Part shown: positions 1 through 64,000 of the stretch, in pieces
Numbering within the stretch: position 1 is the stretch's first letter
Layout of the letters: every line of letters begins with the position of its first letter
Source of the DNA: Pectobacterium actinidiae
GTDB lineage: Bacteria; Pseudomonadota; Gammaproteobacteria; Enterobacterales; Enterobacteriaceae
DNA: 64,000 nucleotides
Reading direction: 5' to 3'
Assembly: GCF_000803315.1 (NCBI RefSeq)
Contig: NZ_JRMH01000001.1
Span: forward strand, 3,410,001 to 3,474,000
Made by a program: the position numbers and the translations under genes
Notes under the pieces: model-generated
The model's input: only the letters and a program-made list of their open reading frames with translations
Databases searched by the model: none
What the model was told of the DNA's origin: nothing

Positions 1-2000
1 GTACCGCTTCCGTCAGATATCCCCCTTCTTCGTAACCGACATAGCCAGGAGGCGCACCGACCAAACGTGAAACTGAATGTTTCTCCATAAACTCAGACAT
101 ATCGATACGCACCATCGCGTCGTCACTGTCGAAGAGGAAAGTCGCCAGCGTTTTGCAGAGTTCAGTTTTCCCAACGCCTGTTGGTCCAAGGAACAGGAAC
201 GAGCCAATAGGACGATTCGGGTCGGATAACCCTGCTCGACTACGACGGATAGAATTCGCTACCGCTTCAACAGCTTCGTTCTGCCCGATCACTCGCTGGT
301 GCAATTCATCTTCCATGCGTAATAGTTTTTCTTTCTCACTTTCCAACATGCGAGAAACAGGAATCCCAGTCCAACGCGCCAGCACATCAGCGATTTCGAC
401 ATCCGTTACACGATTACGCCAGCAAATGCATCGTTTTCCCTTCCTGCTGCGTCGCTGCTGCCAGTTGTTTCTCTAGCTCAGGAATTTTGCCGTATTGCAG
501 CTCAGACATTCTGCCAAGATCGCCCTGACGGCGAGCCTGTTCCAGCGCAATTTTCGCCTGTTCTAAAGACGCTTTGATATTCTGTGTTCCCGTGAGTGAC
601 GCTTTTTCTGCTTTCCACTCTTCCTCTTGTTGGGAATATTCACGCTCTTTCTGGTCAAGTTCCGCGCTCAGCAATTCAAGCCGCTTTTGGCTGGCTTCAT
701 CAGATTCTTTTTTCAGCGCCTGATGCTCCAGCTTTAACTGGATGATTCGGCGTTCAAGCCGATCGAGGGGCTCTGGTTTCGAATCAATTTGAATACGAAT
801 ACTGGATGCCGCCTCGTCAATCAGGTCAATCGCTTTATCCGGCAATTGGCGATCCGCGATATAGCGATGAGAGAGCATGGCTGCCGCAACAATCGCGGGG
901 TCAGTAATTTGTACATGATGGTGCAATTCATAGCGCTCTTTCAGCCCACGCAGAATCGCAATTGTGTCTTCAACGGTCGGTTCAGCGACAAACACTTTCT
1001 GGAAACGACGCTCAAGGGCCGCATCTTTTTCAATATATTGCCGATACTCATCAAGCGTTGTCGCCCCGACGCAATGCAACTCACCACGAGCCAGCGCAGG
1101 CTTTAGCATATTGCCGGCATCCATCGCGCCATCGGCTTTACCTGCTCCTACCATAGTATGAAGTTCATCAATAAACAGAATGACGTTACCTTCCTGCTTA
1201 GACAGATCGTTGAGCACGCCTTTCAAACGCTCTTCAAACTCGCCACGATATTTCGCACCAGCCACTAGCGCGCCCATATCCAGTGAAAGTACGCGCTTGT
1301 TTTTCAGGCCTTCGGGCACTTCGCCATTAACGATGCGCTGAGCTAACCCTTCCACAATCGCGGTTTTACCCACACCAGGCTCACCGATTAATACCGGGTT
1401 ATTTTTGGTTCGACGTTGTAGGACCTGAATAGTGCGGCGAATTTCTTCATCGCGCCCAATTACTGGGTCGAGTTTGCCTTGTTCCGCACGTTCCGTGAGG
1501 TCAATCGTGAATTTCTTTAATGCCTGGCGCTGATCTTCAGCCCCCTGATCGTTCACTTGCTCGCCTCCTCTCACCTGATCGATAGCGTTTGTGACAACTT
1601 GCTGCGTGACGCCCGCCTTTTTCAATATCTCCCCCAGCGTACCGCGAGACTCTAAAGCAGCAAGCACGAAAAGTTCCGAGGAAATAAAGGTATCGCCGCG
1701 CTTTTGCGCCAGTTTGTCGCACATATTCAATGCGCGGACTAATTCGTTCGAAGGTTGGACATCCCCATCAGTGCCTTCAACCTGAGGCAAACGCGTGATT
1801 GCCTGGTCGATTTCGGTTTTCAGGTGGTTAAGATTGGCTCCGGCAACAGTCAGAAGTGGACCAACAGTTCCACCATCCTGATGAAGCAAAGCGCTCATCA
1901 AATGAAGTGGTTCAATAAACTGGTGGTCGCGCCCAAGGGCAAGAGACTGGGCATCAGCAAGAGCAAGTTGGAATTTGTTGGTAAGACGATCCAGACGCAT
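1..2000 (-). pseudogene. clpB: ClpB disaggregase, frameshifted and cut by window edge
   Basis: Hsp100 chaperone ClpB, which with DnaK pulls proteins out of aggregates in the cytoplasm. From the start, the N domain (about 1-145), NBD1 with Walker A GEPGVGKT (206-213) and Walker [10 protein letters not shown], and the coiled-coil middle domain (about 410-520) read normally. The frame breaks after GKTMHLL: one surplus base in the CC at 419-420 creates a TAA at 414-416. In the shifted frame the protein resumes exactly as expected (Arg-Asn-Arg-Val, then NBD2 with GPTGVGKT, up to GYEEGG) to position 1. The start has a strong GGGAGGTG ribosome site. Everything else is intact, so a very recent mutation or a one-base sequence error are equally likely. 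If real, the product lacks NBD2 and cannot disaggregate. Confidence 0.9.
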
Positions 2001-2040
2001 AACACCTCCCGTACACTGGTCAAAATTGCTACTGGAGATT

Positions 2041-2070
2041 AAATGAGGTCATCCCTCAAAAATTTCAAGG
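2041..2070 (-). promoter_or_regulatory. Heat-shock (sigma-32) promoter of clpB
   Basis: On the minus strand CCTTGAAA is followed after a 14-base gap by CCTCATTT, about 40 bases upstream of the clpB start. This matches the sigma-32 consensus CTTGAAA-N11-16-CCCCATNT and fits the known heat-shock control of clpB. Confidence 0.75.
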
Positions 2071-2133
2071 TTATTTTGCCAGTCGTGACAGGATTTAAAC
2101 GTTACTTGTCTTGGATCGTCTTAATTCAATAGG

Positions 2134-2859
2134 CTATATCAGCCAGATTAAACTTGCCATACGGCCAGTCACACCATCACGCCGATAAGAGAAAAATTTA
2201 TGAGGTTCACTCACAGTACAGGTATTTCCACCAAAAATTTGCGTTACCCCTGCGGCACGCAAACGCAGACTTGCCAGTTGGTAGATATCGGCAAAAAATT
2301 TATTTCCTTCTGGCCGAAATGCAGAGGCCGCAGCCATGTCATGCTGAATAAATGCGTCCCGAACTTCAGGACCGACCTCAAAGGCATCAGGCCCGATAGC
2401 GGGCCCCAACCACGCCATAATTTGCTCGGGTTGTGCACGAAAACAGGCTAACGTCTCTTCCAACACCCCTGCGTGCAGCCCGCGCCAGCCAGCATGGGCG
2501 GCAGCAACTTCGTCGCCGTTGATTGCACACAAAAGCACGGGCAAACAGTCAGCCGTCATCACCGCACAGACTTTTCCTTTCTTATCGGTATAAGCAGCAT
2601 CACCGCAAACAGACGTTGGGGATGCACCACCAATACGAATCACATCGGTGCCATGAACCTGTTCCAACCAATACGGCATAGCAGGAAGGCTGGCCATCTC
2701 CACCAGCGTTTGCCGATTTGCGGTAACGTGTGCGGGCTCATCGCCCACATGATTCCCCATATTCAGCGAATCATAAGGTGCACGACTACACCCGCCAATA
2801 CGCGTCGTACTACAAGATTTCACACTTTCTGGCAAAGGCCAGTCGGGGTATATCAGCAT
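2134..2859 (-). CDS. pgeF: YfiH-family purine nucleoside phosphorylase / peptidoglycan editing factor
   Basis: Member of the YfiH/PgeF (DUF152, multicopper-polyphenol-oxidase-like) family, 241 residues against 243 in E. coli. The zinc-site residues expected for the family are visible: His69 (QVHG), Cys105 (TADCLP) and His122 (AHAGWRG). Family members cleave purine nucleosides, and PgeF in E. coli keeps the stem peptide composition of peptidoglycan correct. An AGAGGTG ribosome site lies 8 bases before the ATG. It follows rluD on the same strand with a 43-base gap and precedes clpB, the standard enterobacterial order, so it is probably cotranscribed with rluD. Confidence 0.93.
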   Translation of the reverse strand: MLIYPDWPLPESVKSCSTTRIGGCSRAPYDSLNMGNHVGDEPAHVTANRQTLVEMASLPAMPYWLEQVHGTDVIRIGGASPTSVCGDAAYTDKKGKVCAVMTADCLPVLLCAINGDEVAAAHAGWRGLHAGVLEETLACFRAQPEQIMAWLGPAIGPDAFEVGPEVRDAFIQHDMAAASAFRPEGNKFFADIYQLASLRLRAAGVTQIFGGNTCTVSEPHKFFSYRRDGVTGRMASLIWLI

Positions 2860-2902
2860 AGTCCGTCACCTCTATAAATCGGCACTTATCGTATTGAATA
2901 TA

Positions 2903-3880
2903 TTACCAGTCGAGCTGATCCTTAAACGCTTCGGTATCCGCTTTCAGCGCATCAATCAGATCGACCATATCCTGTGGCAATTCCGCATGCCATTCCATGT
3001 GAATGCCAGTAATAGGATGGTAGAAACGCAACATGGTGGCATGCAGTGCCTGACGATCGAACCCACGAAGCGTTTCAATGAAATCCTCCGACGCGCCTTT
3101 TGGCGGGCGAGGACGGCCACCGTAAAGCTGATCGCCAACCAGAGGATGATTAATGTGCGCCATGTGTACGCGAATCTGATGGGTACGTCCCGTTTCCAAA
3201 CGTAACCGCAAACGAGTATGTGCTCGGAAATGTTCCATGATGCGATAATGTGTCACGGCAGGCTTACCCATTGGGTGCACAGCCATATGAGTACGTTTGG
3301 TTGCGTGGCGCGCGATAGGTTGCTCGACCATGCCACCCGCTGTCATCGAACCAATCGCAACGGCTTCATATTCACGCGTAATTTCACGAGCCTGTAGCGC
3401 CTCAACTAAACGCGTCTGTGCGGGTACGGTTTTCGCAACCACCATGAGCCCAGTCGTATCTTTATCAAGCCGGTGCACAATCCCGGCACGGGGCACATCG
3501 GCAATCTCAGGATAATGATGTAACAAGGCATTCAATACCGTGCCATCCGGGTTACCCGCACCGGGGTGAACCACCAGATCTCTGGGTTTATTGATGACCA
3601 GAATATCCTGATCTTCGTACACGATATCCAGCTTGATATCCTGTGCTTCCCAGCGTGCTTCTTCTTCAATCAATGCATCAATAGCTACCGATTCGCCGCC
3701 AAGTACTTTCTCTTTTGGCTTATTGGTGACATTGCCGTTAATCTGTACTCGATTCTCAAGAATCCACTCTTTTATGCGGGATCGTGAATAATCAGGGAAC
3801 AATTCGGCCAAAGCCTGATCTAAACGTTGTCCGAGTTGAGATTCGGCCACCGTTGCGGTGAGTTGTACTTGTTGTGCCAT
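2903..3880 (-). CDS. rluD: 23S rRNA pseudouridine(1911/1915/1917) synthase RluD
   Basis: Makes the three pseudouridines in helix 69 of 23S rRNA, needed for normal 50S assembly and termination. An N-terminal S4-type RNA-binding region (about 16-80) precedes the RluA-type catalytic domain; the catalytic aspartate is Asp139 in HRLDKDTTG, at the same residue number as in E. coli RluD. Length 325 residues is typical. It is divergent from bamD, with the shared intergenic region at 3881-4014, and leads the rluD-pgeF pair. Confidence 0.96.
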   Translation of the reverse strand: MAQQVQLTATVAESQLGQRLDQALAELFPDYSRSRIKEWILENRVQINGNVTNKPKEKVLGGESVAIDALIEEEARWEAQDIKLDIVYEDQDILVINKPRDLVVHPGAGNPDGTVLNALLHHYPEIADVPRAGIVHRLDKDTTGLMVVAKTVPAQTRLVEALQAREITREYEAVAIGSMTAGGMVEQPIARHATKRTHMAVHPMGKPAVTHYRIMEHFRAHTRLRLRLETGRTHQIRVHMAHINHPLVGDQLYGGRPRPPKGASEDFIETLRGFDRQALHATMLRFYHPITGIHMEWHAELPQDMVDLIDALKADTEAFKDQLDW

Positions 3881-4014
3881 ATTATGCAGCTTCTTCGTTA
3901 ACGTTGGGTTTTGACGGCGACGCCGTTTAAAATAATGTACTATTGTAGCTGGTCTAAATCGGGAGCTTCACGGACAGTCTCCCGGAATAACATTCTGAGG
4001 ATAATCAAAACGTC

Positions 4015-4749
4015 ATGACGCGTATGAAATATCTGGTGGCTGCTGCCACGTTGAGCCTGGCGCTGGCTGGTTGCTCCAGCAATTCCAAAGATGCGGTTCC
4101 TGATAGTCCGCCATCTGAAATCTATGCCAATGCTCAACAAAAACTGCAAGACGGCAACTTTAAAGCAGCCATCACGCAGTTGGAAGCACTGGATAACCGG
4201 TATCCCTTTGGCCCCTACTCGCAGCAAGTACAGTTGGATTTGATCTACGCCTATTACAAATCCGCAGAGCTGCCATTGGCCCAAGCTTCTATTGACCGCT
4301 TCCTGCGACTCAACCCGACCCATCCAAACGTGGATTATGTCCTATACATGCGCGGCCTTACCGATATGGCGTTGGATGATAGTGCGTTACAAGGCTTCTT
4401 CGGCGTTGATCGTTCCGATCGCGATCCGCAGTATGCTCGCACCGCATTTCGGGATTTCAGTAAGCTCATTCAGGGATACCCAAATAGCCAATACGCCACC
4501 GACGCAAACAAGCGTTTGGTTTACCTCAAAGAGCGTCTGGCCAAGTATGAACTTTCTGTCGCGCAATACTACACGAAACGCGGCGCTTATGTGGCAGTAG
4601 TTAATCGCGTTGAGCAAATGCTACGTGATTACCCAGATGCCCAGGCAACGAAAACGGCGTTGCCGTTGATGGAAAATGCCTACCGTGAACTGCAACTGGC
4701 CGCACAGGCGGACAAAGTCGCCAAAGTCATCGCGGCGAACCCAGCATAA
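4015..4749 (+). CDS. bamD: Outer membrane assembly lipoprotein BamD
   Basis: Essential lipoprotein of the BAM complex that inserts beta-barrel proteins into the outer membrane. A lipoprotein signal peptide ends in the lipobox LAGC with Cys20 as the acylated residue; the mature part carries the TPR-like repeats of the YfiO family ([38 protein letters not shown]). Length is 244 residues, as in relatives. The start MTRMKY is the one used in E. coli. It is monocistronic, with a hairpin terminator 25 bases after the stop. Confidence 0.97.
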
Positions 4750-4773
4750 ACGACAAGTAACACACAGTAATAA

Positions 4774-4800
4774 GACGGCAGCTTCGGTTGCCGTTTTTTA
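4774..4800 (+). terminator. Rho-independent terminator of bamD
   Basis: ACGGCA and TGCCGT stems flank a short loop and run into six T residues, directly downstream of bamD. Confidence 0.8.
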
Positions 4801-4984
4801 TGGTTCGATCGGTTGGCTACACATCGATGATGTAGAAAAAACGGGTCGGCGGGAGTCAACAACAGCGCGGTAACGTCAATACATCCTATCAATAATGGCA
4901 CAGGCCAGATGCCCCCTCAAGGACTTCCCTCCTATTCCCCATGATGCTTCACAAATCGCGTTTTCTTGACAAAAAGTGACGAAA

Positions 4985-5029
4985 AAAAGCGATCAATATC
5001 ACGCTTTTTGTCGCAACTCACTGTATGCT
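4985..5029 (+). promoter_or_regulatory. Probable CRP site and promoter of raiA
   Basis: An extended palindrome AAAGCGATCAATATCACGCTT (half-sites GCGA and TCAC, 8 apart) resembles a cAMP-CRP operator. A -10-like TATGCT starts about 20 bases further on, which puts the operator centre close to -40, a class II position. raiA is known to respond to stationary phase and cAMP-CRP in E. coli; the site itself is my reading of the sequence. Confidence 0.5.
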
Positions 5030-5070
5030 GAAATTATCCAAGACGGACATAGGCAGAGAGGTAAGTTTAT

Positions 5071-5409
5071 ATGGCTATTAATATTACCAGTAAGCAAATG
5101 GATATCACCCCCGCAATTCGTCAACATGTCGAAGACCGTCTTTCTAAGCTGGATAAGTGGCAAACCCAGTTGATCAACCCGCATATCATTCTGTCAAAAG
5201 AGCCTCAGGGTTTTGTGGCTGATGCCACTATCAGTACGCCAAATGGCCCACTGGTTGCCAGTGCCAAGCATGACGATATGTATGCCGCTATCAATGAGCT
5301 AATTACCAAGCTCGAACGCCAGTTGGACAAACTCCAGCATAAAGGTGAAGCCCGGCGCGCGGTCGCTAGCGTCAAAGAAGCGAATCTCCAGCCAACTCAA
5401 GAAGAGTAA
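5071..5409 (+). CDS. raiA: Ribosome-associated inhibitor A (protein Y)
   Basis: Stationary-phase and cold-stress factor that binds the 30S mRNA channel, keeps 70S ribosomes idle and counteracts 100S dimer formation. The 112-residue sequence ([17 protein letters not shown] at the start, [12 protein letters not shown] in the middle, acidic QEE tail) is that of enterobacterial RaiA/YfiA. The ribosome site AGAGAGG is 8 bases before the ATG. It is a single-gene unit with a CRP-like site upstream and a terminator downstream, between bamD and pheA as in E. coli. Confidence 0.96.
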
Positions 5410-5432
5410 TTCATTCTCTTTACCTCAACATA

Positions 5433-5455
5433 ACGCGCCTGAGGGCGCGTTTTTG
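5433..5455 (+). terminator. Terminator of raiA
   Basis: ACGCGCC and GGCGCGT stems with a three-base loop are followed by TTTTT. Confidence 0.85.
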
Positions 5456-5531
5456 CATTCCAAACCCCGCAATCCGCACCCTAAAAAGCCAATGCTATCC
5501 CTAGTTTAAAATTGCGCTCGGCGATTTTGTA

Positions 5532-5560
5532 TTGACAGGATGAAAAGCCAACAGTTACCT
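5532..5560 (+). promoter_or_regulatory. Probable promoter of pheL-pheA
   Basis: A perfect -35 TTGACA is followed after 17 bases by the weaker hexamer TTACCT, 45 bases before the leader peptide start. Confidence 0.5.
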
Positions 5561-5604
5561 TACCAACTCAAAATCTGGATATCTTCCTGACGAACCGAGT
5601 AAAC

Positions 5605-5652
5605 ATGATAAATAAACTGTTCTTCTTCGTATTCTTTTTCACCTTCCCCTGA
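5605..5652 (+). CDS. pheL: pheA leader peptide
   Basis: A 15-residue peptide, MINKLFFFVFFFTFP, with seven phenylalanine codons. Ribosome stalling on these codons when Phe-tRNA is scarce lets the antiterminator form and opens transcription of pheA. The E. coli leader has the same design and the same TFP ending. The coding role follows from composition and from the attenuator hairpin located 50 bases downstream. Confidence 0.93.
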   Translation: MINKLFFFVFFFTFP

Positions 5653-5701
5653 TTTGGGAGGCGATTCGTCGTAAGAGCAAGAATACGAAGACGAACAAAA
5701 A

Positions 5702-5729
5702 AGCCTCCTAACCAGGGAGGCTTTTTTTA
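5702..5729 (+). terminator. Attenuator terminator of the phe operon
   Basis: AAGCCTCC and GGGAGGCTT form a stable stem followed by seven T residues between pheL and pheA. An alternative pairing is visible upstream: CTTCGTATTCT within pheL is complementary to AGAATACGAAG at about 5680, giving the competing leader structures expected for attenuation by Phe-tRNA. Confidence 0.9.
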
Positions 5730-5758
5730 TATAAGAACATAAGACAGGTAACAGCATC

Positions 5759-6919
5759 ATGACAGACAACCCATTACTGGCCCTGCGAGAACGCATCAGC
5801 GCATTGGATCTGCAATTAATTGAATTGTTGGCACAAAGACGAGAACTCGCGCTGGACGTTGCCCGCAGCAAATTGCATTCGCATCGCCCAATCCGTGATA
5901 AAGAGCGTGAACGTGATTTACTGGATAAACTGACGGCCGCTGGGAAAAAGCATCACCTTGATAGTCATTATATTACCCGCTTATTCCAACTCATCATTGA
6001 GGATTCGGTACTAACGCAGCAGGCACTCTTGCAGCATCACCTCAACCAAACAACATCACACTCTGTACGGATTGCGTTTCTCGGTCCGAAGGGCTCTTAT
6101 TCCCATCTTGCCGCTCGCCAATATGCCGCGCGACACTTCGAACAATTTATTGAATGTGGTTGCCAGAAATTTCACGACATCTTCAACATGGTGGAAACTG
6201 GGCAAGCAGACTATGCCGTTCTGCCGATTGAAAACACCAGCTCTGGTTCGATTAACGACGTCTACGACCTGCTGCAGCATACGGCTTTATCCATCGTCGG
6301 CGAATTAACCAACCCGATAAATCACTGCGTTTTAGTTGCCACCGATACATCATTGGAACAGATAGAAACGGTTTACAGCCACCCGCAACCGTTCCAGCAG
6401 TGCAGCCATTTCATTAACCGTTTTCCACACTGGAAGATTGAATATTGTGAAAGCACGGCTGCGGCAATGGAAAAAGTCGCGGCGCTCAACTCACCAAAAG
6501 CAGCAGCGCTCGGCAGCGAAGCCGGTGGCCAACTTTATCAGCTACAGATGCTGGAACACGATCTGGCCAACCAGTCGCAAAACATCACCCGCTTCATTGT
6601 ATTAGCACGTAAGCCCATTGACGTGACGGAACAAGTTCCGGCAAAAACCACGCTAATTATGGCGACCGGTCAACAGTCAGGTGCGCTGGTGGAAGCCCTG
6701 CTGGTACTGCGTGATAACGGCATAGTGATGACCAAGCTGGAATCCAGACCGATCAACGGTAACCCGTGGGAAGAGATGTTCTATCTGGACGTACAGGCCA
6801 ACCTGCGCAGCGATGCTATGCAGAAAGCGCTAAAAGGATTAGCCCCTATAACCCGCTCGTTAAAAGTATTGGGCTGCTACCCGAGTGAAAACGTCGTCCC
6901 CGTCGATGTGAACGAATAA
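5759..6919 (+). CDS. pheA: Bifunctional chorismate mutase / prephenate dehydratase (P-protein)
   Basis: Catalyses the two steps chorismate to prephenate to phenylpyruvate in phenylalanine synthesis. The N-terminal AroQ mutase domain (about 1-90) carries [20 protein letters not shown] and the DKERERDLL stretch; the dehydratase domain starts at [17 protein letters not shown] and includes the NITRF active-site motif; the C-terminal ACT domain has [10 protein letters not shown] and [13 protein letters not shown], the phenylalanine-binding signatures. At 386 residues it equals the E. coli enzyme. Expression is governed by the upstream leader peptide and attenuator. Convergent with tyrA. Confidence 0.97.
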
Positions 6920-6939
6920 TCGATGTAAACGAAGAATTG

Positions 6940-6973
6940 AAAAAGCCATCCTGGTATCCCGGGATGGCTTCTT
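6940..6973. terminator. Shared terminator between convergent pheA and tyrA
   Basis: AAGCCATCC and GGATGGCTT stems. On the minus strand the hairpin runs into TTTTT, so it serves tyrA best; the plus-strand tail is weak. Confidence 0.7.
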
Positions 6974-7000
6974 AAGCACAACCAAGCATAGTAAACGTAT

Positions 7001-8122
7001 TTATTGACGAATGTCGTTTGCCTGACGCAAAAGCACCCGGCTCTCAGCCTGAAAGCGTTTGGCATAGTCACCAAACCAGTGTTCGACCTTCTTGAACCTG
7101 TTGATAAACTCTGCTTTATCCGTCTGCTCCAGTAGTTCAATCGCCTCGCCAAAACGTTTGTAGTAACGCTTAATCAACGCCAGATTATCCTTTGAAGACA
7201 TAATAATGTCGGCATAAAGCTGCGGATCCTGCGCAAACAGCCGTCCAACCATGATCAGTTCCAGACGATAGATTGGCGACGACAGCGCTAATAGCTGTTC
7301 AAGCTGCACATTCTCTTCCGCTAAATGCAGGCCATACGCGAATGTCGCAAAGTGGCGTAGCGCCTGAATGAACATCATGTTCTGATCGTGTTCGACCGCG
7401 CTGATACGATGCAGACGCGCGCCCCACACCTGAATCTGTTCCAGTAACCACTGATAAGCTTCCGGCTGCCGACCATCACAATAAACAACAACCTGCTTGG
7501 CAAGACTACCACTGTCTGGCCCAAACATGGGGTGCAGCCCCAGAACGGGACCACTGTGCGCCGCCAGCATCGCCTGCAGCGGGCCATTTTTTACCGATGC
7601 CAAATCAACCAAAATACAGTCATCTGGTAAAGCAGGCAGACGGGCAATCACCTGTTCAGTAACGTGAATCGGCACGCTAACAATCACCATGCCAGCATCA
7701 GACAGCAGTTCATCCGCACGCGGCCAGTCATCTTGCTCCAGAATTCTCACCTGATAGCCCGACAGTGTCAGCATTTTCTCAAACAGGTTGCCCATTTGAC
7801 CCCGGCCACCGATGATGACGACGGGGCGCAACTGCGGGCACAGCGTTTTAAAGCCTTTGTCGTTTTCACTGGTATAAGACTCACGCATGGTGCGCCGCAG
7901 GATATCCTCAATGAGATCCGGCGGAACCCCCATCGACTCTGCTTCTTTACGACGTGAGCTGAGCATGGCCGCTTCACGATCGGGTACATAAATGGGCAAA
8001 CCATGGCGGCTTTTCACTTCACCCACTTCCGCCACCAAACGCAACCGACGTGATAACAGCGCGACAAGCTCCTTATCTACCTCATCTATCTGATCACGCA
8101 ATACGGTCAGTTCAGCTACCAT
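7001..8122 (-). CDS. tyrA: Bifunctional chorismate mutase / prephenate dehydrogenase (T-protein)
   Basis: Catalyses chorismate to prephenate to 4-hydroxyphenylpyruvate in tyrosine synthesis. The N-terminal AroQ mutase domain ([20 protein letters not shown]) joins an NAD-binding dehydrogenase domain with the Rossmann signature [10 protein letters not shown] near residue 105 and the substrate segment [10 protein letters not shown]. Its 373 residues match the E. coli T-protein. It starts 6 bases after the aroF stop, so the two form the classical tyr operon and should share TyrR repression. Confidence 0.97.
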
Positions 8123-8128
8123 CTTTTG

Positions 8129-9202
8129 TTACTCTCCTGAATGTTTCACTCGTGCAGCGCTCAGCTCTTGATGAACGGAACGCAGCAACGCCTCTGTACT
8201 TTCCCAACTGATACAGGCATCCGTGACCGATACACCGTAGCGCATATCTGAACGCGGCTGTTCTGAAGACTGGCTCCCCTCGTTAAGGTGGCTTTCCAGC
8301 ATCAAACCTATAATGGAACGATTTCCCGCCTTGATTTGTTCAATCGCAGATTCAACAACAAGTGGTTGACGGCGGTAGTCTTTATTCGAATTACCGTGAC
8401 TACAATCTATCATCAGCGCCGGTCTCAGTCCCGCTTCCTGCATCTGTTTTTCACATTCGGCAACATCCTGCGCACTGTAGTTTGGCTTTTTACCGCCGCG
8501 CAGAATCACATGACCATCAATGTTCCCTTGCGTTTGCAGCAGACAAACCTGACCCGTTTGATTGATACCCACAAAGCGATGCGGCATTGCAGCTGCTCTC
8601 ATCGCATTGATCGCCGTTCCCAGACTGCCATCCGTGCCGTTTTTGAACCCAACAGGCATCGACAGACCAGAAGCCATCTCACGGTGCGTTTGTGATTCCG
8701 TGGTACGTGCGCCGATAGCCGACCAACTGAACAAGTCACCCAGGTATTGCGGACTGTTCGGATCAAGCGCTTCCGTTGCCAGCGGCAGTCCCATATTTAC
8801 CAGTTCTAATAGCAACCCACGCGCAATATGTAGCCCAGATTCCACATCAAATGAACCATCCATGAACGGATCGTTGATGAGCCCTTTCCAGCCCACCGTG
8901 GTACGCGGTTTTTCAAAATAAACGCGCATCACAATGTAGAGGCGATCGTTCAGTTCAGTGGCCAGCGACTGTAGGCGGCGCGCATATTCTAACGCAGCAT
9001 CCGTATCATGAATCGAGCAAGGCCCACAGACGATCAGCAACCGATCATCACGACCATGAATGATATCCGCAATGGTTGCCCTCGCTTGCGCAATATCACG
9101 CTGCTCTGCATCGTTAAGCGGAAACTTGGCTTTCAATTCATCGGGAGTAATTAAAACCTGCTCTGCACTGATATTAATATTGTTAAGTGAATCTTTTTGC
9201 AT
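8129..9202 (-). CDS. aroF: Tyrosine-sensitive DAHP synthase
   Basis: First enzyme of the shikimate pathway, joining phosphoenolpyruvate and erythrose 4-phosphate. A class I (AroAI) enzyme of 357 residues with the family segments CGPCSIHD, RVYFEKPRTTVGWKG, ARTTESQ and DCSHGNSNKDY. Assignment to the Tyr-inhibited isoenzyme rests mainly on the operon with tyrA. The ATG is preceded by TAGGAATGGG. Possible TyrR sites lie upstream. Confidence 0.95.
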   Translation of the reverse strand: MQKDSLNNINISAEQVLITPDELKAKFPLNDAEQRDIAQARATIADIIHGRDDRLLIVCGPCSIHDTDAALEYARRLQSLATELNDRLYIVMRVYFEKPRTTVGWKGLINDPFMDGSFDVESGLHIARGLLLELVNMGLPLATEALDPNSPQYLGDLFSWSAIGARTTESQTHREMASGLSMPVGFKNGTDGSLGTAINAMRAAAMPHRFVGINQTGQVCLLQTQGNIDGHVILRGGKKPNYSAQDVAECEKQMQEAGLRPALMIDCSHGNSNKDYRRQPLVVESAIEQIKAGNRSIIGLMLESHLNEGSQSSEQPRSDMRYGVSVTDACISWESTEALLRSVHQELSAARVKHSGE

Positions 9203-9324
9203 GATCCCATTCCTAAAAAAGTTCGGTATGTTCGCGATCGTCTGTAGAGACTACTGTCTGTACAACCTGCCTACGCGTGATGTTTACACCATAACACGAA
9301 CCGTAAAGATTTCAATCCACTCAG

Positions 9325-9342
9325 TGTAAATAAAAAGTTACC
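9325..9342. promoter_or_regulatory. Candidate TyrR box upstream of aroF
   Basis: TGTAAA-N6-GTTACC approximates the TyrR consensus TGTAAAN6TTTACA. It lies about 125 bases upstream of aroF, which is TyrR-repressed in E. coli. The right half is degenerate, so this is tentative. Confidence 0.35.
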
Positions 9343-9452
9343 ACTCTAAATATTGCCAGAGAAACGATATCTGTCTGCCCTATCACTTCCCGACGCAACC
9401 ATGCTAATCCCTGACGTGAATAGTGATAGAATCACACCAACAAGGGGGAAGA

Positions 9453-10169
9453 ATGCTGAAAGCCATAATCATCGATGACGAACAGCTGGCACGTGAAGAA
9501 CTCAGCCTGCTACTGGAAAATGAGTCTGATATCACCATCATTGCACAATGCAGCAATGCTCTGGAGGCGATACCAGCTATCCATCGGCTACAACCGGATG
9601 TGATTTTTCTGGATATACAGATGCCAAAGGTCAGCGGATTAGAGCTGGTTGCCATGTTGGATCCAGAAAATATGCCTTATGTCGTCTTCGTGACAGCTTA
9701 TGATGAGTACGCGGTGAGGGCATTTGAAGAGCATGCTTTTGACTATTTGCTTAAACCACTAGATGCACAGCGGCTGAGTAAAACGCTAAATCGTTTACGT
9801 CGTGGTGTGAGTGTAAATAAAAACGTACAGATAATTTCAGAGCCCTTGCTGCGCCATATTCCCTGTAACGGACACAATCGTATTTTTTTGCTCAAGATTG
9901 AAGAAGTCGAGTATCTTTGTTCAGAACTCAGTGGCGTGCATGTCGTGGGCGTCAGCCAGTCTGGCTATACCCAGCTTTCATTGAAAACGCTGGAAGAGAA
10001 AACGCCTTTCGTCCGTTGCCATCGTCAATACATGGTTAACACGGAACAGCTGAAAGAAATCCAGTTAATGGAGAACGGCGCAGCAGAAGTACTGACGCAT
10101 ACGGGAAAACACATCCCCGTCAGTCGCCGCTACCTCAAGTTACTGAAAGAAAAATTGGGCATCGCCTGA
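9453..10169 (+). CDS. btsR: LytTR response regulator, BtsR (YehT)-like
   Basis: Two-component regulator. The receiver domain (1-120) has the acidic pair Asp8/Asp9, phospho-acceptor Asp54 (IFLDIQMP) and Lys101 (YLLKPLD); the C-terminal LytTR DNA-binding domain (about 135-238) contains VRCHRQYMVN and PVSRRYLK. It closely resembles E. coli BtsR, which with BtsS senses pyruvate. I start at the ATG behind AAGGGGGA rather than at the upstream GTG (9423). No LytS/BtsS-type kinase gene is next to it: aroF lies upstream and a lipoprotein gene 40 bases downstream. The orthology call is by recalled similarity. Confidence 0.8.
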   Translation: MLKAIIIDDEQLAREELSLLLENESDITIIAQCSNALEAIPAIHRLQPDVIFLDIQMPKVSGLELVAMLDPENMPYVVFVTAYDEYAVRAFEEHAFDYLLKPLDAQRLSKTLNRLRRGVSVNKNVQIISEPLLRHIPCNGHNRIFLLKIEEVEYLCSELSGVHVVGVSQSGYTQLSLKTLEEKTPFVRCHRQYMVNTEQLKEIQLMENGAAEVLTHTGKHIPVSRRYLKLLKEKLGIA

Positions 10170-10212
10170 TGCGATGCTTCTTCAGGCCGATGGTCGAAAC
10201 AGTGAAGGTTTG

Positions 10213-10563
10213 ATGATGAAATACAGTTATGCCTTAGCTGTAATTCTTTTAATAACAGCATGCCAAAGCAACACCCCATCGCTACCCGCTAAAAGTGAGT
10301 CAGGCTTCTGGTTCGAAACAGGTTATCAGGATGCCATCTCTGGCATGGTCGTAAAAGACGACAGCACTTTGCAGGAATGGTTTGGTAATCCTCAGGTCGA
10401 CCGTGAAACCTATCTACGTGGATATCAGGCCGGACAGTCGGCTTTTTGTGATACAAATAACATAGAAGAATGGGGAAAAGCAGGGAAAAACTTTCCCGCT
10501 AGCTGCGATGGCGTAGAGAATGCGGAGACACTGCGAACTCACTGGCAGCAGAGCCTGCCTTAA
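10213..10563 (+). CDS. yfiL: YfiL-like lipoprotein (DUF2799)
   Basis: Small secreted lipoprotein of unknown function. The signal peptide ends in LITAC with Cys17 as lipid anchor; the mature part has FWFETGYQDAISGMVV, a repeated GY-x-AG motif and two cysteines (FCDTNN, ASCDGV) that could form a disulfide. E. coli carries yfiL next to aroF, which supports the name. I prefer the ATG-ATG start behind GAAGG over the longer reading from 10174, because only this start gives a clean signal peptide. Confidence 0.7.
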   Translation: MMKYSYALAVILLITACQSNTPSLPAKSESGFWFETGYQDAISGMVVKDDSTLQEWFGNPQVDRETYLRGYQAGQSAFCDTNNIEEWGKAGKNFPASCDGVENAETLRTHWQQSLP

Positions 10564-10732
10564 CATCCTCCCGAAGAGAAAACGATGATCCATACTCATC
10601 AGCAATTTAGCTGGCAAATCGCTATGGCTCATCGTATCTGGTAACAATTCCACTCATTTTTGTACTCACACAGAAATACGTCAGACATACCTCCCCTCTA
10701 TTATCACTCACATTAAATAGTCACATTAAGTT

Positions 10733-10792
10733 ATTAACAATCTGATACTGAGATAGAGAAAATCATATCTCACTGATAGTTAACGTTATTAT
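10733..10792. repeat. Large imperfect palindrome before the methyltransferase gene
   Basis: GTTAAC-like and GAGATA segments are mirrored: TTAACAATCTGATACTGAGA lies opposite TATCTCACTGATAGTTAA around a 10-base centre. It ends about 35 bases before the gene start, so an operator for a dimeric regulator or a strong RNA hairpin in the leader are both possible. The rest of the gap 10564-10825 shows no gene. Confidence 0.55.
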
Positions 10793-10825
10793 TTACGATC
10801 GCGATTGACATTATGGAGTACGCAC

Positions 10826-11764
10826 ATGTCCGGTTCAAGCAAGCCTCGTAACTCGTCTCCAAATAACGTCCCAAGACTCTTATCACATGCTACCTCATCA
10901 CAGGAAAGTCATGATGAACGAGTCACCGCGGTAAAGGACAACATTATCGAGTCTGGAGACCATCTCGGCATTTCCGTAAAAGAGCAACTCGCGCTTCTGG
11001 ATGCTTTTTCCCACCTCGAGTTAGGCCAGTTTTTACTCAAACATCATGGGTTAAATGCGCACTGGACACATAATGTGATAGCACATCGACCCACTCACTA
11101 CATTAATTCGCTCGAAGAAATTATCTACACCCAGTTACCCAATGTTTTGGCGACGCGCGAACGATTCGGTATTTTCCAACGCCTGCTTCAAGAACTTTTG
11201 CGCCCAGATGCCGTCATGGTATCCGTCCCTTGCGGTGTCATGGCCGATTTACTACTGCTGGACTATACACGGCATCGAGATGTGAAATTAATCGGGATCG
11301 ATCTGGATAAACAGGCGCTAGAAGAAGCTTATAAACTTGCCAGCCAGCAAGGGTTAGAAAACCAGATTTCGTTGGTGCTTACGGATGCCTGGACAATAGA
11401 TTTGGCAGCACAGGCAGATGTGATTACCAGCAATGGACTCAATGTTTACGAGCAAGATGATGACAAAGTCACCGAACTTTACCGCGTTTTTTACTCTGGA
11501 CTGAAGCCAGGAGGCACATTGATAACCAGTTTTATGACACCTCCTCCTACGCTGTCCCAAGATTCTCCGTGGATAAACACCAATCCGAAATTGCTAACCC
11601 TCCAATATGTGCTTTTCTCACGTATTATTGGGGCAACATGGACAGCGTTTCGAACCCACCAAAAAACACAGTCGCAGCTAGAGCAGGCAGGGTTTACAGA
11701 TATTCAGTTCATTAACGATCATATGCATATGTACCCAACAGTCATCGCGAATAAGCCATTCTGA
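10826..11764 (+). CDS. Class I SAM-dependent methyltransferase
   Basis: Predicted S-adenosylmethionine methyltransferase with unknown substrate, 312 residues. The Rossmann core is visible from about residue 130: VMVSVPCGVMADLLLLDY replaces the usual E/DxGxGxG loop, followed by the acidic strand end LIGIDLDKQALEEA, VLTDAWTIDL, DVITSNGLNVYEQ and LKPGGTLITSFM. The first 50 residues are Ser/Asn-rich and look disordered. The start chosen is the ATG 7 bases behind GGAG; a longer reading from 10805 lacks a ribosome site. It stands alone, with a large palindrome upstream and a terminator downstream. The substrate cannot be told from the sequence. Confidence 0.75.
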   Translation: MSGSSKPRNSSPNNVPRLLSHATSSQESHDERVTAVKDNIIESGDHLGISVKEQLALLDAFSHLELGQFLLKHHGLNAHWTHNVIAHRPTHYINSLEEIIYTQLPNVLATRERFGIFQRLLQELLRPDAVMVSVPCGVMADLLLLDYTRHRDVKLIGIDLDKQALEEAYKLASQQGLENQISLVLTDAWTIDLAAQADVITSNGLNVYEQDDDKVTELYRVFYSGLKPGGTLITSFMTPPPTLSQDSPWINTNPKLLTLQYVLFSRIIGATWTAFRTHQKTQSQLEQAGFTDIQFINDHMHMYPTVIANKPF

Positions 11765-11914
11765 ACAGAGTAAAAACGGCATCAACACAATATTTTGATC
11801 GCCGTAACCGATCAATATTGAAAAATTGATCTGTATAAACGTTTATAAAATAACCACATCTAATGTCATCATGGTACTGAAATTCCAACAATAATGATGG
11901 CACCAGGGAAAGCG

Positions 11915-11942
11915 AAGCCCACCAAGATGGTGGGCTTTTTAC
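11915..11942 (+). terminator. Terminator of the methyltransferase gene
   Basis: AAGCCCACC and GGTGGGCTT stems followed by TTTT. The remainder of the 357-base gap between the methyltransferase and rplS genes holds only this and the rplS terminator. Confidence 0.8.
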
Positions 11943-12051
11943 TGCCAACACGGCTCATTATGTAGACTCGAACTTTAAGCCAAGTACTTATTTTCAGAAA
12001 GAGAGCGACCATACAGCCATTCTCTGTGGACATTTTGCGGCAATCAGGCAT

Positions 12052-12083
12052 AAAAAAAGGGCTTAGCCTCTGGCTAAACCCCT
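12052..12083 (-). terminator. Terminator of the rpsP-rimM-trmD-rplS operon
   Basis: On the minus strand GGGGTTTAGCC pairs with GGCTAAGCCC and is followed by seven T residues, about 40 bases past the rplS stop. Confidence 0.9.
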
Positions 12084-12121
12084 TATTAATAACAACTTTC
12101 GGATGTTGCGAAAGCGCTATC

Positions 12122-12484
<363 letters not shown>

Positions 12485-12532
12485 CTAGGTAAACTGATAG
12501 TTGGGTTCGCCAGGTCAAACCAGCGTAACCAC

Positions 12533-13288
12533 CTAATACTCTTGTTGCTCAGACTGATATTCACGTTGGAATTCAGCCAGCAACCTTGTTTGCTCGTCAG
12601 TCAGAGCTAGGCTTTTCAGAAGTTCAGGTCTTCTAAGCCAGGTTCGGCCCAGCGACTGCTTCAATCGCCAGCGGCGTATTTCCGCATGGTTGCCAGACAG
12701 TAACACTGCCGGAACGTCCATGCCTTCCAGTATTTCAGGGCGTGTAAAATGAGGACAATCCAGCAATCCATCAGCAAAAGAATCTTCTTCTGCTGAAGCC
12801 TGATGCCCCAGAACGCCCGGTATAAAGCGGGCAACGGAGTCAATCAGGGTCATCGCTGGCAGTTCCCCACCGCTGAGTACGTAATCGCCTATCGACCATT
12901 CTTCATCGATTTCGGTTTTAATTACGCGCTCATCAATCCCTTCGTACCGTCCACAGACCAGAATCATCTTCTGGTTCGTAGCGAGTTGATGTACGCCTTG
13001 CTGATCTAATTTACGGCCCTGAGGTGATAAATAAATCACTTTCACGCCTTCGCCTGCCGCTGCTTTTGCTGCGTGGATCGCATCCCGTAAAGGTTGCACC
13101 ATCATCAGCATTCCGGGGCCACCGCCATAAGGTCGATCGTCCACGGTGCGATGCCGATCGTAAGTGAAATCGCGAGGACTCCAATACTGTACGTTCAGCA
13201 GGCCATTTTTAACTGCCCGGCCAGTGACTCCGTAATCAGTAATTGCCCGGAACATCTCTGGAAACAGGCTAATCACCCCAATCCACAT
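12533..13288 (-). CDS. trmD: tRNA (guanine-37-N1) methyltransferase TrmD
   Basis: Methylates G37 next to the anticodon and prevents +1 frameshifting; a SPOUT-class enzyme with a trefoil knot. The knot and SAM-binding segments [27 protein letters not shown] and the catalytic-loop segment [14 protein letters not shown] are present. I start at [13 protein letters not shown], the family's usual start, behind GGAACGAG; the open frame runs 19 codons further upstream but overlaps rimM. Length is then 251 residues, near the 255 of E. coli. Confidence 0.96.
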
Positions 13289-13326
13289 AGTCTCGTTCCG
13301 CTGGGTACTACTGGTCGATTCAGAGT

Positions 13327-13875
13327 TCAAAAACCAGGATCCCAATCTACTTCAATAGTTTGAGCAGAAAGGTCGACGCGCTTAACAACCTGTTCAGTGA
13401 GGAACGGAACCAGCCGTTCCTTGACTCCGAAGGCATCTTTCAGGTTGGCCTTTATTACCATCACATCGTTTGAGCCAGTTTCCATCATGTCGATGATTTT
13501 ACCTAACTCATAACCGGTTACGGTCACGACCTGACAGCCAATAAGATCCTTCCAGTAATAATCACCTTCGCCCAGATCGGGCAGTTGTGACGAATCTACG
13601 ACAATTTCACAATTGGTCAGTAAATTAGCCGCATCACGGTCATCAGCACCTTTCACTTTGATGATGAGATCCTGATTGTGATACTTCCAGCCTTCAATCT
13701 CGACAAGCTGCCAACCGCTTTTACTCTGGATGAACCAAGGTTGATAATCAAAAATGCTCTCGGCATCTTCGGTGGATGAAAACACTCTGAGCCAACCTCG
13801 GATGCCATATGCCGACCCAATCTTCCCCATCACAATCGGGTTAACGGGAGGTTTTGGGCTGAGTTGATTGCTCAT
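13327..13875 (-). CDS. rimM: Ribosome maturation factor RimM
   Basis: Assists maturation of the 30S head around S19. An N-terminal RimM beta-barrel ([17 protein letters not shown]) and C-terminal PRC-barrel ([13 protein letters not shown] to IEVDWDPGF) are both complete. I choose the ATG giving MSNQLSP, 5 bases behind GGTGG, which yields 182 residues as in E. coli; a GTG three codons upstream is also open. It is the second gene of the rpsP operon, 18 bases after rpsP. Confidence 0.96.
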
Positions 13876-13893
13876 TATCACCACCGCAACAGA

Positions 13894-14142
13894 TTATGCT
13901 GCTTTTTTAGCGTCTTTGATCAGCGAAGATACGCGATCAGACACAGTTGCACCCAGACCAAGCCAATGCTCGATACGATCCAGATCCAGACGCAGGGCTT
14001 CTGCTTGACCAGATGCGATTGGGTTGAAGAAACCTACACGCTCGATGAAACGACCATCACGCGCATTGCGGCTATCGGTCACGACTACTTGATAGAAGGG
14101 GCGTTTTTTCGCGCCGCCACGTGCCAAACGAATTGTTACCAT
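13894..14142 (-). CDS. rpsP: 30S ribosomal protein S16
   Basis: Small-subunit assembly protein; 82 residues beginning [20 protein letters not shown], the standard S16 signature, and ending in a Lys/Ala tail. First gene of the rpsP-rimM-trmD-rplS operon. Confidence 0.98.
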
Positions 14143-14219
14143 AACATCCTCTTTAGTGAATAAAACAACTGGGCCCCATCGAGGAACGGAGCCCAGTATG
14201 TCATATAAAAAGCCCGAAA

Positions 14220-14247
14220 ATTTTACTCATTTTGGCGCAAAAAGCAA
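14220..14247 (-). promoter_or_regulatory. Promoter of the rpsP operon
   Basis: On the minus strand TTGCTT, a 16-base spacer and TAAAAT form a sigma-70 promoter. The leader that follows contains a long inverted repeat (ACTGGGC / GCCCAGT, 14168-14197) just before rpsP, which could act in leader folding. Confidence 0.6.
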
Positions 14248-14299
14248 TCTAAAGCGTATAATCACGCCAAGAGTTTCTCTACACCATCGATTTCGGTGC

Positions 14300-15661
14300 T
14301 TAGCGCCCAGGGAATCCAGGTGGCATCATCCCTTTCATACCGCGCATCATTTTCGCTAAACCGCCGTTCTTCATCTTCTTCATCATTCGTTGCATATCAT
14401 CAAACTGTTTCAGAAGACGGTTCACGTCCTGTACCTGCATACCGGAACCCTGCGCGATACGGCGTTTGCGCGAACCTTTAATAATCTCAGGTTTGGCACG
14501 CTCCTGACGCGTCATCGAATTAATGATCGCCTCCATACGCACCAGCACCTTGTCATCCATTTGTGATTTAACATTATCAGGCAGTTGGCCCATGCCCGGC
14601 ATTTTACTCATCATGCTCGCCATGCCGCCCATATTGCGCATTTGCTTAAGCTGGTCCAGGAAATCGGTCAAATCGAATCCATCGCCCTTCTTCAGCTTAT
14701 TGGCAAGCTTTTCTGCCTGTGTACGATCGACCTTGCTTTCAATATCTTCGATCAGTGAAAGCACATCGCCCATACCGAGAATGCGTGATGCGACGCGCTC
14801 AGGGTAGAACGGCTCCAGCGCTTCGGTTTTTTCGCCGACGCCGAGGAATTTAATTGGCTTGCCTGTAATATGGCGGATAGACAACGCCGCACCGCCGCGG
14901 GCGTCACCATCAATTTTGGTGAGGATTACACCAGTCAGCGGCAGCGCCTCATTAAAAGCTTTCGCCGTATTCGCCGCATCCTGCCCCGTCATGGCATCAA
15001 CCACAAACAGCGTTTCAACTGGATTAATCGCCGCGTGAACCTGCTTGATTTCATCCATCATCGCGTCGTCAACGTGGAGACGACCCGCGGTATCGACTAA
15101 CAAGACATCATAGAACTTCAGCTTCGCGTGCTGTAACGCCCGCTGTACGATAGCAAGTGGCTTTTCCTGCACGTCTGACGGGAAGAAATCGACACCCACC
15201 TGCTCTGCCAACGTTTCCAATTGTTTAATCGCTGCCGGGCGATAAACGTCAGCAGAAACCACCAGCACTTTTTTCTTCTGCTTTTCGCGCAGGAATTTAC
15301 CCAGCTTGCCTACGCTGGTGGTTTTACCTGCACCTTGCAGGCCGGCCATCAGAACAACTGCTGGCGGCTGAGCGGCAAGATTCAGCTCGGCGTTGATTTC
15401 ACCCATTGCGCTGACGAGTTCGTTTTTAACAATCTTGACGAACTCCTGACCCGGCGTCAGGCTTTTGTTGACCTCATGTCCAACAGCACGTTCTTTGACA
15501 CGATTGATAAAATCACGCACCACGGGTAACGCGACGTCGGCTTCCAGTAATGCCATACGCACTTCACGCAGCGTTTCTTTGATGTTTTCTTCAGTCAACC
15601 GCCCGCGGCCGCTGATATTGCGCAATGTGCGCGAGAGTCGATCGGTTAAATTTTCAAACAT
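14300..15661 (-). CDS. ffh: Signal recognition particle protein Ffh
   Basis: GTPase of the signal recognition particle; binds 4.5S RNA and hydrophobic signal sequences and hands ribosomes to FtsY. N domain helices (1-90), G domain with P-loop GLQGAGKTT (107-115), DTAGRLH and TKIDGDARGG, then the methionine-rich M domain (from about 325) with GSGMQVQDVNRLLKQFDDMQ and a Met/Gly-rich tail. Length 453 residues is standard. Divergent from ypjD. Confidence 0.98.
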   Translation of the reverse strand: MFENLTDRLSRTLRNISGRGRLTEENIKETLREVRMALLEADVALPVVRDFINRVKERAVGHEVNKSLTPGQEFVKIVKNELVSAMGEINAELNLAAQPPAVVLMAGLQGAGKTTSVGKLGKFLREKQKKKVLVVSADVYRPAAIKQLETLAEQVGVDFFPSDVQEKPLAIVQRALQHAKLKFYDVLLVDTAGRLHVDDAMMDEIKQVHAAINPVETLFVVDAMTGQDAANTAKAFNEALPLTGVILTKIDGDARGGAALSIRHITGKPIKFLGVGEKTEALEPFYPERVASRILGMGDVLSLIEDIESKVDRTQAEKLANKLKKGDGFDLTDFLDQLKQMRNMGGMASMMSKMPGMGQLPDNVKSQMDDKVLVRMEAIINSMTRQERAKPEIIKGSRKRRIAQGSGMQVQDVNRLLKQFDDMQRMMKKMKNGGLAKMMRGMKGMMPPGFPGR

Positions 15662-15829
15662 ATCTCATGCTCAACGTAAGACAGGCCGCAAGGCGACACG
15701 AATGGAAGAGATTATACACAAAAGCGGCAACGATCTCAGCGCTGCTGATGGAGAACTGTTGGTGCCCACGGCGACTAACGCTATACTGATTCTCTATTTT
15801 ACCTAGTTGATATTTAATAACCTATTTGT

Positions 15830-16624
15830 ATGTCTGTTTTCGCTATTGTGGCGCTTGTCGCCTACACACTCAGCCTCGGACTGATTATCCCCAGTCTGCT
15901 GCGCAAGAACAGTGCATATCGTCGGCTGGCAATACTCTCGGCCAGCGCTGCGCTACTCTGTCATGCGGTGGCGCTCTATCAACGCATTTTCGATGTGCAG
16001 GTGGGGCAAAACCTCAGCCTGCTGAATATCGGTTCGCTGGTCAGTCTCATTATCTGTACGGTGATGACGATTGTCGCAGCGCGCGATCGCGGCTGGTTTA
16101 TTCTCCCTGTCGTCTACACCTTTGCGTTGATCAATCTGGCCTTTGCCAGCTTCATGCCGAGTGAATTTATTACGCATCTGGAAGCGTCACCGGGTTTGAT
16201 GATCCATATCGGTCTGGCACTTTTCTCTTATGCGACCTTGCTGATTGCGGCACTTTATGCGCTCCAGCTTGCCTTGCTTGATTATCTGCTCAAGAACAAA
16301 AAGTTGGGGTTTGCAGCTGACATGCCGCCACTGATGGGCATTGAACGTAAGATGTTTCACATCACGCAGATTGGCGTCATCCTGCTCACGTTGACGCTCT
16401 GTACCGGTTTGTTTTATATGGATGACCTGATCGATAACAAAGAGAACCTGCACAAGGCCGTCTTCTCCCTGTTTGCCTGGTTCATCTATATTCTGTTGCT
16501 CTGGGGGCATTACCACGAAGGGTGGCGGGGACGGCGCGTCGTCTGGTTCAGCCTGATTGGCGCACTGATGCTGACGCTGTCCTACTTCGGCAGCCGGGTT
16601 ATACAGCACTTCCTCGCGGTCTGA
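15830..16624 (+). CDS. ypjD: Inner membrane protein YpjD, CcsA/CcmC-like fold
   Basis: Integral membrane protein of the cytochrome c assembly (CcsA-like) family with about eight hydrophobic segments (starting VFAIVALVAYTLSLGLIIP) and conserved histidines (LCHAVALY, MIHIGLALFSY, WGHYHEGW). E. coli ypjD sits next to ffh; its product has been linked to cation/magnesium homeostasis together with CorB-type proteins, but heme handling is not proven. No corB/yfjD gene follows here: the next gene is luxS, convergent. Confidence 0.88.
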   Translation: MSVFAIVALVAYTLSLGLIIPSLLRKNSAYRRLAILSASAALLCHAVALYQRIFDVQVGQNLSLLNIGSLVSLIICTVMTIVAARDRGWFILPVVYTFALINLAFASFMPSEFITHLEASPGLMIHIGLALFSYATLLIAALYALQLALLDYLLKNKKLGFAADMPPLMGIERKMFHITQIGVILLTLTLCTGLFYMDDLIDNKENLHKAVFSLFAWFIYILLLWGHYHEGWRGRRVVWFSLIGALMLTLSYFGSRVIQHFLAV

Positions 16625-16640
16625 CACATTCACGAGCACA

Positions 16641-16674
16641 AAAAAAGAGAGCCAACATTCGGCTCTCTTTTTTA
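16641..16674. terminator. Bidirectional terminator between ypjD and luxS
   Basis: AAAGAGAGCC and GGCTCTCTTT stems bounded by A and T runs on the two sides, so it can stop transcription from both convergent genes. Confidence 0.9.
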
Positions 16675-16693
16675 TCTGCGCATATCCAACAAA

Positions 16694-17209
16694 TTAGATA
16701 TGTAGCTCAGCCAGTTTATCTTTCGGCAGCGCCAGATCGTCATTTTGGTTGATACCAATATCGTGATCCACGATGTGCTGAGCAATTTCCTGCGCTTCCT
16801 TCAGTGAATGCATCTCATAGGTGCCACACTGAAATTCGTTCAGCTCAGGAATTTTACGCTGGTCAGTCACTTTCAGAACATCCGCCATCGCCGCTTTCCA
16901 GGAATCGGCAACGCGTTGCTCATCAGGCGTACCAATCAAGCTCATGTAGAAACCGGTACGGCATCCCATCGGAGAAATGTCGATAATTTCAACACCATCA
17001 CCGTTTAAATGATCGCGCATAAAGCCTGCAAACAGGTGCTCTAACGTATGGATGCCGCGCTCTGGCATGACTTCGATGTTCGGACGACAGAAGCGCAGGT
17101 CAAATACAGTGATATTGTCGCCATGAGGGGTTTTCATGGTTTTAGCGACCCGAACTGCGGGGGCGGCCATACGGGTATGGTCAACGGTAAAGCTATCTAG
17201 TAACGGCAT
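16694..17209 (-). CDS. luxS: S-ribosylhomocysteine lyase, AI-2 synthase
   Basis: Splits S-ribosylhomocysteine to homocysteine and DPD, the precursor of autoinducer-2, within the activated methyl cycle. The metal ligands His54 and His58 (HTLEH) and Cys128 (FQCGTYEMH) and the Cys83 loop (MGCRTGFY) are intact in a protein of 171 residues. It is separated from gshA by the small RNA gene micA on the other strand. Confidence 0.98.
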
Positions 17210-17252
17210 AATGCCACCTCCTCATAGAAAAAATTCATTTTTTCTCGTTTCC

Positions 17253-17281
17253 GAGAACTTTTCCTTTTTATGCGGGTCTGA
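17253..17281 (+). promoter_or_regulatory. Sigma-E promoter of micA
   Basis: GAGAACTT followed after 16 bases by TCTGA matches the sigma-E (RpoE) consensus GGAACTT / TCTGA, and lies 7 bases before the expected MicA 5' end. Envelope stress control of MicA is established in E. coli. Confidence 0.8.
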
Positions 17282-17287
17282 CTTACT

Positions 17288-17360
17288 GAAAGACGCGCAT
17301 TTATTATCATCATCCCTATTAGAGATGTTTATTTGGCCACAGTTTCTGTGGCCTTTTCTT
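17288..17360 (+). ncRNA. micA: Hfq-dependent small RNA MicA (SraD)
   Basis: The 73-base segment starts GAAAGACGCGCATTTATTAT, nearly identical to the E. coli MicA 5' seed that pairs with the ompA translation start, and ends in the hairpin GGCCACAG / CTGTGGCC with a T-rich tail. It occupies the same site as in E. coli, between luxS and gshA on the opposite strand. The T-tail abuts the gshA stop codon. It represses ompA and other envelope mRNAs during sigma-E stress. Confidence 0.92.
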
Positions 17361-17361
17361 T

Positions 17362-18930
<1,569 letters not shown>

Positions 18931-18997
18931 TTAAAATGTAATGGTTGTAAGCATAATTGAAACTCAGCAGCACTCACCAGTTCACATTGCAATCTGG

Positions 18998-19426
18998 TTA
19001 AGACCACCACGCCATCCCCTGTAACGTTATACCGGTCAATACGATATACCGCAGCGCTTTTCCAATACCAATGAAAACCGCCGATTGCACCCAGGGCATG
19101 CGTAGCCAACCCGCTAACACGCACAATAAATCGCCTACTACCGGCACCCAGCTAAATAACAGCGCAGCACAGCCATAGCGCTGTAACCAGCGCATGGCCA
19201 CCGTATACCCAGCTTGCTGTTTTGGCTGAGGGAGTAAGCGCCCTATAAAAATATTTGTTAACCCGCCCAGCGTATTTCCTACCGTTGCCACAGCGATCAA
19301 CAGATAGGGTTTTGCGCTGTCAGCAAGCAATAACGTTACCAGTAGCACTTCCGAGCTACCAGGCAGCAATGTTGCACTGAGCAGACTACTCCAGAAAAGA
19401 GAGAAAACAGCCCAGAACTCACTCAC
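18998..19426 (-). CDS. yqaA: YqaA-family (SNARE-associated/DedA-like) membrane protein
   Basis: Small inner membrane protein (142 residues) with several hydrophobic helices and the VTT/DedA-like segments SATLLPGSSEVLLV, ATVGNTLGGLTNIFIGR and SWVPVVGDLLCVLAGWLRM. Function unknown; the family relates to DedA flippase-like proteins. Its start overlaps the yqaB stop by four bases, so the two are translationally coupled, as in E. coli. Confidence 0.9.
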   Translation of the reverse strand: MSEFWAVFSLFWSSLLSATLLPGSSEVLLVTLLLADSAKPYLLIAVATVGNTLGGLTNIFIGRLLPQPKQQAGYTVAMRWLQRYGCAALLFSWVPVVGDLLCVLAGWLRMPWVQSAVFIGIGKALRYIVLTGITLQGMAWWS

Positions 19427-19992
19427 AATGTACGGACGTCAACCACGGCCATGTTAGCGCGCTTAGCGGCTTCAATACCGTAGTCCGCATCTTCAAACAC
19501 AATACAGTGTTCTGGTGCGACAGAAATCAATGTCGCGCAGCGCAGAAAGGTATCGGGGAAAGGCTTATGCTGAATAACATCATCAGCCCCAACGATTGCA
19601 TCAAAATAATCATTTAACCCCAAATGCGTTAGCAATCTATCAGCCATGCCATGCGTGCTACCCGTGCCAACTGCCATAGGACGCTGTCCGCGATAATGCT
19701 TAACAACATCAATCAGCGGCAGTGGTTTTACCGTATCCAGCAGCATTTCCTCAACGACAGCCGTTTTTTCCGCCGCGAGTTGGTGAGGATCAATATCAGC
19801 CTGATGGCTGTCGATAATACGCTGTGCAATACGCCAGGTGGGCGAGCCGTTCAATGCAGTCATGGCGCTGGCATCATATCTCATACCATATCGGGCAAGA
19901 ACCTGAACCCACGCTTTATGGTGCGTCGGTTCGGTATCAAGCAGGGTGCCATCCATATCAAAGATCAGCCCTTGATAGCGATCGTACATCAT
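19423..19992 (-). CDS. yqaB: HAD sugar phosphatase YqaB (fructose-1-P / 6-phosphogluconate)
   Basis: Haloacid dehalogenase superfamily phosphatase of 189 residues. Motif I DMDGTLLD gives nucleophile Asp12 and Asp14; motif II is GTGS; motif IV is IVFEDADYGIEAA. E. coli YqaB acts on fructose 1-phosphate and 6-phosphogluconate. First gene of the yqaB-yqaA pair. Confidence 0.93.
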   Translation of the reverse strand: MMYDRYQGLIFDMDGTLLDTEPTHHKAWVQVLARYGMRYDASAMTALNGSPTWRIAQRIIDSHQADIDPHQLAAEKTAVVEEMLLDTVKPLPLIDVVKHYRGQRPMAVGTGSTHGMADRLLTHLGLNDYFDAIVGADDVIQHKPFPDTFLRCATLISVAPEHCIVFEDADYGIEAAKRANMAVVDVRTL

Positions 19993-20315
19993 GGCTCCAT
20001 GATCACTGAAAAGAGAGCTTACTTTATCGTAAAGTGAAAACGTTGTCGCTGACTCAATAACCTTATAAAAAACAGGTTATTAACTCGATAGTAGTAAGAC
20101 AGCCTTCATTTACTCGTAGGCTTAATCTCAATAAAAGATAGGAAAGAGGTAAGAATTAATACACGGGAGTGGTGAAAAAATATCGTTCTGATATCAGCAA
20201 AATAGAAACCTAGCAGCTGTTGCTGCTAAAAGTAGGTAGAGAGCGGTTGTTAAAACAAAATTACTCTGCGCTTATTGATTAGCACTAAGGCTGGGGTGTT
20301 ATTTACATCGAGATA

Positions 20316-20392
20316 TGGTGCATCCGGGAGGATTCGAACCTCCGACCGCTCGGTTCGTAGCCGAGTACTCTATCCAGCTGAGCTACGGATGC
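20316..20392 (-). tRNA. tRNA-Arg (anticodon ACG), copy 3
   Basis: 77-base cloverleaf GCATCCG...CGGATGC with anticodon loop CTACGAA (ACG), T-loop GGTTCGAATCC and encoded CCA. Corresponds to the E. coli argV/Y/Z/Q repeat. The 273 bases from here to yqaB hold no gene that I can support. Confidence 0.97.
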
Positions 20393-20444
20393 AGAGTGTG
20401 GTGCAGAAATAAAGGGGTGAGCAATTAAACGAGAGACTTAAGAA

Positions 20445-20463
20445 TGGTGTATCCGGGAGGATT
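20445..20463 (-). pseudogene. tRNA-Arg 3'-end relic
   Basis: Nineteen bases match the 3' terminus of the neighbouring tRNA-Arg genes (CCA, acceptor strand and part of the T arm) with one mismatch, then similarity stops. The following stretch carries a hairpin CGTTGC-TAAA-GCAACG with TTTT on the plus strand. This looks like a scar of a lost tRNA copy or of an integration event. Confidence 0.75.
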
Positions 20464-20581
20464 ACTTGGCTTCGCCTCGCCCTTCGGCGCCGTTGCTAAA
20501 GCAACGTTTTCCTCCCTTGTACTTATAGGCCGAATGGGCTGATTACAAGAACAAGATAACAACCTTATCCATATCGAAATA

Positions 20582-20658
20582 TGGTGCATCCGGGAGGATT
20601 CGAACCTCCGACCGCTCGGTTCGTAGCCGAGTACTCTATCCAGCTGAGCTACGGATGC
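20582..20658 (-). tRNA. tRNA-Arg (anticodon ACG), copy 2
   Basis: Identical in sequence to the other two tRNA-Arg(ACG) genes here over all 77 bases including CCA; part of a single transcript starting at tRNA-Ser. Confidence 0.97.
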
Positions 20659-20728
20659 ATTAATAATTCTTCATCTACGACAAAACTTGCTTTCACTAAT
20701 TCACTTGCCTTGCAAAGGCAGTATTTAA

Positions 20729-20805
20729 TGGTGCATCCGGGAGGATTCGAACCTCCGACCGCTCGGTTCGTAGCCGAGTACTCTATCCAGCTGAGCTACG
20801 GATGC
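20729..20805 (-). tRNA. tRNA-Arg (anticodon ACG), copy 1
   Basis: 77-base tRNA-Arg(ACG) with encoded CCA, directly after tRNA-Ser in the transcript. Confidence 0.97.
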
Positions 20806-20813
20806 ATATTAAA

Positions 20814-20906
20814 TGGCGGTGAGGGAGGGATTCGAACCCTCGATGCAGCTTTTGACCGCATACTCCCTTAGCAGGGGAGCGCCTTCAGCCTCTCGGCCAC
20901 CTCACC
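20814..20906 (-). tRNA. serV: tRNA-Ser (anticodon GCT)
   Basis: 93-base class II tRNA with a long variable arm, anticodon loop CTGCTAA (GCT) and encoded CCA. First gene of the ser-arg tRNA operon next to csrA, matching E. coli serV-argVYZQ. Confidence 0.97.
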
Positions 20907-20969
20907 TTACATTACCTGATTCGCTACTAAGAACTTCTTGTTAGTGCTCACCGGTACTGCGTGGCGCAC

Positions 20970-20997
20970 ATATTACTTTCCCAGACTTATAAGTCAA
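20970..20997 (-). promoter_or_regulatory. Promoter of the tRNA-Ser/Arg operon
   Basis: TTGACT, a 16-base spacer and TAATAT, followed by a G/C-rich discriminator (GTGCGCC) typical of stringently controlled stable-RNA promoters; located about 65 bases before tRNA-Ser. Confidence 0.75.
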
Positions 20998-21200
20998 ACA
21001 ATTTTTCCCACGTTGTGTTCGTTTGAACAATTCGCATCCAAGACGCGCACTTTCACAACAAAAAGTCTATTTTATCGACAGAAAAACAGGCGGTTACCTT
21101 GCCAAAGGCTGCGCACAGTAAAAATGAATATATCGATAAATGTGTGGGGGAAAAGCTGGGAATAACAAGTGCGTCCCGCGAACACGAGACGCATTGTCAA

Positions 21201-21386
21201 TCAATATGACGTTGGTTGAGATTTTTCGGCCTGAATACGCTGATAGATCTCTTCACGGTGGACAGAAACCTCTTTAGGTGCATTAACACCAATACGCACC
21301 TGGTTGCCTTTCACTCCTAATACGGTAACCGTTACCTCATCGCCGATCATGAGGGTTTCGCCAACTCGACGAGTCAAAATAAGCAT
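21201..21386 (-). CDS. csrA: Carbon storage regulator CsrA (RsmA)
   Basis: RNA-binding global regulator that blocks translation at GGA motifs; in soft-rot bacteria (as RsmA) it represses plant cell-wall-degrading enzymes and quorum sensing. The 61-residue sequence [16 protein letters not shown]... contains the RNA-contact residues Leu4 and Arg44 (VHREEI). An AAGGAGCAAAGA ribosome site precedes the ATG. A weak hairpin TGCGTC/GACGCA lies right after the stop. It lies between alaS and the tRNA operon, the standard context. Confidence 0.98.
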
Positions 21387-21643
21387 TCTTTGCTCCTTGA
21401 AAGATTATAAAGAGTCGGGTCTCTCTGTCTCCCCGCCATTATCCATCATGTGCCGTGAAAACGTAAACCTAGACGATGGTATAACCACACCACCACACCC
21501 CGGTTTGTCACTACTTGTTAGTTTAGTCGATATCAGTAGCTTGTGCTTTTGTTATCACAACAACAGGACTGAGCATGTAAAGCTTCAGAATATCTGAAGG
21601 TAACACACTTTCTATCCTGCTTGCCGGATCCTTTTCCGCAGAC

Positions 21644-21676
21644 AAAAACGCCACAACCAGAAAGTTATGGCGTTTT
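21644..21676 (-). terminator. Terminator of alaS
   Basis: On the minus strand AACGCCA... pairs with ...TGGCGTT followed by a T run, just after the alaS stop. The 323-base alaS-csrA gap otherwise contains only csrA upstream sequence. Confidence 0.75.
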
Positions 21677-21709
21677 GTTGGATAACACGAATGAAACGTT
21701 ATCTGTCGT

Positions 21710-24337
21710 TTATAGCTTAGCAGCAACCCAGGATTCAACGCTTGCCAGCGCAGCAGGCAGTGCAGACACGTCTGAACCACCAGCCTGAGCCATATCTGGG
21801 CGACCACCGCCTTTACCGCCAACCTGCTGGGCAACAAACCCAATCAGTTCACCAGCTTTTACGCGGTCAGTCAGATCTTTCGTTACACCTGAAATCAAGC
21901 TAACCCTGCCTTCTGCCGCCGTTCCGAGAACGATAACAGCAGACCCAAGCTGATTCTTCAGATCGTCAACCATCGTGCGCAGCAGTTTAGGATCCACATT
22001 GTCCAGTTGCGTAACCAGCAACTTCACGCCGTTAACTTCTTTTGCTTTGCCAGACAGCGACGAGCTTTCCTGCGCCGCTTGTTGAGCCTTCAACTGCTGA
22101 AGCTCTTTCTCCAACGCGCGGGCACGATCCAGAACAGAGCGTACCTTATCCGTCAGGTTGTGACTATCGCCTTTCAGCAATTGCGCGATGTCCTGCAAAA
22201 CGTCGCTCTGGCGATGTAGCGCGGACAGGGCATTTTCACCCGTGGTCGCTTCAATACGACGCACGCCAGCAGCAGTACCTGACTCAGAAATGATTTGGAA
22301 CAGACCGATATCACCAGTACGGCTTGCGTGCGTCCCCCCACAAAGTTCAATGGAGAAATCACCCATCGTCAGAACACGGACATGGTCATCGTACTTCTCA
22401 CCGAACAGCGCCATTGCGCCCTTCGCTCTCGCATCATCCAGCGCCATGACATCCGTTTGCACGGTAAGGTTACGACGGATTTGCGCATTGACGATATCCT
22501 CAACCTGACGAATCTGTTCAGGTTTCATCGCTTCCGTATGCGAGAAGTCAAAACGCAGATAGCTATCGTTAACCAGAGAGCCTTTCTGCGCAACGTGGTC
22601 GCCCAGAACCTGACGCAGCGCAGCATGCAGCAAGTGCGTCGCAGAGTGGTTCAGACGAATGCGATCGCGGCGTTGACTATCAACATTTGCATCGACACTG
22701 TCGTTAACACGCAGCGTACCCTGAGTCAGTTTACCGACATGACCAATTGCCTGACCGTATTTCTGAGTATCCTGAACGGCAAAGCTGACGCCCGCATTTT
22801 TCAGTTCGCCCTGGTCGCCAACCTGACCACCGGATTCACCATAAAATGGCGTTTCATTTAGAATCACAACCGCTTCATCACCTGCCGCAATCTGATCAAT
22901 CGCGTTTCCATTGTGATAAATCGCAATAACCTTCGCTTGCTGCTGCGTTTTTTCATAACCGCAGAATGGCGTGTTTTCATCCACACGGATGAGGCTGTTG
23001 TAATCTACGCCGAATCCGCTGGCTTCACGCGCGCGCTGACGCTGCGCCGTCATCGCGGCTTCAAAACCTTCTTCATCAACTTTCAGGCCGCGCTCGCGGC
23101 ACACATCCGCGGTGAGGTCGACAGGGAAACCATAGGTGTCATACAGGCGGAAGGCTGTTTCACCATCCAGGGTATCCCCTTTCAGGTTTTTAATTTCTTC
23201 GTCCAGCAGAGACAAGCCGCGTTCCAGCGTACGGGCAAACTGCTCTTCTTCCGTCTTCAGCGCCTGTTCAACCACTGACTGCTGTTTTTTCAATTCTTCG
23301 GCCGCGGGCCCCATGACGTGAATCAGCGGCGCAACGAGTTTGTAGAAGAAAGCATCCGTAGCGCCCAGCATATTCCCGTGGCGTGCAGCGCGGCGGATAA
23401 TACGGCGCAGAACATAACCACGGTTTTCATTAGATGGCATCACGCCATCGGCAATCAGGAACGCACAAGAGCGGATGTGGTCAGCGATAACACGCAGAGA
23501 TTTGTTGGTTAAATCTGTCGTTCCGACGGCTTTCGCTACCGCATCAATCAGCGTTTTGAACAAATCAATATCATAGTTTGAATTGACGTGCTGCAAGACG
23601 GCAGAAACGCGCTCTAACCCCATGCCGGTATCGACGGAAGGTTTTGGCAGTGGCAGCATTGTGCCGTCAATCTGACGGTTGAACTGCATAAACACCAGGT
23701 TCCAGATTTCGATATAGCGATCGCCGTCTTCATCAGGGCTTCCCGGCGGGCCACCTGCGATGTGGTCACCGTGATCGTAGAAAATCTCGGTACATGGACC
23801 ACACGGCCCCGTTTCACCCATCTGCCAGAAGTTATCAGAGGCGTAAGGTCCACCTTTGTTATCACCAATACGAATAATTCTTTCGCGCGGCACACCAACT
23901 TCATCAGCCCAAATGTCGTAGGCTTCATCATCCGTTGCGTACACCGTTACCCACAATTTTTCTTTCGGCAGATTGAACCACTGAGGAGACGTCAGCAGTT
24001 CCCACGCATAGCGAATCGCATCATGCTTGAAATAGTCACCGAAGCTGAAGTTACCCAGCATTTCAAAGAAGGTGTGGTGGCGTGCGGTATAACCTACGTT
24101 TTCCAGGTCATTATGTTTACCACCGGCACGTACGCAGCGCTGCGAGGTCGTCGCTCGGACATAGCTGCGTTTATCCAGACCGAGGAACACATCTTTGAAC
24201 TGGTTCATACCCGCATTGGTGAATAACAATGTCGGATCGTTGTTCGGCACCAGAGAGCTGCTATCAACAACCTGGTGTCCCTTACTGTGGAAAAAATCGA
24301 GAAACGCTTGACGGATCTCAGCGGTACTCTTGCTCAT
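21710..24337 (-). CDS. alaS: Alanyl-tRNA synthetase
   Basis: Charges tRNA-Ala and clears mischarged Ser/Gly. Class II catalytic domain (1-about 240; [19 protein letters not shown]), tRNA-recognition helices, editing domain with zinc ligands HSATHLLH and [11 protein letters not shown], and C-terminal C-Ala/oligomerisation domain ([12 protein letters not shown]). 875 residues, as in E. coli. Confidence 0.98.
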
Positions 24338-24475
24338 AATTGTCCTGGAATCAAGCTAGAAGAACAGATCGCGGGCAAGGTTAGTCCAGCATGCTGACGT
24401 TACCGAGCAACTCACGAACAAAAAAGTGGGAATAAGATAAATTTTCTTCGATGGGAAGTAAAATCCCGTGTGCGT

Positions 24476-24964
24476 TCAATCTGAAAAATTCGTATAAATT
24501 GACTGGATTTCTTCATGAAAGAAGCCACGATAGAGCAGATATCGCTGATGTTTGACTTTGTCTTTCCATTCATCGGACAGAGGATGCCCGAATTTTCGTT
24601 CCACAACCGATTTCGCTAGCGCGCACCAATCGATATCACTCTCGTTTAGTGCTGTGGCTAACGTTGTCTTATCGATTCCTTTCTGACTTAGCTCCATTTT
24701 GATCCGCTGGGCACCATAGCCTTTGCGGCTCCGGCTGCTGATATAGCGGCGAGCATAGCGCTCGTCATCCAACCAACCGTGTTCCTTGCAGTACGCAATA
24801 GCCGCTTCCACATCTTCTGCCGCAGTTTGGACTGTGGCTTCATCTGCTTCATCTTCTGCGCTTTCTGATTTATATAAATACGCCGCACATTTGCGGCGTA
24901 TCTCGGTTTCACTATAATCGCGAACAGAAAGCACGTTCATCGCATAGCGTAATGGTTTATTCAT
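24476..24964 (-). CDS. recX: RecA inhibitor RecX
   Basis: Binds RecA filaments and limits their extension and coprotease activity. 162 residues with the helical RecX repeats (AMNVLSVRDYSETEIRRKC, GWLDDERYARRYISSRSRKGYGAQRIKMEL). It starts 45 bases after recA, so it is read through from the SOS-controlled recA promoter. Confidence 0.95.
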   Translation of the reverse strand: MNKPLRYAMNVLSVRDYSETEIRRKCAAYLYKSESAEDEADEATVQTAAEDVEAAIAYCKEHGWLDDERYARRYISSRSRKGYGAQRIKMELSQKGIDKTTLATALNESDIDWCALAKSVVERKFGHPLSDEWKDKVKHQRYLLYRGFFHEEIQSIYTNFSD

Positions 24965-25009
24965 TCACCTATCCGCTGGAGTGCTCTGTCACAAGCCACT
25001 CAGCCACCA

Positions 25010-26083
25010 TTAAAACTCTTCGTTGCCTTCACCAGCGAATTCATCTTCGTCACGGCCATTTCCCGCTGTGGCTGGCGTCAGCTCATTGCCTTTATGCAGC
25101 AGCATTTCACGCAATTTCTTATCCAGTTCCGCAGCAATCGTCGGGTTCTCTTTCAGGAAATTACAGGCATTGGCTTTACCCTGACCAATCTTGTCGCCGT
25201 TATAGCTATACCAGGCACCCGCTTTCTCGATCAGCTTGTGTTTCACCCCCAGATCGACCAACTCACCGTGGATATTGATACCTTCGCCGTACAGAATTTG
25301 GAATTCAGCCTGTTTGAACGGTGCTGCCACTTTATTCTTCACGACTTTCACGCGAGTTTCGCTGCCGACAACTTCTTCGCCTTCTTTAATAGCGCCAGTA
25401 CGACGAATATCCAGACGAACAGAGGCATAAAACTTCAGAGCATTACCACCGGTGGTCGTTTCAGGGTTACCGAACATCACACCGATTTTCATACGAATCT
25501 GGTTAATGAAGATCAGCAGCGTATTGGCTTGCTTCAGGTTACCCGCCAGTTTACGCATAGCCTGGCTCATCATACGAGCAGCCAGCCCCATATGGGAATC
25601 ACCGATTTCACCTTCAATTTCGGCTTTCGGCGTTAGTGCTGCAACGGAGTCGACGATGATAACGTCAACAGCGCCAGAGCGCGTTAGTGCATCACAGATC
25701 TCCAACGCTTGCTCGCCAGTATCTGGCTGAGAACACAGCAGATTATCGATATCGACACCAAGCTTTTTCGCATAAATCGGATCCAGCGCATGCTCAGCAT
25801 CGATAAACGCACAGGTTTTGCCTTCGCGCTGAGCGGCGGCAATAACCTGTAAGGTCAGCGTTGTTTTACCAGAAGATTCCGGGCCATAAATCTCAACGAT
25901 ACGCCCCATCGGTAAACCACCGGCACCCAAAGCGATATCAAGTGACAAAGAGCCTGTAGAAATAGTTTCAACATCCATTGAGCGATCCTCGCCCAACCGC
26001 ATGATAGAACCTTTACCAAATTGCTTTTCGATTTGGCCCAGTGCTGCCGCAAGTGCCTTTTGTTTGTTCTCATCAATAGCCAT
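25010..26083 (-). CDS. recA: Recombinase RecA
   Basis: Central strand-exchange ATPase and SOS coprotease. [20 protein letters not shown] is the family start; Walker A GPESSGKT (67-74), Walker [12 protein letters not shown]1/L2 loops ([10 protein letters not shown] and [18 protein letters not shown]) and the acidic C-terminus are intact. I start at this ATG rather than five codons upstream because E. coli RecA begins here; length 357 residues. Confidence 0.98.
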
Positions 26084-26160
26084 TTCTGCTCCTGTCATGC
26101 GGCGTAAAGCTACTGTCTCTACGCGGCTGCTTAATCATGAATTGCCGAATAATTACTGAC

Positions 26161-26188
26161 ATTATACTGTATGCGCATACAGCATCAA
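26161..26188 (-). promoter_or_regulatory. recA promoter with embedded LexA (SOS) box
   Basis: TTGATG and TATAAT lie exactly 16 bases apart; the spacer is the perfect palindrome CTGTATGCGCATACAG, a canonical LexA site (CTGT-N8-ACAG). The layout is the same as in E. coli recA. Confidence 0.95.
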
Positions 26189-26190
26189 GG

Positions 26191-26685
26191 TTATTTTTTC
26201 AGAAACGTGTCGAGCAACGTTTGCAGCGCAAAATGGACCGATTGCAGACGAACCGCGTTTCTGTCTCCGCTGAACCGCATTGTCCGGGTGAATGCCCCCC
26301 CCTCTTTGCCTGTGAAGCCAAACCATACCGTACCGACAGGCTTCTCTTCCGTCCCCCCGTCTGGCCCGGCGACACCACTTACTGATATGGAAAAATCAGC
26401 ATCGACGGCGTGTAACGCTCCTGACGCCATCTCATTAACGACGGCTTCACTCACCGCACCATGCCGTTCCAGTGTCTCTGCGTTCACATTCACCAGACGC
26501 TGCTTGGCCAGATTGCTGTATGTCACAAAGCCATAGTCAAACCAGCCAGAGCTACCTGCGATATCGGTAATAGACTTAGCCAGCCAGCCTCCGGTGCAGG
26601 ATTCTGCACACGTCAACGTGGCACCACGCGCCTTCAATTTCTCACCCACCAAAGCACTTAACCGCAGAATGTCAGCTTCCGTCAT
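26191..26685 (-). CDS. pncC: Nicotinamide-nucleotide amidase (CinA C-terminal family)
   Basis: Deamidates NMN to nicotinic acid mononucleotide in NAD recycling. Single-domain CinA-C protein, 164 residues, with TCAESCTGGWLAKSITDIAGSS (active-site Ser in ESCTGG, split here only by its length), YSNLAKQRLV and SVSGVAGPDGGTEEKPVGTV. It lies just upstream of recA, the conserved enterobacterial place. Confidence 0.95.
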   Translation of the reverse strand: MTEADILRLSALVGEKLKARGATLTCAESCTGGWLAKSITDIAGSSGWFDYGFVTYSNLAKQRLVNVNAETLERHGAVSEAVVNEMASGALHAVDADFSISVSGVAGPDGGTEEKPVGTVWFGFTGKEGGAFTRTMRFSGDRNAVRLQSVHFALQTLLDTFLKK

Positions 26686-26920
26686 TGCCGCCTCATCTTA
26701 ATCAAGGATTGTTGGGTCAGGGTAACACTTTTCCCCGAAAAAGACGTCCCGCGACACGGTATGCGAAGCGCATAGCAAAGCAGATGAAAAAGGGATGAAA
26801 ATCGAAGAGGATCGAATAAAACGCCGTCGAAGAATCAGGAAGAAAATAGCGCTACCCTAATAGATTGTCGGTCGGCAGGGATACAGAGGGAATAGGCGCG
26901 ATTAATAGTAATGAGACAAG

Positions 26921-27256
26921 TTACATACAGCCAGCGCAACTGGTGCATCGCCAGTCCTGCTTATTTATAGCCCGAAAGAAATATCTAAAATAGCACTCTT
27001 CGATAGGGATATTATTTTCTTCAAAGCTATCGGCCAGCCAGTCGATATTTTCCAGAATCCAATCATCCTCATCTAACCCGTCCCGGTACATTTCATCATC
27101 AGGATCAATGATAGAGTAAATCCCCATCGTTCCCATATGATTTTCTTTATATTTTTCCGGTAATGTGAACTCTTTTTCTTTATAAGATATTAACCAGTGG
27201 CCGTGACAAAGCAGGTTACCATTACGGCTCCACTTAGCAACAAATGGGTTAGTCAT
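26921..27256 (-). CDS. Hypothetical acidic protein, immunity-like size
   Basis: A 111-residue acidic protein that I do not recognise. Visible features: an N-terminal WSRNGNLLCHGHWLISYK, an Asp/Glu-rich centre (DPDDEMYRDGLDEDDWILENIDWLADSFEENN) described here in part, and a C-terminal cysteine cluster CTSCAGC that could bind metal. I start at the ATG behind TAGGAAT rather than six codons upstream. It stands alone after the core region; its size and acidity resemble orphan immunity proteins, but nothing proves that. Confidence 0.55.
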   Translation of the reverse strand: MTNPFVAKWSRNGNLLCHGHWLISYKEKEFTLPEKYKENHMGTMGIYSIIDPDDEMYRDGLDEDDWILENIDWLADSFEENNIPIEECYFRYFFRAINKQDWRCTSCAGCM

Positions 27257-27462
27257 ATTTATTCCTACCAGCATAAAAGCTGGTTATAAACGTATCGCGA
27301 GATATTTATAAAGTATAATTCCCTCACGATCAACATGTCATTTACAAGCCCAAATATAGGGATAACCATCTATTACACCTTAATAGGTATAGAGCCATTA
27401 ACAATAAATTGATAAATATCAAATCACATAAAAATAAAATATCTAAACAGGGAAATTCAAAT

Positions 27463-27489
27463 AAAAAAAGCCCACTAAAAATAGTGGGC
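27463..27489 (-). terminator. Strong minus-strand terminator without an assigned gene
   Basis: GCCCACT and AGTGGGC stems followed by seven T residues on the minus strand. No minus-strand protein gene lies upstream (genes from 27.7 to 30.7 kb are on the plus strand), so a small RNA ending here is a fair guess. The rest of the 481-base gap 27257-27737 shows no convincing gene; a 66-codon frame across this hairpin reads through the terminator and is not credible. Confidence 0.6.
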
Positions 27490-27737
27490 GGGGTACGGCT
27501 ATTATCGTTATGTAAAAACCCTGGTGTTTTACGGCACTTCATTCGGCTTCTGTCTGACTCTTACAATACTGAGCGAACATTAACGCAACATTAGGCGTGG
27601 AAAAATTCTGACGATTGCTGTGATAGCCTGCACCAACACTATCGCCATCGTCTCCGCTTTGCTTCGTTGGTCGAGATCGGTCAGAATGGCGTGTATATGC
27701 CCATAAAGGGGTAATAATCCATTAGGGAGGATGACGG

Positions 27738-28226
27738 GTGTTTCCCTCTTTCTTAAGAAGAACCGCAGCGAAAAACGGCAGCTATGCCAATGAAATCAGC
27801 AGCAGCATTACGATCAATCGCCCGGCGGGACGCTTGTTTGATCTCTGGCGCAAACCGGAAACGTTGCCAATCCTGATGGGCCATTTCGCCAGTATCGAGA
27901 TACTGAACCATACCGATTCCAACTGGCGGATTAACACGCCGATTGGCGCGCTGATTGAGTGGCAGGCTCGTATTATTGATGAAAAACCGGGAGAGTATAT
28001 CCACTGGCGTTCGCTGGAAGGGGCTCGGGTTCCAAATGAAGGCAGGCTTTCTTTTCAACCTGCCACATCGGAAGCGGGTACAACCGTAACCCTGACGATT
28101 CGCTACAATCCACCGGGGGGGTTGATTGGGAAAAAGATCGGCCAAATGTTTGATATGTTTTCTCGCGATATGCTGACAAAAACGCTCTATCGTTTCAAAA
28201 AATTGGCGGAGGATGAGCCGGTGTAA
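27738..28226 (+). CDS. SRPBCC-family protein (polyketide cyclase/START-like)
   Basis: A 162-residue protein with a SRPBCC ligand-binding fold: SSSITINRPAGRLFDLWRKPETLPILM is the typical first strand-helix, followed by IEWQARIIDEKPGEYIHWRS and VTLTIRYNPPGGLIGKKIGQMF. Family members (COG5637) are small hydrophobic ligand or stress-related proteins of mostly unknown role. The start is GTG, 7 bases behind GGGAGG. The next gene, marC, follows after 82 bases. Confidence 0.8.
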   Translation: MFPSFLRRTAAKNGSYANEISSSITINRPAGRLFDLWRKPETLPILMGHFASIEILNHTDSNWRINTPIGALIEWQARIIDEKPGEYIHWRSLEGARVPNEGRLSFQPATSEAGTTVTLTIRYNPPGGLIGKKIGQMFDMFSRDMLTKTLYRFKKLAEDEPV

Positions 28227-28308
28227 GCCGCATCAGACACCATAGCAACAGGTCATCATTGACCGTTTTCCTGAACTGACGCAAGCGCCCCAATAAAAGG
28301 AACGTAGA

Positions 28309-28983
28309 ATGCTGGAATTGATTCAAACCATTGGTCTTGGTCTGGTGTTAATCCTGCCACTCGCGAACCCACTGACAACGGTAGCGGTATTTTTAGCGAT
28401 GTCCGGCAACATGAGCCAAGGGGAACGAAATCGTCAGATCTTCCAGGCCTCGCTCTACGTCTTCATCATTATGACCGTCGCGTACTACGCGGGTCAGGTC
28501 GTGATGAATACCTTCGGAATTTCCATTCCCGGGTTGCGCATTGCGGGTGGACTCATCGTAGCATTTATCGGTTTTCGCATGCTTTTCCCTCAGCAAAAGC
28601 CAGAACATGCGCCTGAAGTCAAAAGCAAAAAAGAAGAAATCAACGACAGTTTCTCTGCCAATGAGGTCAATATCGCCTTCGTTCCGCTGGCGATGCCCAG
28701 CACCGCAGGGCCAGGAACCATTGCCCTCATCATCAGTTCAGCCTCACAAATCAAGAGCGGCGTCGATATCACGCCATGGGTGATTACCGTGGCTCCCGTA
28801 CTCACGTTTATGTTGATCAGCTTGATCGTCTGGCTCAGTCTGAAAAGCTCAGGCCTGATTATGCGCCTGATCGGGAAAAGCGGCATTGAAGCCATTTCAC
28901 GGCTGATGGGATTCCTTCTGGTTTGCATGGGCGTGCAGTTCATCATTAACGGTACGCTGGAGATCGTGCATTCTCTCCATTAA
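28309..28983 (+). CDS. marC: MarC-family inner membrane protein
   Basis: Six-helix inner membrane protein of the MarC/NAAT family, 224 residues. [20 protein letters not shown], the helix [20 protein letters not shown] and [18 protein letters not shown] closely match E. coli MarC. Despite the name no role in multidrug resistance has been demonstrated; relatives transport amino acids in archaea. RBS AAAGGAA precedes the ATG. Confidence 0.9.
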
Positions 28984-29130
28984 GTTGAAACGTTGCCAGA
29001 TAGTCCAATTAACGTCTATAACTTTGAATAGCGGGGTTTATTTAACGGCCGTAAGCGATGTTCTACCCGTGTGACATAACAACAATAAAGATTAATTTTG
29101 CTTACCTAGCGGAAAGTAGGTGCGGCCACC

Positions 29131-30729
29131 ATGAAAATAAAAAAACGATTCTCAATCAATTTACGTTCACTCATTTTATCCCTCGCCATTATCAGCATGA
29201 TCATCACGCTGACCAATGCCTATGTGGCTGTTTATAACGTACAGAAGAAGCTCATTACCGATCAGATACTGAGTTCGAACCTTAACTATTCGTCCAAATT
29301 AGCGGCGACCACAGAAAGTTTTTTATCTTCGGCACAGCAGGAGCTGGCTTACAGCGCGACATCAGTAGCCGATAGTTTTAGTGACGATGCGGCGCTATTG
29401 GAGAAAAGTGAACAGACATACCGCATGAGCCAAAGTTTTAATTCTATTTTCATTGCGGATACCCAGAATCAAATACATGCGGTTTATCCAACCTCGTTGA
29501 ATCTGAAAGGAAGCAAACTAACCTCAGAGGCCAGTAAGCAGGCACTGATGGAACAGAAACCGTTAATCAGCCAGCCCTATACTTCTCTGACAGGGAATTT
29601 AATCGTACTGGTGTCCTCCCCGATAAAAGACAAACAGGGAAATTATCTCGGTTACATCGGTGGGACGATTTATTTAAAGAGTGAAAGCGTCTTAAACGAA
29701 TTCATGAATACCCATTTCTATAACGATTACTCCAGCGTTTACGTGATCGATAAAAATGGGATTGTTCTCTACCATCAGAATAAGCTGTGGGTCGGCAAGC
29801 CCGTTAATGACGAAAGAATCAAAGAGGTGTTTCGGAACAAAAAAAGTGGCACCGCCGCCATGCCCGATATGCAGGGTATGCCGTCTCTGGCTGGTTTTGA
29901 TACGGTCAATTCATCCGGTTGGATCATCATTACCTTACACCCTTATCAAACCGTTATCGATTTGCTCGACAGCGTGATGCGATCCGTCATATATGAAGGT
30001 GCGCCGGTGATGATATTAACGCTCATTGCGCTCACCCTACTCGCTTTCTCTATTGCCAACCCTCTGCGCTTATTGGCCGTTTCTGCCAGTAAAATGGAGG
30101 AACCTGACGTCATTGAAAAAATTAAGAAAGTCCCCTCCTGGTATTTTGAGGTTGACCAGCTAAAACGCGTCATTCTTTTCGGTACTCTGCTGCTGCACAA
30201 ACGAATCGGCAAACTGAGTTTGCAAGCCCATACCGATCCGCTCACCGGGTTACTCAACCGCCGTGGTATCTATGAAAACATCGAACTCATTCTGTCGAAG
30301 AGTCATCAGGTTGCCGCCATCGTGATTGATATTGACCATTTTAAACGTGTGAATGATACCTACGGGCACAATATTGGCGACGATGTCATCAGGCTACTGG
30401 CTCAAAATATTAAGCAGGGCTCACGCGAATCCGATCTGATTTGTCGCACCGGAGGGGAGGAATTCCTTGCGCTCCTGCCTGATACGGACATAAAGCAAGC
30501 CGCCGACATTGCCGAACGCCTGCGTAAAAAAGTCGAAAAAATGCCGCTGCCTATTCCTGAAAACATCACTATTTCATTAGGCGTCACCTGTTTTATTCCG
30601 GGAGCGGAACAGATCGATAGTATTTTGAAAATCGCGGATGATGCACTCTATCAGGCCAAGCATGAAGGAAGAAACCGGGTCGTCACCAAAATCGTTCCCG
30701 GCAGTTCAGTCAATAGCAACACAGAGTAA
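29131..30729 (+). CDS. Membrane diguanylate cyclase with Cache-like sensor
   Basis: Synthesises the second messenger c-di-GMP. Layout: TM helix (about 12-33), extracytoplasmic double-Cache-like region (about 40-275; SSVYVIDKNGIVLYH and GWIIITLHPY), second TM helix (about 290-310), short linker, GGDEF domain (about 366-520). The active motif GGEEF (441-445) is intact and an inhibitory RxxD site (RESD, 432-435) lies five residues before it, so product feedback is expected. 532 residues. The ligand sensed is unknown. It stands alone; the terminator-like hairpin after it points the other way. Confidence 0.9.
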   Translation: MKIKKRFSINLRSLILSLAIISMIITLTNAYVAVYNVQKKLITDQILSSNLNYSSKLAATTESFLSSAQQELAYSATSVADSFSDDAALLEKSEQTYRMSQSFNSIFIADTQNQIHAVYPTSLNLKGSKLTSEASKQALMEQKPLISQPYTSLTGNLIVLVSSPIKDKQGNYLGYIGGTIYLKSESVLNEFMNTHFYNDYSSVYVIDKNGIVLYHQNKLWVGKPVNDERIKEVFRNKKSGTAAMPDMQGMPSLAGFDTVNSSGWIIITLHPYQTVIDLLDSVMRSVIYEGAPVMILTLIALTLLAFSIANPLRLLAVSASKMEEPDVIEKIKKVPSWYFEVDQLKRVILFGTLLLHKRIGKLSLQAHTDPLTGLLNRRGIYENIELILSKSHQVAAIVIDIDHFKRVNDTYGHNIGDDVIRLLAQNIKQGSRESDLICRTGGEEFLALLPDTDIKQAADIAERLRKKVEKMPLPIPENITISLGVTCFIPGAEQIDSILKIADDALYQAKHEGRNRVVTKIVPGSSVNSNTE

Positions 30730-30767
30730 GCACACTCAGCGCCAATCCAGTTCGCTGAAAATCAGGC

Positions 30768-30862
30768 AAAAAAAACCCGCACGAGGCGGGTAAGGTCATT
30801 CTAATGACAGGGATGGTTAACTACACAACACTCACAGGGATGTGAGGTACTGACAAGGGATG
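30768..30862 (-). ncRNA. Candidate small RNA of about 95 bases
   Basis: On the minus strand an extended -10 element TGCTATAGT (30868-30876) would start a transcript near 30862, ending at the hairpin ACCCGC/GCGGGT followed by eight T residues. No start codon with a ribosome site and useful frame lies between. The transcript would carry three CATCCC repeats in unpaired positions, a possible pairing seed. I do not recognise it as a named sRNA. The remainder of the gap 30730-31215 holds no gene that I can support. Confidence 0.45.
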
Positions 30863-31215
30863 CAAGGACTATAGCAAGCCAAATGTATAGTATTGTCATC
30901 GGCAAGTAAGGTTAATCTGCCGGTTGTAAAACAACATTGGCGATACGTCCCAGCCACCCTATCTGGCTATTTCAGCCGACGTTCCCGACCATAAGATCCA
31001 TGATTTCTCTTCCGCCAAAAGAGTCCACTGCATCATACCGTCATCCGGCGAGGATAAGGCGGATCCACACCGCCCCCTTCCTTTCCCTGCCATCGCCATC
31101 TTCAGGCACATTCACTTTACCGCCGACCGTATCAGGTATTACTCTGATGGGATGACTTGTCATGACCGGGCTGGCAAACTTTTGCCGACTTTTTCAAAAT
31201 CTTACGAGGCGATGC

Positions 31216-31851
31216 ATGAAACTTTTCATTTACGAACACTGCCCATTCTGTGTCAGAGCCAGAATGATTTTTGGTCTGAAAAATCTGCCTGTTGAGCAAT
31301 CCGTCATTATGGAGGGCGACATCGACACACCAACGCGCATGGTGGGCCGCAAAGTCGTGCCTATCTTGCAGAAAGAAGATGGCAGTTTTATGCCGGAAAG
31401 CATGGATATCGTTCACTATGTCGACAGTAAACAAACGCCATTAATCGCCGACACACCGGTTGATGCCGAGATTGAAGCCTGGTGTAAATCCGTTTCCAGC
31501 GCGGTGTTTAACCTTGCGATCCCTCGCTTCACAAAAGCCGATTTCAAAGAGCTTTCCACACCAGAGGCGCGTCATGCCTATATTCTGCGTGAAGAAAAAG
31601 CCTTCGGTGACTTGGATGCACTGCTGGCGAAAACGCCGGAACTGATTGCGGAAGTGGAGCAGAAACTCGACGCGCTGGAGCCACGTCTGGCAAACGTCAG
31701 CGCGATTTCCACCACCGATTTTATTCTGTTCCCGATCTTACTGTCGCTAACCATCGTGAAAGGCGTGCAGTTTGGCCCTAACGTCCGCGCGTACCTTGAG
31801 CGTGTCTCAACAGCCAGCAAGGTTGCACTGCTGACCGATAAAGCGCTGTAA
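31216..31851 (+). CDS. grxB: Glutaredoxin 2
   Basis: GSH-dependent disulfide oxidoreductase of the GST-like Grx2 type, 211 residues. The thioredoxin-fold N-terminus has the active site CPFC (Cys9, Cys12), then TRMVGRKVVPILQKEDG and PESMDIVHYVD; the C-terminal half is the all-helical Grx2 domain. I start at MKLFIYEHCPFC, the family start, behind GAGGC; an 18-codon upstream extension is open but unlikely. Confidence 0.93.
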   Translation: MKLFIYEHCPFCVRARMIFGLKNLPVEQSVIMEGDIDTPTRMVGRKVVPILQKEDGSFMPESMDIVHYVDSKQTPLIADTPVDAEIEAWCKSVSSAVFNLAIPRFTKADFKELSTPEARHAYILREEKAFGDLDALLAKTPELIAEVEQKLDALEPRLANVSAISTTDFILFPILLSLTIVKGVQFGPNVRAYLERVSTASKVALLTDKAL

Positions 31852-31861
31852 AATACAAATA

Positions 31862-31997
31862 TATACCCTAAATAATTCGAGTTTCAGGACAAAAACGGCA
31901 AGGCGTTTTTGAACGCTGCTTGCAGCGGGGCGAGGTACACGCCAGAGTGCCCAGTATCGCAGTCGACGCACATGCAACTTGAAATATAACGGGTATA
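31862..31997. repeat. MITE-like palindromic intergenic element
   Basis: A 136-base unit bounded by imperfect inverted repeats: TATACCCTAAATAATTCGAG at the left and its counterpart CTTGAAATATAACGGGTATA at the right; the interior AACGGCAAGGCGTTTTT-GAACGCTGCTTGCAGC is also partly palindromic. No coding capacity. From memory, repeats starting TATACCCTAAATAATTCGAG are dispersed in Pectobacterium and related genomes; only this copy is in the window. Confidence 0.7.
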
Positions 31998-32078
31998 GAA
32001 ACAACAAAGGAGCGGCTTATGGCGGCTCCTTATTTTTAGCAACGTTCGGATAACGTCGTTCATTTACCGAAATCAGGA

Positions 32079-32501
32079 TTATTGATCCTTTGGATAAAGT
32101 TCACATCCTTCTATGTCGTGTTCAAGCTCGATCACGGAATACGCCTGAGCATTTTTCGTTTTCTTTATCAGGAAAGGGCTCGTCGAATAGTAACTGCCAA
32201 TTTGCGCATCATCTACGAAACAGGCAACGATCTCTTTTTCATTTTCCGAGATAATACTTAGCGAATACGTCCAACTGCCATCCGCGTCTGTTGCTTCTGC
32301 CCTGTCTTTTTCCTGGCTAAACACATAATCACCAGTATCTTTCAGCAGCGTCCCCTTAGGAAAATGTCTCGGCCCAAAAGAACTGCGGAACGTGGTCACA
32401 TCCAAATGCTTCAGCACCGTCAGCGCATCCGTTTTTGTTGCCGAAAAACCGGTCTGAGGAATCATCGATATTGAAAAAATTACGGCCAAAAATAGCTTCA
32501 T
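32079..32501 (-). CDS. Hypothetical exported protein
   Basis: A 140-residue protein with a clear Sec signal peptide (MKLFLAVIFSISMIPQTGFSA, cleavage expected near GFSA/T) and two cysteines in the mature part (VACFVDD, EGCELYP) that could form a disulfide in the periplasm. I do not recognise the family. It is a single gene between grxB and the isonitrile operon on the same strand as the latter. Confidence 0.65.
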   Translation of the reverse strand: MKLFLAVIFSISMIPQTGFSATKTDALTVLKHLDVTTFRSSFGPRHFPKGTLLKDTGDYVFSQEKDRAEATDADGSWTYSLSIISENEKEIVACFVDDAQIGSYYSTSPFLIKKTKNAQAYSVIELEHDIEGCELYPKDQ

Positions 32502-32567
32502 TTACTGCAACCCTGCGATAGAACATCCGTGCGCGTATTCTATTTTAAAAACATGATTAACAATAGC

Positions 32568-32595
32568 GTCATGGGGCACTGTTTCGCCCCATGAC
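32568..32595. repeat. Perfect hairpin after the glycosyltransferase gene
   Basis: GTCATGGGGC and GCCCCATGAC form a 10-base perfect stem with an 8-base loop. It lacks a T run on either strand, so it is either an imperfect terminator of the isonitrile operon or an mRNA 3' stabiliser. Confidence 0.45.
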
Positions 32596-32635
32596 ACGTG
32601 GTCACTTTCAGCACGTTACTGCGCTGAAATAATGG

Positions 32636-33976
32636 CTAAACGCGAAGCAGAGAGGCATCCTTACCTGATGTTATGCCTTCCTCCTTTAGCGGACATTCAC
32701 TTGGAAAACACAGTGCATTCACTTCGGCCTTAATCAGAGCAAACGCATCATGGCTTGCATAATCTGCCTGAATCCATTTTGCACGCTGTAAATAGCCAGG
32801 ATCCTCCAATATCTCAATGACAGACCGCTTAATCTGCCGTTCACTTGGCGTACTGGTTTGCAGGTTAATCCCACATTTGGCAAATACCACACGCGCAGCA
32901 CCTTCCTGCTTATCTTCCCCAACGCCGGCCACAATTAAGGGAACGCCATCTTTCAGCGCAGCATTAATCGAACCATATCCGCCATTGCTGATAACGATCG
33001 ACGCTCTTGGCAGCCAATCGTCATAAGAGAGGAAGCTCACCACTCTGGCATTTTCAGGCAAGGAGGCTTGCAGCGAATCAACCGAGCGCCCTCCGGTGGT
33101 CGCCAGCACCCTGACGGGTAGGTCGGCCAGTGCACGCAGCGTTGGTCCAATGAGTTGCTGGAGATCGACATTCGCCAATGTGCCTTGTGAAACGATAATA
33201 AGTGGCCGCTTGTCATCCTTTGCCCACCATTGTGGAACACATTCCGCTGCTGCGTGGTGGGATAATGGCCCAATAAATCGCACACTTTGTGGCAAATCAT
33301 CACGCTGATACTCAAGCTCAGTAGTGGATAACTGCAAGAAACGATCGCAGCGGCCAATCAGCGTATCCATAAAAGGCTGTTCGAGAGGCTTTGCTCCCGA
33401 CTCCACCATCGCATGATTAAACGCATGCTGAACCTCGCTCATCAATCCCCGCGTTTCTTCATCGACCAGTTGTTCATGGCTCAGGTCAGGCGGCAGCAAT
33501 TTGGGAGGAATGCGAGGCCCATAGAAAACAGAATCTCGCGTCGAATAGGACAGCGGCGTAACGCCTATTGCGATAACTGGCGGCCGTGCTTTGGAAAACA
33601 GCAGCGGCAAGACACCATAAAAACAGTTTTCAACGATGAGCAAATCGGCGTGGGTCTTTGCCAATGCGTCACGTAGTTGGCGATCCAGCAGTGGAATCGG
33701 TGCCGCAAAGAAATCCTTCAGAGCCAGAGCCATCTGCGCGTTACCCGGCGGTAACATCGCACGTTGGGGGAAATGCTGCTCAAGGTGCCGGTAGTCGAAA
33801 TCAATGTCATCGCTAAAAGGGATAAACCCGACGCCAGCGGCCTCTGCCTGCTCACGGAACAACGCGCCGCTAAACAGCGTGACATCGTTCCCTTGCTCAA
33901 CCAGATAGCGAGCGATAGTCAGTAACGGGTAAACGTGCCCCGGCGTCGCCATCGCCGCCATAAGAATATGTGCCAT
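32636..33976 (-). CDS. GT-B glycosyltransferase of the isonitrile operon (MGT/UGT type)
   Basis: Nucleotide-sugar-dependent glycosyltransferase (GT1 family, macrolide/zeaxanthin type), 446 residues. N-terminal acceptor domain starts MAHILMAAMATPGHVYPLL (the HVYP/GH motif); the C-terminal donor-binding domain has IIVSQGTLANVD and the signature VISNGGYGSINAALKDGVPLIVAG (given in part). It begins 11 bases after the oxygenase gene, so it is the third gene of one operon. In Xenorhabdus a similar gene trio makes rhabduscin, an amino-sugar-decorated aryl vinyl isonitrile; the sugar donor here cannot be read. Confidence 0.85.
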   Translation of the reverse strand: MAHILMAAMATPGHVYPLLTIARYLVEQGNDVTLFSGALFREQAEAAGVGFIPFSDDIDFDYRHLEQHFPQRAMLPPGNAQMALALKDFFAAPIPLLDRQLRDALAKTHADLLIVENCFYGVLPLLFSKARPPVIAIGVTPLSYSTRDSVFYGPRIPPKLLPPDLSHEQLVDEETRGLMSEVQHAFNHAMVESGAKPLEQPFMDTLIGRCDRFLQLSTTELEYQRDDLPQSVRFIGPLSHHAAAECVPQWWAKDDKRPLIIVSQGTLANVDLQQLIGPTLRALADLPVRVLATTGGRSVDSLQASLPENARVVSFLSYDDWLPRASIVISNGGYGSINAALKDGVPLIVAGVGEDKQEGAARVVFAKCGINLQTSTPSERQIKRSVIEILEDPGYLQRAKWIQADYASHDAFALIKAEVNALCFPSECPLKEEGITSGKDASLLRV

Positions 33977-33987
33977 GATGCTTTTCC

Positions 33988-34839
33988 TTACGCCGCGTTA
34001 TCAATGCAGGTATTCACACAAATCGGGGTACCCTGGATATGCACACGCTGGAGGTGGCGTGCAGAATGCGCCGTAAAGGCTTCACGGCCATGCAGCAGCG
34101 AGAAATTGTCGGCTATCACAACATCGCCCTGTAGCCATTGATGCGCATAGTAATAACGAGGATCGTAAAAATGCTGCCGTAATGTCTGACTAAATGCATT
34201 TTGCGTTTCCGGCGTGACATTGTGGTATTCCAACGCATGCTGATTAAGGAAACGCTCCCCTTCGGTTGGCGGCTCGTTATAACGCATAATCTCACCCGTG
34301 CCATTGGGATGCGGGATGACCAATGGAGACGTGACTTCACCACCGTAATGCACAACGGCTTTAATGCGGTAAGTGATTGAAACACGTCGCCACTCATCGA
34401 CTAATTGCGCATCAGCCTCTGCCAACAAACGCGTGGTATCGACAAACGTGGTGCGCCCACCTTGATCCTGCCCTGGTGCAGAAACGCAGTGGAACAGTTG
34501 AAATTCGGGGATGGTTGGTTTGTACATACCATCCCAGTGCAGCGGCACATAGCTGTTATCAAAGATGTGATCCTTGGTATCGGCATGCTCCTTGACGTCC
34601 AGCACCGCCCCGAAAGGCCACATCATGATTTCCCCCCAGTGACCGGCATACTCAGTCAACGTTTCAGGATCGGAAAACGCAGAAGAAAATCCACGCAGTA
34701 CCAGAAGATGATGCTCTCGGGCAAGCTCACGTAATGTATCTATCGACAGTGTGGTGATACTTTGCCCCACTTCAACCGGCGTCAATAACACACCAAAAGG
34801 GGAAAGCGATTCGATGCGACAGTTCATGCTATTTTCCAT
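33988..34839 (-). CDS. isnB: Fe(II)/2-oxoglutarate oxygenase, IsnB/PvcB type
   Basis: TauD/TfdA-fold dioxygenase, 283 residues, expected to decarboxylate and desaturate the isonitrile amino acid made by the upstream enzyme, giving a vinyl isonitrile. The iron triad is visible as His101-x-Asp103 (HWDG) and His250 (LLHGREAF); Arg261/Arg265 (ARHLQR) can hold 2-oxoglutarate. The neighbour's isonitrile synthase makes PvcB/IsnB the natural reading rather than taurine dioxygenase. I start at the ATG (MENSMNC) behind AAAGGAA, not at the upstream TTG. Confidence 0.87.
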   Translation of the reverse strand: MENSMNCRIESLSPFGVLLTPVEVGQSITTLSIDTLRELAREHHLLVLRGFSSAFSDPETLTEYAGHWGEIMMWPFGAVLDVKEHADTKDHIFDNSYVPLHWDGMYKPTIPEFQLFHCVSAPGQDQGGRTTFVDTTRLLAEADAQLVDEWRRVSITYRIKAVVHYGGEVTSPLVIPHPNGTGEIMRYNEPPTEGERFLNQHALEYHNVTPETQNAFSQTLRQHFYDPRYYYAHQWLQGDVVIADNFSLLHGREAFTAHSARHLQRVHIQGTPICVNTCIDNAA

Positions 34840-34907
34840 CGTGTATATTCCTTTATAAGATGACAATATCGATGTCTCAGTGAACGATAAGACGAAGACC
34901 GGTACGC

Positions 34908-35882
34908 TTATGCCATATCAGTCTGTTTAACTAAGTAATGGCTAGGCGTACCGCGGATCTCCACAACCTCACCGTCCAGCTGCTGTGCATCCGTATTCTT
35001 CATGAGCACAAACTGCCCATTAACATTGGCGGCGACACCATGCCAGGGCGTCAACCAATCGTCCTTAGTGGGCATCATATGAATACCCAGCTTCAGGCTG
35101 TCCGAAGGCTGAGGGTGAATAGACAACCGGATGGCATCTGGGAATTGTTCAGCAAGCAGGTTGCCCCACGCCCAGCTGCGTTGAATAACTCCACACGCGC
35201 GTTTTTTGGCATCCTTCTGTAACGCCGCATTAGAACCGGTATAGTCAGGCCGCAGGCTATCCTCATAGAGAAAGCGAGTTATTGAACGATAAAGCTGCAA
35301 ACCTTCTTCACTCTGCATAAGTTGCGCCTTGATCTCTTCTTCTGACTCGGCGTAATCCTCAACCAGTCGCCGACGAAGATGATCATAGTCAGCGGTAAGT
35401 GGCGCCATATTCTCGACATCCTTAAGATTAAAGACGCTAAGATGAACGGCTCCCAACTCATGCAGTAAATTTTCAATTTCATCCTGATAGGCATTAATCG
35501 TTTCGTCGCTAGTCCCAATCAGATCCCCAAATACATGTCCATCCGAGCAAATACGGATGCGCGCACCTGCCGGATAATAAAGCTGAATACGCTGACACAG
35601 TGAATTCAGAAAGATCAGGGACAAACGTTCCGCCATATCCGGTACTCTCCCCAGCACTTTGTAAGGGTTAGGAGATTTAACGGGAAACGCAGGCAGAATG
35701 AGTTCAATTTGGTGCCCCTTTTCAACAAACGCGCGAATTCTGGGTAATTGAACCTGAGTCACCTGAGACTCTTCTTCACTAATTGATTTAGTCGACTGGG
35801 CAAATCTACGCCGATATTTAATTAACTCACTTAATATTAGCGATGAAACTAATTCATTATTCATTATATACAAAAACCTCAT
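34908..35882 (-). CDS. isnA: Isonitrile synthase, IsnA/PvcA (DIT1) family
   Basis: Pyoverdine/dityrosine-family enzyme that turns the amine of tyrosine or tryptophan into an isonitrile using ribulose 5-phosphate. 324 residues; family segments are LILPAFPVKSPNPYKVLG, the RIRICSDGHVFGDLIG strand-loop, YRSITRFLYEDSL, and RSWAWGNLLAEQFPDAIRLSIHPQP (given in part) with a conserved C-terminal PWHGV. First gene of isnA-isnB-glycosyltransferase. The reading starts at ATG 35882; a second ATG six codons in (MNNELVS) follows a GAGG and may be the true start. Substrate (Tyr versus Trp) is not decidable by eye. Confidence 0.88.
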   Translation of the reverse strand: MRFLYIMNNELVSSLILSELIKYRRRFAQSTKSISEEESQVTQVQLPRIRAFVEKGHQIELILPAFPVKSPNPYKVLGRVPDMAERLSLIFLNSLCQRIQLYYPAGARIRICSDGHVFGDLIGTSDETINAYQDEIENLLHELGAVHLSVFNLKDVENMAPLTADYDHLRRRLVEDYAESEEEIKAQLMQSEEGLQLYRSITRFLYEDSLRPDYTGSNAALQKDAKKRACGVIQRSWAWGNLLAEQFPDAIRLSIHPQPSDSLKLGIHMMPTKDDWLTPWHGVAANVNGQFVLMKNTDAQQLDGEVVEIRGTPSHYLVKQTDMA

Positions 35883-35962
35883 TAATCTATATTAATTCAA
35901 AAAGGAAACTAACTGCATAGCCATGGCGTAGAAACAATAGAATAAAATCCTTTTTCGAATAC

Positions 35963-35999
35963 AAAAAAAATACTGAATAACATATTCAGTATTTTTATT
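35963..35999. terminator. Bidirectional A/T-flanked hairpin upstream of isnA
   Basis: AAATACTGAATA and TATTCAGTATTT with an ACA loop, A run on one side and T run on the other. It insulates isnA from the Rhs island. The surrounding gap 35883-36284 is AT-rich, holds the isnA promoter region and no gene I can support. Confidence 0.6.
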
Positions 36000-36284
36000 T
36001 ACACTGCTAATAATTCGCGGAATTCATAAAAAACATAATGAAATAACTAAGCATTAAAATCAGGGATAAGCCATGATGAAAAATAGCGATAGTGCGGATA
36101 GGATAAGTAGATAACGGATTTTGACGCAAAGTGGAACGTACAGAACGGGTAAACGAGTCTGTCACTGGCGATTGAATAATTACCGGTGGGAGGACAACTT
36201 GGGTAAAGCGAAGGGAGTGTTGGCGTAATGGTATTGTGAGTGAAGTGATTAGCGTGTGGAGAATTACTTATAGATTATTGTTAA

Positions 36285-36614
36285 TTACTTCTCTTCAATT
36301 TGGTAATGGCTTGGTTCTGACCATGAAATGATTTTATACTTCCCTGTGTATAGCCCTTTTTCTTTATAAAACGCCATAACCTCTGACGGATACCAACCGT
36401 AGCCAAACAAAAAGATCGCATCTAATTTAACCAACTCTCTGATGAGTTCGATTTTATCACCTTCATTTTCTACCATTTTGGTCATAAAACCACAAGCATG
36501 CACAAAACCAAGATATGTCACTTTATTTATTAAATCCTCTCCTTGCACACGAATTTTCAGAGTATCACCTGTAATATAGCTCACGAAAATAGTGTTTTCT
36601 GGTATTGTATTCAT
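36285..36614 (-). CDS. Putative orphan immunity protein
   Basis: A 109-residue protein, unrecognised. It has Val/Ile strands at the N-terminus (ENTIFVSYITGDTLKIRV), a helix GDKIELIRELVKLDAIFLFGYG and a C-terminal strand YKIISWSEPSHY. It is AT-rich, codes on the same strand as the Rhs toxin array and closes it, a usual place for immunity genes whose toxin has been lost. Ribosome site GGGAG. Confidence 0.5.
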   Translation of the reverse strand: MNTIPENTIFVSYITGDTLKIRVQGEDLINKVTYLGFVHACGFMTKMVENEGDKIELIRELVKLDAIFLFGYGWYPSEVMAFYKEKGLYTGKYKIISWSEPSHYQIEEK

Positions 36615-36728
36615 TATATGTATTCTCCCAGTTAATATTTATGAAAGATCACGTCCATGTAAATCACATAGTAACAAAACTGATTAACACCTCATCTTTT
36701 TTTATAAAAAAACCGCATATCCCCATCA

Positions 36729-37019
36729 TCAAGAAACATTAAATTTAAAAGCACTTTCTTTAAAACCATAAAATTTATCTATATTTTTTAAAGTTGATAA
36801 CAACCTTGAAAACTCTTCTGGATAACTATTTTTAAAAACAGAACTATTCCTCCACTCCACGATCAATGGTTGATATTCGTCATCTATCGGAGTCATGAAG
36901 TCATATAGAGCATCCGCATTTTTCCCAAAATAGTGACCAAAGCCTAACTCTCTTGAAAAATGCTCATAAATATCAATTGGTGTTCTTTGCTTTTCGCCAT
37001 CAATCATTATAATTTTCAT
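36729..37019 (-). CDS. Barstar-family immunity protein
   Basis: Barstar-like inhibitor of barnase-type ribonucleases, 96 residues: IIMIDGEKQRTPIDIYEHFS, the loop-helix LGFGHYFGKNADALYDFMT and the strand PLIVEWRNS follow the barstar pattern (helix 2 with GxNxDALxD). I start at the ATG behind AAAGGTGAAT. No barnase-like toxin tip is encoded next to it, so it is an orphan kept at the end of the array, protecting against kin that carry such an RNase tip (inference). Confidence 0.78.
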   Translation of the reverse strand: MKIIMIDGEKQRTPIDIYEHFSRELGFGHYFGKNADALYDFMTPIDDEYQPLIVEWRNSSVFKNSYPEEFSRLLSTLKNIDKFYGFKESAFKFNVS

Positions 37020-37189
37020 ATTATTCACCTTTCACGCCACTGAAAATAATAAAATCACTACTGGCTATTTTACACGACTAATTCAGACGATACAGCACGT
37101 CACCCACGCGTTGTTCGCTCCTTATACAGCAACAGTATCATCGGGCTCAATTCAGGAATAATAAACAGCCTGTTAAAAATAGATTTGAA

Positions 37190-37259
37190 CAGCATTACCG
37201 GGATGCCCGTCACGGTGGAACGCAGCAGGATTATTATTGAGACGCAGATTAATTTATAA
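37190..37259 (+). pseudogene. SymE-like 3' remnant
   Basis: Plus-strand codons for [21 protein letters not shown] and a TAA, the C-terminal strand pair of a SymE-family protein (one dipeptide shorter than the other copies). The 5' part is missing. Confidence 0.6.
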
Positions 37260-37285
37260 AAAATAACCTGACAGATAATAAAATA

Positions 37286-37326
37286 AAAAGCCGGAAGGAT
37301 CGTGAGATCGCCTCCGGCTTTTATTT
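37286..37326. terminator. Array hairpin 1 (GCCGGAAGGATC family)
   Basis: AAAAGCCGGAAGGATC-GTGA-GATCGCCTCCGGCTTTT, a bidirectional terminator between the EndoU immunity gene and the SymE-like remnant. One of seven near-identical copies in this island. Confidence 0.85.
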
Positions 37327-37330
37327 TTAA

Positions 37331-37654
37331 TCATTCATCACTTTTACTTAACAACAGATCCTTCCAACCTTCTAAATACTTTCTAAACTCATCAACAGAG
37401 GATATATTGACTTCCTCCTCAGAGTATTCATTATATATATTAACACCACTCGTTTTAATGGTGACTGTATGAGCATTACCAGTCCCTTCCCATACAGTAA
37501 CTTTCCCAGAAAGAACATCATCACAAGCAGAGATATATTCATTCACACCATACAAACTGCTTTGGATATCCCCTTGTAAAAAATCAGAAATAACATGAAG
37601 ATCATAGTTAATTTCAAGAGCAGGGTATCCGTCAGCAGCAAAATAATATTTCAT
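37331..37654 (-). CDS. Putative immunity protein for the EndoU-like tip
   Basis: 107 residues, acidic, starting MKYYFAADGYPALEINYDLH; contains GDIQSSLYGVNEYISACDDVL and a strand-rich VTVWEGTGNAHTVTIKTSGV. It begins 10 bases after the toxin stop behind AGGTGA, so it is the cognate immunity gene by position. Family not recognised with confidence. I start at the ATG, not at the GTG three codons upstream. Confidence 0.65.
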   Translation of the reverse strand: MKYYFAADGYPALEINYDLHVISDFLQGDIQSSLYGVNEYISACDDVLSGKVTVWEGTGNAHTVTIKTSGVNIYNEYSEEEVNISSVDEFRKYLEGWKDLLLSKSDE

Positions 37655-37663
37655 AAAATTCAC

Positions 37664-38251
37664 CTAATATATTGGATAAGCTGTATTAATATTCCCTGCC
37701 TTATCCAGCCAGCCTTCAATCTTCACTCCACTAGAAGAAACACCTGACCATTTACCGTTTGGAGAAACAGTACCATTATTGTAAGCACCTCTTATTTCCG
37801 ACATAACTTTCTGTCTACTCCAACTATCAGGGAAAAATGAAGATTCTGGTCCTTTATTTACCCAAGAACCTGATGCTTTATCAAATACCTCAACTTTAGC
37901 TCGATATACACCTTGTGAATTTGGACCATTAGTAATCTCAGATATTCTAGCTTTTCCTTCATGTCCAATACTGGCTCGGTGATGAAAACCTACGGCTTTA
38001 CCTTTCTTGTTTATTTCTCCATGAAATACATGTTCCGCATTGATTTTAGGATCACGCTTATCCAACCCCAACGGGTCAATCCACTCCAGCGGATTATGAA
38101 CGTGGGCTTGAGGCCTTATTCCTCCCGCTAAATCTATCGGGTCCGGCGACAGGTACTGTCCGCTCTCCGCATCATAGTAACGATGTCGGTTGTAGTAAAG
38201 TCCCGTTTCCGCATCGTACAGTTGCCCCTGATAGCGCAGCTCGCAGTACAC
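37664..38251 (-). CDS. Orphan Rhs toxin tip, EndoU-type nuclease
   Basis: The first 58 residues are the end of an Rhs core ([37 protein letters not shown]); then follows a different, AT-richer tip of about 135 residues. The tip matches bacterial EndoU nucleases: [19 protein letters not shown] with two catalytic-type histidines, [27 protein letters not shown] and the terminal INTAYPIY. Such tips cleave RNA (tRNA in known cases) in competitor cells. The upstream core is broken, so this tip is probably not delivered unless recombined into the main rhs gene. The ORF start (GTG) is not a true translation start. Confidence 0.78.
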
Positions 38252-38609
38252 TTCCTCGTTCGCCGCATCCCCCAGATAGCGCCGCAGTGGGATAGGACGC
38301 CGCTCTTCGCAGTGGGCGCCCCACAGTCCCTACTCGCCGCGCCAGCGGACTTCTCCCTCCTCGCTGCACAGCTCTCTCGCCGTCCCCGTCAGGTCCGTCA
38401 CGATGTAGTGCAGTTGCGTGCTGTCGCCCTGCGCCTCTACCTGCCCCGTTCAGCCGGAATGCCTGCTCGCCCCAGTGACTGTCGCTGATGCCCGTCAGAC
38501 GATCCAGCACATCGTACTGGTAGCGGCGCTCCAGCACGTCATTCACCCGGCCATCCGCCCCTTCCAGCGCCTGACGCTGTAACAGTCCCGTCGGGCTCGA
38601 CTCGTGGCT
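38252..38609 (-). pseudogene. Broken Rhs core fragment ahead of the EndoU tip
   Basis: Rhs core coding sequence from [17 protein letters not shown] to [11 protein letters not shown]. It has an amber codon (38330-38332) where other copies have CAG, and a deletion fusing NGAGQV to QVEAQGD across the shared bases GCAGGTA (near 38445), which shifts the frame. Confidence 0.8.
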
Positions 38610-38747
38610 CAATGCAAACCCAATCCGTCCTCCGCCATCAACCTTAAAGGCCGCTGGCTCGAAGAGTCGGGATTCATCACCGGGATGCCCGTTACCGTTA
38701 CGGTGGAGCGCAGCAGGATTATTATCGAGACGCAGATTAATTTATAG
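38610..38747 (+). pseudogene. SymE-family remnant
   Basis: Open plus-strand stretch coding [20 protein letters not shown] and [16 protein letters not shown], the C-terminal AbrB-like domain of SymE. The start is missing: the 5' side runs into the Rhs core fragment on the other strand. Confidence 0.65.
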
Positions 38748-38772
38748 CGGCTAATCTGACCGCTAATAAAAT

Positions 38773-38812
38773 AAAAAAGCCGGAAGGATTTTTATGATCT
38801 CTTCCGGCTTAA
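38773..38812. terminator. Array hairpin 2
   Basis: AAGCCGGAAGGAT and ATCTCTTCCGGCTT stems; A/T flanks; after the immunity gene of the next cassette. Confidence 0.8.
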
Positions 38813-38834
38813 TTTGAATGGAATAAGCTAACAG

Positions 38835-39170
38835 TTAGATATATTTATCAAGAGCACTCTTTATCCTAACCAAAAAGTTTTTCTTATCCAGAACTTCACA
38901 ATTAAAAACAAAATCAACCTGATTAAAAACATCATCAAGATTACTGTTATTAATTGCGAGTTCTAAAGATTGCATTACCTTACCTTTAGCGTCAAAAGAA
39001 TATTCCTTAAACCATGGGATAACAATTAGCTCTATTATATCCTCTTGTTCAACATCGTTATTAATGTTTCTATTTTTTATTAATTCATACTCTTCATCGG
39101 TAACAACATTATCATCAAGTGATGACAACAACCCGACTAAAGCTGCATATTTCAAATTAGCATCACTCAT
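38835..39170 (-). CDS. Putative immunity protein, helical
   Basis: 111 residues, acidic and mostly helical: LVGLLSSLDDNVVTDEEYELI, IPWFKEYSFDAKGKVMQSLEL and FLVRIKSALDKYI. The start ATG shares one base with the toxin stop (TAATG), the typical toxin-immunity coupling. Family not recognised. Confidence 0.65.
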   Translation of the reverse strand: MSDANLKYAALVGLLSSLDDNVVTDEEYELIKNRNINNDVEQEDIIELIVIPWFKEYSFDAKGKVMQSLELAINNSNLDDVFNQVDFVFNCEVLDKKNFLVRIKSALDKYI

Positions 39171-40153
39171 TATTTACCCCATTGAGGAAAAGCAGTTATT
39201 GGTTGTCCATTAGGATTCAATATCACTTTTGATGTAGTCGAAGTCCCATATGCCAAGCTACCTTTTTTATATCCTTCACCAATAATCTTTCCATGTTCAA
39301 CTACTGCTGTTGTCACCGAACCGCCTGATTGCCGATAGATAGTCTGTGCTCTCTGAATGGCATTTAATTGTTCTCTGTGGCTATTAAAGCGAGTCGCTGC
39401 TGGCGGTATACTCCGCTGCTGAATTCCCGTTGTCGGATTCGTGCCATCGGTTGCTCGTCCAAGCTGTGATTCTAAGGATGTTTGGGCACCATGTCTTTCT
39501 AGGAAATGCCCCTTAGGAGTTGCATTTTCTATTTCCTGTAATCGACGATGAGCATTGGCCTCAGCAAGCTCATCGATCCTCGCCTGCCGTTCTGCTCTCG
39601 ACATTTTTTTCGGATCAGGCGGACACCCAGCCAACCCAAGCGGATCAACCCACTCCAGCGGATTATGTACATAACCCTGCGGCCGGATTCCACCGTGTAA
39701 ACCTATCGGATCCGGCGACAGGTACTGTCCGCTCTCCGCATCATAGTAACGATGTCGGTTGTAGTAAAGTCCCGTTTCCGCGTCGTACAGTTGCCCCTGA
39801 TAGCGCAGCTCGCAGTACACTTCCTCGTTTGCCGCATCCCCCAGATAGCGCCGCAGCGGAATAGGACGCCGCTCTTCGCGGTGGGCGCCCCACAGCCCCT
39901 GCTCGCCGCGCCAGCGAACTTCCCCTTCCTCGCTGCACAGCTCTCTCGCCGTCCCCGTCAGGTCAGTCACGATGTAGTGCAGTTGCGTGCTGTCGCCCTG
40001 CGCCTCCACCTGTGCTAACGGCCGGAATGCCTGCTCGCCCCAGTGACTGTCGCTGATGCCCGTCAGACGGTCCAACACGTCATTCACCCTGCCGTCCGCT
40101 CCTTCCAGCGCCTGACGCGGCAACAGTCCCGTCGGGCTCCACTCGCGGCGCAA
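39170..40153 (-). CDS. Shortened Rhs core fragment with RNase-like toxin tip
   Basis: Rhs-derived N-terminal part (about 1-170) keeps YD-repeat sequence up to [13 protein letters not shown], then a tip of about 150 residues: basic linker [72 protein letters not shown] and the terminal ITAFPQW. The pattern (His near the tip start, terminal TAFP) recalls CdiA/Rhs ribonuclease tips of the BECR group; this is tentative. The core has two in-frame deletions at direct repeats (VNDVL to DRLTG; EQAF to RPLAQ), leaving one continuous frame. TTG start; probably not secreted on its own. Confidence 0.7.
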
Positions 40154-40288
40154 TGCAAACCCAATCCGTCCTCCGCCATTAACCTTAAAGGCCGCTGGCT
40201 CGAAGAGTCCGGCTTTATCACCGGCATGCCCGTCACCGTCACGGTGGAAAGAGGGAGGATCATTATTGAGACGCAGATTAATTTGTAG
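40154..40288 (+). pseudogene. SymE-family remnant
   Basis: Codons for [39 protein letters not shown] and a stop; best preserved of the type-2 SymE pieces. The upstream frame is only the antisense of rhs. Confidence 0.65.
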
Positions 40289-40308
40289 CCGCTAGCCACT
40301 AATAAAAT

Positions 40309-40348
40309 AAAAAACCGGAAGGATCGGGTGATCGCTTCCGGCTTTTTC
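40309..40348. terminator. Array hairpin 3
   Basis: AAACCGGAAGGATC-GGGT-GATCGCTTCCGGCTTT, touching the stop codon of the immunity gene. Confidence 0.85.
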
Positions 40349-40749
40349 TAAACAACTCTTTTAGTTATCTCTAAATAATGATTATAAGTCTCTTTGCTAA
40401 GGAATTTCCTAGCCAAATTATAGCTAAAATCATTCCCCATCATCGCTTCAAATACACATGTATTTAATACATCACGGACATCACAATCAGAATTTAAATA
40501 AACCTCATCAATAAACAAAAAAATATTTTCTATCTCATTATCAAGAAGTTCTCTATTTTCATAAATCACTTCAACGTTGCCATAGAAATAATTTCTAGGA
40601 TCGCATTTATTTAGAAATAGGAAATTAATTAAATCAATGAAAAATGATCCAAAAGATCCATATAATAAATACACATCATCATCGTCATTAGTTTGAGAGA
40701 AAAGAGGAAATTTTTCTCTCAACATACTAATTAACTCATTCTTTTTCAT
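40348..40749 (-). CDS. Putative immunity protein
   Basis: 133 residues, acidic, AT-rich coding. Starts [21 protein letters not shown]; aromatic segment [21 protein letters not shown]-terminal [18 protein letters not shown]. The ATG overlaps the toxin stop by four bases (ATGA), identifying it as cognate immunity of the neighbouring tip. No known family assigned. Confidence 0.65.
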
Positions 40750-41861
40750 AGATGTCCCAGTGCTCCCCTTAAATCATCTATCATATAATTTGCCAAGCTT
40801 CTATCTGAACCACTCAGCACTTCATTTTTATACTTTCCTGAATCACTCGCAAGATTCTTAAGCGCACCTAAATAACTTTCACCTTTATTTATATGGTCAG
40901 ACCCACCAATTAACTGCCCAGTATTTTTTGTATGTAGAATAGAAGCTGCCGTACCTCCATCAGGAACATTTGCACCAGGACGATATAATTCAGAAAACAT
41001 GCTCTTTAATTTAGGGTTATCGATAGAATCTATTATCTTCTGACGTTGCTCTGACGATATAGCATAATTTCCATCCCTAGCTTTTTTCAATATATCTCTA
41101 GACTTAGCACCTTCCTTCGGCGTCAGCCCCAGTGGATCTATCCACTCCAGCGGATTCGTTACATAACCCTGCGGCCTTATCCCTCCCGCTAAACCTATCG
41201 GGTCCGGCGACAGATACTGTCCGCTCTCCGCATCATAGTAACGATGTCGGTTGTAGTAAAGCCCCGTTTCTGCGTCGTACAATTGTCCCTGATAGCGCAG
41301 CTCGCAGTACACTTCCTCGTTTGCCGCATCCCCCAGATAGCGCCGCAGCGGAATAGGACGCCGCTCTTCGCGGTGGGCGCCCCACAGTCCCTGCTCGCCG
41401 CGCCAGCGGACTTCTCCCTCCTCGCTGCACAGCTCTCTCGCCGTTCCCGTCAGGTCAGTCACGATGTAGTGCAGTTGCGTGCTGTCGCCCAGCGCCTCTA
41501 CCTGCGCTAACGGCCGGAAGCTCCCCGGCTCGTACACCCACTGTACTTCCCGTGCCGTGCTGCCATCGGCATAGTATTGCTGCTGACCAATCAGCTGGTC
41601 ACCGTCCCACCGGTACGCCACCCGCGCTACCGCATGCGCCGACGGAACTTGTCCCTCACGCACCTTACTGACTCTGCGGCCAAACGCATCGTAACGATAC
41701 CGCCAGCGCGCCCCGTCCGGCAAACTCACCCGTACCAGACGGTCCTGCACGTCCCAGTCGAAATACGTCTCCTTCGGCCTGAACCCCGGCCGCGTTTCAC
41801 GCTTCATCGCCAGACGACCGCAGTCGTCATACCGGTACTGCGTATGGCCCCGCTCCACCAC
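40746..41861 (-). CDS. Orphan Rhs core fragment with unassigned toxin tip
   Basis: Rhs core homology starts at about 41970 ([13 protein letters not shown]) but an amber codon (41877-41879) replaces the CAG of GAGQVTA, so the readable frame restarts at a GTG ([10 protein letters not shown]). Core is intact from there to [11 protein letters not shown]. The tip (about 130 residues) begins TPKEG, a linker also found in the full-length Rhs, and contains [40 protein letters not shown] and a C-terminal [15 protein letters not shown] do not recognise its activity. Followed by an overlapping immunity gene. Confidence 0.72.
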
Positions 41862-41969
41862 GCGACCCGCCGTTACCTAGCCTGCCCCGTTCAGCCGGAA
41901 CGCCTGTTCACCCCAGTGACTGTCGCTGATGCCCGTCAGACGGTCCAACACATCGTACTGGTAGCGGGT

Positions 41970-42253
41970 AACGAACTGGCACAGGCGGGTTTTACCGTAA
42001 CAGGCTGGTGCTGACAAGACTCGATAAGGATATCGATATCGCCGCGCTGATGGCTGAACTCGACGGCAACGAAGCGGAAGGCGCGGACTGGGTGAGTGAC
42101 AACGGCGAACTGATACTGGCGGGCGACTGGCTCACCCTGAGCGGGTTACTCGGCCAGCCGTTAATGATTGACGTGCTGCCCGGTAAAATAACCATTCGGA
42201 CAGAGGTGGGGGAATATGCTGGCGTAATACAAAAACCGCTAAAAATAAAATAG
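41970..42253 (+). pseudogene. SymE-like gene remnant, internally deleted
   Basis: Plus-strand remnant of the type-1 SymE-like gene seen in fuller form at 44387. Codons LAQAGFT fuse directly to a TACCG(T)AAC segment, deleting about 30 bases between two TACC repeats; the remaining open frame (from ATG 42008) gives [40 protein letters not shown] and PLMIDVLPGKITIRTEVG, followed by a short altered tail. No N-terminus or ribosome site. Confidence 0.6.
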
Positions 42254-42285
42254 CCGGAAGGATCTTGAGATCGCTTCCGGCTTCT
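42252..42285. terminator. Array hairpin 4
   Basis: TAGCCGGAAGGATCTTGAGATCGCTTCCGGCT; stem shared with the other copies; directly after the immunity gene stop. Confidence 0.85.
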
Positions 42286-42287
42286 TA

Positions 42288-42599
42288 TTAATTAAATTTC
42301 GGATTGAATATTTTTTGTCCTTTACATGTAGCTAATTCATTAATATTCACCCGCGTATTATCATTAATAAAAAAAACTGCATCATTGAGAGAATCAAACT
42401 CTATAATCTCTTCTCTTAGATACTCTTCGCAATTCATTTTTGATTCTAATATCTCATCCACATAAACTTTATACTTCTTTTCCCATTTTTGTATACCCAC
42501 CGATGACCAACATAATTCATCATTGATATAAAAACAAAATCTCTTACCAAGCTGAGTCCCATTTTCTATAGATTTCAATAGGTTTTCATTTATCATCAT
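42288..42599 (-). CDS. Putative immunity protein
   Basis: 103 residues, unrecognised. [39 protein letters not shown] and an acidic middle ([20 protein letters not shown]). The start overlaps the toxin stop by four bases (ATGA), so it is the cognate immunity gene by position. Confidence 0.65.
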
Positions 42600-43140
42600 G
42601 CACCACCTACTATATTTATAACAACTTTAATACCATCCCTACGTTTTATATTTATATGAGGGTATCGGCCATGCTCATCATTCGGACCATGCCCTCTAAC
42701 TCTCCCTGTCGCAGGATCAATGCCATAGTCTTTATGATATGCACCACCTTGCTTGAAACGATCCATTTTCCGTTTTTTTCTCGCTCCTTGAGCATCCTGA
42801 GAACCAACACCGTTAACTTTTTGATAATCAGGAAATGCTTCACGTAGCAGTTCATCTGCTTCAGCTTTAGTCCTAACCTCAACAGTCGTGTTTTTACCAC
42901 CAGTTCTTAATGCATCTACTTTTTTCGGGCAAGCAGCTTTGGCCAACCCCAGCGGATCCCCCCACTCTAGGGGATTGTGGACGTAGGCTTGCGGTCTATT
43001 TCCGCCGTGTAAACCTATCGGGTCCGGCGACAGATACTGTCCACTCTCCGCATCATAGTAACGATGTCGGTTGTAGTAAAGTCCCGTTTCCGCATCGTAC
43101 AGTTGCCCCTGATAGCGCAGCTCGCAGTACACTTCCTCGT
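42596..43140 (-). CDS. Rhs fragment with toxin tip, 5' end cut by an IS element
   Basis: The Rhs part begins at [20 protein letters not shown] exactly at the IS border; the open frame continues into the IS up to 43294 and could start there. After [19 protein letters not shown] comes a tip of about 110 residues: [60 protein letters not shown] and [20 protein letters not shown]. The His/Asp/Asn-rich HGxxxxHGxYPHINI motif suggests a nuclease-type tip of the polymorphic toxin class, but I cannot name the family with certainty. Confidence 0.7.
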
Positions 43141-43220
43141 TGTAAGTATCCCGATAAACCAAACCATTCACTTTTAGAGATCTTCCGACATACTGATTAT
43201 GTCCCGTTGAGGAGATCGCT

Positions 43221-43487
43221 ATGCGCAAAGCCCGATTCACAGAACACCAGATTATCGCCGTGTTGAAGTCCGTTGAAGCCGGACGTACCGTCAAAGACGT
43301 CTGCCGAGAAGCGGGAATATCCGAGGCGTCTTACTACAACTGGAAAGCGAAGTTCGGCGGTATGGAAGCCTCTGATATCAAAAAGATGAAAGATCTCGAA
43401 GACGAAAACCGACGACTGAAACAGATGTTTGCCGATCTGAGTCTGGAGTGCCGCGCACTCAAAGATGTTATTGAAAAAAAGCTTTAA
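43221..43487 (+). CDS. IS3-family transposase OrfA
   Basis: 88-residue helix-turn-helix protein ([38 protein letters not shown]) with a C-terminal leucine-zipper-like helix. Its end contains the slippery heptamer A-AAA-AAG (43475-43481), so a -1 frameshift would fuse it to OrfB as OrfAB, the active transposase of this family. Confidence 0.92.
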
Positions 43488-43537
43488 AACCAGCGATAAA
43501 GCGTGAGCTCGTCAGTTACCTGACCGCGCAGTTTACG

Positions 43538-44332
43538 ATGAGCATACGCCAGGCATGCAGGACGTTATCGCTGAGCAGGACGGTGTATTTTTATCAGCCG
43601 GAAACCTGTCGTGATGAACCGGTGATCCAGGCTCTGTCGGAGGTGGCTGAACGCTATCCCCGTTACGGCTTCAAGAAGCTGTTTCAGGTGTTGCGCAGGC
43701 AAGGCAATGCCTGGAATCATAAACGTGTTCACAGGATTTACTACCTGCTTAAACTGAATTTTCGCCGTAAGGGAAAGCAACGTCTACCGGTGCGCAATCC
43801 GACTCCGTTGGCGACGCCGGAAGCACTTAACCAGAGCTGGTCGGTAGATTTTATGCATGATGCGCTGGTCTGTGGCAGACGCTTTCGGACTTTCAATGTA
43901 GTGGATGATTTTAACCGCGAGGCTCTCGCAATAGAAATCGATCTGAATATCCCGGCGCAGCGGGTGGTCAGAGTATTGGACAGGATCGTGGCAAACCGTG
44001 GTTATCCGCTGAAACTGCGGATGGACAATGGCCCGGAGTTAATCTCGCTGACGCTGGCGCAGTGGGCTGAAGAGCATGGCGTGATGCTGGAATTTATTAA
44101 ACCGGGAAAACCCACGCAGAATGCCTTCATCGAACGTTTTAACCGAACGTACCGAACAGAAATCCTGGATTTTTACCTGTTCAGGACACTGAATGAAGCG
44201 AGGGAAATCACAGAGCGCTGGCTGATGGAATACAACAGCGAGCGGCCTCATGAATCCCTGAATAACCTGACGCCGGAAGAATACCGGCTGATGGTCGAGA
44301 AACCGGAAATCTCAAAAAGTGTGTGGAACTAA
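43538..44332 (+). CDS. IS3-family transposase OrfB
   Basis: Integrase-like catalytic subunit, 264 residues from the first ATG; the frame is open back to the frameshift site in orfA. The DDE residues lie in SVDFMHDAL (Asp), LRMDNGPEL (Asp) and NAFIERFNRT (Glu), followed by YNSERPHESLNNLTP. All motifs are intact, so the element may be active. Confidence 0.92.
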   Translation: MSIRQACRTLSLSRTVYFYQPETCRDEPVIQALSEVAERYPRYGFKKLFQVLRRQGNAWNHKRVHRIYYLLKLNFRRKGKQRLPVRNPTPLATPEALNQSWSVDFMHDALVCGRRFRTFNVVDDFNREALAIEIDLNIPAQRVVRVLDRIVANRGYPLKLRMDNGPELISLTLAQWAEEHGVMLEFIKPGKPTQNAFIERFNRTYRTEILDFYLFRTLNEAREITERWLMEYNSERPHESLNNLTPEEYRLMVEKPEISKSVWN

Positions 44333-44386
44333 AAGCGGTCTACTTACAAACCGTTTTCCCGGTGGACTAAGCATGGAGGGCGCACG

Positions 44387-44730
44387 ATGAGCATCAAGAC
44401 CGCTTTCCAGAACGGGGAACAGCCCGAGCTGACGTTAACGGGCGACGAACTGGCGCAGGCGGGTTTTACCCCCGAAGCGATGTTTCGTATCCGCCTCTAC
44501 CGCAACGGGCTGATACTGACACGGCTCGATGAAGATACCGATATTGCGGCGCTGCTGGCTGAACTGGATGGCAGCGAGACAGAAGGGGCGGACTGGGTCA
44601 GTGACAACGGCGAACTGACGCTGGCAGGCGACTGCTCACCCTGAGCGGGTTACCCGGCCAGCCGTTAAGCATTGAGGTGTTGCCCGGCAGGATAACGATT
44701 CGGGCTGAGGTGGGGACTATGCTGGCGTAA
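44387..44730 (+). pseudogene. SymE-like protein gene, frameshifted near its 3' end
   Basis: Best preserved type-1 SymE-like gene. ATG behind GGAGGGCGCACG; the protein has two AbrB/SymE-like units: [20 protein letters not shown] with NGLILTRLDEDTD, and, after the acidic hinge, [18 protein letters not shown] is missing in GACTGCTCACC compared with GACTGGCTCACC of the other copies, so the frame stops at 44644 after 85 residues; without it the protein would continue to TMLA at 44730. SymE is an SOS-induced toxin in E. coli; membership here is by pattern only. Confidence 0.65.
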
Positions 44731-44750
44731 TAATACAAGCCGCTAAAAAT

Positions 44751-44789
44751 AAAAAAACCGGAAGGATCAATAGATCGCTTCCGGTTTTT
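44751..44789. terminator. Array hairpin 5
   Basis: AAAACCGGAAGGATC-AATA-GATCGCTTCCGGTTTTT. Confidence 0.85.
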
Positions 44790-44809
44790 CAAAGTCAAAT
44801 AACTTCAAT

Positions 44810-45108
44810 TCAAGATATATTCAAATAAGCATTTAACTTATTCCAAAAATCAAAGTCAAATACACTTTCTTTATTTAAACCAATTCCAATTCCAATATAA
44901 TGTGAAACATCGATATCATCAGGGTTAAATCCTATAGACATGAGTTCTATGAAAACTCCTTCATACGCCATTTCATACTCACCATGATCTAAGAAGTGAT
45001 TAACAGAGTTAGTTATTTCCTCATCAAGATTTTTCCATAAATATCAATCAGTCTTGAAATTGAGTTCTTTACTTCCATGTAAAATTTCATTTCGTCATTA
45101 ATTTTCAT
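44810..45108 (-). pseudogene. Frameshifted immunity gene
   Basis: Starts MKINDEMKFYMEVKNSISRL, then stops after an indel in an A run near 45040; in the next frame it continues DEEITNSVNHFLDHGEYEMA and YEGVFIELMSIGFNPDDIDV to a TGA. The HFLDHGEYEMAYE helix resembles MafI/CdiI-type small immunity proteins. Too broken for the six-frame view to show it as one gene. Confidence 0.65.
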
Positions 45109-45114
45109 ATCACA

Positions 45115-45285
45115 TTATGGTTTTGGGGGGGTAGGTGTAACATTGGTTGGATACGCCGTTGATATTTTTCCAGAAAGAGTCGGATGCGTTGGGGGATAGA
45201 AATCAACCCTAATTTCAATCCCATCTATCATTCCTGTCGCATACGGTAAATTCCACTTGCCTACTCCGGAAGTTGATGGTGGTTA
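45115..45285 (-). pseudogene. 3' remnant of a toxin tip
   Basis: About 55 codons in frame up to a stop 7 bases before the frameshifted immunity gene: GVGKWNLPYATGMIDGIEIR, VDFYPPTHPTLSGKISTAYP and a TPTPPKP end. The ISTAYP ending recalls the INTAYP end of the EndoU-like tip, so it may be another nuclease tip that lost its core and 5' half. Confidence 0.6.
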
Positions 45286-45391
45286 ATTATGAATATTACA
45301 TGCTACCGCCACACCCTGACATTTACCTCTCTTACCTAAACGATTCAATCATACTGATTTTTATACATTTTCATTAGTGATTTATGTAACA

Positions 45392-45502
45392 TAATCAACC
45401 TTAAAGGCTGCTGACTCGAAGAGTCGGGATTTATGGCCGCTCTCCGCGACCATTACACTGGATCGCGGCAAATTTATTATTGAGATTGAGAATAATCTTT
45501 AG
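45392..45502 (+). pseudogene. Degenerate SymE remnant
   Basis: INLKG, LEESGFM and ITLDRGKFIIEIENNL can be read on the plus strand with one stop and a frame change; same C-terminal SymE domain as the type-2 pieces, but more diverged. Confidence 0.5.
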
Positions 45503-45520
45503 CAACTATCTGTTAAATAA

Positions 45521-45558
45521 AAACCCGGAAGAACCTTGAAATCACATCCGGATTTTTC
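45521..45558. terminator. Array hairpin 6, diverged
   Basis: AAACCCGGAAG and CATCCGGATTTTT; same position after an immunity gene, but the stem has several changes relative to the other copies. Confidence 0.65.
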
Positions 45559-45668
45559 CACTTAATACTATTAAGCCCCCTTTCAATAACTATAATTAAA
45601 GTAATTATTTATACTCACCTGCATCATAGCGCCCTCCCGAAAACAACATCGAAATAAAATAACGAAAA

Positions 45669-46142
45669 CTATATTTTTACATCAAGAATAGAAATAAGAC
45701 CTGTATCTTTAATTTGCCTAGCAAAATCCAGCGGAGATCTCCCTGAGTTATTTTTATGCTCAGGAAGTGAATTGTATTTTAATAACAAAGATACAATATC
45801 ATAATCTCCTCTCGCATTAAAAACTGCAGTCCATAGAGCCTGATTACCAAATTTATCAGTTACCAAAACATCACCTTTATTCATTAGAATTCTTTCAGCA
45901 ACATCCTTCATCTTATGCTGAGCTGTATAGTGTAAAGGAGTTTGTCCCTTATCATCTTGGTGATTTACATCAATTCCTAATTCAATAAGTTTATTTACTA
46001 CGGCAACATTCCCATAAGCAATAGCTTCATGTAATAAATTTTGGCCGTACTCATTAGTTACATTCACATTCTCACTAGTAACTAGTGAGCATAACCCTTC
46101 ACTCTGACCATCTCTAACGAATTGAAAAGCATTACTAATCAT
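45669..46142 (-). CDS. Ankyrin-repeat immunity protein
   Basis: 157 residues with about four ankyrin repeats: EYGQNLLHEAIAYGNVAVVN, DDKGQTPLHYTAQHKMKDVA, FGNQALWTAVFNARGDYDIV and NNSGRSPLDFARQIKD. No signal peptide, so cytoplasmic. It starts 13 bases after the GH-E nuclease tip; ankyrin proteins are a known type of polymorphic-toxin immunity. Confidence 0.78.
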   Translation of the reverse strand: MISNAFQFVRDGQSEGLCSLVTSENVNVTNEYGQNLLHEAIAYGNVAVVNKLIELGIDVNHQDDKGQTPLHYTAQHKMKDVAERILMNKGDVLVTDKFGNQALWTAVFNARGDYDIVSLLLKYNSLPEHKNNSGRSPLDFARQIKDTGLISILDVKI

Positions 46143-46155
46143 CTTTCACCTCATG

Positions 46156-46569
46156 TTACTTATCTTCAAACATTTGGCTTCTATTTGAATAAATAGATTC
46201 AGGTTGGTAATTTTTCGGGTCTCTATACTCACTTAGAAATTTATCTTTAGATATCTTACCATCCATATAATCTTTATGTAACTTCCGGTATTCTCTCCCG
46301 CTTAAGTGCCCCATATCCCACTGCCCCGCTCTTGATTTACTTCGATCCCAAACTAATTTTTCACCTGAATTTGGATCATAGACATTACCATCTGCTTGCT
46401 TAGCTGAATTCCACACCTCATCAACCTGGCCTTTAGCATAAGATGGGCGCCTAGTTGGGTTAGAATATGATTTTGATAATTTAGCAGCATCCTGTGCTGA
46501 ATATCCTTGAGATCTATATTTTTTATACCTCTTATATCTAGCTCGACAAACAGAGCCAGCCAATCCCAA
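46156..46569 (-). CDS. GH-E-type nuclease toxin tip
   Basis: 137 residues starting at the PLGLAGSVCRAR junction of an Rhs core that is out of frame just upstream. The tip has a basic N-terminal part (RYKRYKKYRSQGYS) and the GH-E/HNH-like nuclease core WDMGHLSGREYRKLHKDYMD, KISKDKFLSEYRDPKNYQPE and SIYSNRSQMFEDK. The family usually has NRSH where this reads NRSQ (recalled consensus), so activity may be reduced. DNA cleavage is the expected role. Because of the frameshift it is an orphan tip. Confidence 0.72.
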   Translation of the reverse strand: MGLAGSVCRARYKRYKKYRSQGYSAQDAAKLSKSYSNPTRRPSYAKGQVDEVWNSAKQADGNVYDPNSGEKLVWDRSKSRAGQWDMGHLSGREYRKLHKDYMDGKISKDKFLSEYRDPKNYQPESIYSNRSQMFEDK

Positions 46570-46583
46570 TGGGTCAACCCATT

Positions 46584-47410
46584 CTAAGGGATTGTGGACG
46601 TACGCTTGGGCCGGATCCCGCCATCTAGTCCAATAGGATCTGGTGAGAGATACTGCACATTTTCAGGGTCGAAATACCGATGGCAATTATAGTAAAGCCC
46701 CGTTTCTGCGTCGTACAATTGTCCCTGATAGCGCAGTTCGCAGTACACTTCCTCGTTCGCCGCATCCCCCAGATAGCGCCGCAGCGGAATAGGACGCCGC
46801 TCTTCGCGGCGGGCGCTCCACAGCCCCTGCTCGCCGCGCCAGCGAACTTCCCCTTCCTCGCTGCACAGCTCTCTCGCCGTCCCCGTCAGGTCCGTCACGA
46901 TGTAGTGCAGTTGCGTGCTGTCGCCCTGCGCCTCTACCTGCGCTAACGGCCGGAAGCTCCCCGGTTCGTACACCCACTGCACTCCCCGTGCCGCGCTGCC
47001 ATCGGCATAGTACTGCTGCTGACCAATAAGCTGGTCACCGTCCCACCGGTACGCCACCCGCGCTACCGCCTGCGCCGACGGAATTTGTCCCTCGCGCACC
47101 TTGTTAATTCTGCGACCAAACGCATCGTAACGATACCGCCACCGTCCCCCGTCCGGCAAACTCACCCGTACCAGACGGTCCTGCACGTCCCAGTCGAAAT
47201 ACGTCTCCTTCGGCCTGAACCCCGGCCGCGTTTCCCGCTTCACCGCCAGACGCCCGCAGTCGTCATACCGGTACTGCGTATGGCCCCGCTCCACCACGCG
47301 ACCCGCCGTTACCTGGCCTGCCCCGTTCAGCCGGAACGCCTGCTCGCCCCAGTGACTGTCGCTGATGCCCGTCAGACGGTCCAGCACATCGTACTGGTAG
47401 CGGGTAACGG
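46584..47410 (-). pseudogene. Rhs core fragment, frameshifted before its tip
   Basis: Core homology starts at [20 protein letters not shown] and runs to [15 protein letters not shown], where one base is missing in CGGCCCAAGCG (near 46610) so that the frame ends in RTSTIP instead of [10 protein letters not shown]. The readable frame extends 5' to 47552, but those codons are antisense to the SymE-like remnant. Near its end, [14 protein letters not shown] differs from the [14 protein letters not shown] of all other copies, suggesting a different donor for this end. Confidence 0.78.
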
Positions 47411-47662
47411 ACTGGCACAGGCGGGCTTTACCGCAACGGACTGGTGCTGATACGACTGGATGAGGATACCGATATCGCCGCGCTGCTGGCTGAACTGGAC
47501 GGCAACGAAGCGGAAGGTGCAGACTGGGTGAGCGACAACGGTGAACTGACACTGGTGGGCGACTGGCTCACCCAAAGCGGGTTACCCGGCCAGCCGTTAA
47601 GGATTGAGGTGCTGCCCGGCAGGATAATCATTCGGGCTGAAGTGGGAATGATGCTGGCGTAA
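47411..47662 (+). pseudogene. SymE-like gene remnant, internally deleted
   Basis: Same structure as the remnant at 41970: LAQAGFT joined to TACCGCAACGG with loss of the bases between two TACC repeats; open frame from ATG 47444 gives [40 protein letters not shown] and PLRIEVLPGRIIIRAEVG. No ribosome site. Confidence 0.6.
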
Positions 47663-47685
47663 TAACACAAGTCGCTAAAAATAAT

Positions 47686-47722
47686 AAAGCCGGAAGGATC
47701 GGGTGATCGCTTCCGGCTATTT
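47686..47722. terminator. Array hairpin 7
   Basis: AAAGCCGGAAGGATC-GGGT-GATCGCTTCCGGCTATTTT, after the NADAR-family gene. Confidence 0.85.
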
Positions 47723-48162
47723 TATACCTTCAAAGCTTCTCTTGTTTCCATTAATATGATACCAAGCATATTCTTTCCGGAACCATCACCTCCGTCAGCC
47801 CAATAATTATCATTATGGGTATGCTCTACTAGCAAAGTATCTTCAGTCGATAATAATATTTCTTTAGCCTCAGTGTTTTGTTTAAATTTTTCCAAAACCG
47901 CAAAGCGCATAATATTATTCTTTACATCATCCCAATCTTTTCTTAAAGGAAGAGATCTGTCTCGACCTAATTTTGCAGCATCCATTGGAGACAAAAGATT
48001 ACGTATTTTTTCCTTTAATACTTCATCTTGAAATTTTTGAGATTGAAAATAATGTTCAACTGTAGGCCAAGTTATAGAGTCAATAATTAAATTACACTTA
48101 AAGAAATTAGAAAAAACCCCATATGGTTCATTTACTCTGTAGAAGAAAATAGCATCACTCAC
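47722..48162 (-). CDS. NADAR-family protein (YbiA-like), candidate enzymatic immunity
   Basis: 146-residue NADAR/YbiA-fold protein: FYRVNEPYGVFSNFFKCNLI, WPTVEHYFQSQKF, DAAKLGRDRSLPLRKDWDDV, LLSTEDTLLVEHTHNDNYWA and DGGDGSGKNMLGIILMETRE hold the family's signature residues (Glu of TVEHYFQ, NYWADG). NADAR enzymes act on N-glycosidic bonds; some remove ADP-ribose from guanine. Its GTG start directly follows the stop of the gene above, with AAGGA inside that gene, so it is translationally coupled to the Rhs toxin-immunity pair. Since the Rhs tip looks like an ADP-ribosyltransferase, reversal of its modification is a plausible role (inference). Confidence 0.85.
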   Translation of the reverse strand: MSDAIFFYRVNEPYGVFSNFFKCNLIIDSITWPTVEHYFQSQKFQDEVLKEKIRNLLSPMDAAKLGRDRSLPLRKDWDDVKNNIMRFAVLEKFKQNTEAKEILLSTEDTLLVEHTHNDNYWADGGDGSGKNMLGIILMETREALKV

Positions 48163-48501
48163 TTATATTATCCTTGGCCCTTTTGGTTTAATATCATCCA
48201 CTGACTCTCCAGCAATAATCAAATTGAAGCAGTGCATTATTTTCCTTGACATGCTATCTAATAAATCATTTTTATGATGATAGTTTTCGCAATCTATTCC
48301 TACAGACAACAAGTATAACTCAGATAGTATTTTTTTAGGAACTAACTCATCACTTTTAAATACCCTGGTTAATTCTTCGGCGACCGATAAAAGACCATTA
48401 AACAAATCTTCATTTATTTCACCACCCATTTTTAATGGGTAAATGAATCGACTACCAGTTTCTTTCAGCAATTCTAATGCGTTATATTTATCCACATTCA
48501 T
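48163..48501 (-). CDS. Putative immunity protein of the full-length Rhs
   Basis: 112 residues, unrecognised helical protein: [40 protein letters not shown] and [20 protein letters not shown]. Its ATG overlaps the rhs stop by four bases (ATGA), the position of the primary immunity gene. AT-rich, like the toxin tip. Confidence 0.7.
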
Positions 48502-51500
48502 TTTATAACACCTTTTATAGCAGAATTAGGTATATCTTTATATACAGTAACCTCTTGTGCCCATATAGACCTATGATAGGGTAGTCCTTCAGTCCCATTT
48601 ACCCTAGGAGCTGTTTTCCACACTTCAACATTTGGCGAACTAACTTTATTAAGATCTATCTCTATTATTCCATGGCCACTATCATATGATCTAGCTATAT
48701 CTAAATCTTTGGTTGTCGATATCCAAGGGCTATTTTTGGCTGGCCCCCCAGCAGCATTAGAAGCTGCGGATAAAGGCTGATTTGCAACATGCTCAGCAGC
48801 ACTCCAGTTACCATCCAATGCTTTCCCTTGTATAGATTCCCCGCGGGCTAATCTTGCTGCATCTTGCTCTGTCAAAGCACGATATACTATGTTGTTCTGA
48901 CCTTCCTTCGGCGTCAGCCCCAGCGGGTCAACCCACTCCAGTGGATTATGTACATACCCCTGCGGCCTTATCCCCCCGCCCAGCCCTATCGGGTCCGGCG
49001 ACAGATACTGTCCACTCTCCGCATCATAGTAACGATGTCGGTTGTAGTAAAGTCCCGTTTCCGCATCGTACAGTTGCCCCTGATAGCGCAGCTCGCAGTA
49101 CACTTCCTCGTTCGCCGCATCCCCCAGATAGCGCCGCAGTGGGATAGGACGCCGCTCTTCGCGGTGGGCGCCCCACAGTCCCTGCTCACCGCGCCAGCGG
49201 ACTTCCCCTTCCTCGCTGCACAACTCTCTCGCCGTCCCCGTCAGGTCAGTCACGATGTAGTGCAGTTGCGTGCTGTCGCCCTGCGCCTCCACCTGTGCTA
49301 ACGGCCGGAAACTCCCCGGCTCATACACCCACTGTACTTCCCGTGCCGCGCTGCCATCGGCATAGTATTGCTGCTGACCAATCAGCTGGTCACCGTCCCA
49401 CCGGTACGCCACCCGCGCTACCGCCTGCGCCGACGGGAGTTGTCCCTCACGCACCTTACTGACTCTGCGGCCAAACGCATCGTAACGATACCGCCACCGC
49501 CCCCCGTCCGGCAAACTCACCCGAACCAGACGGTCCTGCACGTCCCAGTCGAAATACGTTTCCTTCGGCCTGAACCCCGGTCGCGTTTCGCGCTTCATCG
49601 CCAGACGCCCGCAGTCGTCATACCGGTACTGCGTATGGCCCCGCTCCACCACGCGACCCGCCGCATCGTACCGCGCCGATGACTGTACCACCGCATCCTG
49701 CACCTTCAGCGTCTCACCCAGACCCGGCGCTATCTGCGACACCTCGCACAGGTTCTGTTCGCTGTCGTAGCCAAACAGCCGCGCCTGACGCCGCCGTCCC
49801 TCATCGCGGCGCTCCGCCGTTACCTGGCCTGCCCCGTTCAGCCTGAATGCCTGCTCGCCCCAGTGACTGTCGCTGATACCCGTCAGACGATCCAGCACAT
49901 CGTACTGGTAGCGGCGCTCCAGCACGTCATTCACCCGGCCGTCCGCCCCTTCCAGCGCCTGACGCTGCAACAGCCCCGTCGGGCTCCATTCGTGGCGCAG
50001 TGAGAATCCGCTGCCGTTAGTTCGTCGCTGCTCTTCTCCCGCCGCCGTGTGGCTGAACTGCAACGGCTGGTGTGAGCCAATGCCCAGCGACGACAGCCGA
50101 CCCGACTGCCACGCCAGTTGCAGCGGTGCCAGTATCCCTTCCACTACCGCACGCTGACCACCCGCATCATAACCGCTCTGTACCGCCTCGCCGTTCACCG
50201 TTTCCGATGTCACCTGCCCTGCACGGTTATAGGTGTATTCCACCACCGCATCCGGGCTGGCGGCTTTGGTCAACCGGCCAGCCACGTCATACGCCAGTTC
50301 CGTGATACCGTCCGTTTCACCATCGGCCTTCCGCGCCGTGATACGTGTTATCCGTCCTGCCGCATCGTGCTCATAGTGCAATGCGCTGCCATCCGGTGCG
50401 GTGCGCTGTACCAGACGGTCTGCCATATCGTACTGATACCGGTACATCCGGCCATCGTAATGCCGCTCTTCACTCAACCGTCCGCTGGAGTCAAACCCGT
50501 ACGTCCAGTTTCGTCCCTGACTGTTCGTCACCCCGGCGAACTCGGCTTCCGCATTGTAGTGGTAGCGCACCGTCGCTCCCAGCGGGTCCGTCGCTTCCAG
50601 CAGGTTATCGAACGCCCCATAGCGGAACTGGTAACGCTGCCCCAGCGCATCCGTCACCGCCGTCAGGTTACCTTCCACATCGTAACCAAACCGCGTCTCG
50701 CTGCCGTCTTCGTACACCACTTTCGACGGAGACTCGCGCACGCCGTCATATTCCCAGCGCCGCACCTGCACACCCGCTTCATGCCCGATATGCCGCTCCG
50801 TCAGGCGGTCAAGGTCGTCATAGCGGAACATCACCGCTGGCGCATTATCCCGCTCAAGGCTGCTCAGCAGGCCACGACGGTTATAGTGATAACGCTGCAA
50901 CACGCCATCCGGGCCTATCACCGTCGACAGTTGCCCTGTTTCACCGTAACGATACAGCCACTCACGTCCTTCCGGGTCGTTCACCTCAACAATCTGCCCG
51001 GCTGCATTGCGCTGATATTGCCATTCGTTGCCCAGCGGATCGGTATAAGCCAGCAACTGCCCGTTATCGTCATACGCATAGTGATGCATCGCACCGTCAG
51101 GCAGGGTAACGTCGGTCACCTGTCCCCAGTCGTTACGCTGATAGACCGTGCGACCACCCAGCGGGTCGGTCTCCGCCACCAGTTGGTTATCCACCCATTC
51201 GAACCGGGTTTCTCCCCCGTCAGGCGTGCGCTGGAGCAGGATATTATTGCGTTCATCTCGTACGTAGCTGAATACCCCGCCAAATCCGCTGTGATAATGG
51301 CTAGTCAGGGTGTCATCGTCGTATTCAAAGTGACCTGGCCAGTAGCCTTCCGACGTTCTGTCACGGATAGCGCGACCTTTTTGATCGTAGTCATGCTCAA
51401 CCCAGGTCGAACCTAAATCCGACCAGCGCAGCAGCCAGCCTTCCGGTGAATAGCGATAGTCAAAGTTACGCCCCTCATCCGCCCGCACGCTCAGTAAATG

Positions 51501-53660
51501 TCCGCGACGATCGTAGGTATAGCTGACCAGTGTTTTTAAAGGCTGGCGCTGCGGGGTACACAGCGTCAGTGTCGTAATCCTGCGGTGTTCAGTGGTGACG
51601 TGAATCAAGCGCCTGTCCGGTAGTACCACCCAGCACAGTTCACCCAGCATCCACTCGAACGTCACCCGATTGCCGGCCGTATCGTCAATCGACGTCAGGC
51701 AAAGCTGAAGACCGAGCGCATGCTCAAACCGATAGCACAGGCCATCAACATGATGAAGAACGAGTTCACCGTGCTGCCGGGTCAACCGCCATTGAGGATT
51801 TGACGATGAGCGGCTGACCTCTCCTTCACTAGGGAGGGTGAAGAATGCCTGATTGAATTCACCATCCGTTAGCGTTGCCACCCCGTTGTTGAGCGTCAGG
51901 CTGATATCCCAGTTAGTGCGCCATAGCGTTCCCAGTAAGCCAGGATGGCGTTTTCCCGTGGAGCGATAGTAGCGTTGCAGTGGCAGCGGCAACATTCCCG
52001 TTAGCTGAATATCAGTACGTTTCTCCACCACCGCACCCGTTGCCATATCGACCGGGTCGCCATTTTGCTTGCTATCTTTGCTATCAGCCTTGTTAGTACC
52101 ATTCTGATTATTCGCATCCTGCTCAGCCCCCTTTTTACCCGATGGCTTTTCAGTATTTCTACCCGCATTAATGCTGTTCGCCTCTTCCGGAGGGGATTCG
52201 CTTTTTTTCTTTACGGGCTCTTGCGGTTTGGGCTTTTCTTCAACGGCATCAGTGGGTTTTGACGGTTCAGCCTTGTGTGGCACATTTTCTTCTGGCGTTT
52301 GTTTTTTAAGCCGCTGGTCTTTTCCCTTGTCACCATCAGGTTTAGCATCGCTTTGTTTAGTGGCGGTTGGCGAATCAGTAGGCTCAGATTTTGAACCCGA
52401 AGATGGACTGGCCGCCCTGCTTTCCGCCGTCGTATGGCTTGGCGAGGCATCGGCCTTTTTCGCGAAGGAACCTTTAGGCCGTGGGCTGCCGGAAACCCGT
52501 GTCACAATCAGAGGAATAAACTTATCAAATTCTTTCTCGAGGGTCGCAATGGCCTCGTCGTAACGTTTAACTAACTGATCCAGATAGTCGAGCATCTTGC
52601 TGAACCGATCTTTCATCAGCGCAACAATCCAGCCATCCTTCTCCGAGGCCTTCATTGCCGTCACCAAAGCCTGCTGCATGGTCAACAGCATCGCTTTGCC
52701 TTTCTTTCCATATTCTTTCAGCAAACCACGCAGTTCGGTAACGCCTTTCACCAGGTTGCCGTTAGACAAGCTGCGGATCGTTTTGATGGCAAACTGCACA
52801 GCCGCAGGTGAGGAGGCATTTCTCAGCGCTTTAATAATCGCCCGCCCGCTCACTTTAATCGCATCACCCAGTCCGGGAATTACCCCAATCACACACAGGA
52901 CACCACCGGCTACATGCAACGGATCCTTCATCAAATCGGGATCTTCATGGGTTTGCCAGCACCACTCACCAATGGAGTACACGTCCAGCGCTTGCCCCAC
53001 CACAGGAATACAACCCAGAATAATCTCGCAAAACATCATGAGCGCGGCGTTATCATCCCCTCCCGCATCCGCCGTTTCTGCTGCGAGGCTATGGTGGATC
53101 TTGTTGATGGCCTGTTTCAGCTGGCGATTACCGCGGTTAATCTTTTTGTCCAGTTCCCAGAAGCGACGATAAGCTTTTGTGTAATCATCTGGGATGGAGG
53201 TGAATATTCCTGCGCCATCAACATCAATATGTCGGTCACTGCTGTCATCAGCGTCATAGGCCACTAGCCCTTGTTTACGCAGGAGAAGGAACAGCGTGAA
53301 ATACTCACCTGCTAGTGCGGCATAACCCGGAGTAGCCTGCAATACGGGGTTATTCTGAATGGTTTCCTGCGGCGTGAACTCATCCTCACCTTCTTCCAGT
53401 AGCAGCTCAAACGTACCTCCCCCCATGTCATAAATGAAACAGAGGCCGTTGGCATCCGTCTGACCGTGGATTTCTGTTTTATTGCTGTCGATGAGGACAA
53501 ATGGCGCATTGGGAACCGGCTCCCCAGAGTCATAATGGTAATAAATCAGGACTTCATAACCACACTTGGCACAGCCTCCTGATATTTTTTTATCCGTGCT
53601 AAAACCCCGACTCGCTGCATCCTCGCTGGAAAGCAACGTTGCCTGCTTGTTCTGACTCAT
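48498..53660 (-). CDS. Full-length Rhs effector with ADP-ribosyltransferase-like tip
   Basis: 1720-residue T6SS Rhs protein. N-terminal region: a CxxC (CAKC) and an Ig-like segment (about 30-90), two hydrophobic helices (about 205-232 and 248-270), then a Lys/Pro/Ser-rich linker (about 395-530). The YD-repeat shell runs from [13 protein letters not shown] to the self-cleavage region LSPDPIGL and [11 protein letters not shown] (about 1582). The 138-residue tip fits an R-S-E ADP-ribosyltransferase: Arg1594 (VYRAL), Ser-Thr-Thr at about 1648 (WISTTKD) and Glu1703 (WAQEVTV). It has no PAAR domain of its own; the two DUF4123 genes upstream should load it on VgrG/PAAR. GC drops sharply at the tip. 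RBS AAAGGA. Confidence 0.88.
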
Positions 53661-53680
53661 GAAATGACGTCCTTTTTATT

Positions 53681-54598
53681 TTATGCTTCGTCCAGGTGGT
53701 CAATAGCTGCCTGATACAGGCGATCCATACGGCTTTGCGTGCCAATATATTCAGGCTGTATCAGAATATTTTTTGCCCAGGGCTGATGAATGAATTCCGG
53801 CGAGAGTTCTGTCGCCAATGCCAGCCAGCGCACGATATCGCGGTCGTTGTTAAAGCCGTTGTTTTTCGCCTGCTCCGTCTGCTGATGGGTAAACACCTGT
53901 AGTTCATCGTCAGACGCATTCTTCCAGTCAGCATGGTAAGTACGCAGATGCGCCATATAGCGCGCCAGATTCTGATGCCCATAAGGCACCATGATGGCGT
54001 GCCATTGTTCAGCACTCAGTTGGCGCGGCAGGATGTCTGGAATAGAGTGGGGTTCACGGGCGGTGAGGTTTAAAGCGCGAACCGCGCCATCAGGAGAAAT
54101 GTCGCAGAAGCTGGCTATCGGGCCATAGAGTGCACAGGCTTCTTGTGCGGAACTGGCAGATAACAACTGATTCACCACCTGCCAGTCGCCCACGCGCAGG
54201 ATGGCGTTTTCCCCGGAAGGTGAGGTCACCAGGCTCCACTGCCGCAGATGTTTCGTCACCTCAAGCAGTTGATCGAGCGGCGAATAAGCTTGCATAAACC
54301 ACGCCAGCTGTAGCCCCATACCCCAGCCGGGTTGGGTAATGATGTGTTCTTTCACCTGCGACCAGTTGGCGACATTAAGCGGGATGCAATAGGGCGATAC
54401 CGAGGCATGAACGCGTCCTGTTTCCCCCCAGTACAAACGCGTCTGTTCCAGGCTGCCTCCCCAGCGTTCGGCCAGCCACGGTACAGCATCGTTCATCGAT
54501 GCCTCTGCGATAACAAAACAGCCGCCCTGAGCGATACGCGTTTGCCAGACGGCATCATCTTCCGGCAACAGTTCAAGGAAAGGTTGCGATACACTCAC
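53681..54598 (-). CDS. DUF4123 T6SS adaptor, second copy
   Basis: DUF4123 (Tap/TEC type) chaperone-adaptor, 305 residues, which loads a cargo effector on the VgrG/PAAR spike. N-terminal FVIAEASMNDAVPWLAERWG and GRVHASVSPYCIPL form the typical domain, with a helical C-terminal part (NPLQ-type helices, DIVRWLALATELSPEF). The start is a GTG behind GGAGGTCACGCT, four bases inside the stop of the first adaptor (GTGA overlap); the longer upstream reading is unlikely. It sits 20 bases before rhs and is probably its specific adaptor. Confidence 0.82.
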   Translation of the reverse strand: MSVSQPFLELLPEDDAVWQTRIAQGGCFVIAEASMNDAVPWLAERWGGSLEQTRLYWGETGRVHASVSPYCIPLNVANWSQVKEHIITQPGWGMGLQLAWFMQAYSPLDQLLEVTKHLRQWSLVTSPSGENAILRVGDWQVVNQLLSASSAQEACALYGPIASFCDISPDGAVRALNLTAREPHSIPDILPRQLSAEQWHAIMVPYGHQNLARYMAHLRTYHADWKNASDDELQVFTHQQTEQAKNNGFNNDRDIVRWLALATELSPEFIHQPWAKNILIQPEYIGTQSRMDRLYQAAIDHLDEA

Positions 54599-55551
54599 AG
54601 CGTGACCTCCGTTATGTCGGGTAACTCTCCCCGCATCCAACCGGGGCGATGGTAATTAAGCTGCACACTCTCAATACGTTCAGGCTCAGATTTAAAAATC
54701 CGAATACTGTCCGCAATCGAATAACGTTCAGTCAGATGAATAAAGATCGGGTGTAAATAGAATTCACTGCCGAGTACCCAGCGATGAGCGGACCAGGCTT
54801 CACACTCCGCCTCGCTGGCTTTGGGATAAAAACGCCTGGCTAATTCAATACCGCTAATAAATCGCGCGTTGACTATTTCAATATCCAGCGGAAAAACACA
54901 TTGCGCGCTGACAAAAAGAAAGAGTTCATTCGCTAATCGATGTAAACGATTGTCATTAGCGAGAAGATAATATTGATAACGCGTTAAAGTAATCTGGTAT
55001 GCGTTATTAATATCATTCTTATATTCTTTATTAACATCCTGTTGTGCGAATAGCTGATATTCCCCACGTTCGCTATTCACTATGGGCAAGTACAGGTTAT
55101 TTAGCGGGCCGAGAAAATCCGTTTGTGCAGCAAGATCCAGAGTGGACCACCAGGCTGATAAAACGTCTGGTGCATAGCTACGAAATAGCGCTCGTGTGCC
55201 ATCAGGCCAGAGACAGAAAATGCGCTGCTGCCAAAAATCGGCCACCTGCTGCAATGTCAGTTCGCCATGCATGAGGATCACGTTACCATGACGCTCCGGC
55301 TGTGTTTCGGTCAGCCAGTGCAGTAGGGTTTCTCCTGGTTTGCCTTCTTCTACCTTCACCACAATAGGCGCCCACATCTGCCAGTTTTCAGCATCCTTGC
55401 CAAAATGCAGTTGCTGCCATATATCCGACGCCGCAGGTTGAAAAGCCTGCCAATACTCAGGTAAGGAGGGATAACTCAACGGCGAGATAATCGCGAACAA
55501 AGGTGCATTAAATTGGCTGATTTCAAACAGGGTATAACCGTTTGCCATCAT
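54595..55551 (-). CDS. DUF4123 T6SS adaptor, first copy
   Basis: DUF4123-type adaptor, 318 residues: GYTLFEISQFNAPLFAIISP, HWLTETQPERHGNVILMHGE and LTLQQVADFWQQRIFCLWPD, followed by FRSYAPDVLSAWW. Strongly diverged from its neighbour, so the two probably serve different partners or act together. I start at the ATG-ATG (MMANG); 25 further upstream codons are open but lack a ribosome site. Translationally coupled to the second copy. Confidence 0.8.
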   Translation of the reverse strand: MMANGYTLFEISQFNAPLFAIISPLSYPSLPEYWQAFQPAASDIWQQLHFGKDAENWQMWAPIVVKVEEGKPGETLLHWLTETQPERHGNVILMHGELTLQQVADFWQQRIFCLWPDGTRALFRSYAPDVLSAWWSTLDLAAQTDFLGPLNNLYLPIVNSERGEYQLFAQQDVNKEYKNDINNAYQITLTRYQYYLLANDNRLHRLANELFLFVSAQCVFPLDIEIVNARFISGIELARRFYPKASEAECEAWSAHRWVLGSEFYLHPIFIHLTERYSIADSIRIFKSEPERIESVQLNYHRPGWMRGELPDITEVTL

Positions 55552-55706
55552 CGTTATTTGCCTGTAAATAAATGAGATAATTTTTAATACGATGAGCGTG
55601 TATTCAGCACAGCAGCAACGACCCAATAATCACGCAGATTATCGGGTCGAGACATACCGTTTATTTTTATGACGCGAAATGAATAATAAAACGGAGAATC
55701 AAAAAA

Positions 55707-56486
55707 CTATACTGGCAGTCCTTTTTCCCAACGATCGCGAACTTCAGCAGGTGACAGCGGTGGGAATTTAACACCGCGATCCAGTAATAGCTGTTTTACC
55801 TTTAATGCCCAAGGGTATTGAGGAGATTTAGGAGACATAATGGATAAGCTGTCATCCACGGTAAAAGCGAGATTACTGCCTGTCTCATCATAAATATGAC
55901 TATCTGCGCCTTGTTCTATCAGCCAATAGGCGATTTCATACTTATTCAGATAAGCAGCATAGTGGGCGCTATTTCTTTTGGGGCCATCAACGAGATTCAA
56001 ATCAGCGCCCCGCTCTACGAGCAATTTGATATCGGCCCAGCGCTCTTCCCCAATAGCACTAAATATTGCTGGCTGGCCAAGACGCCCAATCGCATTCGGG
56101 TCGCCTCCCGCATCTAGGATAATGCGAAGCCAGTCAGGGTCTTTCGCGCCCGCGACGGAATTCACCGCACTGTCGCCAAACCCATCTTTATAATTCGGGT
56201 CGACCCCCAGTTTAAGCGCCAGCGTGACGGCTTTTTTATCCTTTGTCTCATAAATCAGCCACAGCAGCGGCGTGATGCCCTCTTTCCCCTGAATATTCAG
56301 GTTAACGCCCTGTGACAGCTGATGACGGGCTGCTGACTCGTCACCTTTTTGAATACTTTCCAGTACCGCCACCACGGGCGGTTCAAAAAGTTCACTTGCC
56401 CGCATACTGTGTCCTCCTGCCTGACAAGCGGTTAATAATCCCAGAATAATGACGCCCAACCATTTTATACGTGCCAACCATTGCAT
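55707..56486 (-). CDS. Ankyrin-repeat lipoprotein, probable immunity to the PAAR-lipase
   Basis: 259 residues. Lipobox LLTAC with Cys21, so anchored on the periplasmic face; then four to five ankyrin repeats (GKEGITPLLWLIYETKDKKA, DGFGDSAVNSVAGAKDPDWL, GQPAIFSAIGEERWADIKLL, RNSAHYAAYLNKYEIAYWLI). The start shares a base with the effector stop (TAATG). A periplasmic inhibitor fits a lipase that attacks membrane lipids from the periplasm, as for known Tle-Tli pairs. Confidence 0.82.
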   Translation of the reverse strand: MQWLARIKWLGVIILGLLTACQAGGHSMRASELFEPPVVAVLESIQKGDESAARHQLSQGVNLNIQGKEGITPLLWLIYETKDKKAVTLALKLGVDPNYKDGFGDSAVNSVAGAKDPDWLRIILDAGGDPNAIGRLGQPAIFSAIGEERWADIKLLVERGADLNLVDGPKRNSAHYAAYLNKYEIAYWLIEQGADSHIYDETGSNLAFTVDDSLSIMSPKSPQYPWALKVKQLLLDRGVKFPPLSPAEVRDRWEKGLPV

Positions 56487-57856
56487 TATATTCCCCTGAA
56501 TGTATTGGTTATCTTCCCGATATCTTCCTTTTTCTGGCTTTCAATACCCGCAATCACCTGATCCATACCGTGACGCGCAATCGGCGAGCCCCCGACTGCG
56601 GGAAGTGCCATCATATCACCGCTTGCTTTCGGGAGGCCCCCTTCCAACAGTTTTGCAACACCGATGACGCCCCCTAGCACTGCACCGGCGGTTCCACCAA
56701 TCAATGCGCCCGCGCCAGACAATAAACCAGGAATCAATGCCTTACCGTAGGTTTGTGCCATGGTTAATACCTCACCATCCACTGCCTGCGTCTTTATTAG
56801 CGAGGCGGTTTTCGCCAAATCGGCACCACCAACGCGCGCCACAGTATTGGTATGCAAACCCGCAGCATTAAAGGTATAACCCGGCAATCCAGTAACGCCA
56901 ACGCCAGCCGATGCCAGGCCACCGCCTAATGAATGCCCCACAATAACGGGAGGTGGTGAGACGGCTCTTTTTACCAGTTTTGCTAAATCCATTGCCTGAT
57001 TATACTGAGCAGATTCAAGTCCCATCCCCTGAGCAGCGTTAGTCAACCAGTCTTTAGCCCCTGTCACCGCGTTATTGGTGCCCCGATAGGTCAACATCGT
57101 CTCACCATTAATCGCAGACTTGAATAATGATGCACCGAAGCCCGTTTTCATGTCCGTCATGTTGGCATTTTTTAGCCCAGGAATCGCGCCGGTATCCAGA
57201 ATATCCAGTCCAATCGGTGCCTTAGGCAATTTATCCAGTACGCCTCGCCGAAATTCATCGACCGAGTACACATACTGGGCGGCCTCAGCGCGTAAGATGC
57301 TGTCGTTGTTAAACGCCAGCCGCTTTGCCGCATCGGCTAACCCCGGCAGCGATGCGGCTTCAGTCGCCAACTTGGCGCGCGCCAGATAACGATCTTTACG
57401 CTGAGCGACGGAGAGTAGGTCATCAAGAATGGGCAGCTCGGCGACCGACGCCCATTCCATTAACGTCGGCAATAACATCGGCGTCAATGCCAGCAGAGGC
57501 GCACGGCTTTTTGCCGATTGCTCAGCACACGCCTTAACTGGAGACTGGTAGGGCGAATCGCCAATGATGACATTCCCACTACCCGCAGCGACCGAGCCGC
57601 CACAGCCGATCGCATCACCGATACGCGCCGCCAGCTTTCCATTGATGATAACCGTGCCGGAGCCCGCGGATATCGCACGACTGTGTACGCCGTGGGGCAT
57701 ATTCGGGCAAGGGCAGGCATGGAGTAAGACCGCATCGCTTTTACGGGCGGCCGGTTTACCATTGATGATGACATCACCGCTGCCTTCAATAATCGGGGTG
57801 GCAGGGAAACAGCCGTGACCTGCGCAACTGTCCCCTAAACGTGCCGCTCCTGGCAT
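56486..57856 (-). CDS. PAAR-domain lipase effector (Tle-like)
   Basis: 456-residue evolved-PAAR effector. The N-terminal PAAR domain (about 1-100) has the repeated IIEGSGDVIINGKPAARKSD / ISAGSGTVIINGKLAARIGD / VAAGSGNVIIGD and conserved His/Cys (LLHACPCPNMPHG). The C-terminal alpha/beta-hydrolase has the lipase elbow GHSLGG with Ser309, preceded by LTYRGTNNAVTGAKDWLTN. A glycine-rich hydrophobic helix (GLLSGAGALIGGTAGAVLGG) could cross a membrane. It starts 10 bases after vgrG, so it caps that spike; expected role is phospholipid hydrolysis in target cells. Confidence 0.87.
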   Translation of the reverse strand: MPGAARLGDSCAGHGCFPATPIIEGSGDVIINGKPAARKSDAVLLHACPCPNMPHGVHSRAISAGSGTVIINGKLAARIGDAIGCGGSVAAGSGNVIIGDSPYQSPVKACAEQSAKSRAPLLALTPMLLPTLMEWASVAELPILDDLLSVAQRKDRYLARAKLATEAASLPGLADAAKRLAFNNDSILRAEAAQYVYSVDEFRRGVLDKLPKAPIGLDILDTGAIPGLKNANMTDMKTGFGASLFKSAINGETMLTYRGTNNAVTGAKDWLTNAAQGMGLESAQYNQAMDLAKLVKRAVSPPPVIVGHSLGGGLASAGVGVTGLPGYTFNAAGLHTNTVARVGGADLAKTASLIKTQAVDGEVLTMAQTYGKALIPGLLSGAGALIGGTAGAVLGGVIGVAKLLEGGLPKASGDMMALPAVGGSPIARHGMDQVIAGIESQKKEDIGKITNTFRGI

Positions 57857-57865
57857 AGTTCCTCC

Positions 57866-59902
57866 TTAACGTCTGTCTGGCGCATCCGGTAGCGTGGGTT
57901 TCATCGGGTCTTCTGGCGTAATCGATACTGGTGCCGTCCCTACGCCAGCCGCTCCGCCATCGTTGATTTTCACAATCGTCCCAGAAATCGTGACGCCCGC
58001 GCTATCAATCTTGATAAAGCCGCCAGGCGCTTTGATGGTCAGAGCCTGCCCCGCTTCCAGCACGATATCCGCGGCTTTCAGATAGCTGTCCGTATTCACC
58101 AGAACGCGCTGGTGCGCGCCGATCAACGTCTCTTCAGAACCGGACATCGTGGTCTGACGGCTCCCTTCGATACGGGTAATTTCTCCCCCGCCGATGAACC
58201 GCTTGAACGACGCACCAATCTTCTGAATAAAACTCCGGCCAATTTCCTGATGATGATCCTGACCGATGTTTTCAAAATCATCCTTGCCTATCGTTCGGTG
58301 ACGGTGACGCGTCACCCGTTGGAACTGATCCTGATCCACGCTGAGGTGCTGATCGCGCCCGACACTCTGCCGGTGGATGTTGTTAATAACGCCATCCATA
58401 TCTTTCTGGGCGTGGTAATAAATTTGTTCACGCGTCGCCTCATCCTCAAAGCGCAGCTCGTTGAAACCACTGCCTTTATGGGTATCGGTACGCAGCGTGG
58501 TGCGCGTTTTATGTGCCGGTAAAACATACGGCGTCGGATTAGTGGCGTGGAAAGTACGCCCGGTGATAATCGGCTGGTCCGGGTCGCCTTCAAGGAAACT
58601 GACGATCACTTCATGGCCGATACGCGGAATGGCGATCATGCCGTACTGGCCGCCCGCCCAGCCCTGGCTGACGCGCACCCAGCACGAGCTCTGGTCGTTG
58701 CTCGCACCGTAGCGATCCCACGGGAATTGCAGTTTTACCCGACCGTACTGGTCACAGTAAATTTCTTCCCCCGTCGGGCCGACGACGGTGGCGATTTGCG
58801 GGCCGTCCACCATCGGTTTGTACGGCATGGCCGCACGCCACGTCGTCGTGCCTTTCACCACCGTGAAGCTGTTGCTCATGGTGGTCGGTTCGCCGCCGCT
58901 TTCCTCTTCCAGCGCCTGCGGCTGCTGCCCGACGTGCGTCACACTCACCGTCTGCCATACCGCATTCAGCGTCGCATTCGGGTGCTCCGTCAGAGTAAAG
59001 GTATTGCCCGGCATCAGCCCTGCGCAGTTGGATTCCCCTTCGCTTGTCACCGCCCCTGAACGCAGCGCATCCAGCCGGTAACCGCTGAACGCCTTGCCGC
59101 TCGGGTCTTGCTTATAGCGCCCCGGATAGTCGTAGTGCTGATAGCTTTCTCGCTGGTGCGCCAGCTCGCCGCTCATCTTCTTGTGTGACAGCCCGTAAGC
59201 CGGTGTCTTGAAGCTGTAATCCTTCAACTCCACGTCCGAGGTACTCACCCGCTCCGCGTAGTGGAAGCGCCGGACATAGTCGCCCTCACTTAATCCCTGA
59301 TTGGCGAGGTTGAAGAACAGCTCGGGGCCTTTGGTTAGCGCGCCCGCATCATCGGCAAATACCACGCGGTGTTTACCCTCTTCGTATTCGTGGAAGAAAT
59401 ACATCCCTTCTTCCGCCGCCAGACGGGTGATAAACGCCAAATCACTTTCCCGATACTGTACGCAGTATTCCCGCACCGCATGCTCGTTACGTAGTGCAAA
59501 GGCGTAATCGGTAATCCCTGCTTCTTCCAGTAACGCACCAATAATCGCGTCCGGTTTCTGTGCCTGAAAGATGCGGGCATTGGTGCGCAGCCCCAGTCGC
59601 CACAGCGCCGGACGGACTTCCATCTGATAGCGCGTGCGCCGGAATCCGGTATCGCCCTGCGTGAAGCCACTGATAATCCCGCTGACCCGACGTTTCAGTT
59701 CGCCTTCATACCAAATCATCAGCTCGCACGGCTGGTCCAGCACCGCGCCGAAATCCACATCCGGCAACGCGCTCGCCAGACTCAGCGACAGGCTGAAAGG
59801 CCGATTCAGCCCTTCATCCAGCCTGAAATCCACTACCGCAAAGGTGCCAGCCTCCAACGCGCCGACCTTTACGGTGAACTGTAATCCTGTACTGTTTGCC
59901 AC
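57866..59902 (-). CDS. vgrG: T6SS spike protein VgrG (TssI)
   Basis: 678 residues, gp27/gp5-like spike trimer subunit. [18 protein letters not shown] gp27 segment, [40 protein letters not shown] and [20 protein letters not shown] are standard VgrG motifs; the needle ends in [20 protein letters not shown] (DUF2345-like) with a short tail DAPDRR and no effector extension. GTG start behind GGAGAGG. It heads the vgrG-PAAR lipase-immunity-DUF4123-rhs module. Confidence 0.95.
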
Positions 59903-60063
59903 CCGTCCTCTCCTTCTTCCTTCGCCGTTGCCATGGCTACCGCACGCCTCGGGGTTTCCCGGAGCGGCACGTCGCTATCCTGATTAAAATAAAAACCTGA
60001 GCTGTGGTCTGAGTCTGCTCACGCCACAGTTCATGTTGATAAAGCATCACGTTGAGAAAAACG

Positions 60064-60092
60064 CAGAAAACCCGGGACAAGCCCGGGTTCGG
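60064..60092 (-). terminator. Terminator of hcp
   Basis: On the minus strand AACCCGGGC and TCCCGGGTT stems followed by TTTT, right after the hcp stop. Some read-through to vgrG remains possible. Confidence 0.8.
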
Positions 60093-60098
60093 TAGGAA

Positions 60099-60617
60099 TT
60101 ACGCTTCGACCGGTGTACGCCAGTCATCGGAACCAGAAGTCCCGGCAACGGTGTGTTCCCAGTCGATTTTGCGATAAGCCAGCGACACTTCGATTAACTG
60201 GGTGTAGTCCAGTTTGGATGGATCCTGGCAGTGTGGCATTTTGCAGTCGATATCAACGATAGTGGCATCGGTCAGGATGGTAGAGAAGAAGTGTTCTTGC
60301 TTACCTTCAACAGAGGTGCGGTACCATTTCAGGGTCACGGTCGGCAGCATTTCGCCAGACGCCAGGGCGTTGTACATCAGCGGAACAGCTTTGTTCAGCG
60401 CGACGGTGAATTTGAACGGTTTGTGCACACGTTGGCCGGACGGCTGACCAGACTGTGGGTCGGTCGGTACGGTGACGATGTGTTTGAATTCCTGTACCAG
60501 CATTTCGTCTTCGTGGCCTTCCACATAGATGTTGCCGACAGAATCAGAAGTGAAAGCACCCGCGGTAATGTTGCCCTGAGTTTTACCTTCGATGCTGATA
60601 TAGCATGGAGTTGGCAT
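60099..60617 (-). CDS. hcp: T6SS tube protein Hcp (TssD)
   Basis: 172-residue Hcp, forming the stacked hexameric tube of the T6SS and carrying small effectors. MPTPCYISIEGKTQGNITAG, GNIYVEGHEDEMLVQEFKHI and the C-terminal EVSLAYRKIDWEHT are typical. AAGGAGCAAGACT before the ATG is a strong ribosome site, fitting high expression. It is monocistronic by its own terminator. Confidence 0.96.
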   Translation of the reverse strand: MPTPCYISIEGKTQGNITAGAFTSDSVGNIYVEGHEDEMLVQEFKHIVTVPTDPQSGQPSGQRVHKPFKFTVALNKAVPLMYNALASGEMLPTVTLKWYRTSVEGKQEHFFSTILTDATIVDIDCKMPHCQDPSKLDYTQLIEVSLAYRKIDWEHTVAGTSGSDDWRTPVEA

Positions 60618-60788
60618 AGTCTTGCTCCTTGTTGTTAAACGGAATGAATTGTTGAACGGGATTACTCGTTAAACGAGATGAGTAACTTCACGCTCTGTAT
60701 AGCAAGCCACATGCCAATATTTATCTTTATGTTTTATAAAGGAATTTACTTAAACCAAATTCCCCCTAAGTAAAACCTGAGCAAAAAG

Positions 60789-60875
60789 TTGCGCAGACCT
60801 CGCATATCGTTTGCAAACATTGCGCAAAAAGTGATTTGCACCAGAAAGTGAGCAAGAAATTGCGCAAAATGCGCA
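60789..60875. repeat. Iterated TTGCGCA motifs upstream of hcp
   Basis: TTGCGCA occurs at 60789, 60820 and 60860, with a further TGCGCA at 60870, inside a 592-base gap otherwise without genes. The position, 170-260 bases before hcp, suggests a regulator binding region. Confidence 0.45.
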
Positions 60876-61073
60876 GTTATTCTGAAAGTATGAGTTAGCG
60901 ATAAATGAATGAAATGAATAGCCAATAGAAATCGTGCTTATTAATAGCAAAAGACTATATCTGGCGATAAATCACTCATTTCCATAACAATAATAGTAAG
61001 CAGTCACTTACGTTTTTTTATGAAAAACAGGAATGGCAAAATCAGGACATCCGGAATGAAAAGCGTCATAAAA

Positions 61074-61108
61074 CAAAAAAACGGGTGTTGCTATCACGCA
61101 ACACCCGC
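61074..61108 (-). terminator. Terminator of the Sel1 lipoprotein gene
   Basis: On the minus strand CGGGTGTTGC and GCAACACCCG stems followed by TTTTTTT, about 100 bases after the gene stop. It closes the T6SS structural operon that enters from the window edge. Confidence 0.88.
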
Positions 61109-61209
61109 CTGTTTCTTGCTATCAGGGCTTGATTACAACACGATGATTCATCGGTTCTGCCTTAACTGTTAATCACCAGCTATTTGCCACCAATGAATCA
61201 CCCAGAAGA

Positions 61210-62565
61210 TTACTCCGTTTTCCCGGATGACCAGTGCATCGCCAGCCGCTGTCCGGCCTTGATTTCATCCGGCTGCATCGTCGCTTCCAGATCGTTACGC
61301 GCATGAATGGCTTCGGGCATTCCCTCCGTCGCCGCCATCGCATACCAGGCGTAAGCATGAATACGGTTACGCGATGCACCTAACCCATCCTGACGCATCA
61401 TGCCCATGCGATATTGCGCCATACGGTTACCCTCATTCGCTGCCAGACGATACTGCTTCATCGCCTCAACATAATCCTCTTTGCCGCCTTGCCCCAGCCG
61501 CAGCATCTCGCCATAGGCTAGACGGGATTCGGTATCTCCTGCTGAGGCCGCTTTGGCATATTCTTCACGCGCACGCGCAAATTCGGTCGCGTTAAATAGC
61601 CGCTCCCCCAGCTCACGCTGCGCCCGGATATAGCCCGCAGAGGATGCCTGAACCAGATACTGTTCGCGCTTTTCATGCGTTGTCTGGCTCTGACTAAGCA
61701 AGTAATCAGCCTCGCCCGATCCGCCAGACGCGGCACGCTCCAGCCAATAGCGCGCCTTTTTTTCATCCCAAGGTAAGCGCTTACCTTCGCGGTAAACCTT
61801 GCCTAGCCAAAGCTGTGCTTCGGCATCACCTGATGACGCGGATTTTTGATACCAGTTCAACGCATTCTCGCCGTCTTCGTGTCGCGCCATCCACAGTTGC
61901 GCCTGTGCCTGACCCAGCGTCGCCGCGCGGAAATACCAGCGTTCGGCCAGGTCGCGACGGATCACCACGCCTTTACCTTGTTCATAGCGCTGTGCCAGTT
62001 GGTATTGCGCATCCCGATTGCCCAGTTCGGAGGCCTTCAGTAACCACGATACGGCCTCTTTTTCGCCGCCCACATGCGTCGCATGCCACTGGGCGACAAT
62101 CAACTGTGCAGGGGGATAGCCATTTGCCGCAGCGGATTCAAATGCATTCAGGCAGGCCGTCACCAGCTTTCCCTGATGCTGAACCTGACAGTCCATGCCA
62201 AGCCGATGCCCCGCTTCGCCATTTCCCAGACGTGAGGACGTTGTCCACCACTGGCGAGCAGACGGGCTGTTCTTGGGCGCGCCCAGCCCGGCCTGAAACC
62301 AGTCACCGACCTGAAGTGCAGCGGCCGCACGCAGTTCCTGATTGCCCGGAAGTTCAGACAGGCCAGATGCCTTTTGCATCCACTGCATCGCCTCGGTGTA
62401 CTGCGAGCGCGCGGCGAGCGTCTTTGCCAGCTGATATTGTGCTTCACCGTTTCCCCGATTCGCTGACGCCACGAGTTCCGATTCAGACAGCGATGTGATG
62501 GGCGCCTGACATGACGCCAGCCAACAGGACGACAGAACTATTACTAATTTTTTGTATTTCATCAT
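61210..62565 (-). CDS. Sel1-repeat lipoprotein of the T6SS cluster
   Basis: 451 residues; lipobox LASC with Cys19, then about ten Sel1/TPR-like repeats (GNGEAQYQLAKTLAARSQY, GNRDAQYQLAQRYEQGKGV, GDAEAQLWLGKVYREGKRL, GNRMAQYRMGMMRQDGLGAS). Sel1 lipoproteins accompany several T6SS loci; precise role unknown, perhaps scaffold or peptidoglycan/partner binding. It starts 28 bases after the VasL-type gene and shares its transcript. Confidence 0.82.
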   Translation of the reverse strand: MMKYKKLVIVLSSCWLASCQAPITSLSESELVASANRGNGEAQYQLAKTLAARSQYTEAMQWMQKASGLSELPGNQELRAAAALQVGDWFQAGLGAPKNSPSARQWWTTSSRLGNGEAGHRLGMDCQVQHQGKLVTACLNAFESAAANGYPPAQLIVAQWHATHVGGEKEAVSWLLKASELGNRDAQYQLAQRYEQGKGVVIRRDLAERWYFRAATLGQAQAQLWMARHEDGENALNWYQKSASSGDAEAQLWLGKVYREGKRLPWDEKKARYWLERAASGGSGEADYLLSQSQTTHEKREQYLVQASSAGYIRAQRELGERLFNATEFARAREEYAKAASAGDTESRLAYGEMLRLGQGGKEDYVEAMKQYRLAANEGNRMAQYRMGMMRQDGLGASRNRIHAYAWYAMAATEGMPEAIHARNDLEATMQPDEIKAGQRLAMHWSSGKTE

Positions 62566-62593
62566 GTGCTCAGCGTTTTTCCCTTCACGACAA

Positions 62594-64000
62594 TCAGCTG
62601 GCAGAATTACTCTGCTGCAAACGGTACAAGCGGACGTTGAAGGCGCGTAGCTCGTCTTCCATCGCGCGTAACTCCGCTGGCGTCAGCGATTGGCTCTTGG
62701 TTTTACGCGCCTCAAGTTCCCGCAGTCGTATCCCGAAAGGGACGTCCGATATCAGGTCTTTTTGCATATCGTAGAGTTTTGATTTCAGGTAGGAAATCGT
62801 CACCGTCCGGCGCTGCCGTTCCAGTTCCAGCAACTGCTGCAACGTCTCGTTGATGCGGGCACGCGCCTGTTCGTAACCCAGCGTTTTCGGTTCATCCCCC
62901 TGCTGGCGTTCAAGAGAAAGCTGCCATTGGCGTTCCATCTCTTTCACCGCCAGTGAATCAGGATAGAGTTGCTGCATCACGTTTTTCAGCCCATTACCGT
63001 ATTGATACAGGTAGAAAGGTGAGGCATTTTTCACCTGTTCCAACTGTGCCTGATAGCGGTTAATCAACTCGCCTTCCATGCCTTGCAATTTCTGTTCGCC
63101 CAGCGCAATACGCACCCGGCGAATGTCATTATGATCGGGCGCCGTGGGCAACGCGTAGGCTGGCTGTTGCAGTAACGCTAGCGCATCAGCCTTCTGTTCC
63201 TGCCAATACTGCCAGCCCGTAATGGCTGCGACAGGCAACGCGCAGGTCAGCAACCCGGAGACAAACCAGAACCAGGCTGGCTTCTGCTTTTTATGCGCCT
63301 CAATTTTCAATACCGTCGGTTTCATTTGCCCTTTCTCCCGTCCGATGAGAATGCTGCCCGCAGGCAGAGCAGCCTGACCCGATCCTGATGAACCACTGCT
63401 TTGCACCGTCGCGCCGGGTTCCATGTCTGAATGAAAGAACACCATGGGCGGAATCTGCATATCCTGCTTTTTCAGTTCCTGATCGTCCGACACAATGACA
63501 ATCTCGGTTTCATCAAACAAATGGGTATAACCTTCGACGAAGTGCAGCAGATTCTCGACGCGAGGAATACGGCTCAACCCTGAGTTGTGCAGCTTTTCAC
63601 TCATCAATTGCAGCGCGCGTTCGCAACGATAAACCAGCCGTTTGTGTTCATGGCTAATGGCGTATTGACGCACCACTTCGCTGATGCGGGCAATGAACCA
63701 GTCCAGCATCTCGATACGCGCTCGCTCCTGATGCACCGGCGGCCAGAAATTATCCCACTGCGTCACGATCAGGTTTGCCAAAAACTCACAGCTTTCCGTG
63801 AATCCCGTCAATCCCGCCAGTCGCGAACGCGCCAACGTAAAGTAGATCGCGGTCTGGAGATCCACGCCCTGCTTTTCAAAGATGGTGGTTGCCATGTCAT
63901 GCACCAGCATCCAGTCCACATCAGGACGAGACGCATGGCTCAATTTGTTAATTTCCGCCCGCAGTGCGTCAAACTCCGGCAGCATCCGTGGATCCCGACC
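62594..64000 (-). CDS. vasL: VasL-type T6SS protein with ImpA N-terminal domain, 5' end outside window
   Basis: At least 463 residues. The ImpA-N domain begins before the first ATG: the frame upstream reads GRDPRMLPEFDALRAEINKL, where relatives have GxDPR, so the true start lies beyond the window edge. It continues TGFTESCEFLANLIVTQWDN and FWPPVHQERARIEMLDWF, then a transmembrane helix (AWFWFVSGLLTCALPVAAIT) and a C-terminal VasL domain rich in coiled coil (ERQWQLSLERQQGDEPKTLG). TssA/VasL-like proteins help sheath-baseplate assembly or membrane-complex contacts. Confidence 0.85.
   Translation of the reverse strand, partial: GRDPRMLPEFDALRAEINKLSHASRPDVDWMLVHDMATTIFEKQGVDLQTAIYFTLARSRLAGLTGFTESCEFLANLIVTQWDNFWPPVHQERARIEMLDWFIARISEVVRQYAISHEHKRLVYRCERALQLMSEKLHNSGLSRIPRVENLLHFVEGYTHLFDETEIVIVSDDQELKKQDMQIPPMVFFHSDMEPGATVQSSGSSGSGQAALPAGSILIGREKGQMKPTVLKIEAHKKQKPAWFWFVSGLLTCALPVAAITGWQYWQEQKADALALLQQPAYALPTAPDHNDIRRVRIALGEQKLQGMEGELINRYQAQLEQVKNASPFYLYQYGNGLKNVMQQLYPDSLAVKEMERQWQLSLERQQGDEPKTLGYEQARARINETLQQLLELERQRRTVTISYLKSKLYDMQKDLISDVPFGIRLRELEARKTKSQSLTPAELRAMEDELRAFNVRLYRLQQSNSAS

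Follow-up and report, generated by a model that had tools for sequence, protein, structure and literature searches.

DarT1-NADAR and YarT-YbiA, the published cases closest to the locus analyzed here, are toxin-antitoxin pairs; neither is a secreted effector. The locus lies in a 64,000-nt stretch of the Pectobacterium actinidiae genome (contig NZ_JRMH01000001.1), hereafter called the window. In three reports, NADARs, YbiA included, take ADP-ribose off guanine in DNA and RNA and are inactive on the thymine, uracil, 2'-OH, and phosphate-end adducts tested (PMC11125620, PMC11833690, PMC13036486). In DarTG1, as in the window, an ADP-ribosyltransferase (ART) is accompanied by a NADAR eraser that is guanine specific (a specificity predicted for the window); its toxin, however, belongs to the DarT family and its NADAR is of the BC4488 type, with a catalytic Asp and an N-terminal extension (PMC11543638), whereas the window has a YbiA-type NADAR of 146 amino acids (aa) in total, with Glu113. 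The myxobacterial YarT-YbiA pair shares with the window an ART and a YbiA-subfamily NADAR, and its YbiA rescues cells; in the available part of that report, YarT stands alone without a secreted carrier, its motif is given as H-Y-E, YbiA lies upstream of the toxin, and no third gene is described (PMC11125620). In the window, by contrast, the predicted ART forms the end of a 1720-aa Rhs protein, with one gene between it and the NADAR.

Secreted ARTs have been described with erasers of another class. Tre1 is a secreted ART (PMC10789625). Its eraser, Tri1, is reportedly an ADP-ribosylglycohydrolase and not a NADAR. To our knowledge, neither Tre1-Tri1 nor Imm-ARG has a separate blocker gene as part of the system. 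Imm-ARG resembles the window in placing an ADP-ribose-removing enzyme in immunity to a secreted ART (removal being predicted in the window), but its eraser is an ADP-ribosylglycohydrolase instead of a NADAR; in 2012 this was described as the sole enzymatic immunity to polymorphic toxins then known (PMC3482391). RhsP2 of the RhsP2-RhsI2 pair is, as predicted for the window tip, an Rhs ART that acts on RNA and can be countered in cells by an eraser, with rescue by PARG; its target, however, is the 2'-OH, and the toxin locus does not encode the erasers, which were taken from other species (PMC11833690). RhsF-RhsFi of Chromobacterium violaceum (PDB 9ZDM) has a tip of the same ART family as the window, with R, S, Y, and E, and in both a small all-helical protein (a predicted fold in the window) is encoded beside the tip; RhsFi is described as an immunity protein, and a NADAR is nowhere mentioned (PMC13324451). 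A literature search found no report of a secreted ART tip combined with a small immunity gene and a NADAR, in agreement with the initial annotation of this DNA, which knew of no such case.

We consider it probable, from homology and gene order, that the window encodes a type VI secretion system (T6SS) Rhs ART effector together with a small blocker and a NADAR eraser, in one apparent transcription unit that would provide two layers of protection. The three genes lie where the initial annotation had placed them and are packed without gaps (Table 1): the Rhs stop overlaps the start of the 112-aa gene (ATGA), and the NADAR starts with a GTG that abuts the TAA stop of the 112-aa gene (0 gap). The hairpin after the NADAR had a folding energy of -21.3 kcal/mol (z -5.58), which was equaled by 0 of 200 shuffles; it was absent from the list given by a simple terminator consensus scan of the minus strand. 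The tip, the 112-aa gene, and the NADAR look like one transcription unit. Features of T6SS Rhs effectors were present, namely, an RHS core with a variable tip, preceded by a DPLGL boundary (read by eye from the sequence), and adjoining VgrG, PAAR, and Hcp genes. The two DUF4123 genes next to rhs are presumably of the T6SS adaptor type. Delivery of the Rhs protein with its tip by the T6SS would be consistent with these surroundings.

Table 1. Features of the cassette and its T6SS surroundings (positions within the window)
Feature	Position	Strand	Basis
Terminator-like hairpin and U-rich stretch, just 3' of NADAR stop	47677..47718	-	Folding energy
NADAR (YbiA subfamily), 146 aa	47722..48162	-	PF08719
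Immunity gene (predicted role), 112 aa	48163..48501	-	Predicted all-helical; adjoins tip and NADAR
Rhs effector (predicted), 1720 aa	48498..53660	-	RHS_repeat, RHS, Rhs_assc_core matches
Putative ADP-ribosyltransferase tip, Rhs residues 1583-1720	48501..48914	-	DUF7587 and RhsF-CT homology
Two DUF4123 genes, immediately upstream of rhs	53681..55626	-	Domain matches
PAAR protein	56486..57856	-	
VgrG (Phage_GPD, Gp5_trimer_C, Phage_base_V)	57866..59902	-	Domain matches
Hcp	60099..60617	-	

The sole Pfam match of the tip was to DUF7587 (PF24494; 29.0 bits against a cut-off of 27), which was also matched by 7 of 7 close tips (E values of up to 1). Against RhsF-CT (9ZDM chain B), the tip profile gave an E value of 4.1e-5 and the single sequence an E value of 0.088. 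Counted along the tip/9ZDM alignment with the numbering of PMC13324451, the counterparts of RhsF R1403, S1445, Y1456, and E1497 are R1594, S1648, Y1659, and E1703 (R12, S66, Y77, and E121 in tip numbering); the Tyr is replaced by Phe in the three Bacillota-type tips. The initial annotation had numbered R1594 and E1703 correctly. Its R-S-E order needs one correction: for the closest relative of known structure, an R-Y-E motif is described, with a partial contribution of Ser (PMC13324451), and all four residues (R, S, Y, and E) are present in the window tip. The predicted structure of the tip was poor (pLDDT 50.8), and Foldseek returned nothing useful with it. Homology to RhsF-CT, an ART that has an electropositive pocket and modifies an RNA oligonucleotide in vitro (PMC13324451), supports reading the tip as a relative with ART activity, as was first proposed, and the presumed toxin probably attaches ADP-ribose to RNA or DNA.

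The NADAR matched Pfam PF08719 (130.4 bits; cut-off, 35.1), TIGR02464 (riboflavin-intermediate N-glycosidase; 135.4 bits; cut-off, 73.7), and E. coli YbiA (PDB 2b3w; 168 bits), and in a Pfam scan neither gene downstream of rhs matched a glycohydrolase family. Seven active-site residues, mapped according to PMC11543638, were intact (E36, K43, R67, W77, E113, D118, and W121), including the catalytic Glu, the Lys, and the YbiA-type late Glu (E36, K43, and E113). None of these seven differed in any of the 12 cassette NADARs compared, which come from two phyla (the broken G052 copy was left out), or in a CdiA-linked NADAR. Between the window and L006, the NADAR had a dN/dS of 0.125 (purifying selection). 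Because NADARs remove guanine-linked ADP-ribose alone among the marks tested in the reports cited above, guanine is our best guess for the target of the tip: the tip would ADP-ribosylate guanine, probably in RNA, and the NADAR would most likely strip the ADP-ribose off again, which would let intoxicated cells repair the damage.

That the NADAR instead acts noncatalytically, as a binder of the toxin or of the small protein, seems very unlikely given the identity of its active site across two phyla, even though DarG also binds DarT and direct binding by NADARs is raised as possible in PMC11125620. NADAR identity by itself is no proof of protection, since E. coli K-12 YbiA, despite its in vitro activity on ADP-ribosylated guanine, protected cells against neither DarT1 nor YarT (PMC11125620). 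Clearance of a small ADP-ribosylated nucleotide made by the tip (e.g., ADP-ribosyl-guanosine or -GMP), as opposed to repair of RNA or DNA, would fit the action of ScARP, a structural neighbor of RhsF-CT, on guanosine and guanine nucleosides (PMC13324451) and the known action of NADARs as N-glycosidases on small molecules (TIGR02464; PMC11543638); we regard it as unlikely in view of the RNA substrate and electropositive pocket of RhsF-CT. We also find it quite unlikely that the target of the tip is a protein or some site other than guanine, with cassette NADARs differing in specificity from those tested. EcPltA, another structural neighbor of RhsF-CT, does modify protein (PMC13324451), and residue 96 is Asn in 12 of 13 cassette NADARs and His in 8 of 8 free ones, but the guanine specificity of the tested NADARs and the activity of RhsF-CT on RNA argue against it.

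The product of the 112-aa gene is predicted to be all-helical, and its C-terminal PRII is kept in all 9 enterobacterial rows of the small-gene alignment. It differs from RhsFi in having no sequence match to it: the family profile did not match 9ZDM chain A, both proteins being all-helical and of similar length. The 112-aa protein would most likely bind the tip and plug its active site, in the way that RhsFi acts on RhsF. Of 392 family genomes, 10 have relatives of the gene, at 11 places with the window counted; none was found in plasmids, where a search with the Priestia small gene matched itself alone.

Close tips were followed by a small gene and then a NADAR in 7 of 7 cases, in Pseudomonadota and Bacillota, and a NADAR adjoined 10 of the 11 small-gene places. 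At the exception, L057, there was no NADAR in the 10 kb examined, and another small gene-NADAR pair was present elsewhere in the genome. A NADAR of any kind occurred in 19 of 198 sampled family genomes, and the single NADAR of the window genome is that of the cassette; where upstream genes were checked, toxin linkage was seen at 2 of 36 and 1 of 16 NADAR loci (two sets). On these counts the NADAR as merely a common gene was rejected, and so was chance adjacency of tip and NADAR, because linkage held for all close tips and nearly all small genes. A NADAR of the cassette type also accompanies a CdiA-like toxin whose immunity gene is unrelated. A hitch-hiking riboflavin-pathway gene unrelated to the toxin, a reading suggested by the TIGR02464 name and by YbiA-like NADARs found away from toxins, is highly improbable against this linkage, its extension to the CdiA-like toxin, and the scarcity of toxin links among NADAR loci at large. 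The small gene and the NADAR also occurred without a whole RhsF-CT/DUF7587-family tip (L050 to L053, L055, and L056), and 35 to 36 tip residues were retained in L053 and L055. The two-phylum linkage and the tip-less pairs, with the conserved catalytic residues and purifying selection, lend comparative support to the suggestion of the initial annotation that the NADAR may serve in immunity.

On balance, we lean toward a recurrent effector module in which a contact-delivered ART that marks guanine in nucleic acid is combined with an inhibitor that acts stoichiometrically and with a NADAR devoted to repairing the mark. It would be mobile between phyla and carriers (T6SS Rhs in Pseudomonadota, others in Bacillota, and CdiA-like), and toxin-less strains would retain blocker and eraser as a defense. 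If so, NADARs would gain a role in immunity against secreted interbacterial toxins, and enzymatic immunity to polymorphic toxins would have a second class; a genome-encoded eraser could hint at the target of an uncharacterized toxin, and the question of why one effector keeps a repair enzyme in addition to an inhibitor would become testable.

In the NADAR tree, the cassette copies did not form one clade (3 changes; 1 change in 0 of 200 bootstrap trees), and a single origin was not rejected (p-AU, 0.135). The tip tree, built without L062 and L063 (missed by the recovery pattern) and L005, did not resolve the branching. A full-length carrier was seen in the window alone; L049, L058, and G052 have interruptions in the toxin or its partners. 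DNA-level searches of E. coli genomes found no tip, and with the L049 cassette they found just a 64-base piece of the NADAR (1005 of 5426 genomes). No tip was found in phage records, and 0 of 64 pattern matches in viral contigs were confirmed. NADAR relatives were present among plasmids (87 records) and phages (327 records); by annotation, toxin neighbors were seen in 0 of the 4 plasmid records inspected of the 87 (Priestia not counted). Of 41 genome-contig loci, 39 (L008 to L046; Rhizobium or Rhizobiales; 25-29% identity) were dropped as false matches: L008, the one inspected, lies in a 994-aa frame that by our own reading resembles 2-oxoglutarate dehydrogenase, and the other 38 were excluded on the same ground. 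For distant tips, a NADAR was present in the examined flanks of 0 of 6 loci, and one such tip, from the same genus, pairs with an RhsFi homologue (E value of 7e-22).

Three minus-strand genes, an rhs gene, a small putative immunity gene and a gene for a NADAR-family enzyme, had been claimed in the initial annotation to be coupled, and all three were found at the coordinates it had claimed. The ATG of the small gene overlaps the rhs stop codon, and its TAA directly abuts the GTG start of the NADAR gene, which has an AAGGA upstream. A hairpin (−21.3 kcal/mol; z, −5.58; 0/200 shuffles) and a U-rich stretch are found 3′ of the NADAR stop, so the transcription unit probably ends there; a consensus terminator scan did not have this hairpin among its entries for the minus strand. 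Genes for two DUF4123 proteins, PAAR, VgrG, Hcp and VasL lie upstream of rhs and identify the locus as a T6SS effector locus. Elsewhere in the window, displaced Rhs ends bearing other tips form a row; several have a small gene after them, and we read the row as an array of spare tip-immunity cassettes.

Features of the Rhs locus and of the neighboring displaced Rhs ends (window positions)
Feature	Position	Strand	Product or start
rhs	48498-53660	-	1720 aa
Small gene	48163-48501	-	112 aa
NADAR gene	47722-48162	-	GTG start
Row of displaced Rhs ends	39170-46569		
Displaced Rhs end with small gene	40746-41861 with 40348-40749		
Displaced Rhs end with small gene	42596-43294 with 42288-42599		
Displaced Rhs end with ankyrin-like gene	46156-46569 with 45669-46142		
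Two open frames amid the displaced ends, presumably resembling IS3-type transposase	43221-44332		

Close tips, with at least 46% identity to the C-terminal toxin domain (tip) of the window Rhs, were found at seven loci: the window, L006 (Lonsdalea iberica), L049 (genome G229), L002 (G052), L007 (Oscillospiraceae MAG G774), L058 (a Priestia koreensis plasmid) and L100 (G931, same phylum as G774), with L049 found via the small gene and the remainder via the tip. All seven were followed by a small gene (104 to 112 aa where intact) and then by NADAR, with both frames open at 6/7 loci and stops in both in G052. The carrier was full length only in the window; it was truncated by contig ends at L006 and L007 and had an interrupted frame at L049, the L058 tip was out of frame with its carrier (no toxin annotated), and L100 had a 290-aa frame. 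Among 392 family genomes, 10 carried the small gene, at 11 places with the window included, and NADAR directly adjoined it at 10 of these (with an internal stop in the small gene of L056 and a late stop in the NADAR of L052). At the exception, L057, no NADAR was found within the 10 kb examined around the small gene; this genome carries a second small gene-NADAR pair (L051). Six places of the small gene (L050 to L053, L055 and L056) lacked a complete family tip within the flanks examined, and 35 to 36 tip residues remained just upstream at L053 and L055.

NADARs of any kind were present in 19/198 family genomes, and the window genome had a single one, the cassette copy. Of the 11 genomes or records carrying either a cassette or an orphan pair (small gene and NADAR without a whole tip), 8 had exactly one NADAR match; in the other three, the second NADAR was broken (G421) or of another type (G774), or two rows represented one broken gene (G052). 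An intact orphan pair is located ~3 kb upstream of the broken copy in G421 (L104; contig 80, 5613 to 6031). Upstream genes were toxin linked at 2 of 36 NADAR loci (L081 and L108; nothing listed upstream for 5) and at 1 of a further 16 (L133; L132 gave no match and L136 had nothing upstream). Searching 121 genomes of the G066 family with the cassette-NADAR profile gave a strong match in G066 alone; in a set of 100 genomes around G774, the cassette copy scored 253.8 bits and the next 101.3 bits. Seven NADARs (L067, L070, L072, L074, L075, L078 and L079) follow an apparent rpoD end, recognized by eye; rpoD-NADAR linkage was reported earlier in E. coli strains (available part of PMC11125620). In another NADAR branch (L082, L121 and L122), NADAR directly follows an uncharacterized gene of 339 to 385 aa with a common motif, RNCPN, near its end, an unexplained NADAR-linked pair.

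As a single sequence, the window tip scored 29.0 bits against DUF7587 (cut-off, 27) and matched PDB 9ZDM weakly (E = 0.088); a profile from the seven close tips improved the latter match to E = 4.1e-5. DUF7587 was matched by all seven at E values up to 1 (best, 9.3e-7), the Bacillota tips scoring under the cut-off. According to the available part of PMC13324451, 9ZDM holds the Chromobacterium violaceum Rhs tip RhsF-CT together with its immunity protein RhsFi; RhsF-CT is an ADP-ribosyltransferase that modified an RNA oligonucleotide in vitro, its toxicity requires R1403, Y1456, E1497 and, in part, S1445, and its structural neighbors include ScARP, which ADP-ribosylates guanosine, and EcPltA, whose target is a protein. 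By counting along the single-sequence 9ZDM alignment, tip residues R12, S66, Y77 and E121 (R1594, S1648, Y1659 and E1703 of Rhs) align with R1403, S1445, Y1456 and E1497 as numbered in that part of the source; Bacillota-type tips have Phe in place of Tyr. Structure prediction of the window tip was of poor quality.

Six distant tips belonging to the same broad family (L003, L004, L005, L061, L062 and L063) were followed by a small gene in five cases and by NADAR in none within flanks of at most 1.5 kb (only ~240 bases past the small gene at L063); NADAR is thus an addition in some branches and no fixed component of the toxin family. L003 and L004 are from the window's genus: the L003 small gene aligned with the window small-gene family (probability, 75%; E = 2.5e-5), and L004 has an RhsFi homologue (E = 7e-22). 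Genome G002 carries the same distant tip twice, ~4 kb apart (L003 and L005), with a 1446-aa open frame at one and a short one at the other.

The small-gene product was predicted to be helical (pLDDT, 82.1), and profile comparison aligned its nine enterobacterial rows with the three of Bacillota type (probability, 90%; single-comparison E = 1.8e-6). RhsFi, to which no sequence match was found, uses R102 and W103, close to its C terminus, to plug the active site of RhsF (available part of PMC13324451); all nine enterobacterial rows share a C-terminal PRII, and by analogy the small protein probably plugs the tip active site in much the same way. The window NADAR belongs to the YbiA subfamily (53% identity to E. 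coli K-12 YbiA in alignment). Reference residues shown to bind or process ADP-ribose (available part of PMC11543638) map to E36, K43, R67, W77, E113, D118 and W121 of the window NADAR. None of these seven varied across the 12 Rhs-cassette NADARs aligned (window, L006, L007, L049 to L053, L055, L056, L058 and L100; the broken G052 copy was excluded); the eighth ligand position (residue 81), Arg in the reference, was Lys or Arg. Between the window and L006, the dN/dS values of tip, small gene and NADAR were 0.053, 0.107 and 0.125, respectively; silent sites were saturated in most other pairs.

According to the available parts of PMC11125620, PMC11833690 and PMC13036486, tested NADARs, E. coli YbiA included, remove guanine-linked ADP-ribose from DNA and RNA and do not remove thymine-, uracil-, 2′-OH- or phosphate-linked ADP-ribose, not every NADAR having been tried on every mark. 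That the toxin family most likely marks guanine is suggested by its modification of RNA, by the presence of an enzyme that modifies guanosine among the closest folds and by its travelling with a NADAR eraser. Comparison of the loci points to a division of labor in which the small protein, as blocker, would guard the producer ahead of toxin export and NADAR, as eraser, would undo damage by incoming or variant toxin, a use that the orphan pairs fit. K-12 YbiA failed to protect cells against either DarT1 or YarT (available part of PMC11125620), which indicates by analogy that NADAR protection is specific.

Among the papers listed (20 of 49 for one query), we recognized no report of a NADAR within a secreted-toxin immunity operon in literature searched without most subscription journals and bioRxiv. 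Among the nearest systems, the toxin-antitoxin pairs YarT-YbiA and DarT1-NADAR are not secreted; Imm-ARG and Tri1 serve secreted toxins, but their eraser is from another family. In the part of PMC3482391 examined, Imm-ARG was the only enzymatic immunity then known and the word NADAR is absent.

A toxin with an ART-like end, a 212-aa gene and NADAR were found in this order on contig 24 of G066 (L108/L148). The toxin C terminus matched DUF7587 weakly (E = 0.006, under the cut-off), the 212-aa gene had no profile match to the window small gene, and the NADAR was 57% identical to that of the window. We read this as a second toxin type sharing the three-gene order, with the 212-aa gene as a putative unrelated immunity gene, and as a CdiA-like system because of the haemagglutinin repeats (Fil_haemagg_2) located downstream. 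Its NADAR grouped in the tree with enterobacterial cassette NADARs (support, 91/90), and free NADARs fell among the Bacillota-type cassette copies; one common origin for the cassette NADARs as a whole was not rejected (p-AU = 0.135), nor does the tree demonstrate it. Residue 96, a possible specificity marker, was Asn in 12/13 cassette NADARs (His in L058) and His in all eight free YbiA-type NADARs compared.
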